DNA of 64,000 nt from Erodium maritimum (lineage: Eukaryota > Streptophyta > Magnoliopsida > Geraniales > Geraniaceae): contig OY997589.1 in the NCBI GenBank assembly GCA_963921825.1, positions 73,950,523-74,014,522 on the forward strand. Direction: 5' to 3'. Both the position numbers and the translations under genes were made by a program. Shown piece after piece: positions 1-64,000 of the stretch. Under the pieces are notes generated by a model that worked only from the letters and a program-made list of their open reading frames with translations, did not search any database and was not told the DNA's origin. The stretch's first letter is position 1. Each line of letters opens with the position of its first letter.

Positions 1-1300
1 AGAATCCCAGCAATGGATTCTAAATTGGTCTGGCTCCACCCGTGAGTTGGAACTCCAACGAGTTTAACCCACTTAAAGCTTCCTCCCTTTCTTAACAAGG
101 TCTCTTTGTTAAACCCCATCACTACCCATTGAGAAAGTCATGCCCATCTTTTGAGGACCATACGTTCTTATACCAATTTGTCCGAACAATAGATTAACAC
201 CACCCTAATAACCAGAGAATTAATCTTCAAATGAGCTTCACCCTAATTCGCAAATTCCTCTTGTAGACAGGATGTGGAGACATTTTCCCGAAGTTCCCCC
301 CAACCAACCCTCCTCAAACTCCCTTGATAAAGTATCATTAACCTTCAAGCTTACCACGGGCTTTCTTCCTCTAGAACCCAAAATCCAATCCTCCCTCTTT
401 TTGGTAATGATTTGACGCAAATCTAGAACTGGTCTTTGTTCCAAATCTCGTGCAACAAAGAGCTTATTGGTTCCCAATTTAGACCCATCAATCCGTTTCA
501 CAACCTGCTCTAGATCAGTAACGATTCTAAAAGAGACAAAATCGAAGTATTTACCTCTCTGATTCGGATTCGCAGGGAGGTGGACAAAAGTAATTTCTAC
601 CACCGTGCTAAAGATTACTCGGACCCTTTCAATGGTCGTACCCTCTGGAAGGTTGTACGCGAACACCTACATGTTTAACATATTTCCCAGATCTACAACA
701 GTCTTATGTTGAATCTCGGCTTCAACCGAAGCCCCCACGACCTGAGCTCTATTCCCGCATCTTCCTTGTTCCACATTAACATCGATTCCCTCAGCCCTTT
801 TTACCGCAACCTCCTCCGCTGAGAGAACAATAGACATCAACTTCCTCCCTTTTACTGGAGACCATCAGACCCTATTGCTGAACTCACCTTCCACTAGTGT
901 TTTTCATTGCTGCACAAAGCCAAACAGGGCTTCTTATTGATCATGGAGCAAAAGAAATCCTCTGAATTAAAACACGTCGACTGAAAACGGACTTCCTTGG
1001 TCAGGAGATGCCGTAGCAGGAGCCGACGAACGGAGGTCGCTCCTAGGGAAACTTCACCACAGCGATGAAATTGAAGTCGAAGTGGCCGATCTTCGAACTT
1101 GTGCCCGAATGGACTGGAAACGAATACTGATTCAGCGGGAGATCAACCTACAAGGAAGGAAACCAGTGAGAGACGACTTAACAAGCCCGATCAAGCCCTA
1201 GTTCTGCCATCGATGAGGGAATCACCGACGAAGAGGAGCCGATTGAGAGTGGTTGAGTCGAAATCAGGGGCGCGTGCACAAACGCGTTGTTGGGGTTGAT
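1..1300 (-). pseudogene. LINE (L1-type) ORF1 relic: 5' leader, RRM-like domain and part of a DUF4283-like domain
   Basis: Read on the minus strand, a leader of about 450 bp precedes an ATG near 839. An in-frame stop near 680 interrupts the frame, and an open stretch of 142 codons (666-238) follows. It has RRM features: a YNLPEGTT-like RNP2 strand, then GKYFDFVSF as RNP1. Past 238 the frame is broken by stops and shifts, but a recognisable KWVKLVGVPTHGWS segment remains near 40-85, resembling the DUF4283-type domain of plant LINE ORF1 proteins. The element continues off the left edge. It lies inside the gypsy element that resumes at 1301, so it inserted there later. The product would be an RNA-binding chaperone for LINE RNA, but this copy is not functional. 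The exact 5' end of the LINE (about 1290-1300) is an estimate. Confidence 0.65.
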
Positions 1301-1409
1301 AATTTCCTTCCATAGTACTTTACCTCCATGATCTTCTTGAATCCGCCCCTTTGTTTCCTCTTCAAAGTGAAAACTTTGGATATCATTCTTGGCATACTAC
1401 CCTTTTTCC
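1301..1409 (-). mobile_element. Displaced piece of the Ty3-gypsy gag-protease element
   Basis: This short segment lies between the LINE relic and the solo LTR. It is inferred to be the continuation of the minus-strand gypsy body that stops at 4225, because the solo LTR between them carries near-matching flanking pentamers (tttcc at 1405-1409, ttgcc at 4225-4229). No recognisable domain is visible in it. Confidence 0.45.
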
Positions 1410-4224
1410 TGTAATAACCAATCCCGGTCAACGCCAGTCAAACCTGCGAAAAACAGGAAAATTTAAAATATTTAAGTCAGACACTTAATTGAACCTAAAA
1501 TGACCCCGAGGGTCATACCAGACTTAAGTTGACCCCGTTATCGACCAAAGTGAGTTCCAGGGGACTCAGGGCAACTTTATGATCAATTTGGGAAATGTTG
1601 ACTTTTCACTGGAAAAGTCAACCGAGCGACGTTTTGGTCCATTCGAGGACCGTTTTGGATCCAAAAAGCTTAGCCGTCTTCTCAGCGGTCTAAGTTGATT
1701 CGTTTCCTTGTAGCCCGTCAAGTTTCGTAATTTCTTGGAAAAAGTGCCCGTTCGGGGCCCGAAACGTCCGATTTTCGCAAATCTGAGTGAAATATATCCA
1801 ATGGATATTTTCCAAAAAGATGTGGGACCCACCTTGCCACTTGTCAAACAAGTGGTGGTGTTAGGTTTTGGGGGGGAAAAGGAGAGAAGACTACAAGGGG
1901 GGTTCGGCCACCCCTGTTAGAAAGAGAAAACAAAATAAAAAAAAAAGAGAAAAGAGAGTTAGAGAGAGAAGGAGGAGAAGAAGAAGAGAGCTAGGGTTTT
2001 GGGTATCCACTATTCACGTATTCCACCCTTGGATCATCTCAAAGCTTGGAGAATCGAACTCCCCTCGTCTTCCTCTATGGTAATCACCAAACCGATCTTC
2101 GTTTTAGTTAATCTCAAATGTTAGGGTTTGGTTAAAACTATGAGTTTAAGGTTGTATTGAGGTTGGGGGAGTGTTGGAGACGTTTGGGAGACGTTTTGGG
2201 GTGAAGGGAGACGTTTTCCGGCGACCGGGTGCTCGGGAGGAGCTCCGGCCACCATAGGGGGTGGCCGACCGGAGCTAGGGCCGGCCACCACCATGGTGGG
2301 CCGGGCTCACTTGAACCCTAGGACCCACGTCCAAGTTGGGCCGGGTGGGGCCCACGTGCTCGGGTGATCGGGTTCTGTGTTCGGATGGTTTAGAACGTTC
2401 CCCGGACCATTTATCCACAACCGAATCGAAAATTGGATTTAAAAAGCGAAAGTTGTATTTATCGTGTTTAGAAACTTTAAACGTTAATTAATTGACTCGG
2501 AAGTCGGAATTCGATTCCGTCAAGTGCCTAGGAACACTTGAATTATTCTAAGACCATAGAAACGAAAACGGGAATTTTCGGAGCCCCGGGAGGGCGTTTC
2601 CAAAACCCGGCCAGATTCGCCATGTCGGGCGAATCGGGCCTTTATCGACAATGTCGAGTAATCGGAAAGTTTGGGAGTGATCGACATTTTCAGGGTTACG
2701 TTTGGGCGTTAAGTTTATTGAATTTCAGTTTACTCCTGCGAGTTTAAAAGTGACTTAAAATTGTGTTCTTTTAGATCGTGCTGCGGACCGAGGCAAAGGG
2801 AAGCTAGGCAAGTGACTGAGATCACGCCGGGGCTTATTTGGGCACTTTTGGAGAACTTATACGAGGTAGGGAAAAGTAGCCGGATCTCAGCCCTGACTAG
2901 GGAAAGTTACAGTAGAATTGCATGTGACACCGGGGTGTCGTGGGTTAAGTAGGTTTATTTGAATATTAGAAAGGCATGATACGGGAACGTAGCGAATATT
3001 AGAAAAGCATGTGACACTTAGTAGTGTCGTAGGAACAGAGAACTTAGCGATACTAGAACTACTGGAGGCATATGACCATGCCCGGAGGTTGTTTGTTTAA
3101 GTTTATGTCTTGGGTGGCCATGAGAGCCCGTGTTGTATTGTTGGTATCTTGGGTGGCCATGAGAGCCCGTGTTTTATTGTTGGAGTCTTGGGTGGCCGTG
3201 AGTGCCCGTGGGGTTGTTGAGCCCGTGAGTTATTGTTGGTGTGTCTTGGGTAGCCATGAGTGCCCGTGGGGGGTTGTTGAACCTGTGTTTTACCGTGGGT
3301 GGTTTGGGTGGCCGTGAGTGCCCGTGGGGTTGTTGAACCCGAGTCTTGACTGTTGATGTGTCGTGGAGTGTTGGACTGGTGTTGTTGCTGTTGTTGAGCT
3401 TTGGCTGTGATTGTGATTGTGGTTACCTAAGGTTGGGGGCCCGCTTCATGAAACGGGGGTCCACGAGCACACGCGTCTGCATGTTCAGACGGGGTAGGGG
3501 GCCCGCCTGACAACAAAGGTGTCCTGGCCGCGCGTGTGTGGTTTCGGGTTGTGAGTGTGACAGGTCGACAGCCTGATCCGACTTTGTGTCGAGGAAAATG
3601 CAACATGTCGACCGCCTGGCCTGACTGGGATCGGTAAAGGGCGTGAGGGAGATTACTGAGCAGCTGGTATGCGATCCTTTGTGATCTTGGTTGGTGTGCG
3701 ATCCTTTGTGATCTTTTTTGGTGTTGCGTAGTTCTGTCGTGTCCTTGGAGGAGGTCGTCGATAGTTATGTCGGGTCTACATTACGAGTCTGAGTGTTGAG
3801 TCTGTTGAGGAAGGTATCGGGTTGTGTGTCAGTTGAGTACTTGAGTTTGGGGATTGTATTCCCGGTGTTGGGTTTGGTTTTGGTGTGACCGGCTTGTCTG
3901 CTAAGTATGTCGTAGTCAGTCTGTTATCCGTGGTGGTGAGCGAACGCTCACCCCTAGCTGCTTTTCCTACAGGTACTGATCACAGGACGGACTAGGTGAG
4001 ATCTCGAAGCTTGAGGAGCTAGGAGCGGAGTCCGGGTTTTATCTTTTGAGTCTAGTGACGGATACTTGTACTTTGTCCAATTGTTGGGACGCTTTTGAGT
4101 TGTAAATATTATTTTGATTAACTACATGGTAATTTCAAAGTGTTTATTCAAAACAGGTTTCAAATGGTTTATGATTTTAAATGTTCGCGTCCCGAGTTCG
4201 GTTTACTGAAATTGGGGCGTGACA
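1410..4224 (+). mobile_element. Solo LTR, gypsy-type (about 2.8 kb), family TGTAAyAACC...GGGGCGTGACA
   Basis: It starts TGTAATAACCAATCCCGG and ends TTGGGGCGTGACA, giving TG...CA termini. The flanking pentamers tttcc and ttgcc differ at one position, consistent with a mutated 5 bp target-site duplication. Its sequence is closely related over its whole length to the solo LTR at 46,106-48,843, which has an exact TSD and defines the boundaries. It holds no coding domain. It carries a pyrimidine/purine-rich block (about 1,930-2,000), a GC-rich block, a minisatellite at about 3,105-3,345 and the palindrome GAGCGAACGCTC at 3,938-3,949. Open frames inside it are not genes. Confidence 0.85.
3105..3345 (+). 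repeat. Minisatellite inside the solo LTR
   Basis: Imperfect tandem units of roughly 40-65 bp are built on tcttgggtggccatgag followed by gcccgtg and a gttgttgagcccgtg spacer. At least five iterations are visible. The homologous LTR at 47.7-47.9 kb has the same array with a different arrangement of units. Confidence 0.8.
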
Positions 4225-4229
4225 TTGCC

Positions 4230-4720
4230 ACTCCTTGTACAACTTGACGTCCTTCAAGATTGTGCTCTCTAGAAGGGTCATGTAAGTTGCGGTCGTCCAT
4301 CGCAACATCCAATAGCTTGACCTGACCCAAAGGATCTACCTTCGCGTAATGTTTACGATAAAGACCCAATAACACACGTCTCTTCTTGTTTCACACATTT
4401 TTTGAGAAGTTCTCGTCCCTCCACAACACGTTGAGCCACTTGACCCTTGTGGTGCGCGGTTTGACCTTGCGGATGACCTTCCTCTTGGTCACATCCGTTT
4501 TGGTTTCCACCCCACCATCTTTAGGTACAAGTGTTTTCGCCTCCAATTGTCCCAACAAGTCTCCACAAAGGTTTCTTGCTTGAACTTTCGAATGCTCCTC
4601 TAGTACAAGTTCCTTGACATGGACTTTGTTACACCTTGGTGGTAGCTTCTTGCACATCCCACAAGATGGAATGTACTTGGGCTCATCCAAAAGCTCCCCC
4701 ACCAAGGTAGGAACTTCCAC
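4230..4720 (-). pseudogene. Unrecognised basic coding stretch downstream of the gypsy protease
   Basis: Two open stretches (4720-4391 and 4375-4230) in the minus direction are separated by a single in-frame stop near 4390. The predicted protein is rich in Lys, Arg and Val, with a cysteine-containing start (MCKKLPPRC) and later segments such as KRKVIRKVKPRTTRVKW and YRKHYAKVDPLGQVKLLD. I do not recognise a domain. It sits where the protease-RT linker or the 3' part of a polyprotein would be, and it is broken by the solo LTR insertion at 4225. Confidence 0.4.
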
Positions 4721-4759
4721 ATTTGTCTCACTACCCTTGATGTCTCCAAGAAAGGTAGA

Positions 4760-5422
4760 CTAAGAAGAACAATTTAAGATTGAATTCAATTGCATAGATG
4801 AAATTATTTTACCTCTTGTGATCTTTCTTTCGAGTAGGATTCCGCACGGTGTCCCCTCCAAGATCCATATTGTGTTGGTATGTGGGATGAGTACACTTTG
4901 TATGCGATCGAGAAAATCCCAACCCATAACAAAGTTGTAGTCATCAAGGCTCATGACCAACAAGTCTACCTTTTCGCTCCAAGTTCCAATCTTAAATTGG
5001 GCATCTCGAGCTATGCCCTCCACTTGGGTTGGTTCCTTGTTTACCGTCTTCACGGTCGAACATGATTTGAGTATTTTGAGCCCCATTCTCTTGGTTGTCT
5101 TAATACTCACGAATAAGTCTAAAGCACCCGTATCCACAAGGGCCTTCATGTTGACTCCATTCGCCTTGGTATATACATACATGGAACCTTTACGCCCCTC
5201 CCTTCCTTCCTTCGCTCGCATTGCACCCAAGAGAATTAAAGAGCTCATGGTGGTCTCTTGCGGCGGTTCAGGCATGGTTTCCATAGCCTTAAGGATAGAC
5301 TTACTCGGGTAAACCTTCATCATGTTAGGGCCATCATGGAAATAACATTTCAAAGGAATACGAATAACACTTGAGTTGCCCGAATTAGATGGCTTCTCGC
5401 CATCGTATTTGGGCTTCTCCAT
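4760..5422 (-). pseudogene. Ty3-gypsy retropepsin-like aspartic protease region
   Basis: The open frame of 220 codons starts within the gag/protease linker. A cysteine-poor segment CYFHDGPNMMKVYP near residue 26 looks like a zinc knuckle that has lost most of its ligands. The protease core follows: ALVDTGALDLFVS holds the catalytic Asp (DTG), and VMGWDFLDR corresponds to the conserved downstream strand. In the family this enzyme cleaves the Gag-Pol precursor as a homodimer inside the particle. Length and motif order fit a gypsy retropepsin. It is separated from gag by stops and shifts, so the polyprotein is not intact. Confidence 0.75.
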
Positions 5423-5549
5423 TGAAATGTCTCTCCGGTTATCCTCCTTATGATGGGCATATCATGCTTGACACCTTCATGTATTGCTCTGTCCTTCTTG
5501 GTGTAATCCACCAGAGACTCTGCACCTCGGATAACATCATTTAGAGACC

Positions 5550-6368
5550 TTACATTGGCTCTCCGTAGCTCCGCCTACGCCCAAGTAGCCAACCCATCTT
5601 TGAACTGGAAAAGAATTTCCTTTCTTCCAAATACCGGTATCTCCAACATGATCTCCTGAAAAGCAACCACATATTCTTCAATGGTGCCTTTCTGAGTGAA
5701 GTGACAAAGTCTTCCCCTTGCTTATTCCTCAGCATTTTCAGGTCAAAAATACTATACGAATTCATCCTTGAAATCCAACCATGAGTCAATTTTTTCCTCC
5801 TCGTCGGATTCAGCGCTTTGACACCTTCCGCGCCACCAGAGACTAGCAATGTCAACAAGATAAGAATAAATATTGTTCAACTTACTTGCGTCATCTATAA
5901 CTCCCTTAGCCTCAAAATTATTTTCTATTCTCCATTGAAAATATTCCACCTTTTTTGCATTACAAACACTTGTAAAAAACCTTTGGTCTAGGAATATCAA
6001 TCCTAGGAGCGCCTACGCCTTCATTAGCCAAAGCTTTCTTATAGATATTTAGTTCATCATGCAAAACAGTCACAACAGCTTATCCACATAAGGCTTCAGG
6101 ATAACATCCAAAACTTTGATATTGGCTCCCACAATGGTTTCATCATCCTCAGCTAGCGTAAGTATTCATTCTCCAACCCCTTGAACTTCTTATCCCCCCT
6201 TATCACATATTCCTCCAAAAGAGAAACACGATCCTCTAAAGAAACTGATGAAGAAGAATCAATTTCACAAAGAATAGGGTCTTTGGACTTACTTATTTTC
6301 TTCAGATTCACCTTGGAAAAATCACGTCTGGTAGCCTCCACTTCATGCGTGAGTTCCTTTTCTGCCAT
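5550..6368 (-). pseudogene. Ty3-gypsy gag (capsid) relic
   Basis: The likely start is the ATG at 6368 (MAEKELTHEVEATRRDF), about 20 bp inside the PBS, followed by a predicted coiled-coil-like stretch (SLEDRVSLLEEYV). After breaks, 6000-5752 carries the capsid signature YFQWRIENNF and LWWRG, and 5700-5560 in a shifted frame carries EEYVVAFQEIML and ELRRANVRSLN, which are typical of the Retrotrans_gag domain. Several stops and frameshifts are present. The role of the intact family protein is to form the cytoplasmic capsid. This copy is dead. Confidence 0.75.
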
Positions 6369-6388
6369 TGCTTGATGCCTAAATCAAT

Positions 6389-6400
6389 GCTTTGATACCA
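6389..6400 (-). other. Primer-binding site of the gypsy element
   Basis: On the minus strand TGGTATCAAAGC lies just inside the LTR end. It matches the initiator-tRNA-Met-type plant PBS (TGGTATCAGAGC) at all but one position. Confidence 0.8.
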
Positions 6401-6402
6401 CT

Positions 6403-7023
6403 TGTCACGGGACCAAATTCAGCGACTCGATCCGTGCGGCTCACGACCTTGCACAAGTCTCTTTACCGAGCTTTACAAGTCTTCGTGACCATCCTTACCA
6501 CTTTGCGGAAGCGATTTGATAAACGAACACATGAAAAACACGAACTAGAAATGAAAAAGAACAGATTGACACTCAAAGAGTAGCTTTTTTCTTAACTTGT
6601 ATAAAGTGGTGAATGAATACAAATGGCCCATCTACCATGTATTTTTACTACTCCAAGGAGATCTTCACTTGATCTCTTGGTTACAACAGCAAGGGATTTG
6701 ATTCCCACAATAAAAAAAGATATGATTTTGAATTCAAATCATATTTGATCTTGAATTCAAAGTCAAATGCAAGTTGACCCAATCTTGATATGAATGAAGA
6801 GATATAAATTCTTTATTCTCCTCCTTCTTGTCCCAATGCCCATTTGTCCACCCATGTGGCTATTCTTCCCTTGATTCATGCCTCTTGTCCCCATGTTGCA
6901 CCACATTGGCCCGTGTCTTCCCCTTTGCCATCACATGCCATGCATGTGCCTTGACCAAACCACTTTGTCGCCATCACATGCCATACATGTGCCTAGGACT
7001 GAGCCAACGTTCGGTCTGTGACA
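6403..7023 (-). mobile_element. 5' LTR of the gypsy gag-protease element (621 bp)
   Basis: Read on the minus strand it begins TGTCACAGACC at 7023 and ends CCCGTGACA at 6403, next to the PBS. The termini form the inverted repeat TGTCAC/GTGACA. The matching 3' LTR is not in the window, so the TSD cannot be tested. Confidence 0.75.
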
Positions 7024-7497
7024 CTAAATAGGCCTCTTAAACCAAAAACATTAATGTTTACACCAATTTTTTTTTTGAAAGGATATTATCCCATCTCATA
7101 ATAACGCCAAACATACAAACATAATCAGGAAAAAAAATCCAAAACAGCCAAGAATATAGCCTGGGACGCCATCAATAATAAGTGTCTCGACGCTTTAGGC
7201 TAATCGACACAACTCTTACAAGCAATCTAGAAGGACAACTACACACATTTTGTCCCTCTCACATTTTCATCTTTTTTTTTCAAAGGTCCAACTTCACAAA
7301 CCGGAGCTCCAAGTGTCTGACTAATCAATCAAGACAACAAGTCAGACGTATTTTTACAAATTTTGGGGACTAAGCGCCGCATAAGCGAGACTAAGGGGGA
7401 ACTTTTACAACCTTGGCTATAATGACTCCAAAGTAATCAATAATTATTCCTTCTTTTTATAGAGTAATCAAATAAGTACCTTTCTTATTCTTTCGGA

Positions 7498-7575
<78 letters not shown>

Positions 7576-7659
7576 GAGATTAGTGAGTTGATCCCTGACT
7601 ACTAAATTACAAGATCACTTAATCGTTTGAGCAAGTAAGTTCTTGAAAAATACAATTAT
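7024..7659. other. Non-coding AT-rich stretch with poly-T runs and a microsatellite
   Basis: Two poly-T starts (about 7069 and 7267) followed by non-repetitive sequence could be tails of minus-strand retroposons. I could not find matching duplications. No gene is visible. Confidence 0.4.
7501..7573. repeat. (AT)n microsatellite, about 36 units
   Basis: Uninterrupted alternating AT for 73 bp. Confidence 0.99.
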
Positions 7660-7675
7660 TCCAAATATTACTTCC

Positions 7676-9575
7676 CTTTTTTATCAGCAAAGTAATATAT
7701 CAAAGCTGCTCTTTGAAATAAAGAGCATGGGGAAGTACAATGAAAGAGCAATTCACTCTAATAGGATCCTCGATGAACACCTCAACAACCTGAGGCAACA
7801 CAACAACCACTTGACAAGCGAGCGCTGACATGACAGCTCAGCCTCATGACATACACAACAATGTGTGTAAACAACGAAAAAGGTCTAAATACCCAAATTT
7901 TACAACCATTAAGAGCTAAATAGTGAACTAGGTCTAAAACCCTGATTTTTCTACTATGAAGCCCACAAGAAAGAAAAGGTCAAAACCCTGATTTTCCAAA
8001 CATTAAACACAAACGATACTGAAATAAACCAATCCACTACCATAGAAAGAAGAACACCCTGTCTCATTAGGACCATCAATCCGTCACACACACTGGAAGA
8101 CGACCACTAACAAATCGGTGGCCAACACCACAAACGACGGAGACAGAACTAAAAGGTAAAACCCCCAAGAACACACTACACTAAGGCCAAACTACTCATC
8201 GTGGGTCAACACCTAAACCGACGAATCCTACCCAAAAAAGTTGAAGGAAGCAGAATAAATCCAACAAATTACGATAGTGGCACAATGAGGGGAACACTAA
8301 ACTATAGCAGGAGAAAAGGAATACTAGTAAGCCTCAGCTAATCACCAGGTCCACGACGATCAACACCCGGGGGATGAAGAAACGCGTCCCACAACCAGGC
8401 CTAAAAAGAAATTCTAGGTAACAGAGTGAACCAATTGTTGCGCCTAGACCAGAGCCACAACAATCCACTTCCATGAGGATGAAGAAGCGCGTCCCACGAC
8501 CAGCTCTGAAAAAGGCACCTCCGAAGCTACGCTCACCCCGAAAGCCTCAAAGAACCACCAAACCCCTGAAAATCCCAAGTTGATGTAGAGGCACGTCCCA
8601 CGATAATCTCTGAAAAGTCACCTCCAAAATGGCTCAATCCCCCACCACACTGCCTCAAGAGAGAAACAACGGAGTCAGGTTACCCGGAGGCCAACACCCA
8701 AACCGACTCGACATCCTTGTAACTGCTAGGGAGCCGAACAGAACCGGCGAGTAGCTTTGTCGAGGAGGGTGTAGGAACATTCTGGACACAAAGTTCGGAA
8801 CAGGGGAAAGAGCGGCGAACCAAGTCCGGCACGACGAGAACAGATACGGCGAACCATAAACGGAACTGGGCCAGGCCCAGGCCTTGGGCTAGCCCAAGAC
8901 CTGACCCAATCAGAAAGTCTGGCCGGGCCAGACCTAGTAGCCGAACTAGGCCAATTGGCACAGGCCCAAGGGTGCGACCCAGGCTAAGACACAGTCCAGG
9001 CCCAGGCCCGACGAGGCCAAGGCAACGCGACCCAGGCACAAATCAGAGCCTTGAACCCCGTCTCAGGTCCGACGCGACTCCGACGTTACCTGTAGAAACC
9101 GGCGGCTGAAGAACCCGGCGAGCAGATCCCGACCTTTTGAGCAACAAGGCACCCACTACACCATCTCTACCGGATAAAATGACGTCGGGGGCGGTAGATC
9201 TGAAAGTGAGGCAGATCTAAACCTCCGAGACACAGCTCCGGCAAGAATCGAGGCGCACCAGCTGGAACCACGACGCCCAGGCGAGCCTTCACACGACACA
9301 GGCGAGCCTTCAACTCAGAGGCAAAGGAGATCCTTCCACGACGAGCTCAAGCGGTCGTACGCGAGGAGCAGGGGAAAACGGCGGAGAGAGGAGTTAGGTT
9401 TAAGGGAAGGATACCTTTGGATTAAGGGAGAGACAACACAAGTTAAGGGAGAGACACCGCCGGCGACATCCGAGGCCGGACGCCGTCGGCGGAGAGAGGA
9501 AAACGAAGGCAACGGCTAGGGTTAGGGGAAGGTGGTCGAAGGTCTTGAGAGAGTTTTTTCCTAGACTAAAGTTAA
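7676..9575 (-). mobile_element. LINE-like non-autonomous retroposon (about 1.9 kb) with a 16 bp TSD
   Basis: Exact duplications tccaaatattacttcc at 7660-7675 and 9576-9591 bracket the insertion. The left end begins ctttttt then atcagcaaagtaatatat, which read on the minus strand is a 3' end finishing in a short A tract. The right end on the minus strand is a pyrimidine-rich leader with a CCCTAACCCTAGCC-like start, as in plant mRNA leaders. The AC-rich half contains scattered copies of an AACCCTGATTTT motif shared with the element at 52.6-54.5 kb. No ORF1 or ORF2 domain is visible. The GC-rich open frames at 8680-9039 and 9315-9512 are not convincing genes. Confidence 0.8.
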
Positions 9576-9591
9576 TCCAAATATTACTTCC

Positions 9592-10880
9592 TAACCAATT
9601 ATTTATGGTGGATTTACACGTGATATCATTTCGGATACAAAATAAAGGTTTTCTTTTTCTAAAATAGGCGTTATGTTTTGAATTTGAATAAGGAGTCGTA
9701 AAAAATATAAACTTTATTCAGCATGATAAAATAGAGGTATCGAACGCTAACCCTATTACAAAATGTCCGTTTAAAGGAAAAGTAATTGGGAGGCGACCTT
9801 AATGCTTGTGACTATAGACAAGAAATCGTCGAGGATGATCATTTCCTGACTCAACTTGAAAATACTAATGGTAAAATAGCGGGGGCACTTGAGGGGATAA
9901 TGGGCATATAGAGAGAACGCTAAGAAATGGGGGAACTATGTTTCCGGACTTGCACCGACCTAAGCACGGCGAGGTGTGCTTCCCCACACACACCTCGTTG
10001 TTGGAGGGGCCGCTCATTGACCCTGGGGAGACTTCTGGTAGACCTCGCCTTGTTTATTTCCCGAGCATCAATTTCCTTCGCTGGGTTGAGAGCTGTTATA
10101 AGTGTTCCACGACGGTATCAAGTTGGGGTCGAGTTTTCTCCTATCACTACCAGAATGAGCAACCATTAGTTCCACTCTCCTTTAACCCCATCGGGGATGT
10201 TAGGGTCACGATCCAGTGGAGGCGGTTGGAACGGTCATACGCGGAGGCCACGAGCGACCGGTTGTCTTCTAAGCTGATGGTCGGACCTTAGGACATGCCT
10301 CCAATGAGTCTGGACTAGAGGTGGATGCGGCAAAGGCGACGGAGGCCGTAGCGGATGCGGCATTGGGTTGTCCCTTATGGGAGGAGAGGGATGGTGTTGG
10401 AGATGGGGGATGGTCCCAAGGGGATGGATGGGGTGTCATGCCTAGTGGTGAAGAGGGAAGTCGGTACTCCATTCGAATATTGTGATTGGTTGTAATCAGG
10501 GTTATAGATGCGGCGATTTGTTGTGGTGACGATGCTCACGAGAAAATGGGGATGGTCACCACCACAAGGGGAGGCGTTGGATCTTGGTACACTAATAGGA
10601 ACTTGGAGGAAAATGGCCTCTGAAAGATCGGGACATCACCCACCGTGAACAGAGGCAGTGGCTTAGACGGCAGCAAAGGGTGTTGTTGCTGGGGTTGAGG
10701 GTGTGTCGTCGCGGATCTGGGAGGAACTCATAGCTAAAGGGGCGGACAAGATTGTTGCAGTAAAGGAAGGGAGGCTTACAGACGGGATGATGAGCCAACG
10801 ATTAGTGGAAAACGGGACACTGCTCGGGAAAATTGGCGTTGAGGATGCTGAGGGGTGCTAAGGCCTATAGAGCATAGAGC
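9592..10880 (+). other. Unassigned sequence with a degraded coding-like stretch
   Basis: An open stretch of 117 codons (9938-10291, +) with the segments SINFLRWVESCYKC and DVRVTIQWRRLERSY ends at a stop. Shifted frames downstream stay coding-like (VDAAKATEAVADAALGC near 10,320; IWEELIAKGADKIVAV near 10,710-10,765). Composition and frame persistence suggest an old pseudogene, possibly of element origin. I do not recognise the family. Confidence 0.3.
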
Positions 10881-10992
10881 AACATGATTCGATAAAAAGA
10901 TATAGATAATTTCTTAGAGTATTAAAAAATATATATCAACTTGATAAAAAAATAATTAAATTATAAAGGGAAAACCAATTTAATCATTATTA

Positions 10993-12160
10993 TTTTTTTG
11001 AGCGAAAGTTGCGCTATTATTTCGAAAAAGCAATTACATTACCGTGCGTCGAGGAACAAGCTCCTCGACCAAAAAAGGGACAGATTGGATGAACAATTGT
11101 TCTCTGATCCTTGTAGTACCATAACCGTCACAAGTAATGTTTTGACGCCTCATGGGTAGGGACAGAATACGGAAAGGGGAAAGGGGTACCGAAAATCCTG
11201 AAGGATATCAACAGTGGTGATGGCGGGAGGCAAAGCATCGTCATGAGACCCCTACCAGGGCCAATCCCCAATGCTCATCCAGCCTCTCATTCCTCATGGC
11301 GTGGTTGCTTCCCCGCCCTGACCTGCTCCTCCCGAGGTGCTCCAGCTGGTGACCTCTTGAGTGCTCCAGTGCCCTCTCCAAGGATTGAATGTTGTGCCCG
11401 AAACGACACTGTGGTGATGATGAAGGAAGTCGAGCACACAAACATGTCCCTAACCACCCCCGTACCCGGAGTCCGAAGACAAGCTGGAAGCGAGAGGAGG
11501 TGGGGAGGCGTGGCTCGTCGAACCCTCGGAGGCCCTGGCGAAGACGCAACCCTAGTCATAGCGCCTCCCGGAATATGAACCAGAGCAAGGTCATGGTACG
11601 CCCGGGAACTTAGAGATTTAGGGTTCGGAGGAAGAGGGACGAAGTCGTTGCTTGGGAAGGAAGTAACCCAGGGCCTCCGCAAAAAACCTCCCCTCCTCGG
11701 TTCCACGATCATAGGGAGAGGAGATTTTTCTGAGGAGCCGAAAGCCACGACCAACATCATCATTAGTGGAGAGAGAGAGAAGGAGGTCGAACATGTTGTG
11801 TGGTCGTCCTCCAACGGTGGCTCTTATCCTCTGCACCGGACACGGTCTGTGAGGGACAAGACCACACGAGGGGGGCAGCATCGACAACCACAGTAGCATC
11901 ATGCACAGAGGGAGGCACGACAGAGGTCATCTCGACGGCAGGGACAGGGAAAAGCACCATAACTAGCGGTGTGGTGGCTAGCGGCGACTCGAGAAGAGCC
12001 CTAGCGGAGAAAACTCTCGCAGGACCTAAAAGGATGTGCAGAGGAGAGGATGGATAGAGAAGAGAAGAAAAACCATGGCATAAGTCATGTCAATTTCCAT
12101 AGCTATAGTGTTGCGTACAACGACCGAGCTTTCAAAACCCTAACAGAACACGCTGTATAA
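10993..12160 (-). mobile_element. Possible LINE-like retroposon, minus orientation
   Basis: A poly-T run (10,993-10,999) followed by gagcgaaagttgcgc and a GC-rich body resembles the 3' ends of the other minus-strand LINE-like insertions. I did not find a flanking duplication, so the right end is a guess from the drop in GC content. The many overlapping open frames on both strands (11,241-12,057) reflect base composition; none shows a recognisable domain. Confidence 0.35.
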
Positions 12161-12199
12161 ATATTAAATATAATATTAATATATGTGAACAAGATTATT

Positions 12200-13081
12200 A
12201 TTTCTTAAAAACGAAAGTAGAGAAATTTTATTGATCATGAAGTGACTCATAAGTATAAACATAAAAGTAACCTGGGTCCCTGACCCTGGGTTCTAGTATT
12301 TGTCCAAAACCCCCGTAGGGTTTTTGGCGCACTTGACCCGTATTTTTTGATCATTTTTTTTATCGCTGACCAAGAACAACAGAACAACGAACCTAATAAC
12401 CTAAGTAACTTGCAATGCCAATTCTTCTGAGATCCCATAACTTTCGTAACGAGGCCTCCTGGTATTGTTAGCTCTCCGGCTTGGATCGATGGACTGTGGA
12501 ATTGGGAGGACCGAGCGTACGCTCGGTGCTCCGGATGTGACTTCATCGATACTTCACGCAGAAGCAGATTGATCATCATTGGGTCGACCCAAACTGAGTC
12601 GTCTAGTCTCGAGGTGATCGGCTTTGGTTGTCGAGGCCCTCCTCCCGGGTCCCAGATCCAGCGAGCCTTTAGGATCGCTCCGGTCACGGCCACGTTGGTG
12701 TTCGGGTGTGAGTGAGTCATCCCTGGAGCTACGTTGGGCCGGTGCCTAGGCGGCCCTATCGGTGGTTGCACCATGTTGCCGATGGCGGCGGCGTGGAGAG
12801 CGAGGAGACCGATAGCGACGGCGTGGACTCTGTTCGTTCCAGGGAGGGTGCGGCACGAAGGGAGGATAGTTGGTTGTCGGGAATGATGCGAGATGGTGGC
12901 ACACGTTGACCGGAAGGGTGATTGGCGACGGTGAGAGTTCAACCCCTGAGGGTTCGAGAAGAAACCCCAAAAAACATAAGGAGAACGCTTTGTGTTGTAA
13001 GCATAGGGAAGAGGACCATGGCGCAGACCATGGCCATGACCATGGTCAAAACTTACAGCTTCAAAGAGGAGGCAGAGAGAG
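12200..13081 (-). mobile_element. Retroposon-like insertion (882 bp) with a 15 bp TSD
   Basis: Exact duplications gtgaacaagattatt at 12,185-12,199 and 13,082-13,096 flank it. The left end is AT-rich and the right half is GC-rich, the same polarity as the neighbouring LINE-like insertions. The long minus frame 12,247-13,089 (280 codons) crosses the right TSD and has low-complexity composition, so it is not called as a gene. Three ACCATGG heptamers occur within 35 bp near 13,014-13,047. Confidence 0.7.
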
Positions 13082-13221
13082 GTGAACAAGATTATTTAAA
13101 CAAGATACGAATATATATAAATTAAGTTTGATTTTTTGGAGCGGTAATCAGCAAATGAATTTGCATTCCTTCGACCAGTTAGCAGGAAAGTCCAAGGAAT
13201 AGGATGGTATAATAAAAAAAA

Positions 13222-13710
13222 GGGAAAATATTATATTGGTACCCTTAACTATACGTTTTTAACACATTGGTACCCTTAACTAATTTAATCACTAAAAAGG
13301 TACCTTAAGTTTCCAATCAGTAACACGTTAGTGTTTTCCGTCCATTTTTTGACGGAAAATGGTCATGTGCAATGCACATGACCTTAAACGTTCAAAAAAT
13401 GACAAAAATACCCCTCTAAGTTCAAACCCTAATTATTCTTTTACCTTATTTCTTCTACGCAACTTTCATCTCCCCCATATTATTTCATACATACGCCTCC
13501 TTCACCTCCCTCGCCGTGAAAGTTAAGAGTCATTTTTTGAAAGTTTAAGGTCATGTGCATTGCACATAACCATTTTTTGTCCAAAAATGGACGGAAAACA
13601 CTAACGTGTTACTGATTGGAAACTCAAGGTACCTTTTTAGTGATTAAATTAGTTAAAGGTACCAATGTGATAAAAACGTATGGTTAAGGGTACCAATCTC
13701 ATATTTTCCC
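13222..13710. mobile_element. Long-TIR foldback MITE (Mutator-like), 489 bp
   Basis: The left end GGGAAAATATTATATTGG and the right end, reverse-complemented, GGGAAAATATGAGATTGG start inverted repeats that stay closely matched for about 185 bp. Only about 120 bp of spacer lies between them. The flanks taaaaaaaa (13,213-13,221) and taaaaaaat (13,711-13,719) match at 8 of 9 positions, as expected for a 9 bp Mutator-type TSD, although the A-rich context weakens this. Each inner TIR end contains a palindrome ggtcatgtgca/tgcacatgacc (13,361-13,383; degenerate copy 13,549-13,571). It has no coding capacity. Confidence 0.85.
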
Positions 13711-13859
13711 TAAAAAAATAGTTGAATTAACGAGTGAGTATTAATTTCTATTATTGGGCTCATAAAAGAAAACAAAAGTAATGCACGGGGAGTTTTCTAG
13801 TCATGGGTTTGTGGCGGCTTAAGGCAACCTCCACATGTATGCATGCCAAGTAGCTTACT

Positions 13860-13869
13860 CTATAAATAG
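13860..13869 (+). promoter_or_regulatory. TATA box of the SABATH gene
   Basis: CTATAAATAG matches the plant TATA consensus. It lies 100 bp upstream of the proposed start codon at 13,960 and 150 bp downstream of the MITE. A transcription start is expected about 30 bp downstream, near 13,890-13,900, in an A/C-rich stretch. Confidence 0.7.
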
Positions 13870-13959
13870 CTTCGCCATCACCATGTATTAGAAACACAAA
13901 CACAATACAAGCGGCATCAAATTTATCAAATCTTAGACCGGCCTGCCTTAACAAGAAAA

Positions 13960-14080
13960 ATGGCCATGATTTTAACTAGTAAATCTTCCTCCCCAATCAT
14001 CCCTTTCGGATCCATTTCAACAAGCCTGCCCTATCATCACAAGAGTTATTCTTCAATAATTGTTTCATTTGCTTCTTCTG
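13960..14080 (+). other. Proposed exon 1 of the SABATH gene (transit-peptide-like)
   Basis: It encodes 40 residues plus one base. Thirteen residues are Ser, none is Asp or Glu, and it starts MAMILTSKSSSP. It ends at the consensus donor G|GTAAGT (14,081). It joins an acceptor TTTTCAAG| at 14,470 and restores a Gly codon across the junction in the frame that reads through to the SABATH body. A competing reading starts at 14,395 with a hydrophobic, signal-like stretch in the same frame, but that lies inside the proposed intron. Confidence 0.6.
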
Positions 14081-16503
14081 GTAAGTTATCATCATTCATA
14101 CAATCTCTACTAATAAAAAATATAACTCTGATTCGTCTTAAAATAAATGTTTATTTTTTTTAATAAATAATTATTAAAGAATGAATAAGTAGAAGTAATT
14201 CTATTATATATACACAATAATGAATTCTTGACATGATATTCAAGAAGAAAGAGATGGAATCACCTTTCTCTCAAACAAATACGCTTGAAGTTATCTAATT
14301 GAACAAATGTAGCGAGATCTTTATCTACTAATCCGGACCTTCGGGTTTGTTTGGATACATAAGATTTCTCGGAGGTGACCGAAGATGAAAATTCATGCTA
14401 AATCACATTTACGTTTTGTTTTTGCTATTGATGTTGATTGAATTGTCGAACGGAAAATTCCATTTTCAAGGAAGGAGAGATGTGTCACACCTAAGCATGG
14501 CAAGGAGCCGCAGTAGAAAGCTTCAGGAGATCCCCAAGGTTGGTATAAATGGAGCAACAATGACTGAAACAAGTAATGACCACGGATTGTTAGTTAAGGA
14601 AGTCCTCCACATGAACGGGGGTACCGGAGACGCTAGCTACACCAAAAACTCTTTGTTCCAGGTATCTGTTCGGAAACAAATAACATTTATTTTGAGACGG
14701 AAGATGTATAATATTCATCGTTCTGAGTCGCCTTGCAGAAGAAAGGGATGCAGAACGTGAAGCCCATATTACAAGACAACATAAGGGAGCTCTTCTGCTC
14801 CATGAGGCCGCAGTGTCTCAACTTTGCTGATTTGGGCTGCTCTTCCGGACCCAACGCGTTTTCTCCGTTACGGGAAATTATGCAAACTATTGATGAGGAA
14901 CGCCGGAGGCTGAACATTGACGGCGACCCACCGGCGGTACAGGCCTTCCTCAACGACCTTGGCGGCAACGACTTCAACAACCTCTTCAGCTTGTTGCAAG
15001 CGTTCCAGAAGGAGGTCGAGCAAGACAAGTTGGGGGCTTGTTTCGTGAGTGGAGTGCCGGGCTCTTTCCACGGAAGGCTCTTCCCTGACAATTCTGTCCA
15101 CTTCTTTCACTCCTCTTACAGCATCAATTGGCTCTCACAGGTATATACCAATATATCATAAGCTGTCCCGTTTCTGAGATTGAATAAAAAGTAAAAGCTG
15201 ACGAAATATAATCGTATCAAGTTCAATTTTATAATACAAAGCAGTATGATATATAACAATCAGATTTCTCAACAATTTCTTTTTGAGAGAATAATATCAA
15301 TTTTTGTATAACGACTAACAAGTATACACGTTACATATTTCAGACCAAAACATAAATAGTACAACAAACATACACTTCAATAAGTATAATAAATAAACAT
15401 CTATCCGGGATCAAACTCTAGACTTTATATATAAAAAGTTATGTCTTAATTATTGTAATGTCCCCTTGGAGACGATTCCTAATAGTAATCTAATCTAACT
15501 CACCAATATTAATCCCATTTAATAAGTAAAATATTATTATACAAATAAAAAGTCAAAATATTGCAATATATAAATGATCAGATTAGCAATATTTAGTGAT
15601 TATAAATTAGAAATAAATAAGCAAAACAAAAAGAATAAGTTGCAATGATCTGTTGAAGTATGAGTAAAATGTATGGACAAATTGAATATTTGATAAGTAT
15701 ATTAGTGTCTCCACCCATCGATTCGAGTTTTTGGGTTGGACAGAGCTTTAACATGTTATGAAAGCCTGGTTCGACTTATGACCAAGTTTATTATCTCCAC
15801 CTTGTGATCTCTTATCTATATGCAGATGTCAACAATATTAATAACATGACTGGTTGACTGACCATATATATTTTAGGTACCAAAAAGGATGGTGAAGGAA
15901 GAGGGAAGGCACATGAACAAAGGGAACATCTGCGTAGCGAAGAGCAGCCCCGTGTCGGTGCAAGGAGCCTACTCCAACCAATTCGAGACCGATTTCTGCA
16001 ATTTCCTGAAAGCGAGATCAGAAGAGATCACTCGAGGAGGCCGCATGGTGATAGCCATGATGGGTAGCAACGACAACAGAGGCTACACCATATGGGAGCT
16101 ACTCGGAATGACTCTAAACGACATGGTCTCTGAGGGTTTAGTCGACGAATCGGCCTTGGACTCGTTCAACATCCCACTGCACTCTCCATGCAGGGAACAA
16201 GTGAGGAGCGCTATCCAGAAAGACGGCGCCTTCAGGCTCCTTCGACTCGAAACGTTCAGGTTGAACTGGGACGCCGATAACTTGACCAAAACTGAAGTTG
16301 TCAATAACTACGATAATGTTGAAAGAGGGAAGCAGATGGCGTTGACGTTGCGAGCTGCGGGAGAGGCGGTTTTGGCGGCTCATTTCGGGCATGAAGTCAC
16401 CGATGCTTTGTTTCGCCGACACGCGAAGAAAGTTGCCGGCTACTTGGATCGTGTGGGAGAGGGTATGTGGACTAATCATGTCATTTCCTTGATTAAGGAT
16501 TGA
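13960..16503 (+). CDS. SABATH-family S-adenosylmethionine-dependent methyltransferase (carboxyl methyltransferase-like), four exons
   Basis: Proposed exons are 13,960-14,080, 14,471-14,661, 14,739-15,140 and 15,877-16,503, with GT..AG introns of 390, 77 and 736 bp and all phases compatible, giving 446 aa. The family transfers a methyl group from SAM to carboxyl groups (or ring nitrogens) of small acids and alkaloids. Visible landmarks are VLHMNGGTGDASYTKNS at the SAM/substrate N-terminus, ADLGCSSGPN (SAM motif), PGSFHGRLFP, SYSINWLSQ (with the substrate-pocket Trp), GGRMVIAMMG and a normal C-terminal helical part. Substrate cannot be read from sequence. The ATG at 14,560 alone would give 376 aa, the usual SABATH length. 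Exon 1 instead adds a Ser-rich extension without acidic residues that resembles a plastid transit peptide. The ATG at 13,960 has a good context (aagaaaaATGGCC) and follows a TATA box. The enzyme body is certain; the first exon is inferred. Confidence 0.9.
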
Positions 16504-17082
16504 TTGCTGAGTAGCATTATTTATGTTTGTATTGTTGGGTCTGATGTCCTAATTATTATGTTGCTTCTTTCATTTCTTGTATTAAATGTACTGTTTTCTC
16601 TCCAATAATTTATGTGAATCTTGAAATTATGTATTTGTTCCCATCGACTGCAAAATTTTAGAAATCGTCGGGTTTAAAGTTTGAACTGATCAAATTGGTC
16701 AAAGAGAGAGCAACTACCACTAAGTCAATATCGTTTGGGATTTGAACCGGACACAAGTTTGGTCAAGGGTACTTCCGGTTGGAATTGGCCGATACCGAAT
16801 GTGGCACAATCATCATTCATTATTGGGAAATACCATCAAGGCAAAGTAGGGCTACGTCGTTCTAGGTATTGATTTTGTTGTTTAAGTTCTAGGGCAACCC
16901 AGGTTTCATTGATCTGAGATTGTTGTCCAGGAAGTGTAGTTCAAGGCCTTAGAGCATCTCTAGTTGTGGGCTGATTGTTGGCTCAAGTTGTTGGACGACG
17001 CAGTAAATAATCATGTGTTGTCTTAGTAACACTTAGGCAACGCATACATATGGGTTTTATCCAATTAGATTTCTTAGACGAT
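16504..17082 (+). other. 3' UTR and intergenic DNA downstream of the SABATH gene
   Basis: It is AT-rich after the TGA at 16,501. No canonical AATAAA is visible, although weak variants (attaaa near 16,580, aataat near 16,603) could serve. At about 16,953 gagcatctctag resembles a Tourist-type MITE end, but no partner end was found. No gene is seen. Confidence 0.5.
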
Positions 17083-17316
17083 CACTACAGCAGAAATCTA
17101 CTTGACTGGCGGATAAAATGGGTTTTAACCTTACACATGGATCGGATCCGTGGGTAAGGTTATCACCTTCCTGACAGATGCATGTATCCGTTTTCCAAAA
17201 TCTTTACTGACAGGACTTGGCCGACGTATAGATCCGTCAGTCAGGATCCTGATCGACTGATACAATGACTTAACTAACGGATTCAATCCGTCTGGCACCT
17301 ATTGCTCAGCAGTAGT
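17083..17316. mobile_element. Candidate CACTA-type MITE
   Basis: It starts CACTACAGCAGAAAT after gat, the terminal signature of CACTA (En/Spm) transposons. Several subterminal copies of a gatccgt/tccgtcagt-type motif in both orientations follow within 200 bp. The proposed right end (gctcagcagtagtag) is a degenerate inverted match, followed by ac rather than a perfect 3 bp TSD. The right boundary is weak. Confidence 0.45.
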
Positions 17317-17360
17317 AGACATAGCTCTTAAATATTGTTGTCTTATTACTATATGTATTT

Positions 17361-18658
17361 TTTTTTTGATCGGCGAATGCATATATTAAAAACCTCAATT
17401 CCGAGGTGGAAAATGTTACAAAAGAAAACACAACCTCACTATAGATTGTGGGAAACAACAGGCAAAATCTAAGACTAAAACAAAGAACTGTACAAGAGAT
17501 AAGGAGAATTAAGCAAGATTTTGAAGCAGATCATGAGCCCTGAAGTTAGCTGAGATGCAAGTCTGGCCAAGAGATGTTGATGATCAACAAGTGAGAAGCT
17601 GCAAGTGAGGAGCTTCAAAGTAGGGGAAGAGATGGCCATGTCTGTCTTCAACGGAGTCAAAGTAGCCCTAACGGGTAGATCAATCTCAAGCACACGGTCT
17701 CAGCCAAAGCAGTAAATCTGCCATAGTTTCACAAAAAACCGAGAAAAGAACACAGAGACCCAGCCAACAGACCAAACCAAACTCACCCTAAATCGCATAA
17801 ACTGAACCGAAACCAAACCTAAAAATTCTTTAGAATAGCCAGGGGCCAAAATCCCCACAGAGGCCAACACCAACTGTGAGGACCCATCCTCATAGCAAGG
17901 ATGGGAACCAAAGACTAGAAGGCAGGAAATAGTAAAGTATAACGAGATAAGGGGAGAGAGGGAGTGGTAAAAGTCACAAACCAAAGGTTGGAGAGCAATC
18001 TGTGGTAAGAACCACGTCTCCGAAGGAGCTGCCCGAGCCAGAGCGGTCCAGATCTGCCGGGTAGAGGCAGATCCGAGCAGAAGAAGAATGAAGACGAGGG
18101 CCGGCGAAGTAAGCCGGAGCCGAAGCAAGCCGGAGTCGAGGGCTTGTGGACCGAAGTCGAGGGTCTGAGCGTGAGGGCCCGAGCGAGGAAGGAGAAGCTG
18201 CTCCGGAAACAGGGAGACCATGGCCGGACCATGGCCGGAGTTGTGAGTTTGCAAGCAGACTCGTCACCGGCGAGAGACGTGGGCAGATCTTAGCCGGGGA
18301 GCAGCGAGCCGGGGAGGGGAGAGTCGAGGAGCGGCGGGGCTGTGCCGGAAAGGCCGGTGACGAGCCACGGAAGCCAGATCTGGGGCGGGTCTGTGCTGGA
18401 AAGGCCGGTGGAGGCCAGATCTGGGAGAGACACGGCCGCCGGAGACGGACGGAGCAAGGAGGAGGGCGAGACTCGGGAGCCGGAGACGGGCGAAGCAAGG
18501 AGGGGGAGGAGGGGCAGCAAGACCTCACAGGTGACAGCATGGCCGGAGCCGCGCCGTCACCGGCGAGGGAAGGGGAAGACGAAAGCTGAAGGGTTCGGGC
18601 ACGAGAACCAAGTCAGAGAGATTTTGGGGTTTTTTTACAAGTGATACATCTTAAATCC
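17361..18658 (-). mobile_element. LINE-like non-autonomous retroposon (about 1.3 kb) with a 16 bp TSD
   Basis: Exact duplications attactatatgtattt at 17,345-17,360 and 18,659-18,674 flank it. The left end is a poly-T run followed by gatcggcgaatgcatatatt, a typical plant LINE/SINE 3' end read on the minus strand. The right two-thirds are GC-rich and full of overlapping open frames on both strands (for example 17,974-18,540 minus, 188 codons). These are low complexity, rich in Ser, Pro and Arg, and lack domains, so they are not called as genes. Confidence 0.85.
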
Positions 18659-18912
18659 ATTACTATATGTATTTGGGTGACACCATGTTGTGTCTCCCAA
18701 ATTTTGTATGAACATGTATAAAAAAAGGCATAACATTGAAAAAAACAGGGTGTTCGTCCCATTCAAAATGTGATTTTCTAAATAAAAAATTATCTTCAAT
18801 AACAAAGTTCACAATTGCAACTATTCATGCAAAAGACATATATACAAGTTATCATCAAAATACTAAGTTCAAAATGTATTCAAAATATAACAAAAGCATA
18901 TCAATAAATTCA

Positions 18913-19140
18913 TGGGTGTCCCCTGTGTATTGATAACACCGGACAAAAATTTGGTTAAATTTATGCCACTTTGATGAAATGTGATCAATTCATAAGGCGT
19001 ATTAAATGACATGTTACCAATAAATAAGAGGTATTAATGGTACCCCTTATGTATTGATAGCACATTGGACATGAAATGTGATCAATTATTATATGACATG
19101 TTACCAATACATAAGAGATATTAATGGTATGAAACCAATT
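18913..19140. repeat. Degenerate direct duplication, unit about 100-115 bp
   Basis: Segments with tgtattgata, catgaaatgtgatcaatt, gacatgttaccaata and agatattaatggta recur in the same order near 18,925-19,040 and 19,050-19,131. Confidence 0.6.
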
Positions 19141-19260
19141 CATAAGGGATATTAAGGGTGTGTTACCAACATGTAAAAACTCTTATTGAACGTTATAAGA
19201 CTTTGAGATACTAAATGTGCGTGATATTCCAAAAGGATCTAAAAGGTAATTAACCCTAAA

Positions 19261-19311
19261 TTCATACAAGCTTAACAAATTCATACAAGCTTAACAAATT
19301 CATACATTCTT
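19261..19311. repeat. Short tandem repeat, 20 bp unit
   Basis: ttcatacaagcttaacaaa is repeated twice and followed by a partial third copy. Confidence 0.85.
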
Positions 19312-20039
19312 AAGAAGGTCTAGAAAAGGAATTTGTGTGAGATCGAAAAACTTTTTCATCCGTCTTATATTCTCTTGCCGCAACATTTCCATCCACCCAT
19401 CATTCTCACGACACACTATTTCTGTTAAGTCTTTCCTTTTCTAGTCCAACTACGTCATGACCCTCACTTGCAACTGAACCCTCATTTATTATGTCTTTTG
19501 GTTCAATTGAACATTGAGATCCTCCTATGTAAATAACCATTAGTCAGAGTATTAGGAGGATTGGGATTTTTTTGTCTCCCTTTGACCTTTTCTTGGACAC
19601 TTCACACTATTTTCCTCTCGGATGTGTGTACCTTTCAAATCGTCCACCACAACCTGAGAATCCACTACTATGCACCCTCATCAACTGGGAAACTTGTAAT
19701 AACTCCTCAAGAACGCATGTCTGAACGAATGGAGGAGTCGAATAAGCAAAGGCTTGTGTCCTCCTCCAAGTTCTGCTTTAGTTTGTCATGAAAATATATA
19801 GCAAATATATTAATTGCACATAATGAAGATTAAAGAGAAATCGAACAAGGAACTATTTAATTAGAACTCAAAGTAATGGATATTGTATCATTTTACACAT
19901 CATCGATTTTTGATAAATAACCGAAGCAGATGGTGTTCAATTTCTTTCGGTGGTAAAAACCAGTCTTCTCCTCAAATGGTGATGGCGTTTTGCTACTAAA
20001 AGGCCTGTATTTTAAAGGCATGTTATTTGTGCTTGTTTC

Positions 20040-20447
20040 AGGTGGAAGGAGATTGAGTGGGACTTGGGTGCGCTTCTGGTTCTTCTGAGGGCTTCCTCTT
20101 TCTTCATTCGGCATGTGGTTCGTTTGGATTGGGACCCTGGGTTTGCAAGAGTTTTTTTCCCTAACACTTTGAGGTGGGTGGTCGGTTCTAGCACTACGAT
20201 TCGTTTCTGGGAGTACCCGTGGATTTTTTATACCGCACTTGTTACTCGTTTTCCCCGACTCTATAGGTTGGCGGAAGACCTTCATGGGTCAGTTGTTGAG
20301 TTTTTTGTGGATCGGGAATGAGTTTTTCTATTTGGTAGGGATCTTTGGGTTCGAGATACATAGGTGTCGGAGGAGATAAGGGTTCGCCTAGTTGGGGTTC
20401 GTCTTGTGAGTGAGTGATCATATTCGTTGTTCTGTTCTGGGGATCCG
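20040..20447 (+). pseudogene. LINE ORF2 C-terminal relic, fragment 1 of 4
   Basis: An open stretch (20,064-20,321) reads LRWVVGSSTTIRFWEYPW and FPRLYRLAEDLHG, the C-terminal region of plant L1-type ORF2 just before the zf-RVT domain. Stops follow. It is cut at 20,447 by the solo LTR beginning 20,448. The pentamer atccg (20,443-20,447) reappears at 31,826-31,830, where the LINE resumes. Confidence 0.75.
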
Positions 20448-22641
20448 TGTCACGCCCCAAATCCGGTTTTGACCGGACTCGAGACGTGAACTAAAACAAT
20501 AATAATTTTAATCGAAAATAAGCCAACAAGTCTCAATCTCAAAATTTTAAAACTTTAAACACCACGCGAGTCACAGCTCGGTAAAAACAAACGGTAAAAC
20601 AGTTCAAAATAAACGGTACGTCTCTAGACTATCTAGCCTAGGACCCTCGTAAGCTCCCAAGCATCGAGCATCCAGCTAGTACACTTCCCGCTTAGAACCT
20701 GAAAAACAACAAAGTAAGGGGTGAGCTTTCGCTCAGTAGGAAAAGTAGTTAAGGTTATAAGCAAGCGCTCACCACCACGGGTAACCGTCCAATCAGGGTA
20801 TACTAGTACGGCACACAACTAATTTCCAACGGAACTCGTAATCACACTCCTCAACTCAAGACCGAACCACACTTACCAACAGACTCAACGAACAAGCACA
20901 AACAGCAACCAGCACACAATTAACAAACATCGAACATAAAGTAAACTTTAAAGCACAAACACGTCCCGTACCGCAGTCCCCTACTCGGTCGGCTGTCCAC
21001 GGCCCGACACCCTCATATCGTACCGGAATATCATCGGCCTAGATATCTTCCCGTCGAACAACCGGGGCCAATCTCGAATAGTCATACCGGAATCTCCATC
21101 GGCCTAGACCTCTTTCCCAGAACTCCTTCGGGCAAAGGATAGGTGAAACAACTTTCCCGGAACTCCTTCGGGCAAAGCACAGAATACGTAACCGTCGGCC
21201 TAGACGTCCCACATCGGAGTACCCCCTCGATGCAGGCTATCGTACCAGAACCACTACCCGGGGGACCGCACCTACATGGGACCACACTGTCGGCCTAGGT
21301 ACTACCTACACCGGCGTACCCCCTCGGTCATAGGTACCATACTGGAAACAACTCCCGAACACATATCAAGATAATATTACAATTGACATAATTAAACACG
21401 GCTTACCGAGCCCAACAATCTTACCATAACCAGTCACGTCGGTCTATCACTCACCCGACCATATCACAACCAAGGGTTTCACATCAACACAACCACGGCA
21501 CACTCGCCCAAACATAACAACAACATGCTCAGCGGATATACTAAATCTTGTCTATTAACCCTAACGACACCGACTCATACGGCAGGCATCTCAAACAATA
21601 ACAGGCAATTCCAAAACAACACACAACCTACGGCTCGACAAGACCGATCTACCAGCACGGCAATTCCCAAGTATCGAAAACAGATAAAACAGTTAACTAG
21701 TGAATCCCGTCCTACATGTTACTACGACTCGTCCGATTATTATCTGATATAAACGTCTTTCTAGTTTTATTAATTCCTAATATGCATACTAGTAACTTTC
21801 CGCAATTAAACCGGTATCCGCTACTTCCCTACCTCAAGACGATACCACAGCAGCGTCTCCTAGCTGTTGACTACCGGGCCAACACCGTCTTCTAGGGCGA
21901 AGTCCGCATCTGGTTTAACTCCGGTCTTCTCTTCGCTCGAAGCCGAACTCTACTTTACACAGAAAGTTACAATGAAAACCAGTTTCACAATTTAAATTAA
22001 AAGGTTACGAAGGTCTCGATTTAAATTCAAAAGTTGTCTTTTAGACTCGAGCGGGCTAAAAACGGGATTACGACGAATCGGGTTCGAGCACCCGAGTACC
22101 GAAACCGGTGCACGTTTCCCGAGGCACGGTCCCAATGCACAGATCTCGAGGCACGATTTTCTTGGCACGATCCCAAGGTACGGGTTTCGTGGCACGGTTC
22201 CCGAGGCACCGTTTCAATGTTCCACTTTTATCTCGTTCAAGGTCCGTTTTAAAGTCTAGTTTCAACGTCCCACGTTCCAGATTCGTTCAATTGCTCAAAA
22301 CCCGTTTTAAAACAATATTATTTTAGTTTAAAACTCATTTTAAACCCTTTTTCTCATTTAATCAAAACTGGTTTTGTTTTTAAACATTTTCCCTTTGTAC
22401 AAATCAATCTCATTAATTTTATTTTTGATCTTTCCTTCTTTTGTTCCCGAACGGACCAGAAACCAGATCTGACACAAGGTTGATTCGCAGTTCAGATCCA
22501 ACAAAAACGCAACGGGGAAACGAAAAAGGGACGGAGAGGGGAAAACTCGGTTGACCTCGGACCGGCCACCGGCGGTGCCGTTGCCGGTCGAGGTCCCACG
22601 GGTCGTGAACTCACCGTAGGAGAAAGGGACGACCACGGGGA
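20448..22641 (-). mobile_element. Solo LTR A, part 1 (gypsy-type, interrupted by Ty1-copia)
   Basis: It starts TGTCACGCCCCAAATCCGG. On the minus strand this is the GGGGCGTGACA end shared by all large LTRs here. It is interrupted by the copia insertion at 22,642 (TSD gggga) and resumes at 31,101. Both parts total about 2.9 kb. The outer TSD atccg is exact (20,443-20,447 and 31,826-31,830). It contains the palindrome GAGCTTTCGCTC (20,723-20,734) and GC-rich repeats. No coding domains are seen. Confidence 0.85.
22085..22235. repeat. GC-rich ggcacgg-type repeat array in LTR A
   Basis: Repeated cgaggcacggt/ttggcacgat/gtggcacggt units occur every 20-25 bp. Homologous arrays are at 33,560-33,800 and 38,580-38,680 in LTRs C and B. 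Confidence 0.65.
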
Positions 22642-24329
22642 TGTTAGTCTTAGTGCCCGTAGTTCAATCCTAAATGTCCAAATGTATATATCATCGTTAG
22701 CAATAAAATTAAAGCGGCTTCATATTACTTATGTGTTGGAGTAATATATCGATGTGTGCTCTGATCTATGCCCACCATGCGAATAGAACCATAGATCGAG
22801 ATAGATCACACTCGATGGGTCCCTAGTCAACAAAGCTTCACTAGAAGCGACTAGTATGAAAGATGGCTCTTTATGGCTTACGTTCTGTTAGTCATTGGAA
22901 TGGGATTCCGGAGTCTGATCATAGATATCATGTGGGACATGATATTGGACGACCCGCCCTGAATATGTGCCATAGATTAAGTCATGAACATATTCAGTGT
23001 TGTAGCTTGTCATGTATCCTTAGACCAAGGAGTCTTTGTGATCGCTATGTAGTCAACAACTGAGTTTGACCTGAGCCTAACGTTGTCCGTAACAGGGCTT
23101 CCATAACGGCCAGGATTGGCTTGGGGACGGGCTACATGAGTGACACGAAAGACGTCTAAGGGATTTATCCCTCATACTAAGGTATGGGAAAGATATCGGT
23201 TCTCGGCCACTTGATCGAGAGTGACTGGAAGAATAGCATGGCCATGCACATGATACTGGGTATCATATCTTCAGTCATCTCACATATCAAGGAACGGTGA
23301 TTGAGAATAATAAGGATGACGGCTCTATGCCTTATCTCAATCAGGATATCGGAGATAAAAGGATAATGACAGGGACGACGGAAAGGTTAGAATCGACAGG
23401 GTCGATTCGCTATGTAGTGTCAGGCAATACTAAAGTCTCGTTAGTTGCCACTTAAATAGGATCAAGTAAAATGGGATTTTACGTTGATCTATTGACATGC
23501 ATAAACCTAAGGGTCACACCGGAGGATGAAACTCATTGACACATTTATGGAGAATGGCCAAAAGGGAGTTGTCTCGGGACATGACCAAAACTGGGTTTTG
23601 GGTCATGTGCCCGTAAGTGAATAGGACTTTACGGATCGAGACAAGGCTTGGAGTCTTGGGATTGATCGCGTCGGATAATGTTGGACATTTCCGGTATGGA
23701 AGGCATGGAGGCGATGAGCGAATCACGGGACCTCGTTGGAAATGGTCACGGGCCATGTTCCAAGAGGCCCATGAAAGGCCCATGCAACCAAGGCCCATGG
23801 AACTAATTAATCAAGTCTTGATTAATTAGTACTAAGTAAGCAAGACAAGGATTAAGGTGTTGGTGATTCACCACCTAACCCAATCTTGTCTTGCCATACT
23901 TTGTCCTATTTACACCTTACTTGACACCATACTTGTCCCATGCCTTTAGTTGGACAAGTATGGGTTTTGTTATGTTTAAGTCATCTTTTTTCAACATAAC
24001 AAACACAAGACAAGAATAGGAAACACATTTTCTCTCCCTCTTCCATGGCCATTTCGGGTTTGGCTAGTTTCCTCCTCCATTTTTGTGTTCTTGAGTCCTC
24101 AAAGAGAAGAACTACGTGGCTTTGATTCCCATGTGGATACGTAGGCGTCTTGGAGACTCAAGCCAATCATTCGTTAACCGGTGTTCTTGTTTTGGTAAGA
24201 ACTAGTGCTGAATTTTTCTCTTGTTAATCCATTCTTTGTTAGTTGTTTCATGGTTCTAATTGTCTCTTGGTTTTCATTGATTTTCCGCTGCGAGTTGGTT
24301 CATCTCCAACCCTACCTCGAGACCCAACA
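22642..24329 (+). mobile_element. 5' LTR of the Ty1-copia element
   Basis: It starts TGTTAGTCTTAG and ends CGAGACCCAACA, 1,688 bp. It is nearly identical to 29,408-31,095, with homologues at 34,317-36,004 and 56,944-58,630. Confidence 0.95.
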
Positions 24330-24330
24330 G

Positions 24331-24342
24331 TGGTATCAGAGC
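24331..24342 (+). other. Primer-binding site of the Ty1-copia element
   Basis: TGGTATCAGAGC is an exact match to the plant initiator-tRNA-Met-type PBS, one base after the LTR end. Confidence 0.95.
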
Positions 24343-25885
24343 CGTGCTACCTTCGGGATTCACAAGACGGTGTTCAAAGTTTCGGTTTTGCTTGAAAGTT
24401 TCGTTTTTGGCATGTTGTTTTGCTAAATTGTTTGATAACATGTTTTAAATTATTGTTTATGGATTTAATGCATGTAAAATGAATTTTTGAAAATTATTTC
24501 AAATCTGGAAATTTTGAAAAAAATTTGATTTTTCGGGTCTCGGGAGCGGGACTCTCGGGGAGCCGAAACCGGGACCGAACGGGGCTCCGTTGGACGGAGC
24601 TAGGCCAAGCATGACCATTGGATGGTTGATATGCCAAGGCTAAACCGTTTTGTTAGTTATGACGAGTTTGGAACCGTCATGACGAACTCGAAGATCAAAT
24701 GGTCAAAAGTTTCATTTTTGAACGGTTTCGATAAACCGAGCATCAAAAAATTTCGAAACTTGGCTATTAATTAAAACCGGAAAATCACATGATGCTTGAT
24801 AACATGCTTGTTTGATAACATGATGTGTGATGTGATGTTGGCATGGTGTACATAATAGCCCCGAGCTCAATTTAATTATTTATCGCTTTTCACGGCCTGC
24901 GAGCCGTTAGAGTTAACGTGTAATTATTCTTTCAAGGTGTGGTCGTCGAACCACTTGTTTGTAATATTTATTTATTCCCGACCTGCGAGTCGTGTATTAA
25001 ATTGTAATATTTTACTCAAGACGAAGAAATGGCGAAAAGGTCATTTGGTGGCTTTTCGGGTGTTGGCATCGGCTTGGAGTCGGTGGAGCTCAAGAAGCTA
25101 GTGGGAGTTAGTTTAGGGGGCTATTATGTGCACATTTATCGTTTTATGCTTGGTTTAGTTTATGCATGATTAATTCTATGTGTTTTAGAATTGCATGCTT
25201 AACTTTATTTACCGAGCATATCACCTCACATGCAAAGATAAAATTGGACTTTTAATCCTTGTGTGTGAACCCTTAGAACCGTCATTGCATTGGATGTAGT
25301 TGACGGGTTCAAAGGAAGAATTACATTGGATGTAATTTGAGGCATCATTGCATTTGGAATGTAGTTGATGTGCTCATCGCATCTAGGATGTGCCAAAGTT
25401 TTGAACACAACTGGACAAGTAAAAGCGGGTCATGTCCGATACCTCCCAATCATCAACACCTTACTACCTCCCCGTCCTATGGTTGTCGTGCGCATTAGCG
25501 GAGCATCCATGGGGAAGCGGGGTAGTAGGTTTGGACGACATATGTGGGTGTCGTGCGCATTAGCGGAGCACCTACATAGTGACGGGCCATAGTTGAAAAT
25601 TGGTGGACCCGACTACGATTCTCAGCCTGAGGTTGAGCTAGGGTAACAAATAGGGTAAGCCGTGTACATAAGTACATACCCTAGCCAAGAGTCACATTGG
25701 ATGTGATTGGATGGAGTCCTACCTACATAGCTCGATTAAGTGGTGAGCATTAGTTCAGCTTAATCGAGTGAATCAAGGATCTTGGTTTCAGATTCTAAAG
25801 GTTTAGAATTGATTGTTGGTGTTTAAGCTTGATCTTCATAAAATTTATTCAGTTTACTGATTGAATTTTATCTGTTGTAGATCAA
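24343..25885 (+). other. Long untranslated leader of the Ty1-copia element
   Basis: About 1.5 kb without coding features separates the PBS from gag. It holds a 19+ bp direct repeat (cgtgcgcattagcggagca at about 25,488 and 25,551) and several copies of a cattggatgta motif between 25,280 and 25,400. The packaging signal is expected here by analogy. Confidence 0.6.
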
Positions 25886-26396
25886 ATGGCAAATTCAGCG
25901 AACATTAATAGTTTGTCATTAAAAACCATTCTTGACAGGGTCAAGCTAAATGGGACAAACTATTTGGACTGGTACAGAATTTTGAGGATAGTCCTCAAGT
26001 CTGAACGCAAAGAATATGTCCTTGACAAGGCTGTCTCTAAGACCATATCAGAGTTACATGAAGTGTCATTAACTGCTGAGAAGAATATCTCAGGGATCTG
26101 GGATCCAAGGATATTCTGGTGGTCAACAAGGGAATTGGAAGTGGCAAGGGCTGGGCCCATGTGCACTTGGCAGGAAAGATGAGACACCTGAGAATGTCTG
26201 CTTCTACTGCCAACAGCCTGGTCATTGGAACCGGGATTACAGGAAGTTCACGGCTGATCTGAAGAAGGGCAGTGGGACTGCGCCTTCATCAAATAGCCTG
26301 GATGATCTGAAGAAGGGCAGTAGGACTGCGCCTTCATCAGGAAACCTGGATGATCTAAGGAAGGGCAGTGGGACCGTGCCTTCATTCGGTATTAAC
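25886..26396 (+). pseudogene. Ty1-copia gag relic with degenerate zinc knuckle and 16-residue tandem repeats
   Basis: The ATG at 25,886 starts a typical copia gag N-terminus (LNGTNYLDWYRILRIVLKSE). After about 60 codons most of the gag core is missing, and the sequence passes quickly, through a frameshift, to the zinc knuckle at 26,199-26,240. That knuckle reads CFYCQQPGHWNRDY, so its last ligand Cys is Tyr. Three 48 bp (16-residue) units built on DLKKGSGTAPSS follow. Intact Gag forms the particle and binds RNA through the knuckle. The minus-strand copy shares both the deletion and the Cys loss. Confidence 0.8.
26253..26396 (+). repeat. 48 bp tandem repeat, three units, in copia gag/protease linker
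   Basis: Three consecutive in-frame 48 bp units (26,253, 26,301, 26,349) encode a DLKKGSGTAPSS-type 16-mer. The same three units occur in the minus copy (about 61,660-61,800). Confidence 0.9.
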
Positions 26397-26426
26397 TCTA
26401 TAGAGCTACATCTCTCTACTTCCAAA

Positions 26427-26480
26427 GATTCATGGGTATTAGATACCAGGACTGAATCTCACACATGCACTTATATATAG
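26427..26480 (+). pseudogene. Ty1-copia protease active-site segment, mutated
   Basis: WVLDTRTESHTC occupies the position of the retropepsin active site. The invariant Gly after Asp-Ser/Thr is Arg, so the protease is expected to be inactive. An in-frame stop (TAG, 26,478-26,480) follows. The substitution is shared with the minus copy, whereas the stop is not (that copy has TGG). Confidence 0.75.
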
Positions 26481-26514
26481 TGGCTGAAAGTAGGAGAGGT
26501 TTGGAAAGCACGAA

Positions 26515-27480
26515 GTGGACCTCAGAGTTGTGGCAACTGCTGTAGGATCCATGAGTCTTGCTTTGCCAAGTGGCCTTGTCTTAGTATTGTATAATGTATA
26601 TTGCATACCTACTTTTAGTAGGAATATTATATCTGTATCCGTGTTTGACAAGGAAAGATATAATGTTAATATTGGAAATGGAGTTTTCAATGTTTTATGC
26701 AATGATATGTTTTATACACGTACTGACTTGGTTGGAGGATTGTACTTATTAGATATGGGTAACAATGCCTCAAGTTCTATATATTCCGTTAACACCAAGA
26801 GGTCTAAATCCAACGATTTAAACCTAACTCTGTTAAGGCACTGTCATCTAGATCGCATAAACAAGAAGCACCTATCAGCACTTCAGAAGTGCGGACTTTC
26901 AGGTTCATTCGAATTCCATTCGATCGATAGGTGCAAGGTTTGTTTGATGGGCAAAATGACTAAAGTGCCCTTTTATCGATCGCGATGAAAGGGCGGGTGA
27001 ATTATTGGGGCTGATACACTCGAATGTGTGTAGATCAATAAGTTCACTTGCCAGGAGGGGTTTTAGCTACTTTATCAGATTTACTGATGATTACAGTAAA
27101 TATGGTTATGTCTATTCGCTGAGACATAAGTCTGAAGCTTTTGATAAATTCAAAGAGTTTAAGACTAAAGTAGAAAACCAGCTCGACAAAGGTATTAAGG
27201 CACTTCGATTGGATCGAGGTGGAAAATACTTGACCACAGAGTTATTAGATCATCTAAAAGAGAATGAGATTCTTTTGGAATGGACTCCTCTTGGGACACT
27301 GTAGATGAAAGGTGTAGCCAAACGGAGAAATCGGACATTGTTAGACAATGGTCCGTTCCATTATTAGTTGGACTGATCTCCCAATCTCTTTCTGGGGTTA
27401 TGCTCTAGAGACGACCGCATTCATAGTGAATCGGGCTTCGACGAAGGGTGTGGAAGGGACACCATTTTAAAATGGTACGG
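26515..27480 (+). pseudogene. Ty1-copia GAG-pre-integrase and integrase core, catalytic residues lost
   Basis: 26,515-26,988 contains the pre-integrase HHCC-like part (HCHLDRINKKHLSALQKCG, CKVCLMGKM). A frameshift near 26,985 leads to 27,005-27,304 with the core (FSYFIRFTDDYSKYGYVYS and LRLDRGGKY). The first acidic residue of the DDE triad is Asn (LIHSNVC), the second Asp is kept (RLDRGG), and the third Glu is Lys (GVAKRRNRT, about 27,309-27,335). Integrase inserts the cDNA; this one cannot be catalytic. All three states are the same in the minus copy. Confidence 0.85.
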
Positions 27481-27889
27481 GATGATGCCCGCTTTGTCCT
27501 TCCTAAAGATTTGTGGTTGCGAGGCTTGTGTGAAACATTTGGTTTCGACTAAGCTCGAACCAAGATCTGAGATATGCACCTTCGTGTGGTGTCCCAAAGC
27601 AACAAGGGGATACTATTTCTACAATCCCAGTGAGAACATGGTGTTCGTCGCATGGGGTGGGGTCTTTATGGAAAAGGAGTTTTGTTTCCAAAGACGTCAT
27701 TGGGAGGACTGTGCATCTCGAAGAAATTCAGGATGGTACAGATCTGTCTAAACCAATTGGCAACCCAGTAGAAAGGAGCCAGAGATTGTCGTAGAGTAAG
27801 AACCAATTCCTGTTACAATTCCGAAAGGTCCAAGGCGATTTGAAAGGATCAATCTTCCACCTCCAGGATATGGTATCCGGAGGTGACAA

Positions 27890-28820
27890 TGAAGTCATGG
27901 TGGATCACGATGATCCAGCCACCTTTCAGGAAGTCGTGGATGGGCCCAACTCCGAGTTATGGCTGGGAGCCATGAGGGAGGAAATGCAATCCATGTCGGA
28001 CAACCGAGTCTGGGAACCGGTTGATCCCATCAATGGTGTGAGGACCATCGGATGCAAATGGATCTTCAAGGTGAAGATGGACATGGATGGCAACCCTCTG
28101 ACCTACAAAGCTCAACTGGTGGCGAAAGGTTATAGGCATGGATTGACTATGAGGAAACCTTCTCCTTAGTGGCTATGGTCAAAATCGATCCAAATTCTTC
28201 TTGACATAACTGCGTATCATAATTACGAGATATGGCAAGTGGATGTCAAAACCGCTTTCCTAAATGGAAATTTGACTGAGTACGTTTGTATGTCTCGGCC
28301 CAAAGGTTTTGACGATCCGAAGAATAAAGGAAAGATTTATAAGTTGTTGAAATCCATTTATGGATTGAAACGAACTTCTCGGAGTTGGATCCTTCGTTTT
28401 GATGAAGCTGTAATTGGATTTGGCTTAATCAAGAACGAGGATGAATCTTGCGTTTATAAGAAGGCTAGTGGGAGCAAGATTACCTTTCTGGTTCTCATTG
28501 AAAACGACATCCCAACCTTGCACGAGACTAAAGCTTGGTTGAGGAAGTGTTTTTCAATAAAGGACTTAGGCGATGCTTCTTATATCTTAAGGATTCAGAT
28601 ATGTAGAGATCGCACCAAGAGGGTCTTGGATTTAAGTCAGGGAACCTATGTGAACAAGGCATTGAGTAGGTTCTTAATGCTCGATTCAAAGAAAGGACTC
28701 TTACCCACTAGTCATGGCATTCATCTCAGCAAGACTCAGTGTCCTAAGACACCTGATGAGCTGAAAAGGATGATGAGAATCCTATGCGCCTGGGGGCAGG
28801 ATCGATCATATATGCCATGA
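27890..28820 (+). pseudogene. Ty1-copia reverse transcriptase relic lacking the YVDD loop
   Basis: Two open stretches hold the N-terminal fingers (ELWLGAMREEMQSM, GCKWIFKVKMDMDGN) and the palm (VDVKTAFLNGNLTEYVCM, IYGLKRTSRSW). The first catalytic Asp in VDVKTAF is present. At about 28,480-28,520 the frame passes from FLVLIE directly to NDIPTL, so the segment that should contain the YxDD catalytic turn is absent. The deletion is identical in the minus copy. After 28,790 another deletion leads to RNase H. Confidence 0.88.
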
Positions 28821-28899
28821 CATGTATGAGACCAGACGTCTCGTAAGCCTTATGTTGTACCAGTAGACATCATTCTAACCCGGGGGAAAGATGATGCTG

Positions 28900-29256
28900 A
28901 ACTAGTCGTCGAAGGATGAGTAGACGCTAGTTTTCCAAGACAAATCCAGATGACTTTAGAAGTCAATCAGGATATGTGTTTACGCTGAATGGCAGAGCTT
29001 TAGCTGGGAAAGCGTAAAGCAAGATACCATTGCCGAATCTACGACAGAGGCCAAGTACATGGATGCTGCAGAGGCAGCTAAGGAGGCTATGTGGATTTGG
29101 AAATTCATGGCAGGGCTGGGTGTAATTAAAAACCCATCCAGTCCGGTGAATCCATCTTGCGACAACACAAGGGCCATTGCGCAAGCTAAAAGCCTAGATC
29201 ACATAACAAATCCAAACATGTACTGCGGCGTATCCACCTCATCAGATAAATACTGA
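28900..29256 (+). pseudogene. Ty1-copia RNase H relic
   Basis: TTEAKYMDAAEAAKEAMW and DNTRAIAQAKS mark the RNase H domain, with frameshifts near 28,920 and 29,010. The position normally occupied by an acidic residue in the EAEY motif is Lys. It ends at a stop before the PPT. Confidence 0.75.
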
Positions 29257-29392
29257 ACTGAGGTGAAGTGAAGATAACCGATATTGCAACAGATGATAAC
29301 ATAGCCAACCCTTTGACTAAGGCAGTGTCACTGCCTGAACATGTTAGACATGTAAAGTCGATGGGGACATATTGGAGTTTAGATTGGAACTA

Positions 29393-29407
29393 GGGCAAGT
29401 GGGAGAT
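29393..29407 (+). other. Polypurine tract of the Ty1-copia element
   Basis: gggcaagtgggagat directly precedes the 3' LTR start TGTTAG. Confidence 0.8.
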
Positions 29408-31095
29408 TGTTAGTCTTAGTGCCCGTAGTTCAATCCTAAATGTCCAAATGTATATATCATCGTTAGCAATAAAATTAAAGCGGCTTCATATTACTTATGT
29501 GTTGGAGTAATATATCGATGTGTGCTCTGATCTATGCCCACCATGCGAATAGAACCATAGATCGAGATAGATCACACTCGATGGGTCCCTAGTCAACAAA
29601 GCTTCACTAGAAGCGACTAGTATGAAAGATGGCTCTTTATGGCTTACGTTCTGTTAGTCATTGGAATGGGATTCCGGAGTCTGATCATAGATTAAGTCAT
29701 GAACATGATATTGGACGACCCGCCCTGAATATGTGCCATAGATTAAGTCATGAACATATTCAGTGTTGTAGCTTGTCATGTATCCTTAGACCAAGGAGTC
29801 TTTGTGATCGCTATGTAGTCAACAACTGAGTTTGACCTGAGCCTAACGTTGTCCGTAACAGGGCTTCCATAACGGCCAGGATTGGCTTGGGGACGGGCTA
29901 CATGAGTGACACGAAAGACGTCTAAGGGATTTATCCCTCATACTAAGGTATGGGAAAGATATCGGTTCTCGGCCACTTGATCGAGAGTGACTGGAAGAAT
30001 AGCATGGCCATGCACATGATACTGGGTATCATATCTTCAGTCATCTCACATATCAAGGAACGGTGATTGAGAATAATAAGGATGACGGCTCTATGCCTTA
30101 TCTCAATCAGGATATCGGAGATAAAAGGATAATGACAGGGACGACGGAAAGGTTAGAATCGACAGGGTCGATTCGCTATGTAGTGTCAGGCAATACTAAA
30201 GTCTCGTTAGTTGCCACTTAAATAGGATCAAGTAAAATGGGATTTTACGTTGATCTATTGACATGCATAAACCTAAGGGTCACACCGGAGGATGAAACTC
30301 ATTGACACATTTATGGAGAATGGCCAAAAGGGAGTTGTCTCGGGACATGACCAAAACTGGGTTTTGGTTCATGTGCCCGTAAGTGAATAGGACTTTACGG
30401 ATCGAGACAAGGCTTGGAGTCTTGGGATTGATCGCGTCGGATAATGTTGGACATTTCCGGTATGGAAGGCATGGAGGCGATGAGCGAATCACGGGACCTC
30501 GTTGGAAATGGTCACGGGCCATGTTCCAAGAGGCCCATGAAAGGCCCATGCAACCAAGGCCCATGGAACTAATTAATCAAGTCTTGATTAATTAGTACTA
30601 AGTAAGCAAGACAAGGATTAAAGTGTTGGTGATTCACCACCTAACCCAATCTTGTCTTGCCATACTTTGTCCTATTTACACCTTACTTGACACCATACTT
30701 GTCCCATGCCTTTAGTTGGACAAGTATGGGTTTTGTTATGTTTAAGTCATCTTTTTTCAACATAACAAACACAAGACAAGAATAGGAAACACATTTTCTC
30801 TCCCTCTTCCATGGCCATTTCGGGTTTGGCTAGTTTCCTCCTCCATTTTTGTGTTCTTGAGTCCTCAAAGAGAAGAACTACGTGGCTTTGATTCCCATGT
30901 GGATACGTAGGCGTCTTGGAGACTCAAGCCAATCATTCGTTAACCGGTGTTCTTGTTTTGGTAAGAACTAGTGCTGAATTTTTCTCTTGTTAATCCATTC
31001 TTTGTTAGTTGTTTCATGGTTCTAATTGTCTCTTGGTTTTCATTGATTTTCCGCTGCGAGTTGGTTCATCTCCAACCCTACCTCGAGACCCAACA
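29408..31095 (+). mobile_element. 3' LTR of the Ty1-copia element
   Basis: 1,688 bp, the same length as the 5' LTR. It differs by a clustered patch at 29,691-29,704 and by single changes near 30,368 and 30,622. Confidence 0.95.
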
Positions 31096-31100
31096 GGGGA

Positions 31101-31825
31101 GGTAAAAGAGTACGGCGGAGCACGGCTCTCCGTACTGATCTGGACGGCGAGGGGGTCGGCGACTCTCTAGGAAGAAGAACGACGAACAAGAAGCAAGGTG
31201 TGAGGGAGAGGAAGAGCTCGGCGGTCTCTTCGCTAGCCGGCGAAATCAGACGATTACGGTGAGGGGCGGTGGCTAGATCTCGCTGAGAGAGGAGGGCGGC
31301 GGCGGGAGTTTGGTCTTGAAGATGGGGAAGGACGGAGAGGGACGAGAGGGAGGAGATCCGGGGCTCGGTGGCGAGGTCTGACGGAAAAGGAAGAGAGGGG
31401 AACGGAGTCGGAGATGGGTGAACGAAGAAGAAGATGAGCAACGTGGTTCGGGAGAAGGGCGGCCGAAGGGATCGGAGAGAGCTCGGGAGGATTCGAGAAC
31501 GATTTGGCTGCGCGAGACTGACGCAGAAACCCTAAAGTTCTGGCTAAAAAGGCACGGGCTTTGGGCCGAGCACCTAGGGCTTCTGACGAGAAATGGCTCA
31601 AGGCCCAAACGAGGGGGAAACGCGGTCGGGCCTGGGGTCAGGTCCGGCCCAACCCGAAACAGCCTTTCACTTTAATTTTACTTATTATTTTTTTATTTAG
31701 TTAAAACTGATGCAAATTTCATTTTTTTTGAACGAAAAAGGGATTAAACCCAAAATTCACCCTCGACGATTCGATCAAACAAAAACTTAAAACTTAAACC
31801 GTTTAAAGCCGGAGCGGTCTTCACA
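31101..31825 (-). mobile_element. Solo LTR A, part 2
   Basis: It continues the LTR interrupted at 22,641 and ends gcggtcttcaca. The outer TSD atccg follows at 31,826-31,830. The GC-rich half (31,101-31,680) holds long overlapping frames that are compositional. Confidence 0.8.
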
Positions 31826-31830
31826 ATCCG

Positions 31831-32005
31831 AGAGGGTTCTCTTCAGTTAGAGCTTTTCAGGTTGTCGTTGGTTTGGTGGATTATGGGGTTGCGCCTTGGG
31901 CTTCTGTGATCTGGTTTGCCCTAGTTCCTGTCAAGATTCATACGTTTGGTTGGTTGTTTGCTTATGATGGGGTTCCCACAATTTCCTTCTTGGTGGATAT
32001 GGGAG
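31831..32005 (+). pseudogene. LINE ORF2 C-terminal relic, fragment 2 of 4 (zf-RVT region)
   Basis: The frame reads FSSVRAFQVVVGLVDYG, WASVIWFALVPVKIHTFGW, the zf-RVT region of plant LINE ORF2. It is cut at 32,005 by solo LTR B; the pentamer gggag (32,001-32,005) is repeated at 39,611-39,615. Confidence 0.75.
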
Positions 32006-32698
32006 TGTCACGCCCCAAATCAGGTTTTGATCAGACTCGAGACGTGAACTAGGAATAATACTTAAATAATAAATAAAAAGAAATTTAATAATGCAATCTC
32101 CGTGAAAAACTTAATTCAAATCCAAAGTTAAGAGTCAACCGCTCGTTCCAACAGAATAACAGAAACTATAGTTTAATACAAAGGGCAGTACGTCTCTAAA
32201 CCATAAAATCACCCGAATCCTCAGGGAGCTCCAGAGCCCTGAGATCACCTCTAGGTCTACTCATCAAAGAAACCTGTAAAAACAGTAAACACGAAGGGGG
32301 TGAGCTTACGCTCAGTAGGAAAAAGTAGTAAAATAAAAGAACCCCCGCTTTGACTACAAAATTACCGATTAGTATGATTATCCAAAAGACACCATAATTA
32401 GAGATCAACAAGAATTACAACACTTAATAACATAGTAATTCCAGGAGATTAACGGGGAAACAGCTTAGTGATCAATATAACAACTAAAGACACACAAGTA
32501 CAGAAAAATATAGATAATTTAAACCACAAGACTTCGATCCACACACAAACCAACACATCGTACCGGAATGCCCCTCGGTCACGGTGGGACACATATCATC
32601 GGGACTACCGGAAATGTTCCCACAAGGAACACATATCATCGAGGCTCCCAAAAATTTCTCCAAAGGGACACAGATCATCGGGGTGAAACAAGATATCC
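32006..32698 (-). mobile_element. Solo LTR B, part 1
   Basis: It starts TGTCACGCCCCAAATCAGG and carries the palindrome GAGCTTACGCTC at 32,302-32,313. It is interrupted by solo LTR C at 32,699 (TSD tatcc). Confidence 0.85.
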
Positions 32699-34316
32699 TG
32701 TAAGAACCACTCCCGGTCGATCCCGGTCGAACCGGTGAATTCTAGACAAGTTTGACTTTCGGCCGGAAAAGTCAATCGATGACTCAGGAAGTCATTCGGG
32801 ACCTTTCCGGGGCCCAAAAAGCTTTCCGTCATCACGGTTATCTTAGTTGGGCCATTTCCTTCAGTTTGACTGTAATATTGGTTAGGTCAAATTTCGGTCA
32901 AACTTGGACTTTATATCGGTCTTTTTTCGATAAAACCTTGGAAAGCTGGAAATTAATTAAATGGAAGTGACCCCACATGACACTTGTCATGTTTGGCTTG
33001 GAGGATGAGAAAGGAGCTTCAATTGACTCTTATACCCTCCCAACTTACCTTTAAAGGGATAGGACCTTAAGGGCTTTTTGGTAATTGGACAAAATAGGTC
33101 ATTTAAAGCAACATGAGCACACAAATCAGCTCATTCCTTATTGTTGCAGCCGAAAATCACAAGGAGAGAAGAGGAGAAGAGCTCATTTCTTGAGGAAGAA
33201 GAAAGAGAAGAAAGCTTGCATTTTGGAGCTTGTTCTTAGTCCTTTTGCCTCCATTTTCCTTCCATCTTCTTCATCTCACCATCCTAGAGGTATGGATGCT
33301 CTCAACTCTCCATTTCATCTACTCTCAAATTTGGGTTTTTTGGCTTGAAGTTGAAGAACTAGCTTTTTGGTTGTTACTTGGAGAAGAAGTAGTGAAGTAG
33401 GTTGCTTGGATTGTGTTTTTGGTTGAAGTTTTGATGAACCCATTGAGGGTGTTGATGTTTGGAGACTTTGGATGAACATTTTGGAGTTGGGAGCACTTGG
33501 AAATGTGGTTTTTGATTTGATTTTCATGAAACTCGAGTTGGGGAAGAAAGGGGAGGATCTGGTTAGGTCTGGTGCGGAACGTGAACTGGACCGGGCCATG
33601 TGCCGGCACGGCAGGCCGCCAGAACGGGCTTGGTACCGGCACGGTACGTGGCACGGAACGTGCTAGACTCCGGCACAGTACCTCACACGGTCCGTGTCAG
33701 ACTCCGGGCCGGTCTGTGACGCGGTCCGTGCTGGTTCCCGGGCCGGACTGTGATACGGTCCGTGCCAAGTTCCGGCACGGCCAGCCACACGGTCCGGATT
33801 GCATTCCGGATCAGACCCCCAGAACCAAAAACCCTTCCTTTTAGCCCATTTCGATTTCTAGATCACTTCCTTGACCTTATTTCCATTGTTTGGGGCTTAT
33901 TCTGTAAATTTTGGGTTGAGGAACACTCCGTTGGGTTACTAATTTTGGTATTGTTGTGCTCCAAGACCGTGAGCCCGAGCTCAAGAGAAGGAAAGGCCTT
34001 GGACCCGAGCTAGAGAGTCGAACATCACTCCGATACCTGTGTGAAGAACGGAGGAGCGACTAACCGGCTTTACAACAGAGTTTTAGAGGAACACCACAAG
34101 GTAGGGAAAGTCCTAACTACTCGAGTATTTCAATACTTAGTATGCCTATTAGGTTAATAAAATCGGAAAGGTCCTAGAATTGCATATAGGATGCGAATAA
34201 CTAGAATAAATGTGTTTCAATTACTAATAAATGGACGTGTATAGTATGTATGCATATGATGAGAATAATTAGTGTAACTCGTTTTCAATACTTGGGAATT
34301 GTTTTACTGTCAGAGA
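32699..34316 (+). mobile_element. Solo LTR C, part 1 (nested in solo LTR B)
   Basis: It starts TGTAAGAACCACTCCCGG. The TSD tatcc is exact (32,694-32,698 and 37,416-37,420). It is interrupted by a copia solo LTR at 34,317. Its ends match solo LTR B in opposite orientation, so B and C belong to one subfamily. Total length without the copia LTR is about 3.0 kb. Confidence 0.9.
33560..33800 (+). repeat. GC-rich cacggtccgtg-type minisatellite in LTR C
   Basis: Units with ccggcacgg / cacggtccgtg recur every roughly 35-45 bp, about six times. Confidence 0.75.
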
Positions 34317-36004
34317 TGTTGGGTCTCGAGGTAGGGTTGGAGATTAACCAACTCGCAACGGAAAATCAATAAAAACCAAGAGACGATTAAAACCATGAAA
34401 CAACTAACAAAGAATGGATTCACATGAGAAAAATTCAGCACTAGTTCTTACCAAAACAAGGACACCGGGTAACGAATGATTGGCTTGAGTCTCCAAGACG
34501 CCTACGTATCCACATGGGAATCAAATCCACGTACTTCTTCTCTTTGAGGACTCAAGAACATAAAAATGGAGGTGGGAGCTTGCCAAACCCGAAATTGCAA
34601 GGGAAGGGGGAGAGAAGTTGTGTTTCCTATTCTTGTCTTGTGTTTGTTATGTTGAAAAAAGATCACTTAAACATAACAAAACTCATACTTGTCCAACTAA
34701 AGGCATGGGACAAGTATGGTGTCAAGTAAGGTGTAAATAGGACAAAGTATGGCAAGACAAGATTGGGTTAGGTGGTGAATCACCAACACCTTAATCCTTG
34801 TCTTGCTTACTTAGTACTAATTAATCAAGACTTGATTAATTAGTTCCATGGGCCTTGGTTGCATGGGCCTTTCATGGGCCTCTTGGAACATGGCCCGTGG
34901 CCATTTCCAACGAGGTCCCGTGATTCGCTCATCGCCTCCAAGCCTTCCATACCGGAAATGTCCAACATTATCCGACGCGATCAATCCCAAGACTCCAAGC
35001 CTTGTCTCGATCCGTAAAGTCCTATTCACTTACGGGCACATGACCCAAAACCCATTTTTGGTCATGTCCCAAGACAACTCCCTTTTGGCCATTGTCCATA
35101 AATGTGTCAATGAGTTTCATCCTTCGGTGTGACCCTTAGGTTTATGCATGTCAATAGATCAACGTAAAATCTCATTTTACTTGATCCTATTTAAGTGGCA
35201 ACTAACGAGACTTTAGTATTGCCTGACACTGCATAATGAATCGAACCTGTCGATTCTAACCTTTCCGTCGTCCCTGTCATTATCCTTTTATCTCCGATAT
35301 CCTGATTGAGATAAGGCATAGAGTCGTCATCCTTATTATTCTCAATCACTGTTCCTTGATATGTGAGATGACTGAAGATATGATACCCAGTATCATGTGC
35401 ATGGCCATGCTATTCTTTCAGTCACTCTCGATCAAGCGGCCGAGAACCGATATATTTCCCATACCTCAGTATGAGGGATAAATCCCTTAGCCGTCTTTCG
35501 TGTCACTCATGTAGCCAGTCCCCAAGCCAATCCTGGCCGTTATGGAAGCCCTGTTACGGACAACGTTAGGCTCAGGTCAAACTCAGTTGTTGACTACATA
35601 GCGATCACAAAGACTCCTTGGTCTAAGGATACATGACAAGCTACGACAATGAATATGTTCATGACTTGATCTATGGCACATATTCATGTCGGATCGTCCA
35701 ATATCATGTCCCACATGATATCTATGATCAGACTCCGGAATCCCATTCCAATGACTAACAGAACGTAAGCCATAAAGAGCCATCTTTCATACTAGTCGCT
35801 TCTAGTGAAGCTTTGTTGACTAGGGACCCATCGAGTGTGATCTATCTCGATATATGGTTCTATTCGTATGGTGGGCATAGATCAGAGCACACATCGATAT
35901 ATTACTCCAACACATAAGTAATATAAAGCCGCTTTAATTTTATTGCTAACGATGATATATACATTTGGACATTTAGGATTGAACTACGGGCACTAAGACT
36001 AACA
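34317..36004 (-). mobile_element. Solo LTR of the Ty1-copia family (1,688 bp), TSD agaga
   Basis: On the minus strand it starts TGTTAGTCTTAG at 36,004 and ends CCCAACA at 34,317. Exact TSDs agaga lie at 34,312-34,316 and 36,005-36,009. It is homologous along its whole length to the LTRs at 22.6 and 29.4 kb, with scattered substitutions, so it is older than or from a different source than that insertion. Confidence 0.95.
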
Positions 36005-36009
36005 AGAGA

Positions 36010-37415
36010 GGCCGTGATGAGCCCTCATATTAGTTGTTGTGTTAGGTTCACATGTTTGGTTGCTTAGTTGGATAAGTTAAGAGTCTAACGAAACTAGCTA
36101 AATCGTATGCTCGATTGTTTGGTTGAATATTTGCATAATGGGTTGATTGGATGTTTACATGATTGATTGATGGATTGATTGTTGAATAATTGAATGCTTG
36201 AACGGATGATCGAGTATGACTGATTGTGCCAAACGGTACGATCAGGTGATCCATGGACCGGTGGATTGTGGCAGGTAAGTATACGGTAAGTGTAGAGAAA
36301 TAAGTGAATGTCTTTGGTGTGTTATGGTGAGTGTGTGATTCTATAAGTGTTGGTTAATTGAGATGTTATTGTGTGATTCTCTTATTTCTTTCTTAAGATG
36401 TTCGGTTGTTCGGTTTGGTACTTACACCGGAGGGGGGGTAATCCGGTGGCATTATGGTCGTTGGTGTTGGCAGATCATGTGGGTTAATGAGTAGGCATCG
36501 ATTATTTTACCCTGCGGGGAGTTGATTATTGGAGCTTGTGGGCATTGATTATTGGACCCTGCGGGGCATTGGTTAACGGAGCCTGCGGGCAATTGGATGG
36601 TTTACCTTGCGGGGAAGTGGTTATGTATGGTTTCACCCAAGTGTATGCGTCCTGCGGGAGCATTACCTTGGTTCCCTATGACATATGGTCCCTTGGGGGC
36701 ATTTCCGGGAATCCCGACGATGAGCATCCCTCGGTGATGGTTTCCGGTTCCCCGATGTATGTGCCTCCTCTGGACCGAGGGAAAATATGATAGGATATGG
36801 GTACTCTGGTGGATAGGAATATGGGAACCGATGTGACATCAGAATCTATCCGTGGATCGGAGGGTTGAGAAAGCAAGTGGTTGGCGTGATATTAATTACT
36901 CCCATTTTAGTAGTTATGATTCGTTATAGTCCTTTTCATGGAATCTTTTAAATTACTGTTATCCTTGAAAATGCGGTACTATTCTTATTTATTCTGTTTA
37001 CTAGCATTGCATTGTTAATTATATTCAAATCCTTAATTATGTCATCTTATTAAAGCAGTTTTATTATTGATCTAAAGGTTGAGTTGTTGCGATTTTTCCA
37101 ACTGAGCGTAAGCTCACCCCTGTGGTTTTCTTACTGTTTTACAAGCGTACCTGATGTCTAGTGAGTTCGAGGCTCGGGAGCTTCTAGACATCTTGGGGAT
37201 TGTTCTAGAGTTGTGTTGGTCATGTGTCCTAAACATTATTTATCTTGCACTTATGTCGAGTTTTGACTCATATTGAGATTTTCGAATTATTTACTTATGA
37301 TGATTTTGATGGAGTTTATTTGAGATTTTAAAGGTTTTATCAATTGTCTAGTATTTTCTATTATTAACTCAGGTCACGTCTCGAGTCCGGTCAAAACCGG
37401 ATTTGGGGCGTGACA
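36010..37415 (+). mobile_element. Solo LTR C, part 2
   Basis: It resumes after the copia LTR and ends GGGGCGTGACA. It contains a 24 bp-period array (36,520-36,620, ttggaccctgcggggcatt type) and the palindrome GAGCGTAAGCTC (37,104-37,115). Confidence 0.88.
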
Positions 37416-37420
37416 TATCC

Positions 37421-39610
37421 TCCTAGAAACATCTCCCGAAGGGACACATATCATCAGGGCGAAACAAGTCTCTCCAGAACACGTAGCATCGGAGTGAGAC
37501 AACAATATACCATGCCGGAATATCCGTCGGCCTAGGTCTTCTCGGAACACACACATCGGGGCAAACAAATATTACAATATACTGGAATGCTCATCGATCT
37601 TCCTGGAACATACATCGGGGTAAACAATATACCGGAATGCGCATCGGTCTTCCCGGAAATACCTCGGGGCATAAGTACGACACCTCGTGCCAAAACACAA
37701 ACCGTCGGCCTAGGTACTACCCTACACCGGCATACCCCCTCGGTGTAGGTACCCTACCAGAATACAACTCCTCTTGGAACACACATCAAGAGAATAACAC
37801 GCATTTATAATGTCATAGTTCAACCACGGCTTACCAAGCCCAACAATCTTACCACAACACGCAACATAGAACTCACATTATCAATCAAGCTTACCGACAT
37901 GACTTACCAAACACGTCCCATCAGTCTATCACTCACCCGATCTTACCACAAGGCACAATCACATAATCACATTTAAGCATTCACTCAATCAATCATAACA
38001 CGGATCAACCATTCACATTACAATCATCACAATTCATCTAGTTTAGTATGACTCTTGTATTATCCAAAGAATGAAACATGCATCGGCATTTGAGACAATT
38101 GAACACAATCACAATCAATCCTGAGGCTCGTCATGGCCATTCTACCAGCACGGCAATTTCCCAAGAATTGAAAGCGGTTAAACTAGTGAATCACATCATA
38201 TATGCATACTAAGACTCTTCCGGTTATAAACATAATTGAAAACGGTTATTCTAGTGAATCACATCCTATATGCAAACTAGGACATTTACGGTTATTATTA
38301 TCCTATAGGCATACTATTAGCATTCTTTAATTTAAAAGTGGAGTTTACTACTCTTCCCTACCTTGAATTCTCCAACGCTTAAATACTCCTAGCAGCTGAC
38401 GTCCTGGCTAGCTTCCTCCTCTTCCGCGGACGAAGCCGGACTCTAAATTAACAAGGAACACGATAAATTAATAATGATTCCAACATTGATTTAAAGTGAC
38501 GAAAATCGAAATTAGACCAACAATTCTCCCTTTTTCAAATTGAACGGTTTTAAGCACGAAATTCACGAACAACCGGGCTTCGAACACCCGAGCCCTGAGT
38601 GCACGGTTCCTTGTGCACGGCCCCCGAGGCACGGGTCCCCATGCACGGATCTTGAGGCACGGTTCCTGAGGTGCCCAGCCCATGTTCCCAATATTCCAGC
38701 ACCCATGGTCGGTCCTCCGGCGAGCCTCCGGTCGTCGGAAAACTTTCCTTTTTCTCCAAATTCATCCAAATGTGTTTTACGTCCTTGATCCAACAAGTTT
38801 CATCAAAAGCCCCTTAATATTAGTCCCAATTTTACATTTTCCCCAATTCTCCAAGTTAGGGTTTCAACTCCAATATTCAATTCCAACGTTTTCTTTACAT
38901 CTCCTTACAAATCCAACCTTGTTTTCTTGTTTCCAACCACACCCACTCCAAAACAAGTTGATTCATCCAAGACCCACGGATTTTAGTTGCTCAAAAACGA
39001 AAATAAAAGAGTTCCTACTGTAGGGAATGAAGAGAGGAGAAGGAATATGGAAGAAAAATGGAGTATCGATGGAGAAATGGAGCTTGGATGAGCTTTCTTC
39101 TTCTTCTTCCTTGAGCAAAAATGGAGGTCTCCAAACTCTTTTCTCTCTCTATAGGTTCGGCAACAATGGTGAGAATGAGCTGAAATTTGTGTCTCAATTG
39201 CTCTTTAACCTAAAGTGGAAAAACCATAAAGCCCCTTTTGTCTTGTTTCACCTTTTTGGGAAAAAGCAAGGGCACAAGGGTCTTTTCCCACCTCTTTTCT
39301 CCCTTTTAATTAAATAATGCCAAGTGTTCAAATGAGGTCATTTCCAATTAAAATAATCTCAGCCCACTTATTTTATTCGATAAAATAATCTGATTCGAGC
39401 CCCCGTTTGACCAAATTTGACTTTTTCCGCGAAGACCCTTTTTCGAATGGAAACGACCCAACTAAGCTAACCTTAACGACGGATAAGATTTTTGGGCCCC
39501 AAAAAGGTCTCGAATGACTCCCGGAGTCATCGGTTGACTTTTCTGGTAAAAAGTCAACTTTAGCCGAAAACCTCCGGTTCGACCGGGATCGACCGGGAGC
39601 GGTTCTTACA
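37421..39610 (-). mobile_element. Solo LTR B, part 2
   Basis: It continues LTR B and ends gcggttcttaca. The TSD gggag follows at 39,611-39,615. It contains a ggcacgg-type repeat block (38,580-38,680). Total LTR B length without LTR C is about 2.9 kb. Confidence 0.88.
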
Positions 39611-39615
39611 GGGAG

Positions 39616-39817
39616 TGTCGATGCCGTTAGTCTAGGGGAGATGTGTTCTATGTGGTTCAGGTGGTGAGGACTCTAGGCACCTGTTTATCGCTTGCTCGTG
39701 GACTTGGAGGGTCTGGTCTCTGGTCTTGGGTTGGTGGGGTGGCGTGGGTGTTCTTCCGATATCGCCAACTCTTTTTTCTTGAATCTTGGACATCTCTGGC
39801 GGGGCTGCGAAGGCTGA
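39616..39817 (+). pseudogene. LINE ORF2 C-terminal relic, fragment 3 of 4
   Basis: The residues include HLFIACSWTWRVWSLV, the His/Cys-containing end of the zf-RVT domain, followed by frameshifts. It is cut by solo LTR D; the pentamer gctga (39,813-39,817) recurs at 42,814-42,818. Confidence 0.75.
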
Positions 39818-42813
39818 TGTAAAACCCCACTTATTCAAAAGGGTATTATTTTGAAATTGAAACGTTGGGGTATAAATTTGCAGCAGATAAAAATTGAGAA
39901 GAAAAATAAATAAAAAAGATATAAAGGAGAGGGGAAAGGCGTGGGGTTGGGCTGGGTCTGGCCAAACCCACGTATTGGGTTGATCAGACCAAGCTCTTAT
40001 TTGGGAGATCAGGCCCAAAGCGCAGCGCGTCCCAACCCTACAGACAAAATCCTCGCGCGACTGTTCAGTTCCTCACTTTCCTTGCACGACTCTCGAGGCG
40101 TCGCATCGTGCTCGTCACGCCCTCTTCCTCGCGAGCGATGCTGGAGACCTGAAACTCGCCGCCTTCTTCTCCGTTCACCTCTACCTCTCTTCTTCCTTCT
40201 TCTTTCCCTTCTCCTACTCCCACCATGACCAAAACCCCAACCCAGAAATCTCCCTTCTCCCTTCCTCGCTGAATCGAAGCGAGCGTCGCCGCCCCTCCTC
40301 GTCTGAACCTGCAACGGGGGAAAATCAGTGACAATGAGACTTCAACCGGCCTGATTCGTCGTCCTCGCGGTTCTATGCCTGAGAATTGAGTGGGTACAGG
40401 CTCGATTCGGACCGTGCTCGTCTGGAACATCACGGTCGGAGCTCACGAGTCCAGGTTTGAGCTCCAACCCCGGCGAGCTTTTCCTGGCCCAGATTTGGTG
40501 CAGCGAAGCTCGGGATTCACTCGGACAACCTCCCCTCGCCGTTCTGAGCCCCTGACGTCGTCGCTGCCTTTGTTTCCCTTCTCCGAAGTCTTCTGCCACC
40601 GTACGGCGCTGCCGTCGGTGAGGGACAAACCCTAGCCACCGTTTCCCTTCATCTCAGACTCGCACAACACAGGCCAGGTCGTTTGGGCCCTGAAGTGTGG
40701 GCCAGAACCGGGCCTTGAACAGTGCGGTCGTGGGCCAGACTAAGCACCGGCCCAAGTTGAGCCAGGTTCGGTCGGATCCAGATCCGGTTGTCTGGGTCCG
40801 GATCCGGGCCGGGTTCGGGTTGGCTCTGGGCTGGGTCGGGTCTGGACCGGGTCTGGTTACGGGTTCAGGCTCGGATCCGGGTCAACCCGGTTTCAAGGAA
40901 AACCTTTTTAAAATCATATTAATTAACTGATTTAATTAATTTAAGGTGGGCAATCAAATGATTAATTTAGACATCAAAGGACCTTTAGACAAATACCGGA
41001 ACTGATTGGACATTTTATCTGTTAAATCCGGCATGACTGGACTTCGCCCGAGAGCTTGGACTTCGCCCGAGAAGACGGAGTTGGCCCGGTCGTCAGCAAC
41101 TAGAAGGATTATTAGAGGAAGACCACAAGGTAGGGAAAGTACTAACTCCTCGTGTATTTCAATACTAGTATGCCTATTAGGTTAATAAAATCAAAAAGGT
41201 CCTAGAATTACATATAGGATGCGAATAACTAGAATAATCGTTTTTCAATTACTAATAACCGGACGTGTCTAGTATGCATGCGTAGGATATGAATAACTAG
41301 TGTAACTCGCTTTCAATACTTGGGAATTGCTTTACTGGTAGAGAGGCCGTGATGAGCCCTCGGATTAGTTGTGTTTGCCTCACATGCTTGGTTGCCTAGT
41401 TTGGTTAAGTTAAGAGTCTAATACAACTAGATTACTTGAATGTTGAACTTGACTGCCTGAATGCGTATTTGATTGAATGCTTGAATAGTTGATCGATTGA
41501 GTGAATGTTTGAATGATTGAATGACTGAATGGATGATCGAGTATGACTGATTGTGCCAAACGGTACGATTAGGTGATCGATGGACCGATGGATCGTGGTT
41601 GGTAAGTAACTGGTAAGTGTAAGGTTATGATTGACTCTTGTGGTGTGTTGTGATAGAATTGTGATTCGTTAAGCGTTGGTTGCTCCTTGATTGTTTTAGA
41701 GTGTTATCCTCTTGTGAGCCTTTAAGTTGGTTTCTATATCGGTATGGCACCCACGCTGCGAGTGGGGTAGTGCCTGTAAGGTACCCACACCAAAGGGAAT
41801 GCTGGTGTGGGGTAGTACCTAAGCCGATGACTTGGTATCCGTTATGGTACCTACACCAAAGGGAATGCTGGTGTGGGGTAGTATCATAGTCGGTAGATTG
41901 GACCCTGCGGGGCATTGATTATTGGACCCTCCGGGGCATTGATTATTGGACCCTCCGGGGCATTGACTATTAGACCCTCCGGGGCATTGATTATTGGACC
42001 CTCCGGGGCATTGACTATTTGACCCTGCGGGGCTTTTGATGGTTTACCCTGCGGGGATGGATTACTTGTTGTTTCACCCGAGTGTATGCGTCCTATGGGA
42101 GTATTACCTCGGTTCCCGATGATTCATGGTCCTTTGGAGACGTTTCCGAGAATCCCGACGAATGCGTCCTCATATGGATGTTTCTGGCATTCTCGACGTT
42201 ATGCGTCTTTGTGATGTCATGTGTCTCCTCCGGACCAAGGGAAAATCCGATATGACACAAAGAGTATTGTGGATCGGAGGGTGGTGACTTCATGACGGCA
42301 TAACTTAAACGCTCTATCTCCTATTGATTGTTAAGGAATTACATTGCTTCCTTTATTTCCTATGATTATTGTTGACTCTTTGCAAGCGTTAAATACCCGG
42401 CTTACTCCCGTATTTCAAGGTCTTCTTAGTTCTTCGTATTTTGAGACTCGAACTAAAATTGTGGAATCCTATTTGTTAAACTAAAAAGCTTTCCTTGTTA
42501 TGTATTTTTTTCCCTGCTGAGCGTAAGCTCACCCTTATCTATTTATCACTGTTTTACAGGCTTGCGTGATGATTAGTGGACTCGGAGCTCGGGAGCTTCT
42601 GTGGGTCCGAGTGCTTATTCTCTAGAGACGTTTTGGTCGTATTTTTGGTTATGAGCCTTTTGTTAAAAGATTTACTATGAGTTTCATTTGAGATGTTTTG
42701 GATTGAATTTAACTTGGCGAGTTTATTGAAATTATTGCACTTTTATTGTTAAACTTTATTTTATCTTCGAGTCACGTCTCGAGTCCGGTCAATACCGGAT
42801 TTGGGGCGTGACA
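39818..42813 (+). mobile_element. Solo LTR D (3.0 kb), TSD gctga
   Basis: It starts TGTAAAACCCCACTT and ends CCGGATTTGGGGCGTGACA, with exact 5 bp TSDs. It has a GC-rich transcribed-leader-like region (about 40,000-40,890), a 24 bp tandem array (41,897-42,032) and the palindrome GAGCGTAAGCTC (42,519-42,530). Open frames in the GC-rich part on both strands are not genes. Confidence 0.92.
41897..42032 (+). repeat. 24 bp tandem repeat in LTR D, about 5.5 units
   Basis: The unit attggaccctccggggcatt + gatt/gact is repeated nearly perfectly. Confidence 0.95.
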
Positions 42814-42818
42814 GCTGA

Positions 42819-43300
42819 GGTCTGAGTGGATTGGTATTAGGCTTCTGTGTCTTTGGCATATTTGGCTAGAACGCAATCCTCGTGTCTTCTCAGGGCCTGA
42901 TGTCATTGAACCGAGCATCCTTCTAGTTAGGGTTAAGCAGAGATCTTTTTCCAGCCTGGGAACGGTTGGCCGTTAGTTTACCTTCCTCAAGTAGATTGAG
43001 TCTCCGGCTGCTGCGCTGACAAGGAGCACCTAGGTTTTGGCACGCCTGTTTGAGGAGCTCGGCACTTATCCCTCGGTCCTCCTTGGTGGTTGTCTCTCCT
43101 ACCTGGCCTGGCTTTTCTTACTGAAAGGGGGTTGATGGTCGGTGAGGTGGACTAGGGTGTTCTTTCTCTTTTTTGTTGCTTTCGTTTTATATTCGGATTC
43201 TTGTTGGACTTTGGTTTGGTGGTTTGTGGCTCACATCCTTGGACCCACACCTCATTTTTTTAATGCAGTCCCTTCTCTCTAACCAAATAAAAACTAAGGA
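42819..43300 (+). pseudogene. LINE ORF2 C-terminal relic, fragment 4 of 4, with 3' end
   Basis: LRSEWIGIRLLCLWHIWLERNP is the typical C-terminal tail of plant LINE ORF2 (IWLERN). It is followed by degenerate sequence and a 3' end (ctaaccaaataaaaa near 43,277-43,295). This closes the LINE whose pieces begin at 20,040. Confidence 0.75.
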
Positions 43301-43789
43301 CAGATTTGGAATTTCAGATAAAATGGATGTTATTACAAACTGTTAGTTTGGGGTATATATTTGTTATGAAACAAGTTTGGGACAGGTATCGGTTAAACGT
43401 GTATAGGTTGTGATATGTGAATGTAATGAACATAGTTAATTAATATGTAGTGGCGTGTAAAACTTCAATTAATTGAGACTTAATCATATGAACCTCCAGT
43501 TTATAGAGTTATACACAAATTTAATATGACCACGATTTGTTAAGGACATTTTAATTATAATTGATTATATGATCAATTATGATAAACTATCAAATTATTT
43601 TCCTAATTCTCTTGTATGTGTTAGGAACTAAAATGTGATTTGATAGTTTTATCAATAAAATACAACATAACTTTTTTGAATTAATATGTCATTTATTTAT
43701 GTTTAATAAATTATACACTAGCGAAACATATATTTGGTTATGTAGTCTTTATTTTCATATATACATACGTGATTATTATGCAACCTCGC
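43301..43789. other. AT-rich stretch upstream of the old copia gag
   Basis: It could include a degraded 5' LTR/leader of the copia relic. I see no TG..CA boundary or gene. Confidence 0.35.
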
Positions 43790-44230
43790 ATGTTATTATC
43801 TCTGGTAATAATGTTAAAAAATTAATTAGTGAAAACTATAAATTTTGGATGAAAATGATCTTTTTTTTCATTTGGGATTCATGGATATTAATATTCCATT
43901 ATGAAGGATGAACCACCTTTAGCCACACTAGTGTAAGTACTTCAGCTGAAATTTTACTTTATGAACGATAGAAGTGATATAATCGATTTTGTGTGATGTT
44001 CAGAAAGTTCAAAATCTCTACTGGAATTTGTGGTTCAATCGAGCATCACTTGAAAGTTTGTGATTTGTTGAAGTCTATTGATGAACAATTTGAGACTTTG
44101 GATAAGACCCTTGCTGGTACACTCATTCAAAAGTTTTCATGCATAAAGCTTACCATTATTCACGGTGTGTATGATAAAATCATGAGGATGTCGGACATTA
44201 CGGCTCATTTAGAGACACCTAAGGTGGAAA
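43790..44230 (+). pseudogene. Old Ty1-copia gag relic, piece 1
   Basis: KKLISENYKFWMKM near 43,815 resembles the N-terminal gag segment. 43,993-44,230 holds the UBN2-type gag core (SIEHHLKVCDLLKSIDEQF, IMRMSDITAHLETPKVE). It belongs to a different copia lineage from the 22.6 kb element. The frame is cut at 44,230 by a LINE ORF1 insertion. Confidence 0.75.
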
Positions 44231-46045
44231 AAAAATTTTGATAAGCGCAAGATTTTATTGAAAATACATCCTCTAAGGAGGAGAATGCAAAAGTAAAAAC
44301 GATTACGAAAATCTCCATCAAGGAGAAAAAGGGGAGAAGTCCCTTACAAAGAAAACAAAAGCTATCCCGATGCCAACAGAACCGGGAAAGAGCTATAGCT
44401 TACTCTTCCTCATACCATTCACTATCCGACGACTGGATCGGATCCCTGGGGGCCTTAAAATTAAGGGCTCGACCATTGGATCTCGTATTATGAGTCCGAG
44501 GAACAAATGAAGGAGGTACCGAATTTTTAGACCGTCCTTTATGAGCCTTATCCTTGAGGGCTTCCTCCAACCACCCATCAAAAGACTACAGATGGTCTAT
44601 CACTCTTTGGGACACGTTCTGAATGGGTGGAAGCTTGACACCCCAAACTTTATCAATGACGTAGTCCGAAAGATGTGCAAGAGCCCGGCTTACGCGTTTC
44701 GTAAGGAGGGCATCCTTCCATGGAACTTGTTCCCCGGAATACCCAACATGTGATTGTTCCGACCCAACCCCAACTACAGGGTGGGTTGCAGCCCAAACAT
44801 TTTGTGTGGACTGCTCAGAAACAAAGGGAGGTACAGGCCCAACTGGCCCAAACGATCCACCTTGACCTGCCAACAGCCCATTGATGTCAGGTGAGTCCTT
44901 TTCGCGATCCAATCACGACTCCTCAGGATCGAAACTAACGAGATCCTCGCCCTGAAATCTGGCATCAACAGCCTGGGTTTCGACGCAATCACCGCCCGAT
45001 CATGGATTTGAAGAATTCAAAACCAAATCTTCCGAAGATTGCACTCCCTTAATCTGCTCACCGGAGCACGTCGCCAATGCCGGAATGGAAGCCTCAGGTG
45101 AGTCTTCCGAAGTTTTGCCCAAGTTCTGTTTCCTGCTTGTGAGATCAACAATGGAGGAAAAACACACTCCCGGAGGTCGAGGTCCTCCAGGTACAACCAC
45201 CGTGTCGGACATAACCACCTGAGTCGCCTGAGCTTCCCCAGTCCCTGCTTCCCCCACAGCGGAGCAGGAGCTCTGTTTCCGAGTAGCCAAAACAGAGTCA
45301 ATGCTCTATTGTTCACAACCCACAAAACGATCTGACGAAGCTGTCCTCGAAATCCCGCAACGAGAAGTGGCAACAAAAAGTACATGCCTATTAATTTTGA
45401 ACCCGTTTAAGCCTTCAATTGCATGATCTGCAGCGACCTTGGAATCAAACAGAATGAATCCAAAATACCGACCTTTAAGGTTCGGTCGTTTGAGAACACA
45501 CACCGATAGGATCGTGCCAAAAGGACTGAAAACATTCCGAGTCCATTCTGCCGACGACTCGAACGGAAGATTACACACGAACACTTCGTTCTCCACGAGC
45601 TTGCCCAACCTCCCTGATCGTTTCCGACTCTTCATTGTCAAAGATCCTTGTTCAATCGCAATTTGGGTTGACGTGATGTGTGACCGATTAGACACCACAG
45701 GAACAGAATCCCCTCCCGTGGTAAGCTGAACTACCTCCCTGATTGGAACATCTTTCGCGACAAGATCCGAGGGCCGGCTCCTTGGTTGCGATAAATTCCA
45801 GTGACGACCTCCACCGGCCTTCAACCCACCCTTTACACGAGTTGCTGAAATATTGCCTAGAACAACAACTTTCTTGGCAGCCACAGTTCTACTCCTTGAT
45901 TTGCCTCCATTCTCTTTACTGAATCCAACAACAATGGTACAGTAGTCACCGTACAAAGAGATTAGAGTCGAACAAAAAGAGTCGAAAGAGAGAAGAGCCG
46001 ACTTCATTTGAGAGAGAGTTCCAAACATATACTTATAACTTTTTT
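44231..46045 (-). mobile_element. LINE ORF1-bearing insertion with a 14 bp TSD
   Basis: acctaaggtggaaa is present at 44,217-44,230 and 46,046-46,059. On the minus strand an open frame (46,028-45,306, 240 codons) carries a basic N-terminal region and an RRM (VFVCNLPFESS as RNP2, GRYFGFILF as RNP1). It ends at a stop, and the coding sequence continues in pieces (45,290-45,000; 44,912-44,586) to a C-terminal SDSEWYEEE tail near 44,400. No ORF2 is present. It is a 3'- or internally truncated LINE, or a LINE-derived non-autonomous copy. ORF1 RRM proteins bind LINE RNA. Confidence 0.8.
45306..46028 (-). pseudogene. LINE ORF1 N-terminal part with RRM domain
   Basis: 240 codons. A Lys/Arg/Ser-rich leader of about 135 residues is followed by an RRM of about 75 residues with both RNP motifs intact. 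A stop (TAG) at 45,306 interrupts the protein; downstream frames continue with Gly/Pro/Val-rich linker sequence. It starts 17 bp inside the right TSD. Confidence 0.7.
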
Positions 46046-46059
46046 ACCTAAGGTGGAAA

Positions 46060-46105
46060 TGCCAGATAATTTTCTTATGCTTCACATATTGAACTCGTTG
46101 GCATG
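46060..46105 (+). pseudogene. Old Ty1-copia gag relic, piece 2
   Basis: MPDNFLMLHILNSLA continues the gag frame directly after the LINE TSD. It is cut by solo LTR E after the TSD pentamer gcatg (46,101-46,105). Confidence 0.8.
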
Positions 46106-48843
46106 TGTAACAACCACTCCCGGTCAACGCCAGTCAAACCTGCGAAAAACTGGAAAATTTAAAAAATTTGGGCAGAAATTTAAAAAAAATTTCCCTGTAG
46201 CTCGTGAAGTTTAGTAATTTCTTGGAAAAAGTGCCCGTTCAGGGCCCGAAACGTCCGAATTTCGCGAATCTGATTGGAAAATATCTAGAAGATATTTTTC
46301 CAAAATGGTGTGGGACCCACTTGACACTTGTCAAATAAGTGGTGGTGTTAGGTTTATGGGATAAAACAAGAGGAAGAGTGTTTTAGGGGGGTTCGGCCAC
46401 ATCAATTCAAAAAGAAAAAGAAAAGAAAAAGAAGATAGTTTTAGAGAGAGAAGGAGAAGGAGAAGAAGAGAGAAAAGAGAAGGAACTTGGGGTCTTGCTA
46501 CTATTCACGATCATCCAACCCTTGGATCGTCTCAAAGTTCGAAGATTCAAGCTCACCTCGACATTCTCTACGGTGAGCTACTATCCGATCTTCGTTTTGG
46601 TTAATTTCTAAAGTTAGGGTTTTGGTTAAAATGAGTAATTTATGGTGGAATTGAAGTGTGGGGATAGTTGGAGACGTTTGGAAGTGCTGAGGAACGTTTT
46701 CCAGTGACCGAGAGCTCGGGGGGAGCTCCGGCCACCATGGAGGGTGGCCGGCCGGCCATGGGGTGGCTGGCCGGAGCTAGGGCCGGCCACCACCATGGTG
46801 AGCCGGGCCCACTTGAGCCCTAGCCACCCACGGCCGAGGTTGTCCGGGTGGGGCCCACTTGCTCGGGTGCTCGGGTTTCGTGTTCGGGTGGTTTAGAACG
46901 TTCCCCGGGTCATTAAACCACAACCGGATCGAAAATTGGAATTAAATTGTAAAAGTTGTAATTGACGGGTTTAGAAACTTGAAACGCTAATTAAATGACT
47001 CGGAAGTCGGGTATTGATTCTGTCGAGTGCATAGGAACCCTTGAATTATTCTAAGACCGTAGAAACGAAAACTGGAATTTTCGGAGCCCCGGAAGGGCGT
47101 TTCCAAAACCCGGGCAGATTCTCCATGTTGGGCGAATCGAGCTTTTCCGGGTCCATTATCGACAATGTCGAGTAATTGGGAAGTTTGGGAGTGATCGACA
47201 TTGTCGGGGTTATTTTTGGGCGTCAAGTTTATTAAATTCCAGTTTATGTCTACGAACTTAAAGGTACTTAAAATTGTGTGCTTTTAGATCGTGCTGCAGA
47301 CAGAGGGAAGGAAAAGCTAGGCGAGTGACCGAGATCACGCCGGAGCTTATTTGTGCGCTTTGGAGAAAGCATACGAGGTAGGGAAAAGTAGCCGGATCTC
47401 GGCCCTGACTAGGGAAAGTTAACAGTAGAAATGCATGTGACACTTGGGTGTCGTGGGTTAAGTGGGTTCATTCGAATATTAGAGAGGCAGGCGACACCGG
47501 GTGGTATCGTATGATACGGGAACGTATCGAACATTAGAATTGCATGTGACACTTAGTAGTGTCGTAGGAGCAGTGAGCTTTCGTTATTGGAACTACTGGA
47601 GGCATTTGGTTATGCCCGGAGGTTGATTGTGAGCTTGTTGATATTAGAATTACTGGAGGCATATGACCATGCCCGGAGGTTGATTGTTTAGTTTGTGTCT
47701 TGGGTGGCCATGAGAGCCCGTGTTTTACTGTTGGTGTCTTGGGTGGCCATGAGTGCCCGTGGGGTTGTTGAGCCCGTGAGTTGCTGTTGGTGTGTCTTGG
47801 GAGGCCGTGAGTGCCCGTGGGGTTTTTGAGCCCGTGAGTTACTGTTGGTGTGTCTTGGGAGGCCATGAGTGCCGTGGGGTTGTTGAGTCCGTGTTTTACT
47901 GTTGGTGTCTTGGGTGGCCATGAGTGCATGTGGAGTGTTGAACCTGTGTGTTGCTATTTTTTGAACTTTGCTTGTGATTGTGATTGTTGTTACCTGAGGT
48001 TGGGAGACCCGACTTTGTGTCGGGGAAGTTGCGTGAGGTGTGGCTAGCCACCCGACTGAGATCGGGGGTAGGGGAGAGGTTGTGGGCTAGCCCCCCGACT
48101 GGGATCGGGAGAAGGTGCGCGTGGGTGTGGCTAGTCACCCAACTGAGATCGGGGGTAGGGGAGAGGTTGTGGGCTAGCCTTCCGACTGAGATCGGGAGAA
48201 GTTGCGCGACATGTCGACCGCCTGACCTGACTAGGATCGGTAAAGGGCGAGAGAGAGAGAGGAGGTTACTGAGCAGCTGGCGTGCGATCCTATGTGATCT
48301 TGTTTGGTGTGCGATCCTTTGTGATCTTGGGTGTTGCGTGGTTGTCTATCGTGTCTTTGGAGGAGGTCGTCAATCGTTGTGTCGGGTCTACATTACGTGT
48401 CCGAGTGTTGAGTCGGTTGAGGAAAGTAACAGTGTGTGTGTGTCAGTCGGATTACTTGAGTTTGGGGATAGTAGTCCCCGGTGTTGAGTTGTTGTTGGTG
48501 TTACCGGCATTGTCTACTAAGTATGCCGTAGTCAGTCTGTTATCCGTGGTGGTGAGCGAACGCTCACCCCTAGCTGCTTTTCCTACAGGTACCGGTCGCG
48601 GGATGGACTAGGTGAGCTTCCGAAGCTTGAAGAGCTAGGAGCGGGAGTTCGGGTTTACTTTTGAGTCTAGCGACGTATACCTTGTATTTTGTCCGCTTGT
48701 GGGACGTACTTTTGAGTTGTAAATTATTATTTTGATTAACTACTTGATGGTTTTAAAGTGATTTATTTAAAGGATTTGAAAATGTTTTATTGTCTTAAAC
48801 GTTCGCATTCCGAGTTCGGTGTTACTGAAATTGGGGCGTGACA
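46106..48843 (+). mobile_element. Solo LTR E (2,738 bp), TSD gcatg
   Basis: It starts TGTAACAACCACTCCCGG and ends TTGGGGCGTGACA. Exact TSDs gcatg lie at 46,101-46,105 and 48,844-48,848. It is homologous throughout to the solo LTR at 1,410-4,224. It contains the palindrome GAGCGAACGCTC (48,554-48,565). Confidence 0.97.
47697..47935 (+). repeat. Minisatellite in solo LTR E
   Basis: Units of 40-65 bp built on tcttgggtggccatgag and gttgttgagcccgtgagtt occur about five times. This is the homologue of 3,105-3,345 with a different unit order. Confidence 0.85.
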
Positions 48844-48848
48844 GCATG

Positions 48849-49060
48849 AGCATATGTACTTTTTAAGATATCCTACAACATGGTTAAGGATAAATGTTCT
48901 ATTAATGAGTTACTGACCATGTGTGTTCAAGAGGAATGGGGGGTGATGACGGATGAGCCAGAAAATTCACAAAGTGTGTGAATTTGGTTGTGCACAAAAA
49001 GAGAAATCAAACCAAAAAGAAGGGTAAATGTAATTGGCTATTGCAATTCAGACTTCACAA
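48849..49060 (+). pseudogene. Old Ty1-copia gag relic, piece 3
   Basis: The frame reads YVLFKISYNMVKDKCSINE and LLTMCVQEE, the end of the copia gag core, then a basic stretch (KKRNQTKKKG). It joins piece 2 in frame across the solo LTR when one gcatg is counted once. Confidence 0.85.
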
Positions 49061-49159
49061 TTTGCGTTGATTCACGAAATTAACATCAGAATATATTTTT
49101 ACGTTAATTGGTGGGGTTGTGTCATGGAGAAGCATATAACAAAGCCTAATTGCTTCTTC

Positions 49160-49490
49160 CACTATGGAGTTTGAGTTCGTATCTCGTTTTGAGGCTACAA
49201 CGCATTGTGTGTGGATGGAGAGTTTCATTTCTGAACTTAGAATAATGTATTATATCTCTATCCCTATAAGATACATTAACAATTCAGTTACAGTCTTTAT
49301 GGATATAGCAAAAAAAAAGTGGTAGTCGAAGTAAATGTATCGACATAAATTATTTAACCATGAGAGAACGTGTTAAAGATAAATCAGTGGTCATTTAACA
49401 AGTTAATATTGAATTGATGATTGTTGATCGTTGACAAAAACGCATGTCACTACTAAAGTTCAAGGATCGTACGAACAGTATGTGACTTGC
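49160..49490 (+). pseudogene. Old Ty1-copia RNase H relic
   Basis: STMEFEFVSRFEATTHCVWMES and later degenerate segments match the copia RNase H end of pol. Integrase and RT are absent, so about 3 kb of pol has been deleted between gag and RNase H. Many stops. Confidence 0.7.
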
Positions 49491-49596
49491 ATCCTTAGTG
49501 TAATTTTCGTTATAAAAATGAAGAAAACTCTGTTTGTTATATTTCTCTTTTTTTTTTTGTACACATTTAGTTGAAAAATATTATTATGGGTTGTAA

Positions 49597-51878
49597 GAGC
49601 ATGTACAATGGAAAGGCTTGTATGTGAGGCTTGTATGTAAGGCTTGTATGCTAACTGGACAAAATAGTGGGACTTAGGACTCAAAATAGTGGGTGTTTTA
49701 CAATGTGAGGCTTGGATGTGAGGCTTGTATTGTTAGTGAATGCTGACTAGATGCTGAGTGGTTAATTAATTGATATTTTGCTGTTTTATTTAATTATTTA
49801 TCAAAAACAGTTTAAATTATTTAAAAATTTAAATAAATGTGAAAAAAATAATTAATGATAATAATAAATAAATTTAACACGAATAAAAATGAACTTGAAC
49901 TTTTATTCATCCCCTTTTAGTACAACCCCAAAAAAATACATGTTCAAGAATAATTGTGGTAGTATAAGCGGTGGTGTTTGTTGTTTTCGAAGAGCTTCAA
50001 GTTCACCTTCAAAGGTAGTCATGACTCTCGCAATTCGGGCCTTAAACAACTCGTGCTCTTCCAACTGGGCTTCGGTGAATTTGGAGGTATCTGTTTGCTT
50101 CATGGCATTATATTTGTCTAAGTACGTTTCCCACTTTTTGGTTAACTGGTATAACATGAGGCTCCTTGCTAGGTTGTCTTCCAGCCTTGATCGTTCCAAC
50201 TACGTTATGGCACTTAGTTGGTCCGTGAGGTTGGTCCCCTTCCTCTTCGATGCATTGGCTGTATAGGAGGGGGTGTTTCGCTGAGAGTGACCTCACTCCC
50301 CTCGTTGAGATCGGAAGGTGCCCATTCTGGTTGTTGAGACTCACCAGCAAGAGGTGTGTAATCTTCCCATGTGCTTGTGGGTGGGGTTGAGTTATAACTC
50401 CCAGACTCATCCAAGCGGTGTCGTTGTTGGCGTTGTTGTCGGCGGACAGTACCCATGATGCCTTCCTCGGCACCAAATTTATCATTGTCCTCAAGCATGT
50501 CAACCCAATGATCGAGATCGGAAATTTTCGGGTGACCAGACGACCTTTCTTTATCAGGGGTATTAAACCACATCTCCTTCGCCACTCTCATGTGGCTATC
50601 ATGGTTCCATCCGTTGTGGTACTCGCTCTTGGAGATCTTCAGATAACCGAGGAACCTCTTTGTCTGCGACTGATTTCTGGCCCAATGTTTCTTGATCACA
50701 TTCCACTCGAAGGGGTGGTGTTCTCCAGTCGCGTTGTACTTCCTCGCAACAGTGCACCAGAATGTGTTTCCGGCTTGGGAGTTTCCCTTAATCGGGTCTT
50801 TTGTTGTCGAGAGCCAGCACTCTATGAGGTGTTTGTCTGCCTCGATGGTCCATTTATGTCGTGGTTGTGCTGGTGCTCGAGCTCGTCGTTGGGAAGGTCC
50901 GGCAGAGGATGACTGCGACGACATACAGGTGTTGGTGTTTAGTGGGAAATCGGTGTAGTTATAGTATTGTGGTGGAAGCGGCGGCGGCTGGTAACCTTGT
51001 GGCGGCAGCATGTAACCTTACGGCGGCGGCTGGTAACATTGTGGTGGCGGCTTGTAACCTTGTGGCAGCGTCTGCTACCATTGTGGTTGCGATGGGTTGA
51101 ATTGTGGTTGACGGAATTGACCTTGAAACAATTAAATTACAAAAGTTATATTACAAAAGTAATTTAAAAAATGAAATTAAAACAAATAAATTACGAAAAA
51201 CAAATTACAACAATCAATTACAAAAATAAATTAAAAAAACAATAAATGAAACACTTAACGATAGTTTGAAATTACCTAAGCTTGAACCTGGTTGCATATA
51301 TGGCGAGAAAGCGGAGTTCTCACCATGTTGCGTTAAAATATCGCGGAAATCCCGTGCTAGTTCCTCGGGGGAGAATCCTACATCGTCAGACCTTTGTTGT
51401 TCATCATCCCTTGATTGTGAATGGGTATTTTCGGAGCCCGACATTTTTCACGAGTATATTGGGAACGAGAGAGTAGAATTTGGGAATGGGAGAGTGAAAT
51501 TGGAGAATGGGTGGGTGAAAAAAAATGGGGTTGGGGTTGGGGTTGGGGTATTTATAGGGTAAATAATGAAGTAGATTTAATAAATAAATCTACTCGTGAA
51601 AAATGTCGGATTTTTTTTTGGCTAGTAACATCTTACCGTTTCCGACCGTTGCCAAACGGTCGGATTTTTTTCTGCAGGGACACGTAGCATCACGAGAGTG
51701 GCTAGCAGCCAGACGCGGGACGCGAGCCTCGTCCCGTCCCGTGGTTGAGGGACGCGGGGCTCGGCCCAGCCCGCGTTTTTGCGGGACGCGTAAAAGTCGT
51801 CCCACAACGGGACGGCCCGCGTCCTGCGGCCCGTAAAAACGCGAGCCGGACCGATAGGCCGATCCACTGTTCATGCTC
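49597..51878 (-). mobile_element. PIF-Harbinger-type element (2.28 kb), TSD taa, Myb-only
   Basis: The left end GAGCATGTACAATGG pairs with the right end CCACTGTTCATGCTC as TIRs of about 15 bp. The TSD taa is exact (49,594-49,596 and 51,879-51,881), the typical PIF/Harbinger TWA target. Left subterminal copies of ggcttgtatg and a GC-rich imperfect inverted repeat on the right (51,700-51,845) are present. It contains one minus-strand Myb/SANT-like gene relic and no transposase, so it is non-autonomous. Confidence 0.9.
49903..51444 (-). pseudogene. PIF-Harbinger Myb/SANT-like ORF1 gene, two exons, broken
   Basis: Exon 1 runs 51,444-51,276 (MSGSENTHSQSRDDEQQ...). A GT..AG intron (51,275-51,122) joins in phase to exon 2 from 51,121. 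Exon 2 starts with a Gln/Pro-rich stretch and QGYxPPP-like repeats containing two in-frame stops. It then carries the Myb-like trihelix domain (KWTIEADKHLIECWLS, FWCTVARKYN, WNVIKKHWAR) in the frame open from 51,011. After a frameshift near 50,215 the C-terminal coiled-coil-like part (EEHELFKARIARVMTTFE) runs to a stop at 49,903. In the family this protein binds the TIRs and helps the DDE transposase. The two stops and the shift make it a pseudogene. Confidence 0.8.
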
Positions 51879-51881
51879 TAA

Positions 51882-52560
51882 CAAGAATAAACGTAAGTTT
51901 TACTTGTTAACTTATACGGGAAAGCGTTAAAAAGTATAATGCATCGTGACTCGTGATAGTTGGAAGATAATTCTCAATTGTAATAGGGATTGTTTCCATC
52001 ATACATGTATTTGTTTTCATACTTTAGCAAATGATGGAATATAAACTAAGTGGGATAATGTTAGCAACTATTTCATGAATGATAATCATTTCAAGATATC
52101 AACTTAAAAGGTTAATCATGAGTCTATTGTTTGATTTAAGAACAACTCCCACAAGTTAATTACAGCATAAGATAGTCTCATTATATCAGATTTTTTTATA
52201 GCCCAAACCATGTTACTGAGTTTCATGGTGACAATAATTCATGCACTATAAATACATGGTCTTGGTCTCTAAGGTCACGCAACTAAAAACACGCAATACA
52301 TTCCATAAAATTCGATTATGGAGAAACACATAATCAAAGAGAGATATGAGACAGTTTGGAAGCACCAAGACTTCCAAACAATTTTTAGTACTATGACTAT
52401 GGCGGGAGCTTAGTAGGTATTTAGTTATTCCGCAATTATTGATTTAGTTATGTTATTTAGATAATATAGAGCATGTTAATCGATTTAAACATCTTACCAA
52501 AAAAATCATATAAACTATATGATAAGGGCCACATATACACTCTCCGATTAGTATACTAAA
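51882..52560 (+). mobile_element. Probable 3' LTR remainder of the old copia relic
   Basis: After the Harbinger TSD the sequence shows LTR features: TATA-like actataaatacatgg (52,247-52,261), then a leader-like run and ggcgggagcttagtaggtatt. The end is not sharply defined. Confidence 0.45.
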
Positions 52561-52599
52561 TTTGGAATCTTAACTAATTTGTATAGATTTGTTGTCCAG

Positions 52600-54494
52600 T
52601 TATTTTTATCAACAAAGCAATATATAAAACCTGCTCTTTGAAGTGAAGAGCAGGGGATGAAGAACAACCTAGGAGCATTACACTCTAATATGAACCTAAC
52701 ACAACCAACCTCTATAAACTGAGGGGAAACAAGAACCAACCATGAAGATGGGATCCTATAAGGATTGAACAAGTACAATGAAGAGAGCATTTCTATTATA
52801 AGAACCTCAACAACCTACTAAAGGTGCAAACCAAACAAACAAGATCTAATAACCCTATTTTACAAACATGAAGCTCAAAAAAAGAAACTAATTTAATAAG
52901 TCTATAACCCTGATTTTGCAATCACCAAGTTCAGAGAGAAAAAGGTCTACTACCCCGATTTTCCAACCATGAAGCTCAAAAAATATAGTCAACCAGCTTC
53001 TAGAACACCCCTAAGCATACCTGAAGTAAACTCTGAATCTTATCGGAGCCTCAATTGAGAGAGTTGAAGGGCATCGACACGCCGACGGCCAATAGCGCTA
53101 AACGATAGAGAAATACCGATGAAAAATCATCGATACTCAAGAGCCCTAAAATCAGAAACACCTCAGAATCCAACAGTGTCAAAGACCTGAAACAACTCAT
53201 CAGAGGCTAACACCTCAAACCTGACGGGCCCTATCAACAATACGTAGGGAAACCAAAGAAATCGAGACAAGGCTAAAACTAAGAACTGAGAAGAGCTCCA
53301 CAAAAACTGAAGTAGGGGAAATAGAAAGACCCTTACCCCTGGAACGACGAGGAGCTCAGCTCCACATCGAATCCAAGACCCGATCGATCAGGAAACGCCT
53401 CCCGCGGTAGAACGGAAACTGAACGCCAGAGGAGCACCATGAGTCTATCTTGAACTGCGACCTGCTGACACCACTAACCGACGAAAGAATCTCCTAGCCA
53501 ACCACCAACATAGAAGCATAATCGCTGAGGGCCACCACCCTATAAACCAGTAGACGTCAGCTCTAGGCGGTGAAACGGAACCAATCAATGGTTACCAGAA
53601 AAACGACTTAAATCTACCATAAAGCCTTCAACTGACCCCAAAAGAACCAGCTCCAACCCACCCAACTTCGACGGTGGATAATAACCACCACTAAACCAAA
53701 CTACACTCCACCACACAAAGAAACCAGGAAGAGGGGGTTAGAACTAATACCGGAGACCGAATGGAGACCGGGAATCCCAGGAGGAGAAAAGATCTGAGAC
53801 AAACAGCAGGGAAGCAGCAGGAGAAGCTGACCAGCCAGGCCGACACCAGCGTTAGAAGCATCAAGGTACGAGTTGATGATGGCCACCAAGATCCTCACAA
53901 TCTACAACAAAAAGAGCCTCACGCCAGATCTGACCTCGCCAGACCTCGCACCAACGACCCTTCTCGACTCACCGGCGATCCAACACGACGCGACGGCGAC
54001 CTTCACAGCCCGAGCGAGGACCACGAGAGTCCCACCTAGAAATAGATCTGGACGAACCTGATCGAAGCCCCCAAGACCCAAGACGGCTCGTCTGTCATTG
54101 TGGGAGCACCTTTGCCAATATTATTAAAGACCCACAAGGTAGCCACTTCTCCTTAGACCAGCAGCACCTCACCTAGGCAGAACTGTACCAAGAGTGTAGG
54201 GGCGAGGACGCAACTCCGGAATCCCAAGAGAACACTGGAGGACAACCTCGACCCGATGGCCAGAGAGCCTGAGTCACAAACGAAGCCAAATGTACATCAA
54301 ATCCCAAAGAAATGCTTCTCACTCATACAACTGACATACCTTGCTTGAGACAACAAGGAACCAGGAACCACGGACTTAGACGAGCCACCGGACATGAGAG
54401 CTCGAACTTCAGCGCCTACAAAGGACTCAGAACTCCAGATCTGAAGTTGGAGAGCCACCCGCAACACGCTCCCGGGACTGAAGGTGTCGAGCCA
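52600..54494 (-). mobile_element. LINE-like non-autonomous retroposon, cut by a gypsy LTR
   Basis: The left end tttttatcaacaaagcaatatataaaacctgctctttgaa corresponds base for base, with substitutions, to the left end of the 7,676-9,575 element. The AC-rich body contains the same accctgattttgcaa/accccgattttccaa motifs, followed by a GC-rich 5' half. The 5' end is hidden because a gypsy LTR begins at 54,495. No coding domain. Confidence 0.7.
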
Positions 54495-54776
54495 TGTCAC
54501 GCCCCAAATCCGGTTTTGACCGGACTCGAGACGTGAACTATAATAATAATTAAAAGATAAAGATAAAAGAAAACTTAAACGAATTAAATCTCCAAATTTA
54601 GTTTCAACACAAATCACTCCGATAATCAAAAACCAAATTCGATGCTATGAGTCAAAAGCTCAAAATAAAATAAGTAAGACAATGTTTGAATACGAGATGA
54701 ACAAGTACGTCTCTACTACAGTAACCACCCGGACCCTCAATGAGCTCCCAAGCCATGAGATGTCCTACAAGCCTGC
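54495..54776 (-). mobile_element. Truncated 3' LTR of the gypsy (Tekay-like) element
   Basis: It starts TGTCACGCCCCAAATCCGG and matches the LTR beginning at 56,777 for its shared length. It breaks off at about 54,776 and joins gag sequence, so the rest of the LTR, pol and integrase are deleted. Confidence 0.75.
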
Positions 54777-54799
54777 ACAAGGGCACAACTGTGCTACCG

Positions 54800-55816
54800 G
54801 GGCAGGTCCAACGGACGCTACTGCTTTGACTCGGCGCATCCCACCAGACTGGGGTTGTGGCTGGAAAGATCCTAAGGTCCTCTACCTCCTCGGATCGCGG
54901 CCCTCAGACAGCCTCAGAAAGCCACTCGGCCTCGGCCTGCTCTCCTGAGCTCTGGCGGTCTCTCGAAAGTGCCGCTCCACCGCTAGTGCCTGGTCCACGA
55001 GTGTAGAATACTCCTCAGTCCTGAAGGCAATGACTCGATCCGCGATCGACGAATGAGCCCTCCCTCGAATCGTCTACAGCGGAGTGCCTCATTCGGCACC
55101 ATCTCCGGTGCGAAGCAAGATAGGGAGGTGAACCTCGCCTCATACTCCGATACAGACATACCCCTCTGGCGCAGCTCTAGGAACTGCTGATGTCTTTCCT
55201 CACAGGTTGATCTCGGGAAGTACTGCTCCAGAAACAGTCTTCCAAACAACTGAAAGTCGTCTCCAACCCTGCGATGCTCGTGCTGCTACCAGTAGTTTGC
55301 ATCATCCCTCAACTGGAATGCTGCAAAGGATACTCTCATGTGCTCATCTACGATCCCCGACGTATCCAAGTTGCGGGTGATCTGTCCCAGCCACCTCTCG
55401 GCTGCCTCGGGGTCTGGCTCCCCGGAAAAGATACGAGTACCCAACTTGAGGAAGTCCCTCAGTGCCTGGGCTGTGTAACTGTCGGCCTGACTCGGCCTCA
55501 CAGCAGCAGTTGTAGTGGCGGCAGGCACGGTCTCAGGTGCCGGTGCTGTAGTCTCCCTCTGGGCGCTGATCGTCGCGAGAACTGTGCGAAAAACCTTCTC
55601 CAGAGTGGTTGCCTGGGTCGGCTCTGCGACCGGAGGACCTCTGAGCGGTGGCTCTAGCGGTCCAGCCTCATCTCTCTCGTGCTTCGCGGAGGTAGCACCC
55701 TGGGCACTCGCTGCCTCTGCTTCCTCAATGGCAGGTGGCTGCCCCTGGCCCCTAACTGGGCGACCTCTAGTGCCTCTCGGAATGTAGGTACGAGCCATGT
55801 CGTATACCCTCTGCAC
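54800..55816 (-). pseudogene. Ty3-gypsy (chromovirus/Tekay-like) gag relic, copy 1
   Basis: The start is at 55,816 or the nearby Met of MARTYIPRGTRGRP. A Pro/Ala-rich N-terminus is followed by the gag core: FLKLGTRIFSGEPDPEAAER, then FAAFQLRDDANYW and an in-frame TAG (55,286-55,288). The same frame continues FGRLFLEQYFPRSTCEERH, MSVSEYEARFTSLSCFAPE and ends at 54,983. In another frame the gag continues (STLVDQALAVERHFRE) to about 54,880. The intact protein is the capsid precursor. This copy is broken and followed by no pol. Confidence 0.8.
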
Positions 55817-56761
55817 GGATAACGCACATGTTCAGTTTCTTAGTTTCGAACAAAGCAGCTCGCTTAAAAACAGTAACGTTCACACACGTTTCACAAGTGT
55901 CATACTCGGACCAACAGTATACTTAGTTTTAGTATAGCCAGATAATTTCATATACTCAAAGAAGTCCGCACACTTGTGCGTCTATCACACAATTCAGCCA
56001 TCTCCCACAAGAGTCACAGTTTCAAACAAGTCACACAGTATACCGTTCACATCACACAACAATTCCACGAAGTTCCCGCACTAACTCAATTCTACAGGTT
56101 CTCACACCTTTCTCTTTTTATCACAACATTCATGTCGATATCGCGTCGTTACAACCCGATCCAGGCGTCCCCGAATCTCATTGTAACCACTTGACATCCC
56201 CCTATCACGTTCGACTACAGTGGCGCCCCTGAGTCAACCCGTGATAGTACAAACACTTCAGTTTTGCAGAAATTTGGGCATGACCCATTCGTAAATTCCA
56301 TTAATCATCCGCTTAAGCGGGACATTCAATACTCAAACTGCACAAAGCATCCAGCACAACATAGCACATAGCAAAACATCGCAGTTACACGCCTCGGGTC
56401 TCGGTAATTAATCGATTACCACCCGGCCAAGTCAATATTTCGATCCAACCAATCACTCAACGGCCGACCAAGGCGGCAACCCACATAACGATCACTCAAC
56501 AAACACAACATAAACAGCATTGAGCACCGCTCGCTAACCCATCCTCGATCTCAACGGATCGGCATAACAGTCCAACCAAGGCAATAGCATAACACAAAGT
56601 GAGGCAAGACTCAATCAAGGCACTTCGCCATCCGAGACTCTCGTCACCTTGGATTCAAGCGTAGGACATTTCCGACTTGTGTAACCGATACTAGAACTTT
56701 AACAACCTAACTCTACCCACCTAATTGACGTACGGTCCGAGGTTTTGAAAAACGCAACCAG
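55817..56761 (-). other. Gypsy 5' untranslated leader
   Basis: About 0.95 kb between PBS and gag, without coding features. Confidence 0.6.
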
Positions 56762-56773
56762 ACTCTGATACCA
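56762..56773 (-). other. Primer-binding site of the gypsy element, copy 1
   Basis: TGGTATCAGAGT on the minus strand, 3 bp from the LTR end at 56,777. The second copy is at 63,940-63,951. Confidence 0.85.
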
Positions 56774-56776
56774 AAT

Positions 56777-56943
56777 TGTCACGCCCCAAATCCGGTTTTG
56801 ACCGGACTCGAGACGTGAACTAGAATAATAATAATAAAAAGATAAGGATAAAAGCAAACTTAAACGAATTAAATCTCCAAATTTAGTTTCAACACAAATC
56901 ACTCTGATAATCAAAAACCAAATCCGATGCTATGAGTCAAAAG
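56777..56943 (-). mobile_element. 5' LTR of the gypsy element (inner 167 bp), interrupted by copia
   Basis: It starts TGTCACGCCCC. It is nearly identical to 54,495-54,661 and is interrupted at 56,944 by the minus-strand copia. Its last pentamer aaaag is the expected left TSD; the partner lies outside or was lost. Confidence 0.8.
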
Positions 56944-58630
56944 TGTTGGGTCTCGAGGTAGGGTTGGAGATGAACCAACTCGCAGCGGAAAATCAATGAA
57001 AACCAAGAGACGATTAAACCATGAAACAACTAACAAAGAATAGATTCACAAGAGAAAAATTCAGCACTATTTCTTACCAAAACAAGAACACCGGTTAACG
57101 AATGATTGGCTTGAGTCTCCAAGACGCCTACGTATCCACATGGGAATCAAAGCCACGTAGTTCTTCTCTTTGAGGACTCAAGAACACAAACATGGAGGTG
57201 GGAGCTTGCCAAACCCGAAATGGCCATGGAAGAGGGAGAGAAAATGTGTTTCCTATTCTTGTCTTGTGTTTGTTATGTTGAAAAAAGATGACTTAAACAT
57301 AACAAAACCCATACTTGTCCAACTAAAGGCATGGGACAAGTATGGTGTCAAGTAAGGTGTAAATAGGACAAAGTATGGCAAGACAAGATTGGGTTAGGTG
57401 GTGAATCACCAACACCTTAATCCTTGTCTTACTTACTTAGTACTAATTAATCAAGACTTGATTAATTAGTTCCATGGGCCTTGGTTGCATGGGCCTTTCA
57501 TGGGCCTCTTGGAACATGGCCCGTGGCCATTTCCAACGAGGTCCCGTGATTCGCTCATCGCCTCCAAGCCTTCCATACCGGAAATGTCCAACATTATCCG
57601 ACGCGATCAATCCCAAGACTCCAAGCCTTGTCTCGATCCGTAAAGTCCTATTCACTTACGGGCACATGACCCAAAACCCAGTTTTGGTCATGTCCCGAGA
57701 CAACTCCCTTTTGGCCATTCTCCATATATGTGTCAATGAGTTTCATCCTCCGGTGTGACCCTTAGGTTTATGCATGTCAATAGATAAACGTAAAATCCCA
57801 TTTTACTTGATCCTATTTAAGTGGCAACTAACGAGACTTTAGTATTGCCTGACACTGCATAGCGAATCGACCCTGTCGATTCTAACCTTTCCGTCGTCCC
57901 TGTCATTATCCTTTTATCTCCGATATCCTGATTGAGATAAGGCATAGAGCCGTCATCCTTATTATTCTCAATCACCGTTCCTTGATATGTGAGATGACTG
58001 AAGATATGATACCCAGTATCATGTGCATGGCCATGCTATTCTTTCAGTCACTCTCGATCAAGCGGCCGAGAACCGATATCTTTCCCATACCTCAGTATGA
58101 GGGATAAATCCCTTAGCCGCCTTTCGTGTCACTCATGTAGCCCGTCCCCAAGCCAATCCTGGCCGTTATGGAAGCCCTGTTACGGACAACGTTAGGCTCA
58201 GGTCAAACTCAGTTGTTGACTACATAGCAATCACAAAGACTCCTTGGTCTAAGGATACATGACAAGCTACGACAATGAATATGTTCATGACTTAATCTAT
58301 GGTACATATTCAGGGCGGGTCGTCCAATATCATGTCCCACATGATATCTATGATCAGACTCCGGAATCCCATTCCAATGACTAACAGAACGTAAGCCATA
58401 AAGAGCCATCTTTCATACTAGTCGCTTCTAGTGAAGCTTTGTTGACTAGGGACCCATCGAGTGTGTTCTATCTCGATCTATGGTTCTATTCGCATGGTGG
58501 GCATAGATCAGAGCACACATCGATATATTACTCCAACACATAAGTAATATAAAGCCGCTTTAATTTTATTGCTAATGATGATATGTACATTTGGACATTT
58601 AGGATTGAACTACGGGCACTAAGACTAACA
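56944..58630 (-). mobile_element. 3' LTR of the truncated Ty1-copia element
   Basis: 1,687 bp. On the minus strand it runs TGTTAGTCTTAG ... GAGACCCAACA. Confidence 0.93.
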
Positions 58631-58781
58631 ATCTCCCACTTGCCCTAGTTCCAATCTAAACTCCAATATGTCCCCATCGACTTTACATGTCTAACATGTT
58701 CAGGCAGTGACACTGCCTTAGTCAAAGGGTTGACTATGTTATCATCTGTTGCAATATCGGTTATCTTCACTTCACCTCAGT

Positions 58782-58990
58782 TCAGTATTTATCTGATGAG
58801 GTGGATACGCCGCAGTACATGTTTGGATTTGTTATGCGATCTAGGCTTTTAGCTTGCGCAATGACCCTTGTGTTGTCGCAAAATGGATTCACCGGACTGG
58901 ATGGGTTTTTAATTACACCCAGCCCTGCCATGAATTTCCAAATCCACATAGCCTCCTTAGCTGCCTCTGCAGCATCCATGTACTTGGCCT
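58782..58990 (-). pseudogene. RNase H relic of the minus copia
   Basis: TEAKYMDAAEAAKEAMW and the CDNTRVIAQAKS segment, the same domain state as 28,900-29,256. Confidence 0.75.
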
Positions 58991-59238
58991 CTGTCGTAGA
59001 TTCGGCAATGGTATCTTGCTTTACGCTTTCCCAGCTAAAGCTCTGCCATTCAGCGTAAACACATATCCTGATTGACTTCTAAAGTCATCTGGATTTGTCT
59101 TGGAAAACTAGCGTCTACTCATCCTTCGCCGACTAGTTCAACATCATCTTTCCCCCGGGTTAGAATGATGTCTACTGGTACAACATAAGGCTTACGAGAC
59201 GTCTGGTCTCATACATGTCATGGCATATATGATCGATC

Positions 59239-60130
59239 CTACCCCGAGGCGCATAGGATTCTCATCATCCTTTTCAGCTCATCAGGTGTCTTAGGACACT
59301 GAGTCTTGCTGAGATGAATGCCATGACTAGTGGGTAAGAGTCCTTTCTTTGAATCGAGCATTAAGAACCTACTCAATGCCTTGTTCACATAGGTTCCCTG
59401 ACTTAAATCCAAGACCCTCTTGGTGCGATCTCTACATATCTTAATCCTTAAGATATGAGAAGCATCGCCTAAGTCCTTTATTGAAAAACACTTCCTCAAC
59501 CAAGCTTTAGTCTCGTGCAAGGTTGGGATGTCGTTTTCAATGAGAACCAGAAAGGTAATATTGCTCCCACTAGCCTTCTTATAAACGCAAGATTCATCCT
59601 CGTTCTTGATTAAGCCAAATCCAATTACAGCTTCATCAAAACGAAGGATCCAACTCCGAGAAGTTCGTTTCAATCCATAAATGGATTTCAACAACTTATA
59701 AATCTTTCCTTTATTCTTCGGATCGTCAAAACCTTTGGGCCGAGACATACAAACGTACTCAGTCAAATTTCCATTTAGGAAAGCGGTTTTGACATCCACT
59801 TGCCATATCTCGTAATTATGATACGCAGTTATGTCAAGAAGAATTTGGATCGATTTTGACCATAGCCACTAAGGAGAAGGTTTCCTCATAGTCAATCCAT
59901 TGGATCTGCCTATAACCTTTCGCCACCAGTTGAGCTTTGTAGGTCAGAGGGTTGCCGTCCATGTCCATCTTCACCTTGAAGATCAATTTGCATCCTATGG
60001 TCCTCACACCATTGATAGGATCAACCGGTTCTCAGACTCGGTTGTCCGACATGGATTGCATTTCCTCCCTCATGGCTCCCAGCCATAACTCGGAGTTGGG
60101 CCCATCCACGACTTCTTGAAAGGTGGCTGG
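59239..60130 (-). pseudogene. Reverse transcriptase relic of the minus copia, YVDD loop absent
   Basis: An open stretch of 186 codons (59,799-59,239) starts at MDVKTAFLNGNL. FLVLIE is followed directly by NDIPTL at about 59,520-59,560, as in the + copy. The N-terminal RT part lies at 59,900-60,130 with shifts. Confidence 0.85.
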
Positions 60131-60699
60131 ATCATCGTGATCCACCATGACTTCATTGTCACCTCCGGATACCATATCTTGGAGGTGGAAGATTGATCCT
60201 TTCAAATCGCCTTGGACCTTCCGGAATTGTAACAGGAATTGGTTCTTACTCTACGACAATCTCTGGCTCCTTTCTACTGGGTTGCCAATTGGTTTAGACA
60301 GATCTGTACCATCCTGAATTTCTTCGAGATGCACAGTCCTCCCAATGACGTCTTTGGAAACAAAACTTCTTTTCCATAAAGACCCCACCCCAAGCGACGA
60401 ACACCATGTTCTCACTGGGATTGTAGAAATAGTATCCCCTTGTTGCTTTGGGATACCACACGAAGGTGCATATCTCAGATCTTGGTTCGAGCTTAGTCGA
60501 AACCAAATGTTTCACATAAGCCTCGCAACCACAAATCTTTAGGAAGGACAAAGCGGGCATCATCCCGTACCATTTTAAAATAGTATCCCTTCCACACCCT
60601 TCCTCGAAGCCCGATTCACTATGAATGCGGTCGTCTCTAGAGCATAACCCCAGAAAGAGATTGGGAGATCAGTCCAACTAATCATGGAACGGACCATTG

Positions 60700-61529
60700 T
60701 CTAACAATGTCCGATTTCTCTGTTTGGCTACACGTTTCAACTACAGTGTCCCAGGAGGAGTCCATTCCTAAAGGATCCCATTCTCTTTTAGATGATCTAA
60801 TAACTCTATGGTCAAGTATTTTCCACCTCGATCCAATCGAAGTGCCTCAATACCTTTGTCGAGCTGGTTTTCTACTATAGTCTTAAACTCTTTGAATTTA
60901 TCAAAAGCTTCAGACTTATGTCTCATTGAATAGACATAACCATATTTACTATAATCATAAGTAAATGTGATAAAGTAGCTAAAACCCCTCCTGACAAGTG
61001 AAGTTATTGGTCTACACACATTCGAGTGTATCAGCCCCAATAATTCACCCGCCCTTTCATCGCGATCGATAAAGGGAACTTTAGTCATTTTACCCATCAA
61101 ACAAACCTTGCACCTATCGATCGAATGGAATTCGAAAGAACCTGAAAGCCCGCACTTGTGAAGTGCTGATAGATGCTTCTTGTTTATGCGGCCCAAATGA
61201 CAGTGCCATAACAGAGTTAGGTTTAAATCGTTGGATTTAGACCTCTTGGTATTAACGGAATATATAGAACTTGAGGCATTGTTACCCATATCTAATATGT
61301 ACAATCCTCCAACCAAGTCAGTACTGGTATAAAACATATCATTGCATAGAACATTGAAAACTCCATTTCCAATATTAACATTATATCCTTCCTTGTCAAA
61401 CATGGATACAGATATAATATTCCTACTAAAAGTAGGTATGCAATATACAGTATACAATACTAAGACAAGGCCTCTTGGCAAAGCAAGACTCATGGATCCT
61501 ACAGCAGTTGCCACAACTCTAAGGTCCAC
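60700..61529 (-). pseudogene. Pre-integrase and integrase of the minus copia, catalytic residues lost
   Basis: A single open frame of 253 codons (61,529-60,768) covers HCHLGRINKKHLSALHKCG and CKVCLMGKM, then the core. LIHSNVC (Asn for Asp) and LDRGGKY are visible, and GVAK/RVAK follows in the next frame at about 60,725-60,745. This copy is more intact in frame than the + copy but has the same active-site losses. Confidence 0.87.
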
Positions 61530-62158
61530 TTCGTGCTTTCCAAACCTCTCCTACTTTCAACCACCATATATAAGTGCATGTGTGAGATTCAGTCCTGGTA
61601 TCTAATACCCATGAATCTTTGGAAGTAGAGAGATGTAGCTCTATAGAGTCAATACCGGATGAAGGCACGGTCCCACCGCCCTTCCTTAAATCATCCGGGT
61701 TTCCTGATGAAGGCGCAGTCCTACTGCCCTTCTTCAGATCATCCAGGCTATTTGATGAAGGCGCAGTCCCACTGCCCTTCTTCAGATCAGCCGTGAACTT
61801 CCTGTAATCCCGGTTCCAATGACCAGGCTGTTGGCAGTAGAAGCAAACATTCTCAGGTGTCTCATCTTTCCTGCCAAGTGCGCATGGGCCCCGCCCTTGC
61901 CACTTCCAATTCCCTTGTTGACCATCAGAATATCCTTGGATCCCAGATCCCTGATATATTCTTCTCAGCAATTAATGACACTTCATGTAACTCTGATATG
62001 GTCTTAGAGACAGCCTTGTCAAGGACATATTCTTTGCGTTCAGACTTGAGGACTATCCTCAAAATTCTGTACCAGTCCAAATAGTTTGTCCCATTTAGCT
62101 TGACCCTGTCAAGAATGGTTTTTAATGACAAACTATTAATGTTCGCTGAATTTGCCAT
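61519..62158 (-). pseudogene. gag, zinc knuckle and protease of the minus copia
   Basis: The gag start at 62,158 (MANSANINSLSLK) runs to 61,925. An overlapping frame 61,971-61,519 holds CFYCQQPGHWNRDY, the three 16-residue repeats and WVLDTRTESHTC. Here the frame is continuous from knuckle through protease, unlike the + copy. Confidence 0.85.
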
Positions 62159-62352
62159 TTGATCTACAACAGATAAAATTCAATCAGTAAACTGAATAAA
62201 TTTTATGAAGATCAAGCTTAAACACCAACAATCGATTCTAAACCTTTAGAATCTGAAACCAAGATCCTTGATTCACTCGATTAAGCTGAACTAATGCTCA
62301 CCACTTAATCGAGCTATGTAGGTAGGACTCCATCCAATCACATCCAATGTGA

Positions 62353-64000
62353 CTCTAGGAACTGCTGATGTCTGTCCTCACAGGTTGATCTCGGGAAGTA
62401 CTGCTCCAGAAACAGTCTTCCAAACAACTGAAAGTCGTCTCCAACCCTGCGATGCTCGTGCTGCTACCAGTAGTTTGCATCATCCCTCAACTGGAATGCT
62501 GCAAAGGATACTCTCATGTGCTCATCTACGATCCCCGACGTATCCAAGTTGCGGGTGATCTGTCCCAGCCACCTCTCGGCTGCCTCGGGGTCTGGCTCCC
62601 CGGAAAAGATACGAGTACCCAACTTGAGGAAGTCCCTCAGTGCCTGGGCTGTGTAACTGTCGGCCTGACTCGGCCTCACAGCAGCAGTTGTAGTGGCGGC
62701 AGGCACGGTCTCAGGTGCCGGTGCTGTAGTCTCCCTCTGGGCGCTGATCGCCGCGAGAACTGTGCGAAAAACCTTCTCCAGAGTGGTTGCCTGGGTCGGC
62801 TCTGCGACCGGAGGACCTCTGAGCGGTGGCTCTAGCGGTCCAGCCTCATCTCTCTCGTGCTTCGCGGAGGTAGCACCCTGGGCACTCGCTGCCTCTGCTT
62901 CCTCAATGGCAGGTGGCTGCCCCTGGCCCCTAACTGGGCGACCTCTAGTGCCTCTCGGAATGTAGGTACGAGCCATGTCGTATACCCTCTGCACGGATAA
63001 CGCACATGTTCAGTTTCTTAGTTTCGAACAAAGCAGCTCGCTTAAAAACAGTAACGTTCACACACGTTTCACAAGTGTCATACTCGGACCAACAGTATAC
63101 TTAGTTTTAGTATAGCCAGATAATTTCATATACTCAAAGAAGTCCGCACACTTGTGCGTCTATCACACAATTCAGCCATCTCCCACAAGAGTCACAGTTT
63201 CAAACAAGTCACACAGTATACCGTTCACATCACACAACAATTCCACGAAGTTCCCGCACTAACTCAATTCTACAGGTTCTCACACCTTTCTCTTTTTATC
63301 ACAACATTCATGTCGATATCGCGTCGTTACAACCCGATCCAGGCGTCCCCGAATCTCATTGTAACCACTTGACATCCCCCTATCACGTTCGACTATAGTG
63401 GCGCCCCTGAGTCAACCCGTGATAGTACAAACACTTCAGTTTTGCAGAAATTTGGGCATGACCCATTCGTAAATTCCATTAATCATCCGCTTAAGCGGGA
63501 CATTCAATACTCAAACTGCACAAAGCATCCAGCACAACATAGCACATAGCAAAACATCGCAGTTACACGCCTCGGGTCTCGGTAATTAATCGATTACCAC
63601 CCGGCCAAGTCAATATTTCGATCCAACCAATCACTCAACGGCCGACCAAGGCGGCAACCCACATAACGATCACTCAACAAACACAACATAAACAGCATTG
63701 AGCACCGCTCGCTAACCCATCCTCGATCTCAACGGATCGGCATAACAGTCCAACCAAGGCAATAGCATAACACAAAGTGAGGCAAGACTCAATCAAGGCA
63801 CTTCGCCATCCGAGACTCTCGTCACCTTGGATTCAAGCGTAGGACATTTCCGACTTGTGTAACCGATACTAGAACTTTAACAACCTAACTCTACCCACCT
63901 AATTGACGTACGGTCCGAGGTTTTGAAAAACGCAACCAGACTCTGATACCAAATTGTCACGCCCCAAATCCGGTTTTGACCGGACTCGAGACGTGAACTA
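62353..64000 (-). repeat. Direct duplicate of 55,175-56,822 (offset 7,178 bp), gypsy gag and leader
   Basis: The segment matches 55,175-56,822 without length change to the right edge. I noticed three substitutions (near 62,373, 62,750 and 63,394). It contains gag copy 2 (62,994-62,464, with the same in-frame stop), the leader, PBS and the first 46 bp of the LTR (63,955-64,000). The left junction joins copia leader to gag through a shared ctct (62,353-62,356). Confidence 0.97.
62464..62994 (-). pseudogene. Ty3-gypsy gag relic, copy 2 (N-terminal part)
   Basis: Identical in structure to 55,286-55,816: 176 codons ending at the same TAG after DDANYW, with one residue difference (Ala for Thr near residue 82). 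The downstream part is missing because the duplication begins within gag at 62,353. Confidence 0.85.

Follow-up and report, generated by a model that had tools for sequence, protein, structure and literature searches.

A coding-degenerate Ty1-copia family probably copied by the proteins of a working relative

How can a retrotransposon whose own proteins are in ruins be found recently inserted with intact ends? The question is raised by a Ty1-copia element (copy 1) on the forward strand at 22642-31095 of the window, i.e., the whole 64-kb stretch of DNA that was analysed. In our reading, to which we assign a probability of about 0.85, it belongs to a non-autonomous, coding-degenerate Ty1-copia family, which is copied by the proteins of a working relative in trans while its gag-pol decays.

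Ends and coding remnants of copy 1

Both LTRs of copy 1 measure 1,688 bp (5' LTR, TGTTAG...CCAACA, 22642-24329; 3' LTR, 29408-31095) and are bordered by the target site duplication GGGGA (22637-22641 and 31096-31100). The primer binding site TGGTATCAGAGCC, which we take to be of the initiator-Met type, starts 1 nt past the 5' LTR (24331-24343), and when combined with the LTR end as an 18-nt pattern it matched once in the window, with 0.03 matches expected. A long leader of about 1.56 kb (24330-25885) lies upstream of the gag remnant, and a polypurine tract adjoins the 3' LTR (29393-29407, by eye). With TG...CA LTR ends, primer binding site, polypurine tract (by eye) and 5-bp duplication, copy 1 has the features of a Ty1-copia element, and its remnants follow in the order Gag - protease - integrase - RT, the last being of the RVT_2 type (PF07727, E 6e-27). 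The LTR pair had been described as near-identical with exact target site duplications, and it indeed differs at only 10 sites. Eight of these are packed into 10 nt and form part of a 20-nt string that the LTR contains a second time, 51 bp further downstream. Because 8 of the 10 sites form one patch, the differences amount to two point substitutions and one clustered event (background rate, 1.3e-8). Copy 1 was inserted recently and its ends are intact. The exact 20-nt start of the LTR had no match in viral contigs.

The lesions listed for copy 1 in the preliminary description are all borne out by the sequence. An N-terminal gag remnant is retained (25886-26179), of which 47 residues align to a relative, locus L002. 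The gag core is missing; residues 75-277 of L002 score no higher than 22 bits in any alignment to the copies. The zinc knuckle (26199-26240; PF00098, E 2e-4) has Tyr in place of its last Cys and reads C-x2-C-x4-H-x4-Y (CCHY), and the protease active site (26442-26450, context VLDTR) is DTR in place of DTG. It is followed by a remnant of the Pol beta-barrel and GAG-pre-integrase regions (26494-26985; PF13976 and PF22936, both under the Pfam cut-off in copy 1) and by that of the integrase core (26960-27322), where the catalytic triad has become N-D-K (HSN / RLDRGG / VAKRR). Here, the first Asp is changed to Asn (27023-27025), and a stop codon (27302-27304) precedes the exchange of Glu for Lys (27320-27322). 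An SH3-like remnant (27377-27748) lies in a frame that differs from those of both neighbours. RT is represented by an N-terminal remnant (27795-28166) and a main remnant (28170-28817), in which the catalytic YxDD turn is deleted at about 28497-28502, so that the protein reads FLVLIENDIPTL across the lost turn. Where RNase H is expected, there is an open segment (28960-29253) with no Pfam match. All these features are on the forward strand.

L002, a plant-like contig filed under a bacterium and found by searching genome contigs, served as our yardstick. Its reading frame stays open from gag across the larger part of RT and it shows CCHC, DTG, HTD / RSDRGG / VSERR and, in RT, FLVLYVDDILLIGNNIPSL; a stop at 3370-3372 falls ahead of the point where the RT match ends (3405), so that L002 is not intact over its full length. 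A search of viral contigs yielded one distant locus (L001, 28%), which was left out of the comparisons. When L002 was run against the 64-kb window by tblastn, copy 1 and one further copy were the only matches. A methyltransferase search bearing on the host plant gave just two matches (43% and 40%).

Lesions common to two insertions

The further copy (copy 2) lies on the reverse strand and comprises a 3' LTR of 1,687 bp (56944-58630), inserted into a repeat that is also present at 54495-54658, and an internal region (58631-62352) that ends at a junction. There, at 62352, copy 2 is cut by a 7,178-bp tandem duplication. Intact ends had been claimed for both copies; this holds for copy 1 and was overstated for copy 2, whose only LTR within the window is the 3' LTR, its 5' LTR and target site duplication being beyond view or lost. 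We also considered that two LTR-like repeats, at 55175 and 62353, might carry copy 2 between them as cargo, and rejected this by eye. The repeat has no LTR-type TG start, recurs with a period of 7,178 bp and has CTCT on both sides of the junction, which argues for a tandem or assembly duplication. The family is also represented by a solo LTR, with the target site duplication AGAGA, on the reverse strand at 34317-36004.

In all active-site states inspected, copy 2 agrees with copy 1, as had been stated at the outset, except that it has VAKQR for VAKRR beside the same Lys. The 45 nt spanning the RT deletion are identical in both copies. The lesions extend past the active sites first listed, with eight frame changes common to both copies; two further ones in copy 1 (1 nt near 26967 and 7 nt near 28137) are absent from copy 2. 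Judged by these lesions, Gag, protease, integrase and RT of both copies are predicted to be unable to work. Those insertion ends that are in view are precise, and the two copies are flanked by different sequences, the sole notable match within 1 kb being an 87-bp piece of a repeat (83%) at a non-corresponding place. The two copies thus represent two separate insertions with common lesions.

For comparison, protein relatives were drawn from the best 120 of 689 and the best 120 of 356 matches. Among the 120 RT matches listed, 111 have YxDD, eight have a point-changed box and one (P0119) has also lost the turn, by a different, larger deletion; the deletion of copies 1 and 2 occurs in none of these 120. 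The nine without YxDD were excluded from the conservation count and the tree. Relatives that keep the turn thus exist elsewhere, the nearest among the matches listed being 72% identical. Intact patterns were found among the best 120 relatives for the first integrase Asp (94), the Glu (55), the protease (6) and CCHC (19), the relatives' proteins being partial, so that they may not span each motif; a CCHY knuckle was present in none of the 120 among the matches listed. With their long LTR, long leader and RT wording, the copies presumably resemble the Angela/BARE lineage.

Of 53 conserved RT columns, 10 are changed in both copies and none in one copy only. This fraction (95% interval 0.09-0.32) compares with a mean of 0.023 and a maximum of 0.083 in the 111 relatives, whose background is lowered by construction as the columns were defined on these very sequences. 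In the RT tree, from which 3 of 114 sequences including L002 were dropped for coverage, a stem of 0.262 leads to the two copies, whose tips measure 0.009 and 0.012. Taken by itself, a stem of this length does not stand out, since seven relatives have root-to-tip paths longer than that of copy 1 and the terminal branch of one reaches 0.313. Between beta-barrel and integrase, 5 private and 6 shared changes occur in 54 columns at the 90% cut, and 3 private and 2 shared changes in 25 columns at the 95% cut. Private changes are about as frequent as shared ones, and hence not all decay in this part is shown to be old.

Origin of the copying proteins and history of the family

Taken together, the common lesions, the eight frame changes and the RT deletion indicate that gag-pol had already been disabled when the first of the two copies was inserted. 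The proposal that the lesions are older than both insertions is therefore upheld by the 10 common RT columns, the 45 identical nucleotides and the separate flanks, as is the notion that a coding-dead element was still retrotransposed, for which the precise visible ends speak as well. In this two-copy case, the loss of Gag, protease, integrase and RT is dated before a recent insertion, and dependence on proteins supplied in trans follows from the sequence alone. These proteins would almost certainly have been borrowed from working relatives, as judged from the predicted defects, and would have served at least one retrotransposition, most likely two. We infer a copia relative with the same primer binding site and LTR ends as the source of these proteins. 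The element's own LTR would drive transcription, particles of the working relative would package the RNA and be the site of its reverse transcription, and the integrase of the latter would insert the cDNA. LTR ends, primer binding site, long leader and polypurine tract are kept, presumably as cis features for this machinery.

In principle, a single old insertion could have decayed in place, its transcript then being copied in trans once or twice, with no long-lived parasitic lineage. Such a course of events appears somewhat unlikely. In its favour, every change at a conserved RT column is common to both copies and none is private, as if derived from one source copy, and the internal regions known are just two. 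However, the LTR counts (28/52/47) assign about 16.5 changes to the copy 1 branch. Most of these predate the insertion of copy 1, and its source was hence already diverged as well as dead, which makes at least two diverged dead sources probable. Outside RT, each copy also has private changes (3 and 2 among the 54 columns conserved at the 90% cut). Note that a single decayed source likewise needs supply in trans; only the history differs from that of a non-autonomous family. The family reading itself is limited by an internal comparison of two copies, with the 5' end of copy 2 outside the view, and one observation counts against it: differences between the copies are distributed over codon positions as 18/18/31, a third-position lean (p 0.08) that pure neutrality does not predict.

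Gene conversion or duplication at the DNA level could also have produced the likeness, in which case the common lesions would not be older than two insertions. Divergence is in fact patchy, with 42 differences in about 900 bp (26585-27485) as against 40 in the remaining 2,822 (Fisher p 1e-7 for a region picked after the profile was seen), and a tandem duplication is present at copy 2. Against this speak the precise insertion ends in view and the differing flanks; also, LTR and internal divergence are alike outside the patch (28/1,687 and 40/2,822), so that nearly the whole element would have to have been converted. We regard this explanation as very improbable. The same patch may hint at a recombining population of packaged RNAs, within a parasite fully dead for far (several-fold) longer than the split of the copies and with a full-length, useless gag-pol favoured by packaging or length and not by inertia; this extension of the family reading is doubtful. 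Finally, although broken plant retrotransposons are common and a wheat study (PMC9744471) has a section on dead-on-arrival copies, an ordinary autonomous family whose copies broke separately after insertion is rejected on the identical RT deletion, in line with the same active-site states, the eight common frame changes and copy 1 LTRs too alike for so much decay since insertion.

Comparison with known systems

The closest parallels come from the grasses. In barley, particles of BARE1 package the RNA of BARE2 (PMC3735527). BARE2 is, like the present family, a copia element for which Gag cannot be made. It fails to express Gag because of a conserved deletion, and its RNA has been shown in virus-like particles (PMC3735527); in the present family, the enzymes are defective as well and the case is known from DNA sequence only. 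Rice Tos17 is likewise a copia element that transposes although incomplete; it is reported to lack gag (PMC3977881). For wheat RLC_Angela, degenerate coding sequences are reported in about half of the elements, and gene conversion or template switching is named for the passage of LTRs between sub-populations (PMC9744471). There, the autonomous partners are known, at more than 85% identity on the DNA level, and the copies analysed are numerous, as opposed to two internal regions in our case. RLG_Sabrina and RLG_WHAM, also of wheat, share the reliance on the enzymes of another family, but they are Gypsy elements, semi-autonomous in that some encode Gag, and have only few motifs in common with their partners (PMC9744471). 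The lifestyle proposed here is already known for plant retrotransposons and would now be met in another family.

LTR structure, insertion age and surroundings of the family

The Ty1-copia element at 22642-31095 (+ strand; copy 1) is bounded by LTRs of 1,688 bp each at 22642-24329 (5', +) and 29408-31095 (3', +), as delimited by self-comparison of the window and LTR alignment, and is flanked by GGGGA on both sides. The primer binding site TGGTATCAGAGCC starts one base past the 5' LTR (one match to the 18-nt pattern in the window versus 0.03 expected), and inspection by eye placed a purine tract ahead of the 3' LTR. The two LTRs differ at 10 of 1,688 sites, in agreement with the near-identical LTRs and exact target site duplications of the preliminary description. 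Eight of these differences lie inside 10 nt. This patch belongs to a 20-nt string that recurs 51 bp downstream in the same LTR; the string is present twice in the 3' LTR (29687-29706 and 29738-29757) and once in the 5' LTR, which creates the eight clustered differences. They are therefore best counted as one event, and the doubling resembles the product of a template switch or of local conversion. At a substitution rate of 1.3e-8, LTR divergence gives a raw insertion age of 0.23 My, which becomes lower once the patch is taken as a single event.

The same LTR is found as the 3' LTR (56944-58630, minus strand) of a second element of the family, copy 2 (56944-62352, minus strand). It also stands alone at 34317-36004, as a solo LTR with the target site duplication AGAGA, about 3-4% from the family's other LTRs. 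This solo LTR resides inside another repeat, since the sequences on either side of it, 34083-34316 and 36005-36355, have counterparts at 41112-41344 and 41340-41681. All four family LTRs agree in the ten bases at either end (LTR alignment), and the 20-nt LTR start occurs four times without mismatch in the window. As judged by eye, copy 2 starts precisely with its LTR end inside a repeat, and the version of this repeat at 54495-54658 continues beyond the insertion point. The segments 54495-54658 and 56777-56943 are 95% alike, both begin with TGTCACGCCCC, and the latter lies next to a minus-strand TGGTATCAGAG site; they are probably LTR pieces of another retroelement that received copy 2. A third piece (80%) lies near 32006-32101. 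The 1,648 bases from 62353 to the window end repeat the sequence that starts at 55175, with 3 mismatches, and CTCT is common to both sides of the junction at 62352/62353. The stretch 55175-62352 is the 7,178-bp unit of a tandem duplication, either genuine or an assembly artefact. It includes copy 2, which is visible only up to the junction, its remainder being out of view or lost.

Elsewhere, the window holds an open frame encoding a SABATH-type methyltransferase domain (15889-16500; PF03492, E 3e-53; two matches only in the protein search, 43% and 40%), a minus-strand open frame with an RRM domain (45309-46028; PF00076), an inverted repeat of 183 bp (13221-13403 and 13529-13711, 94% identical, 125 bp gap) and a second repeat family, a long direct repeat (1703-4224 and 46190-48843) whose two pieces show 79% and 85% identity.

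Coding state of both copies

Stop-to-stop frames and Pfam revealed remnants in copia order, from the zinc knuckle (PF00098) through the beta-barrel and GAG-pre-integrase regions (PF22936, PF13976), the integrase core (PF00665) and an SH3-like region (PF25597) to the RT (PF07727, E 5.8e-27). As a yardstick served L002, a relative from public genome contigs with an uninterrupted frame of 1,092 codons that extends from gag into RT, most of which it covers. This plant-type copia gag-pol frame (L002:94-3372) stands in a bacterial record, Labilibacter sediminis scaffold 49, and is thus probably contamination of the public genome set. Compared with L002, both copies read CCHY, DTR and HSN and carry Lys for Glu, their RT reads FLVL-IE-NDIPTL where L002 reads FLVLYVDDILLIGNNIPSL, and L002 gag residues about 75-277 have no counterpart above 22 bits in either copy. 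The Tyr-ended knuckle, DTR protease, N-D-K integrase, missing YxDD turn and lost gag core described earlier were thus all recovered; that the second copy has every lesion holds for these states, in an element cut at 62352. Between zinc knuckle and protease, copy 1 contains three similar units at 48-nt spacing (26267-26390), and copy 2 has three with the same spacing.

When L002 was searched in 50-residue pieces and the frame scored per piece, the order was 3-1-2-3-1-3-1-3-1-3-1 in copy 1 and 3-1-2-3-2-3-2-3-1 in copy 2. Eight frame changes are common to both; copy 2 has no private ones and copy 1 two, which fit 1-nt and 7-nt differences near 26967 and 28137.

Shared and private decay

RT conservation was assessed on the 111 relatives with YxDD among 120 listed of 689 found. 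Of 62 columns at least 95% conserved in this set, 8 to 9 are gaps in the two copies and 53 are covered in both; 10 of the 53 are changed identically and none in one copy only. Among the 111 relatives the changed fraction averages 0.023 (maximum 0.083), a background whose lowness is partly built in because the columns were defined on the same sequences. A rough neutral estimate from the conserved sites is about 0.09 per site (interval of 10/53, 0.09-0.32), about four times the divergence between the two internal regions (0.022). Besides the 111 intact turns, the listed relatives comprise eight with point changes in the box and P0119, which lost the turn by a different, larger deletion; the deletion of copies 1 and 2 was found in none of the 120 listed.

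From the beta-barrel to the integrase, the 90% cut (54 columns in both copies) yielded six shared changes, three in copy 1 only and two in copy 2 only, and the 95% cut (25 columns) two, two and one. At majority columns, shared departures numbered 42 and 19, private ones 6 and 5, and positions changed differently in both 2 and 5. These private changes mean that decay continued after the copies split, and the RT outcome should not be extended to the whole of pol. The claim that the listed lesions predate both insertions stands, and part of the decay from beta-barrel to integrase may be younger. Differences between the internal regions are patchy, 42 of 82 falling within about 900 bp (26585-27485) and 40 in the other 2,822; the p of 1e-7 is too good, the interval having been picked by eye. 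Such a pattern would result from gene conversion or from packaged RNAs recombining with each other. By codon position the differences number 18/18/31 (p 0.08; counted without the knuckle-protease piece and with 26 bases of overlap between two pieces), weak evidence against strict neutrality.

In the midpoint-rooted RT tree (206 columns; 111 of 114 sequences, i.e., the two copies and 109 relatives), the copies pair with tips of 0.009 and 0.012 on a stem of 0.262, which takes in any period when the ancestor still worked. The stem is long yet not unique, because terminal branches of the relatives (median 0.079) reach 0.313 and seven relatives lie farther from the root than copy 1. The nearest listed relative, P0006 (72% identity, 79% query coverage), has a YVDD turn and groups in a set of five with the relatives P0024 and P0042 (support 0.98).

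Two insertions and probable supply in trans

A comparison of the flanks, 1 kb to either side of copy 1 and 1 kb at the one end of copy 2 in view, gave a single match of note (87 bp, 83%). It is a piece of the repeat hosting copy 2 and lies downstream of copy 1 at a distance of some 0.9 kb, where the positions do not correspond. The 5' LTR of copy 1 and the copy 2 LTR differ by 28 changes from each other and by 52 and 47 from the solo LTR, which assigns about 16.5 changes to copy 1's side and 11.5 to copy 2's. Most of the 16.5 predate insertion, since the LTRs of copy 1 differ by two point changes and the patch. Its template had thus already diverged from that of copy 2 and carried the shared lesions. 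On this basis we infer supply in trans, with dead templates having been retrotransposed at least once and most likely twice. The RNA of a dead element would have been copied by proteins supplied in trans, as in known plant cases.

In wheat, only about half of RLC_Angela elements have coding capacity (PMC9744471). BARE2 cannot give Gag, yet its RNA occurs in virus-like particles (PMC3735527), and Tos17 is reported to be mobile without gag (PMC3977881). The present elements add another family, one in which Gag, protease, integrase and RT were lost before a recent insertion. The mechanism proposed, here read from sequence alone, is the same as that given in these accounts for RLC_Angela, BARE2 and Tos17.
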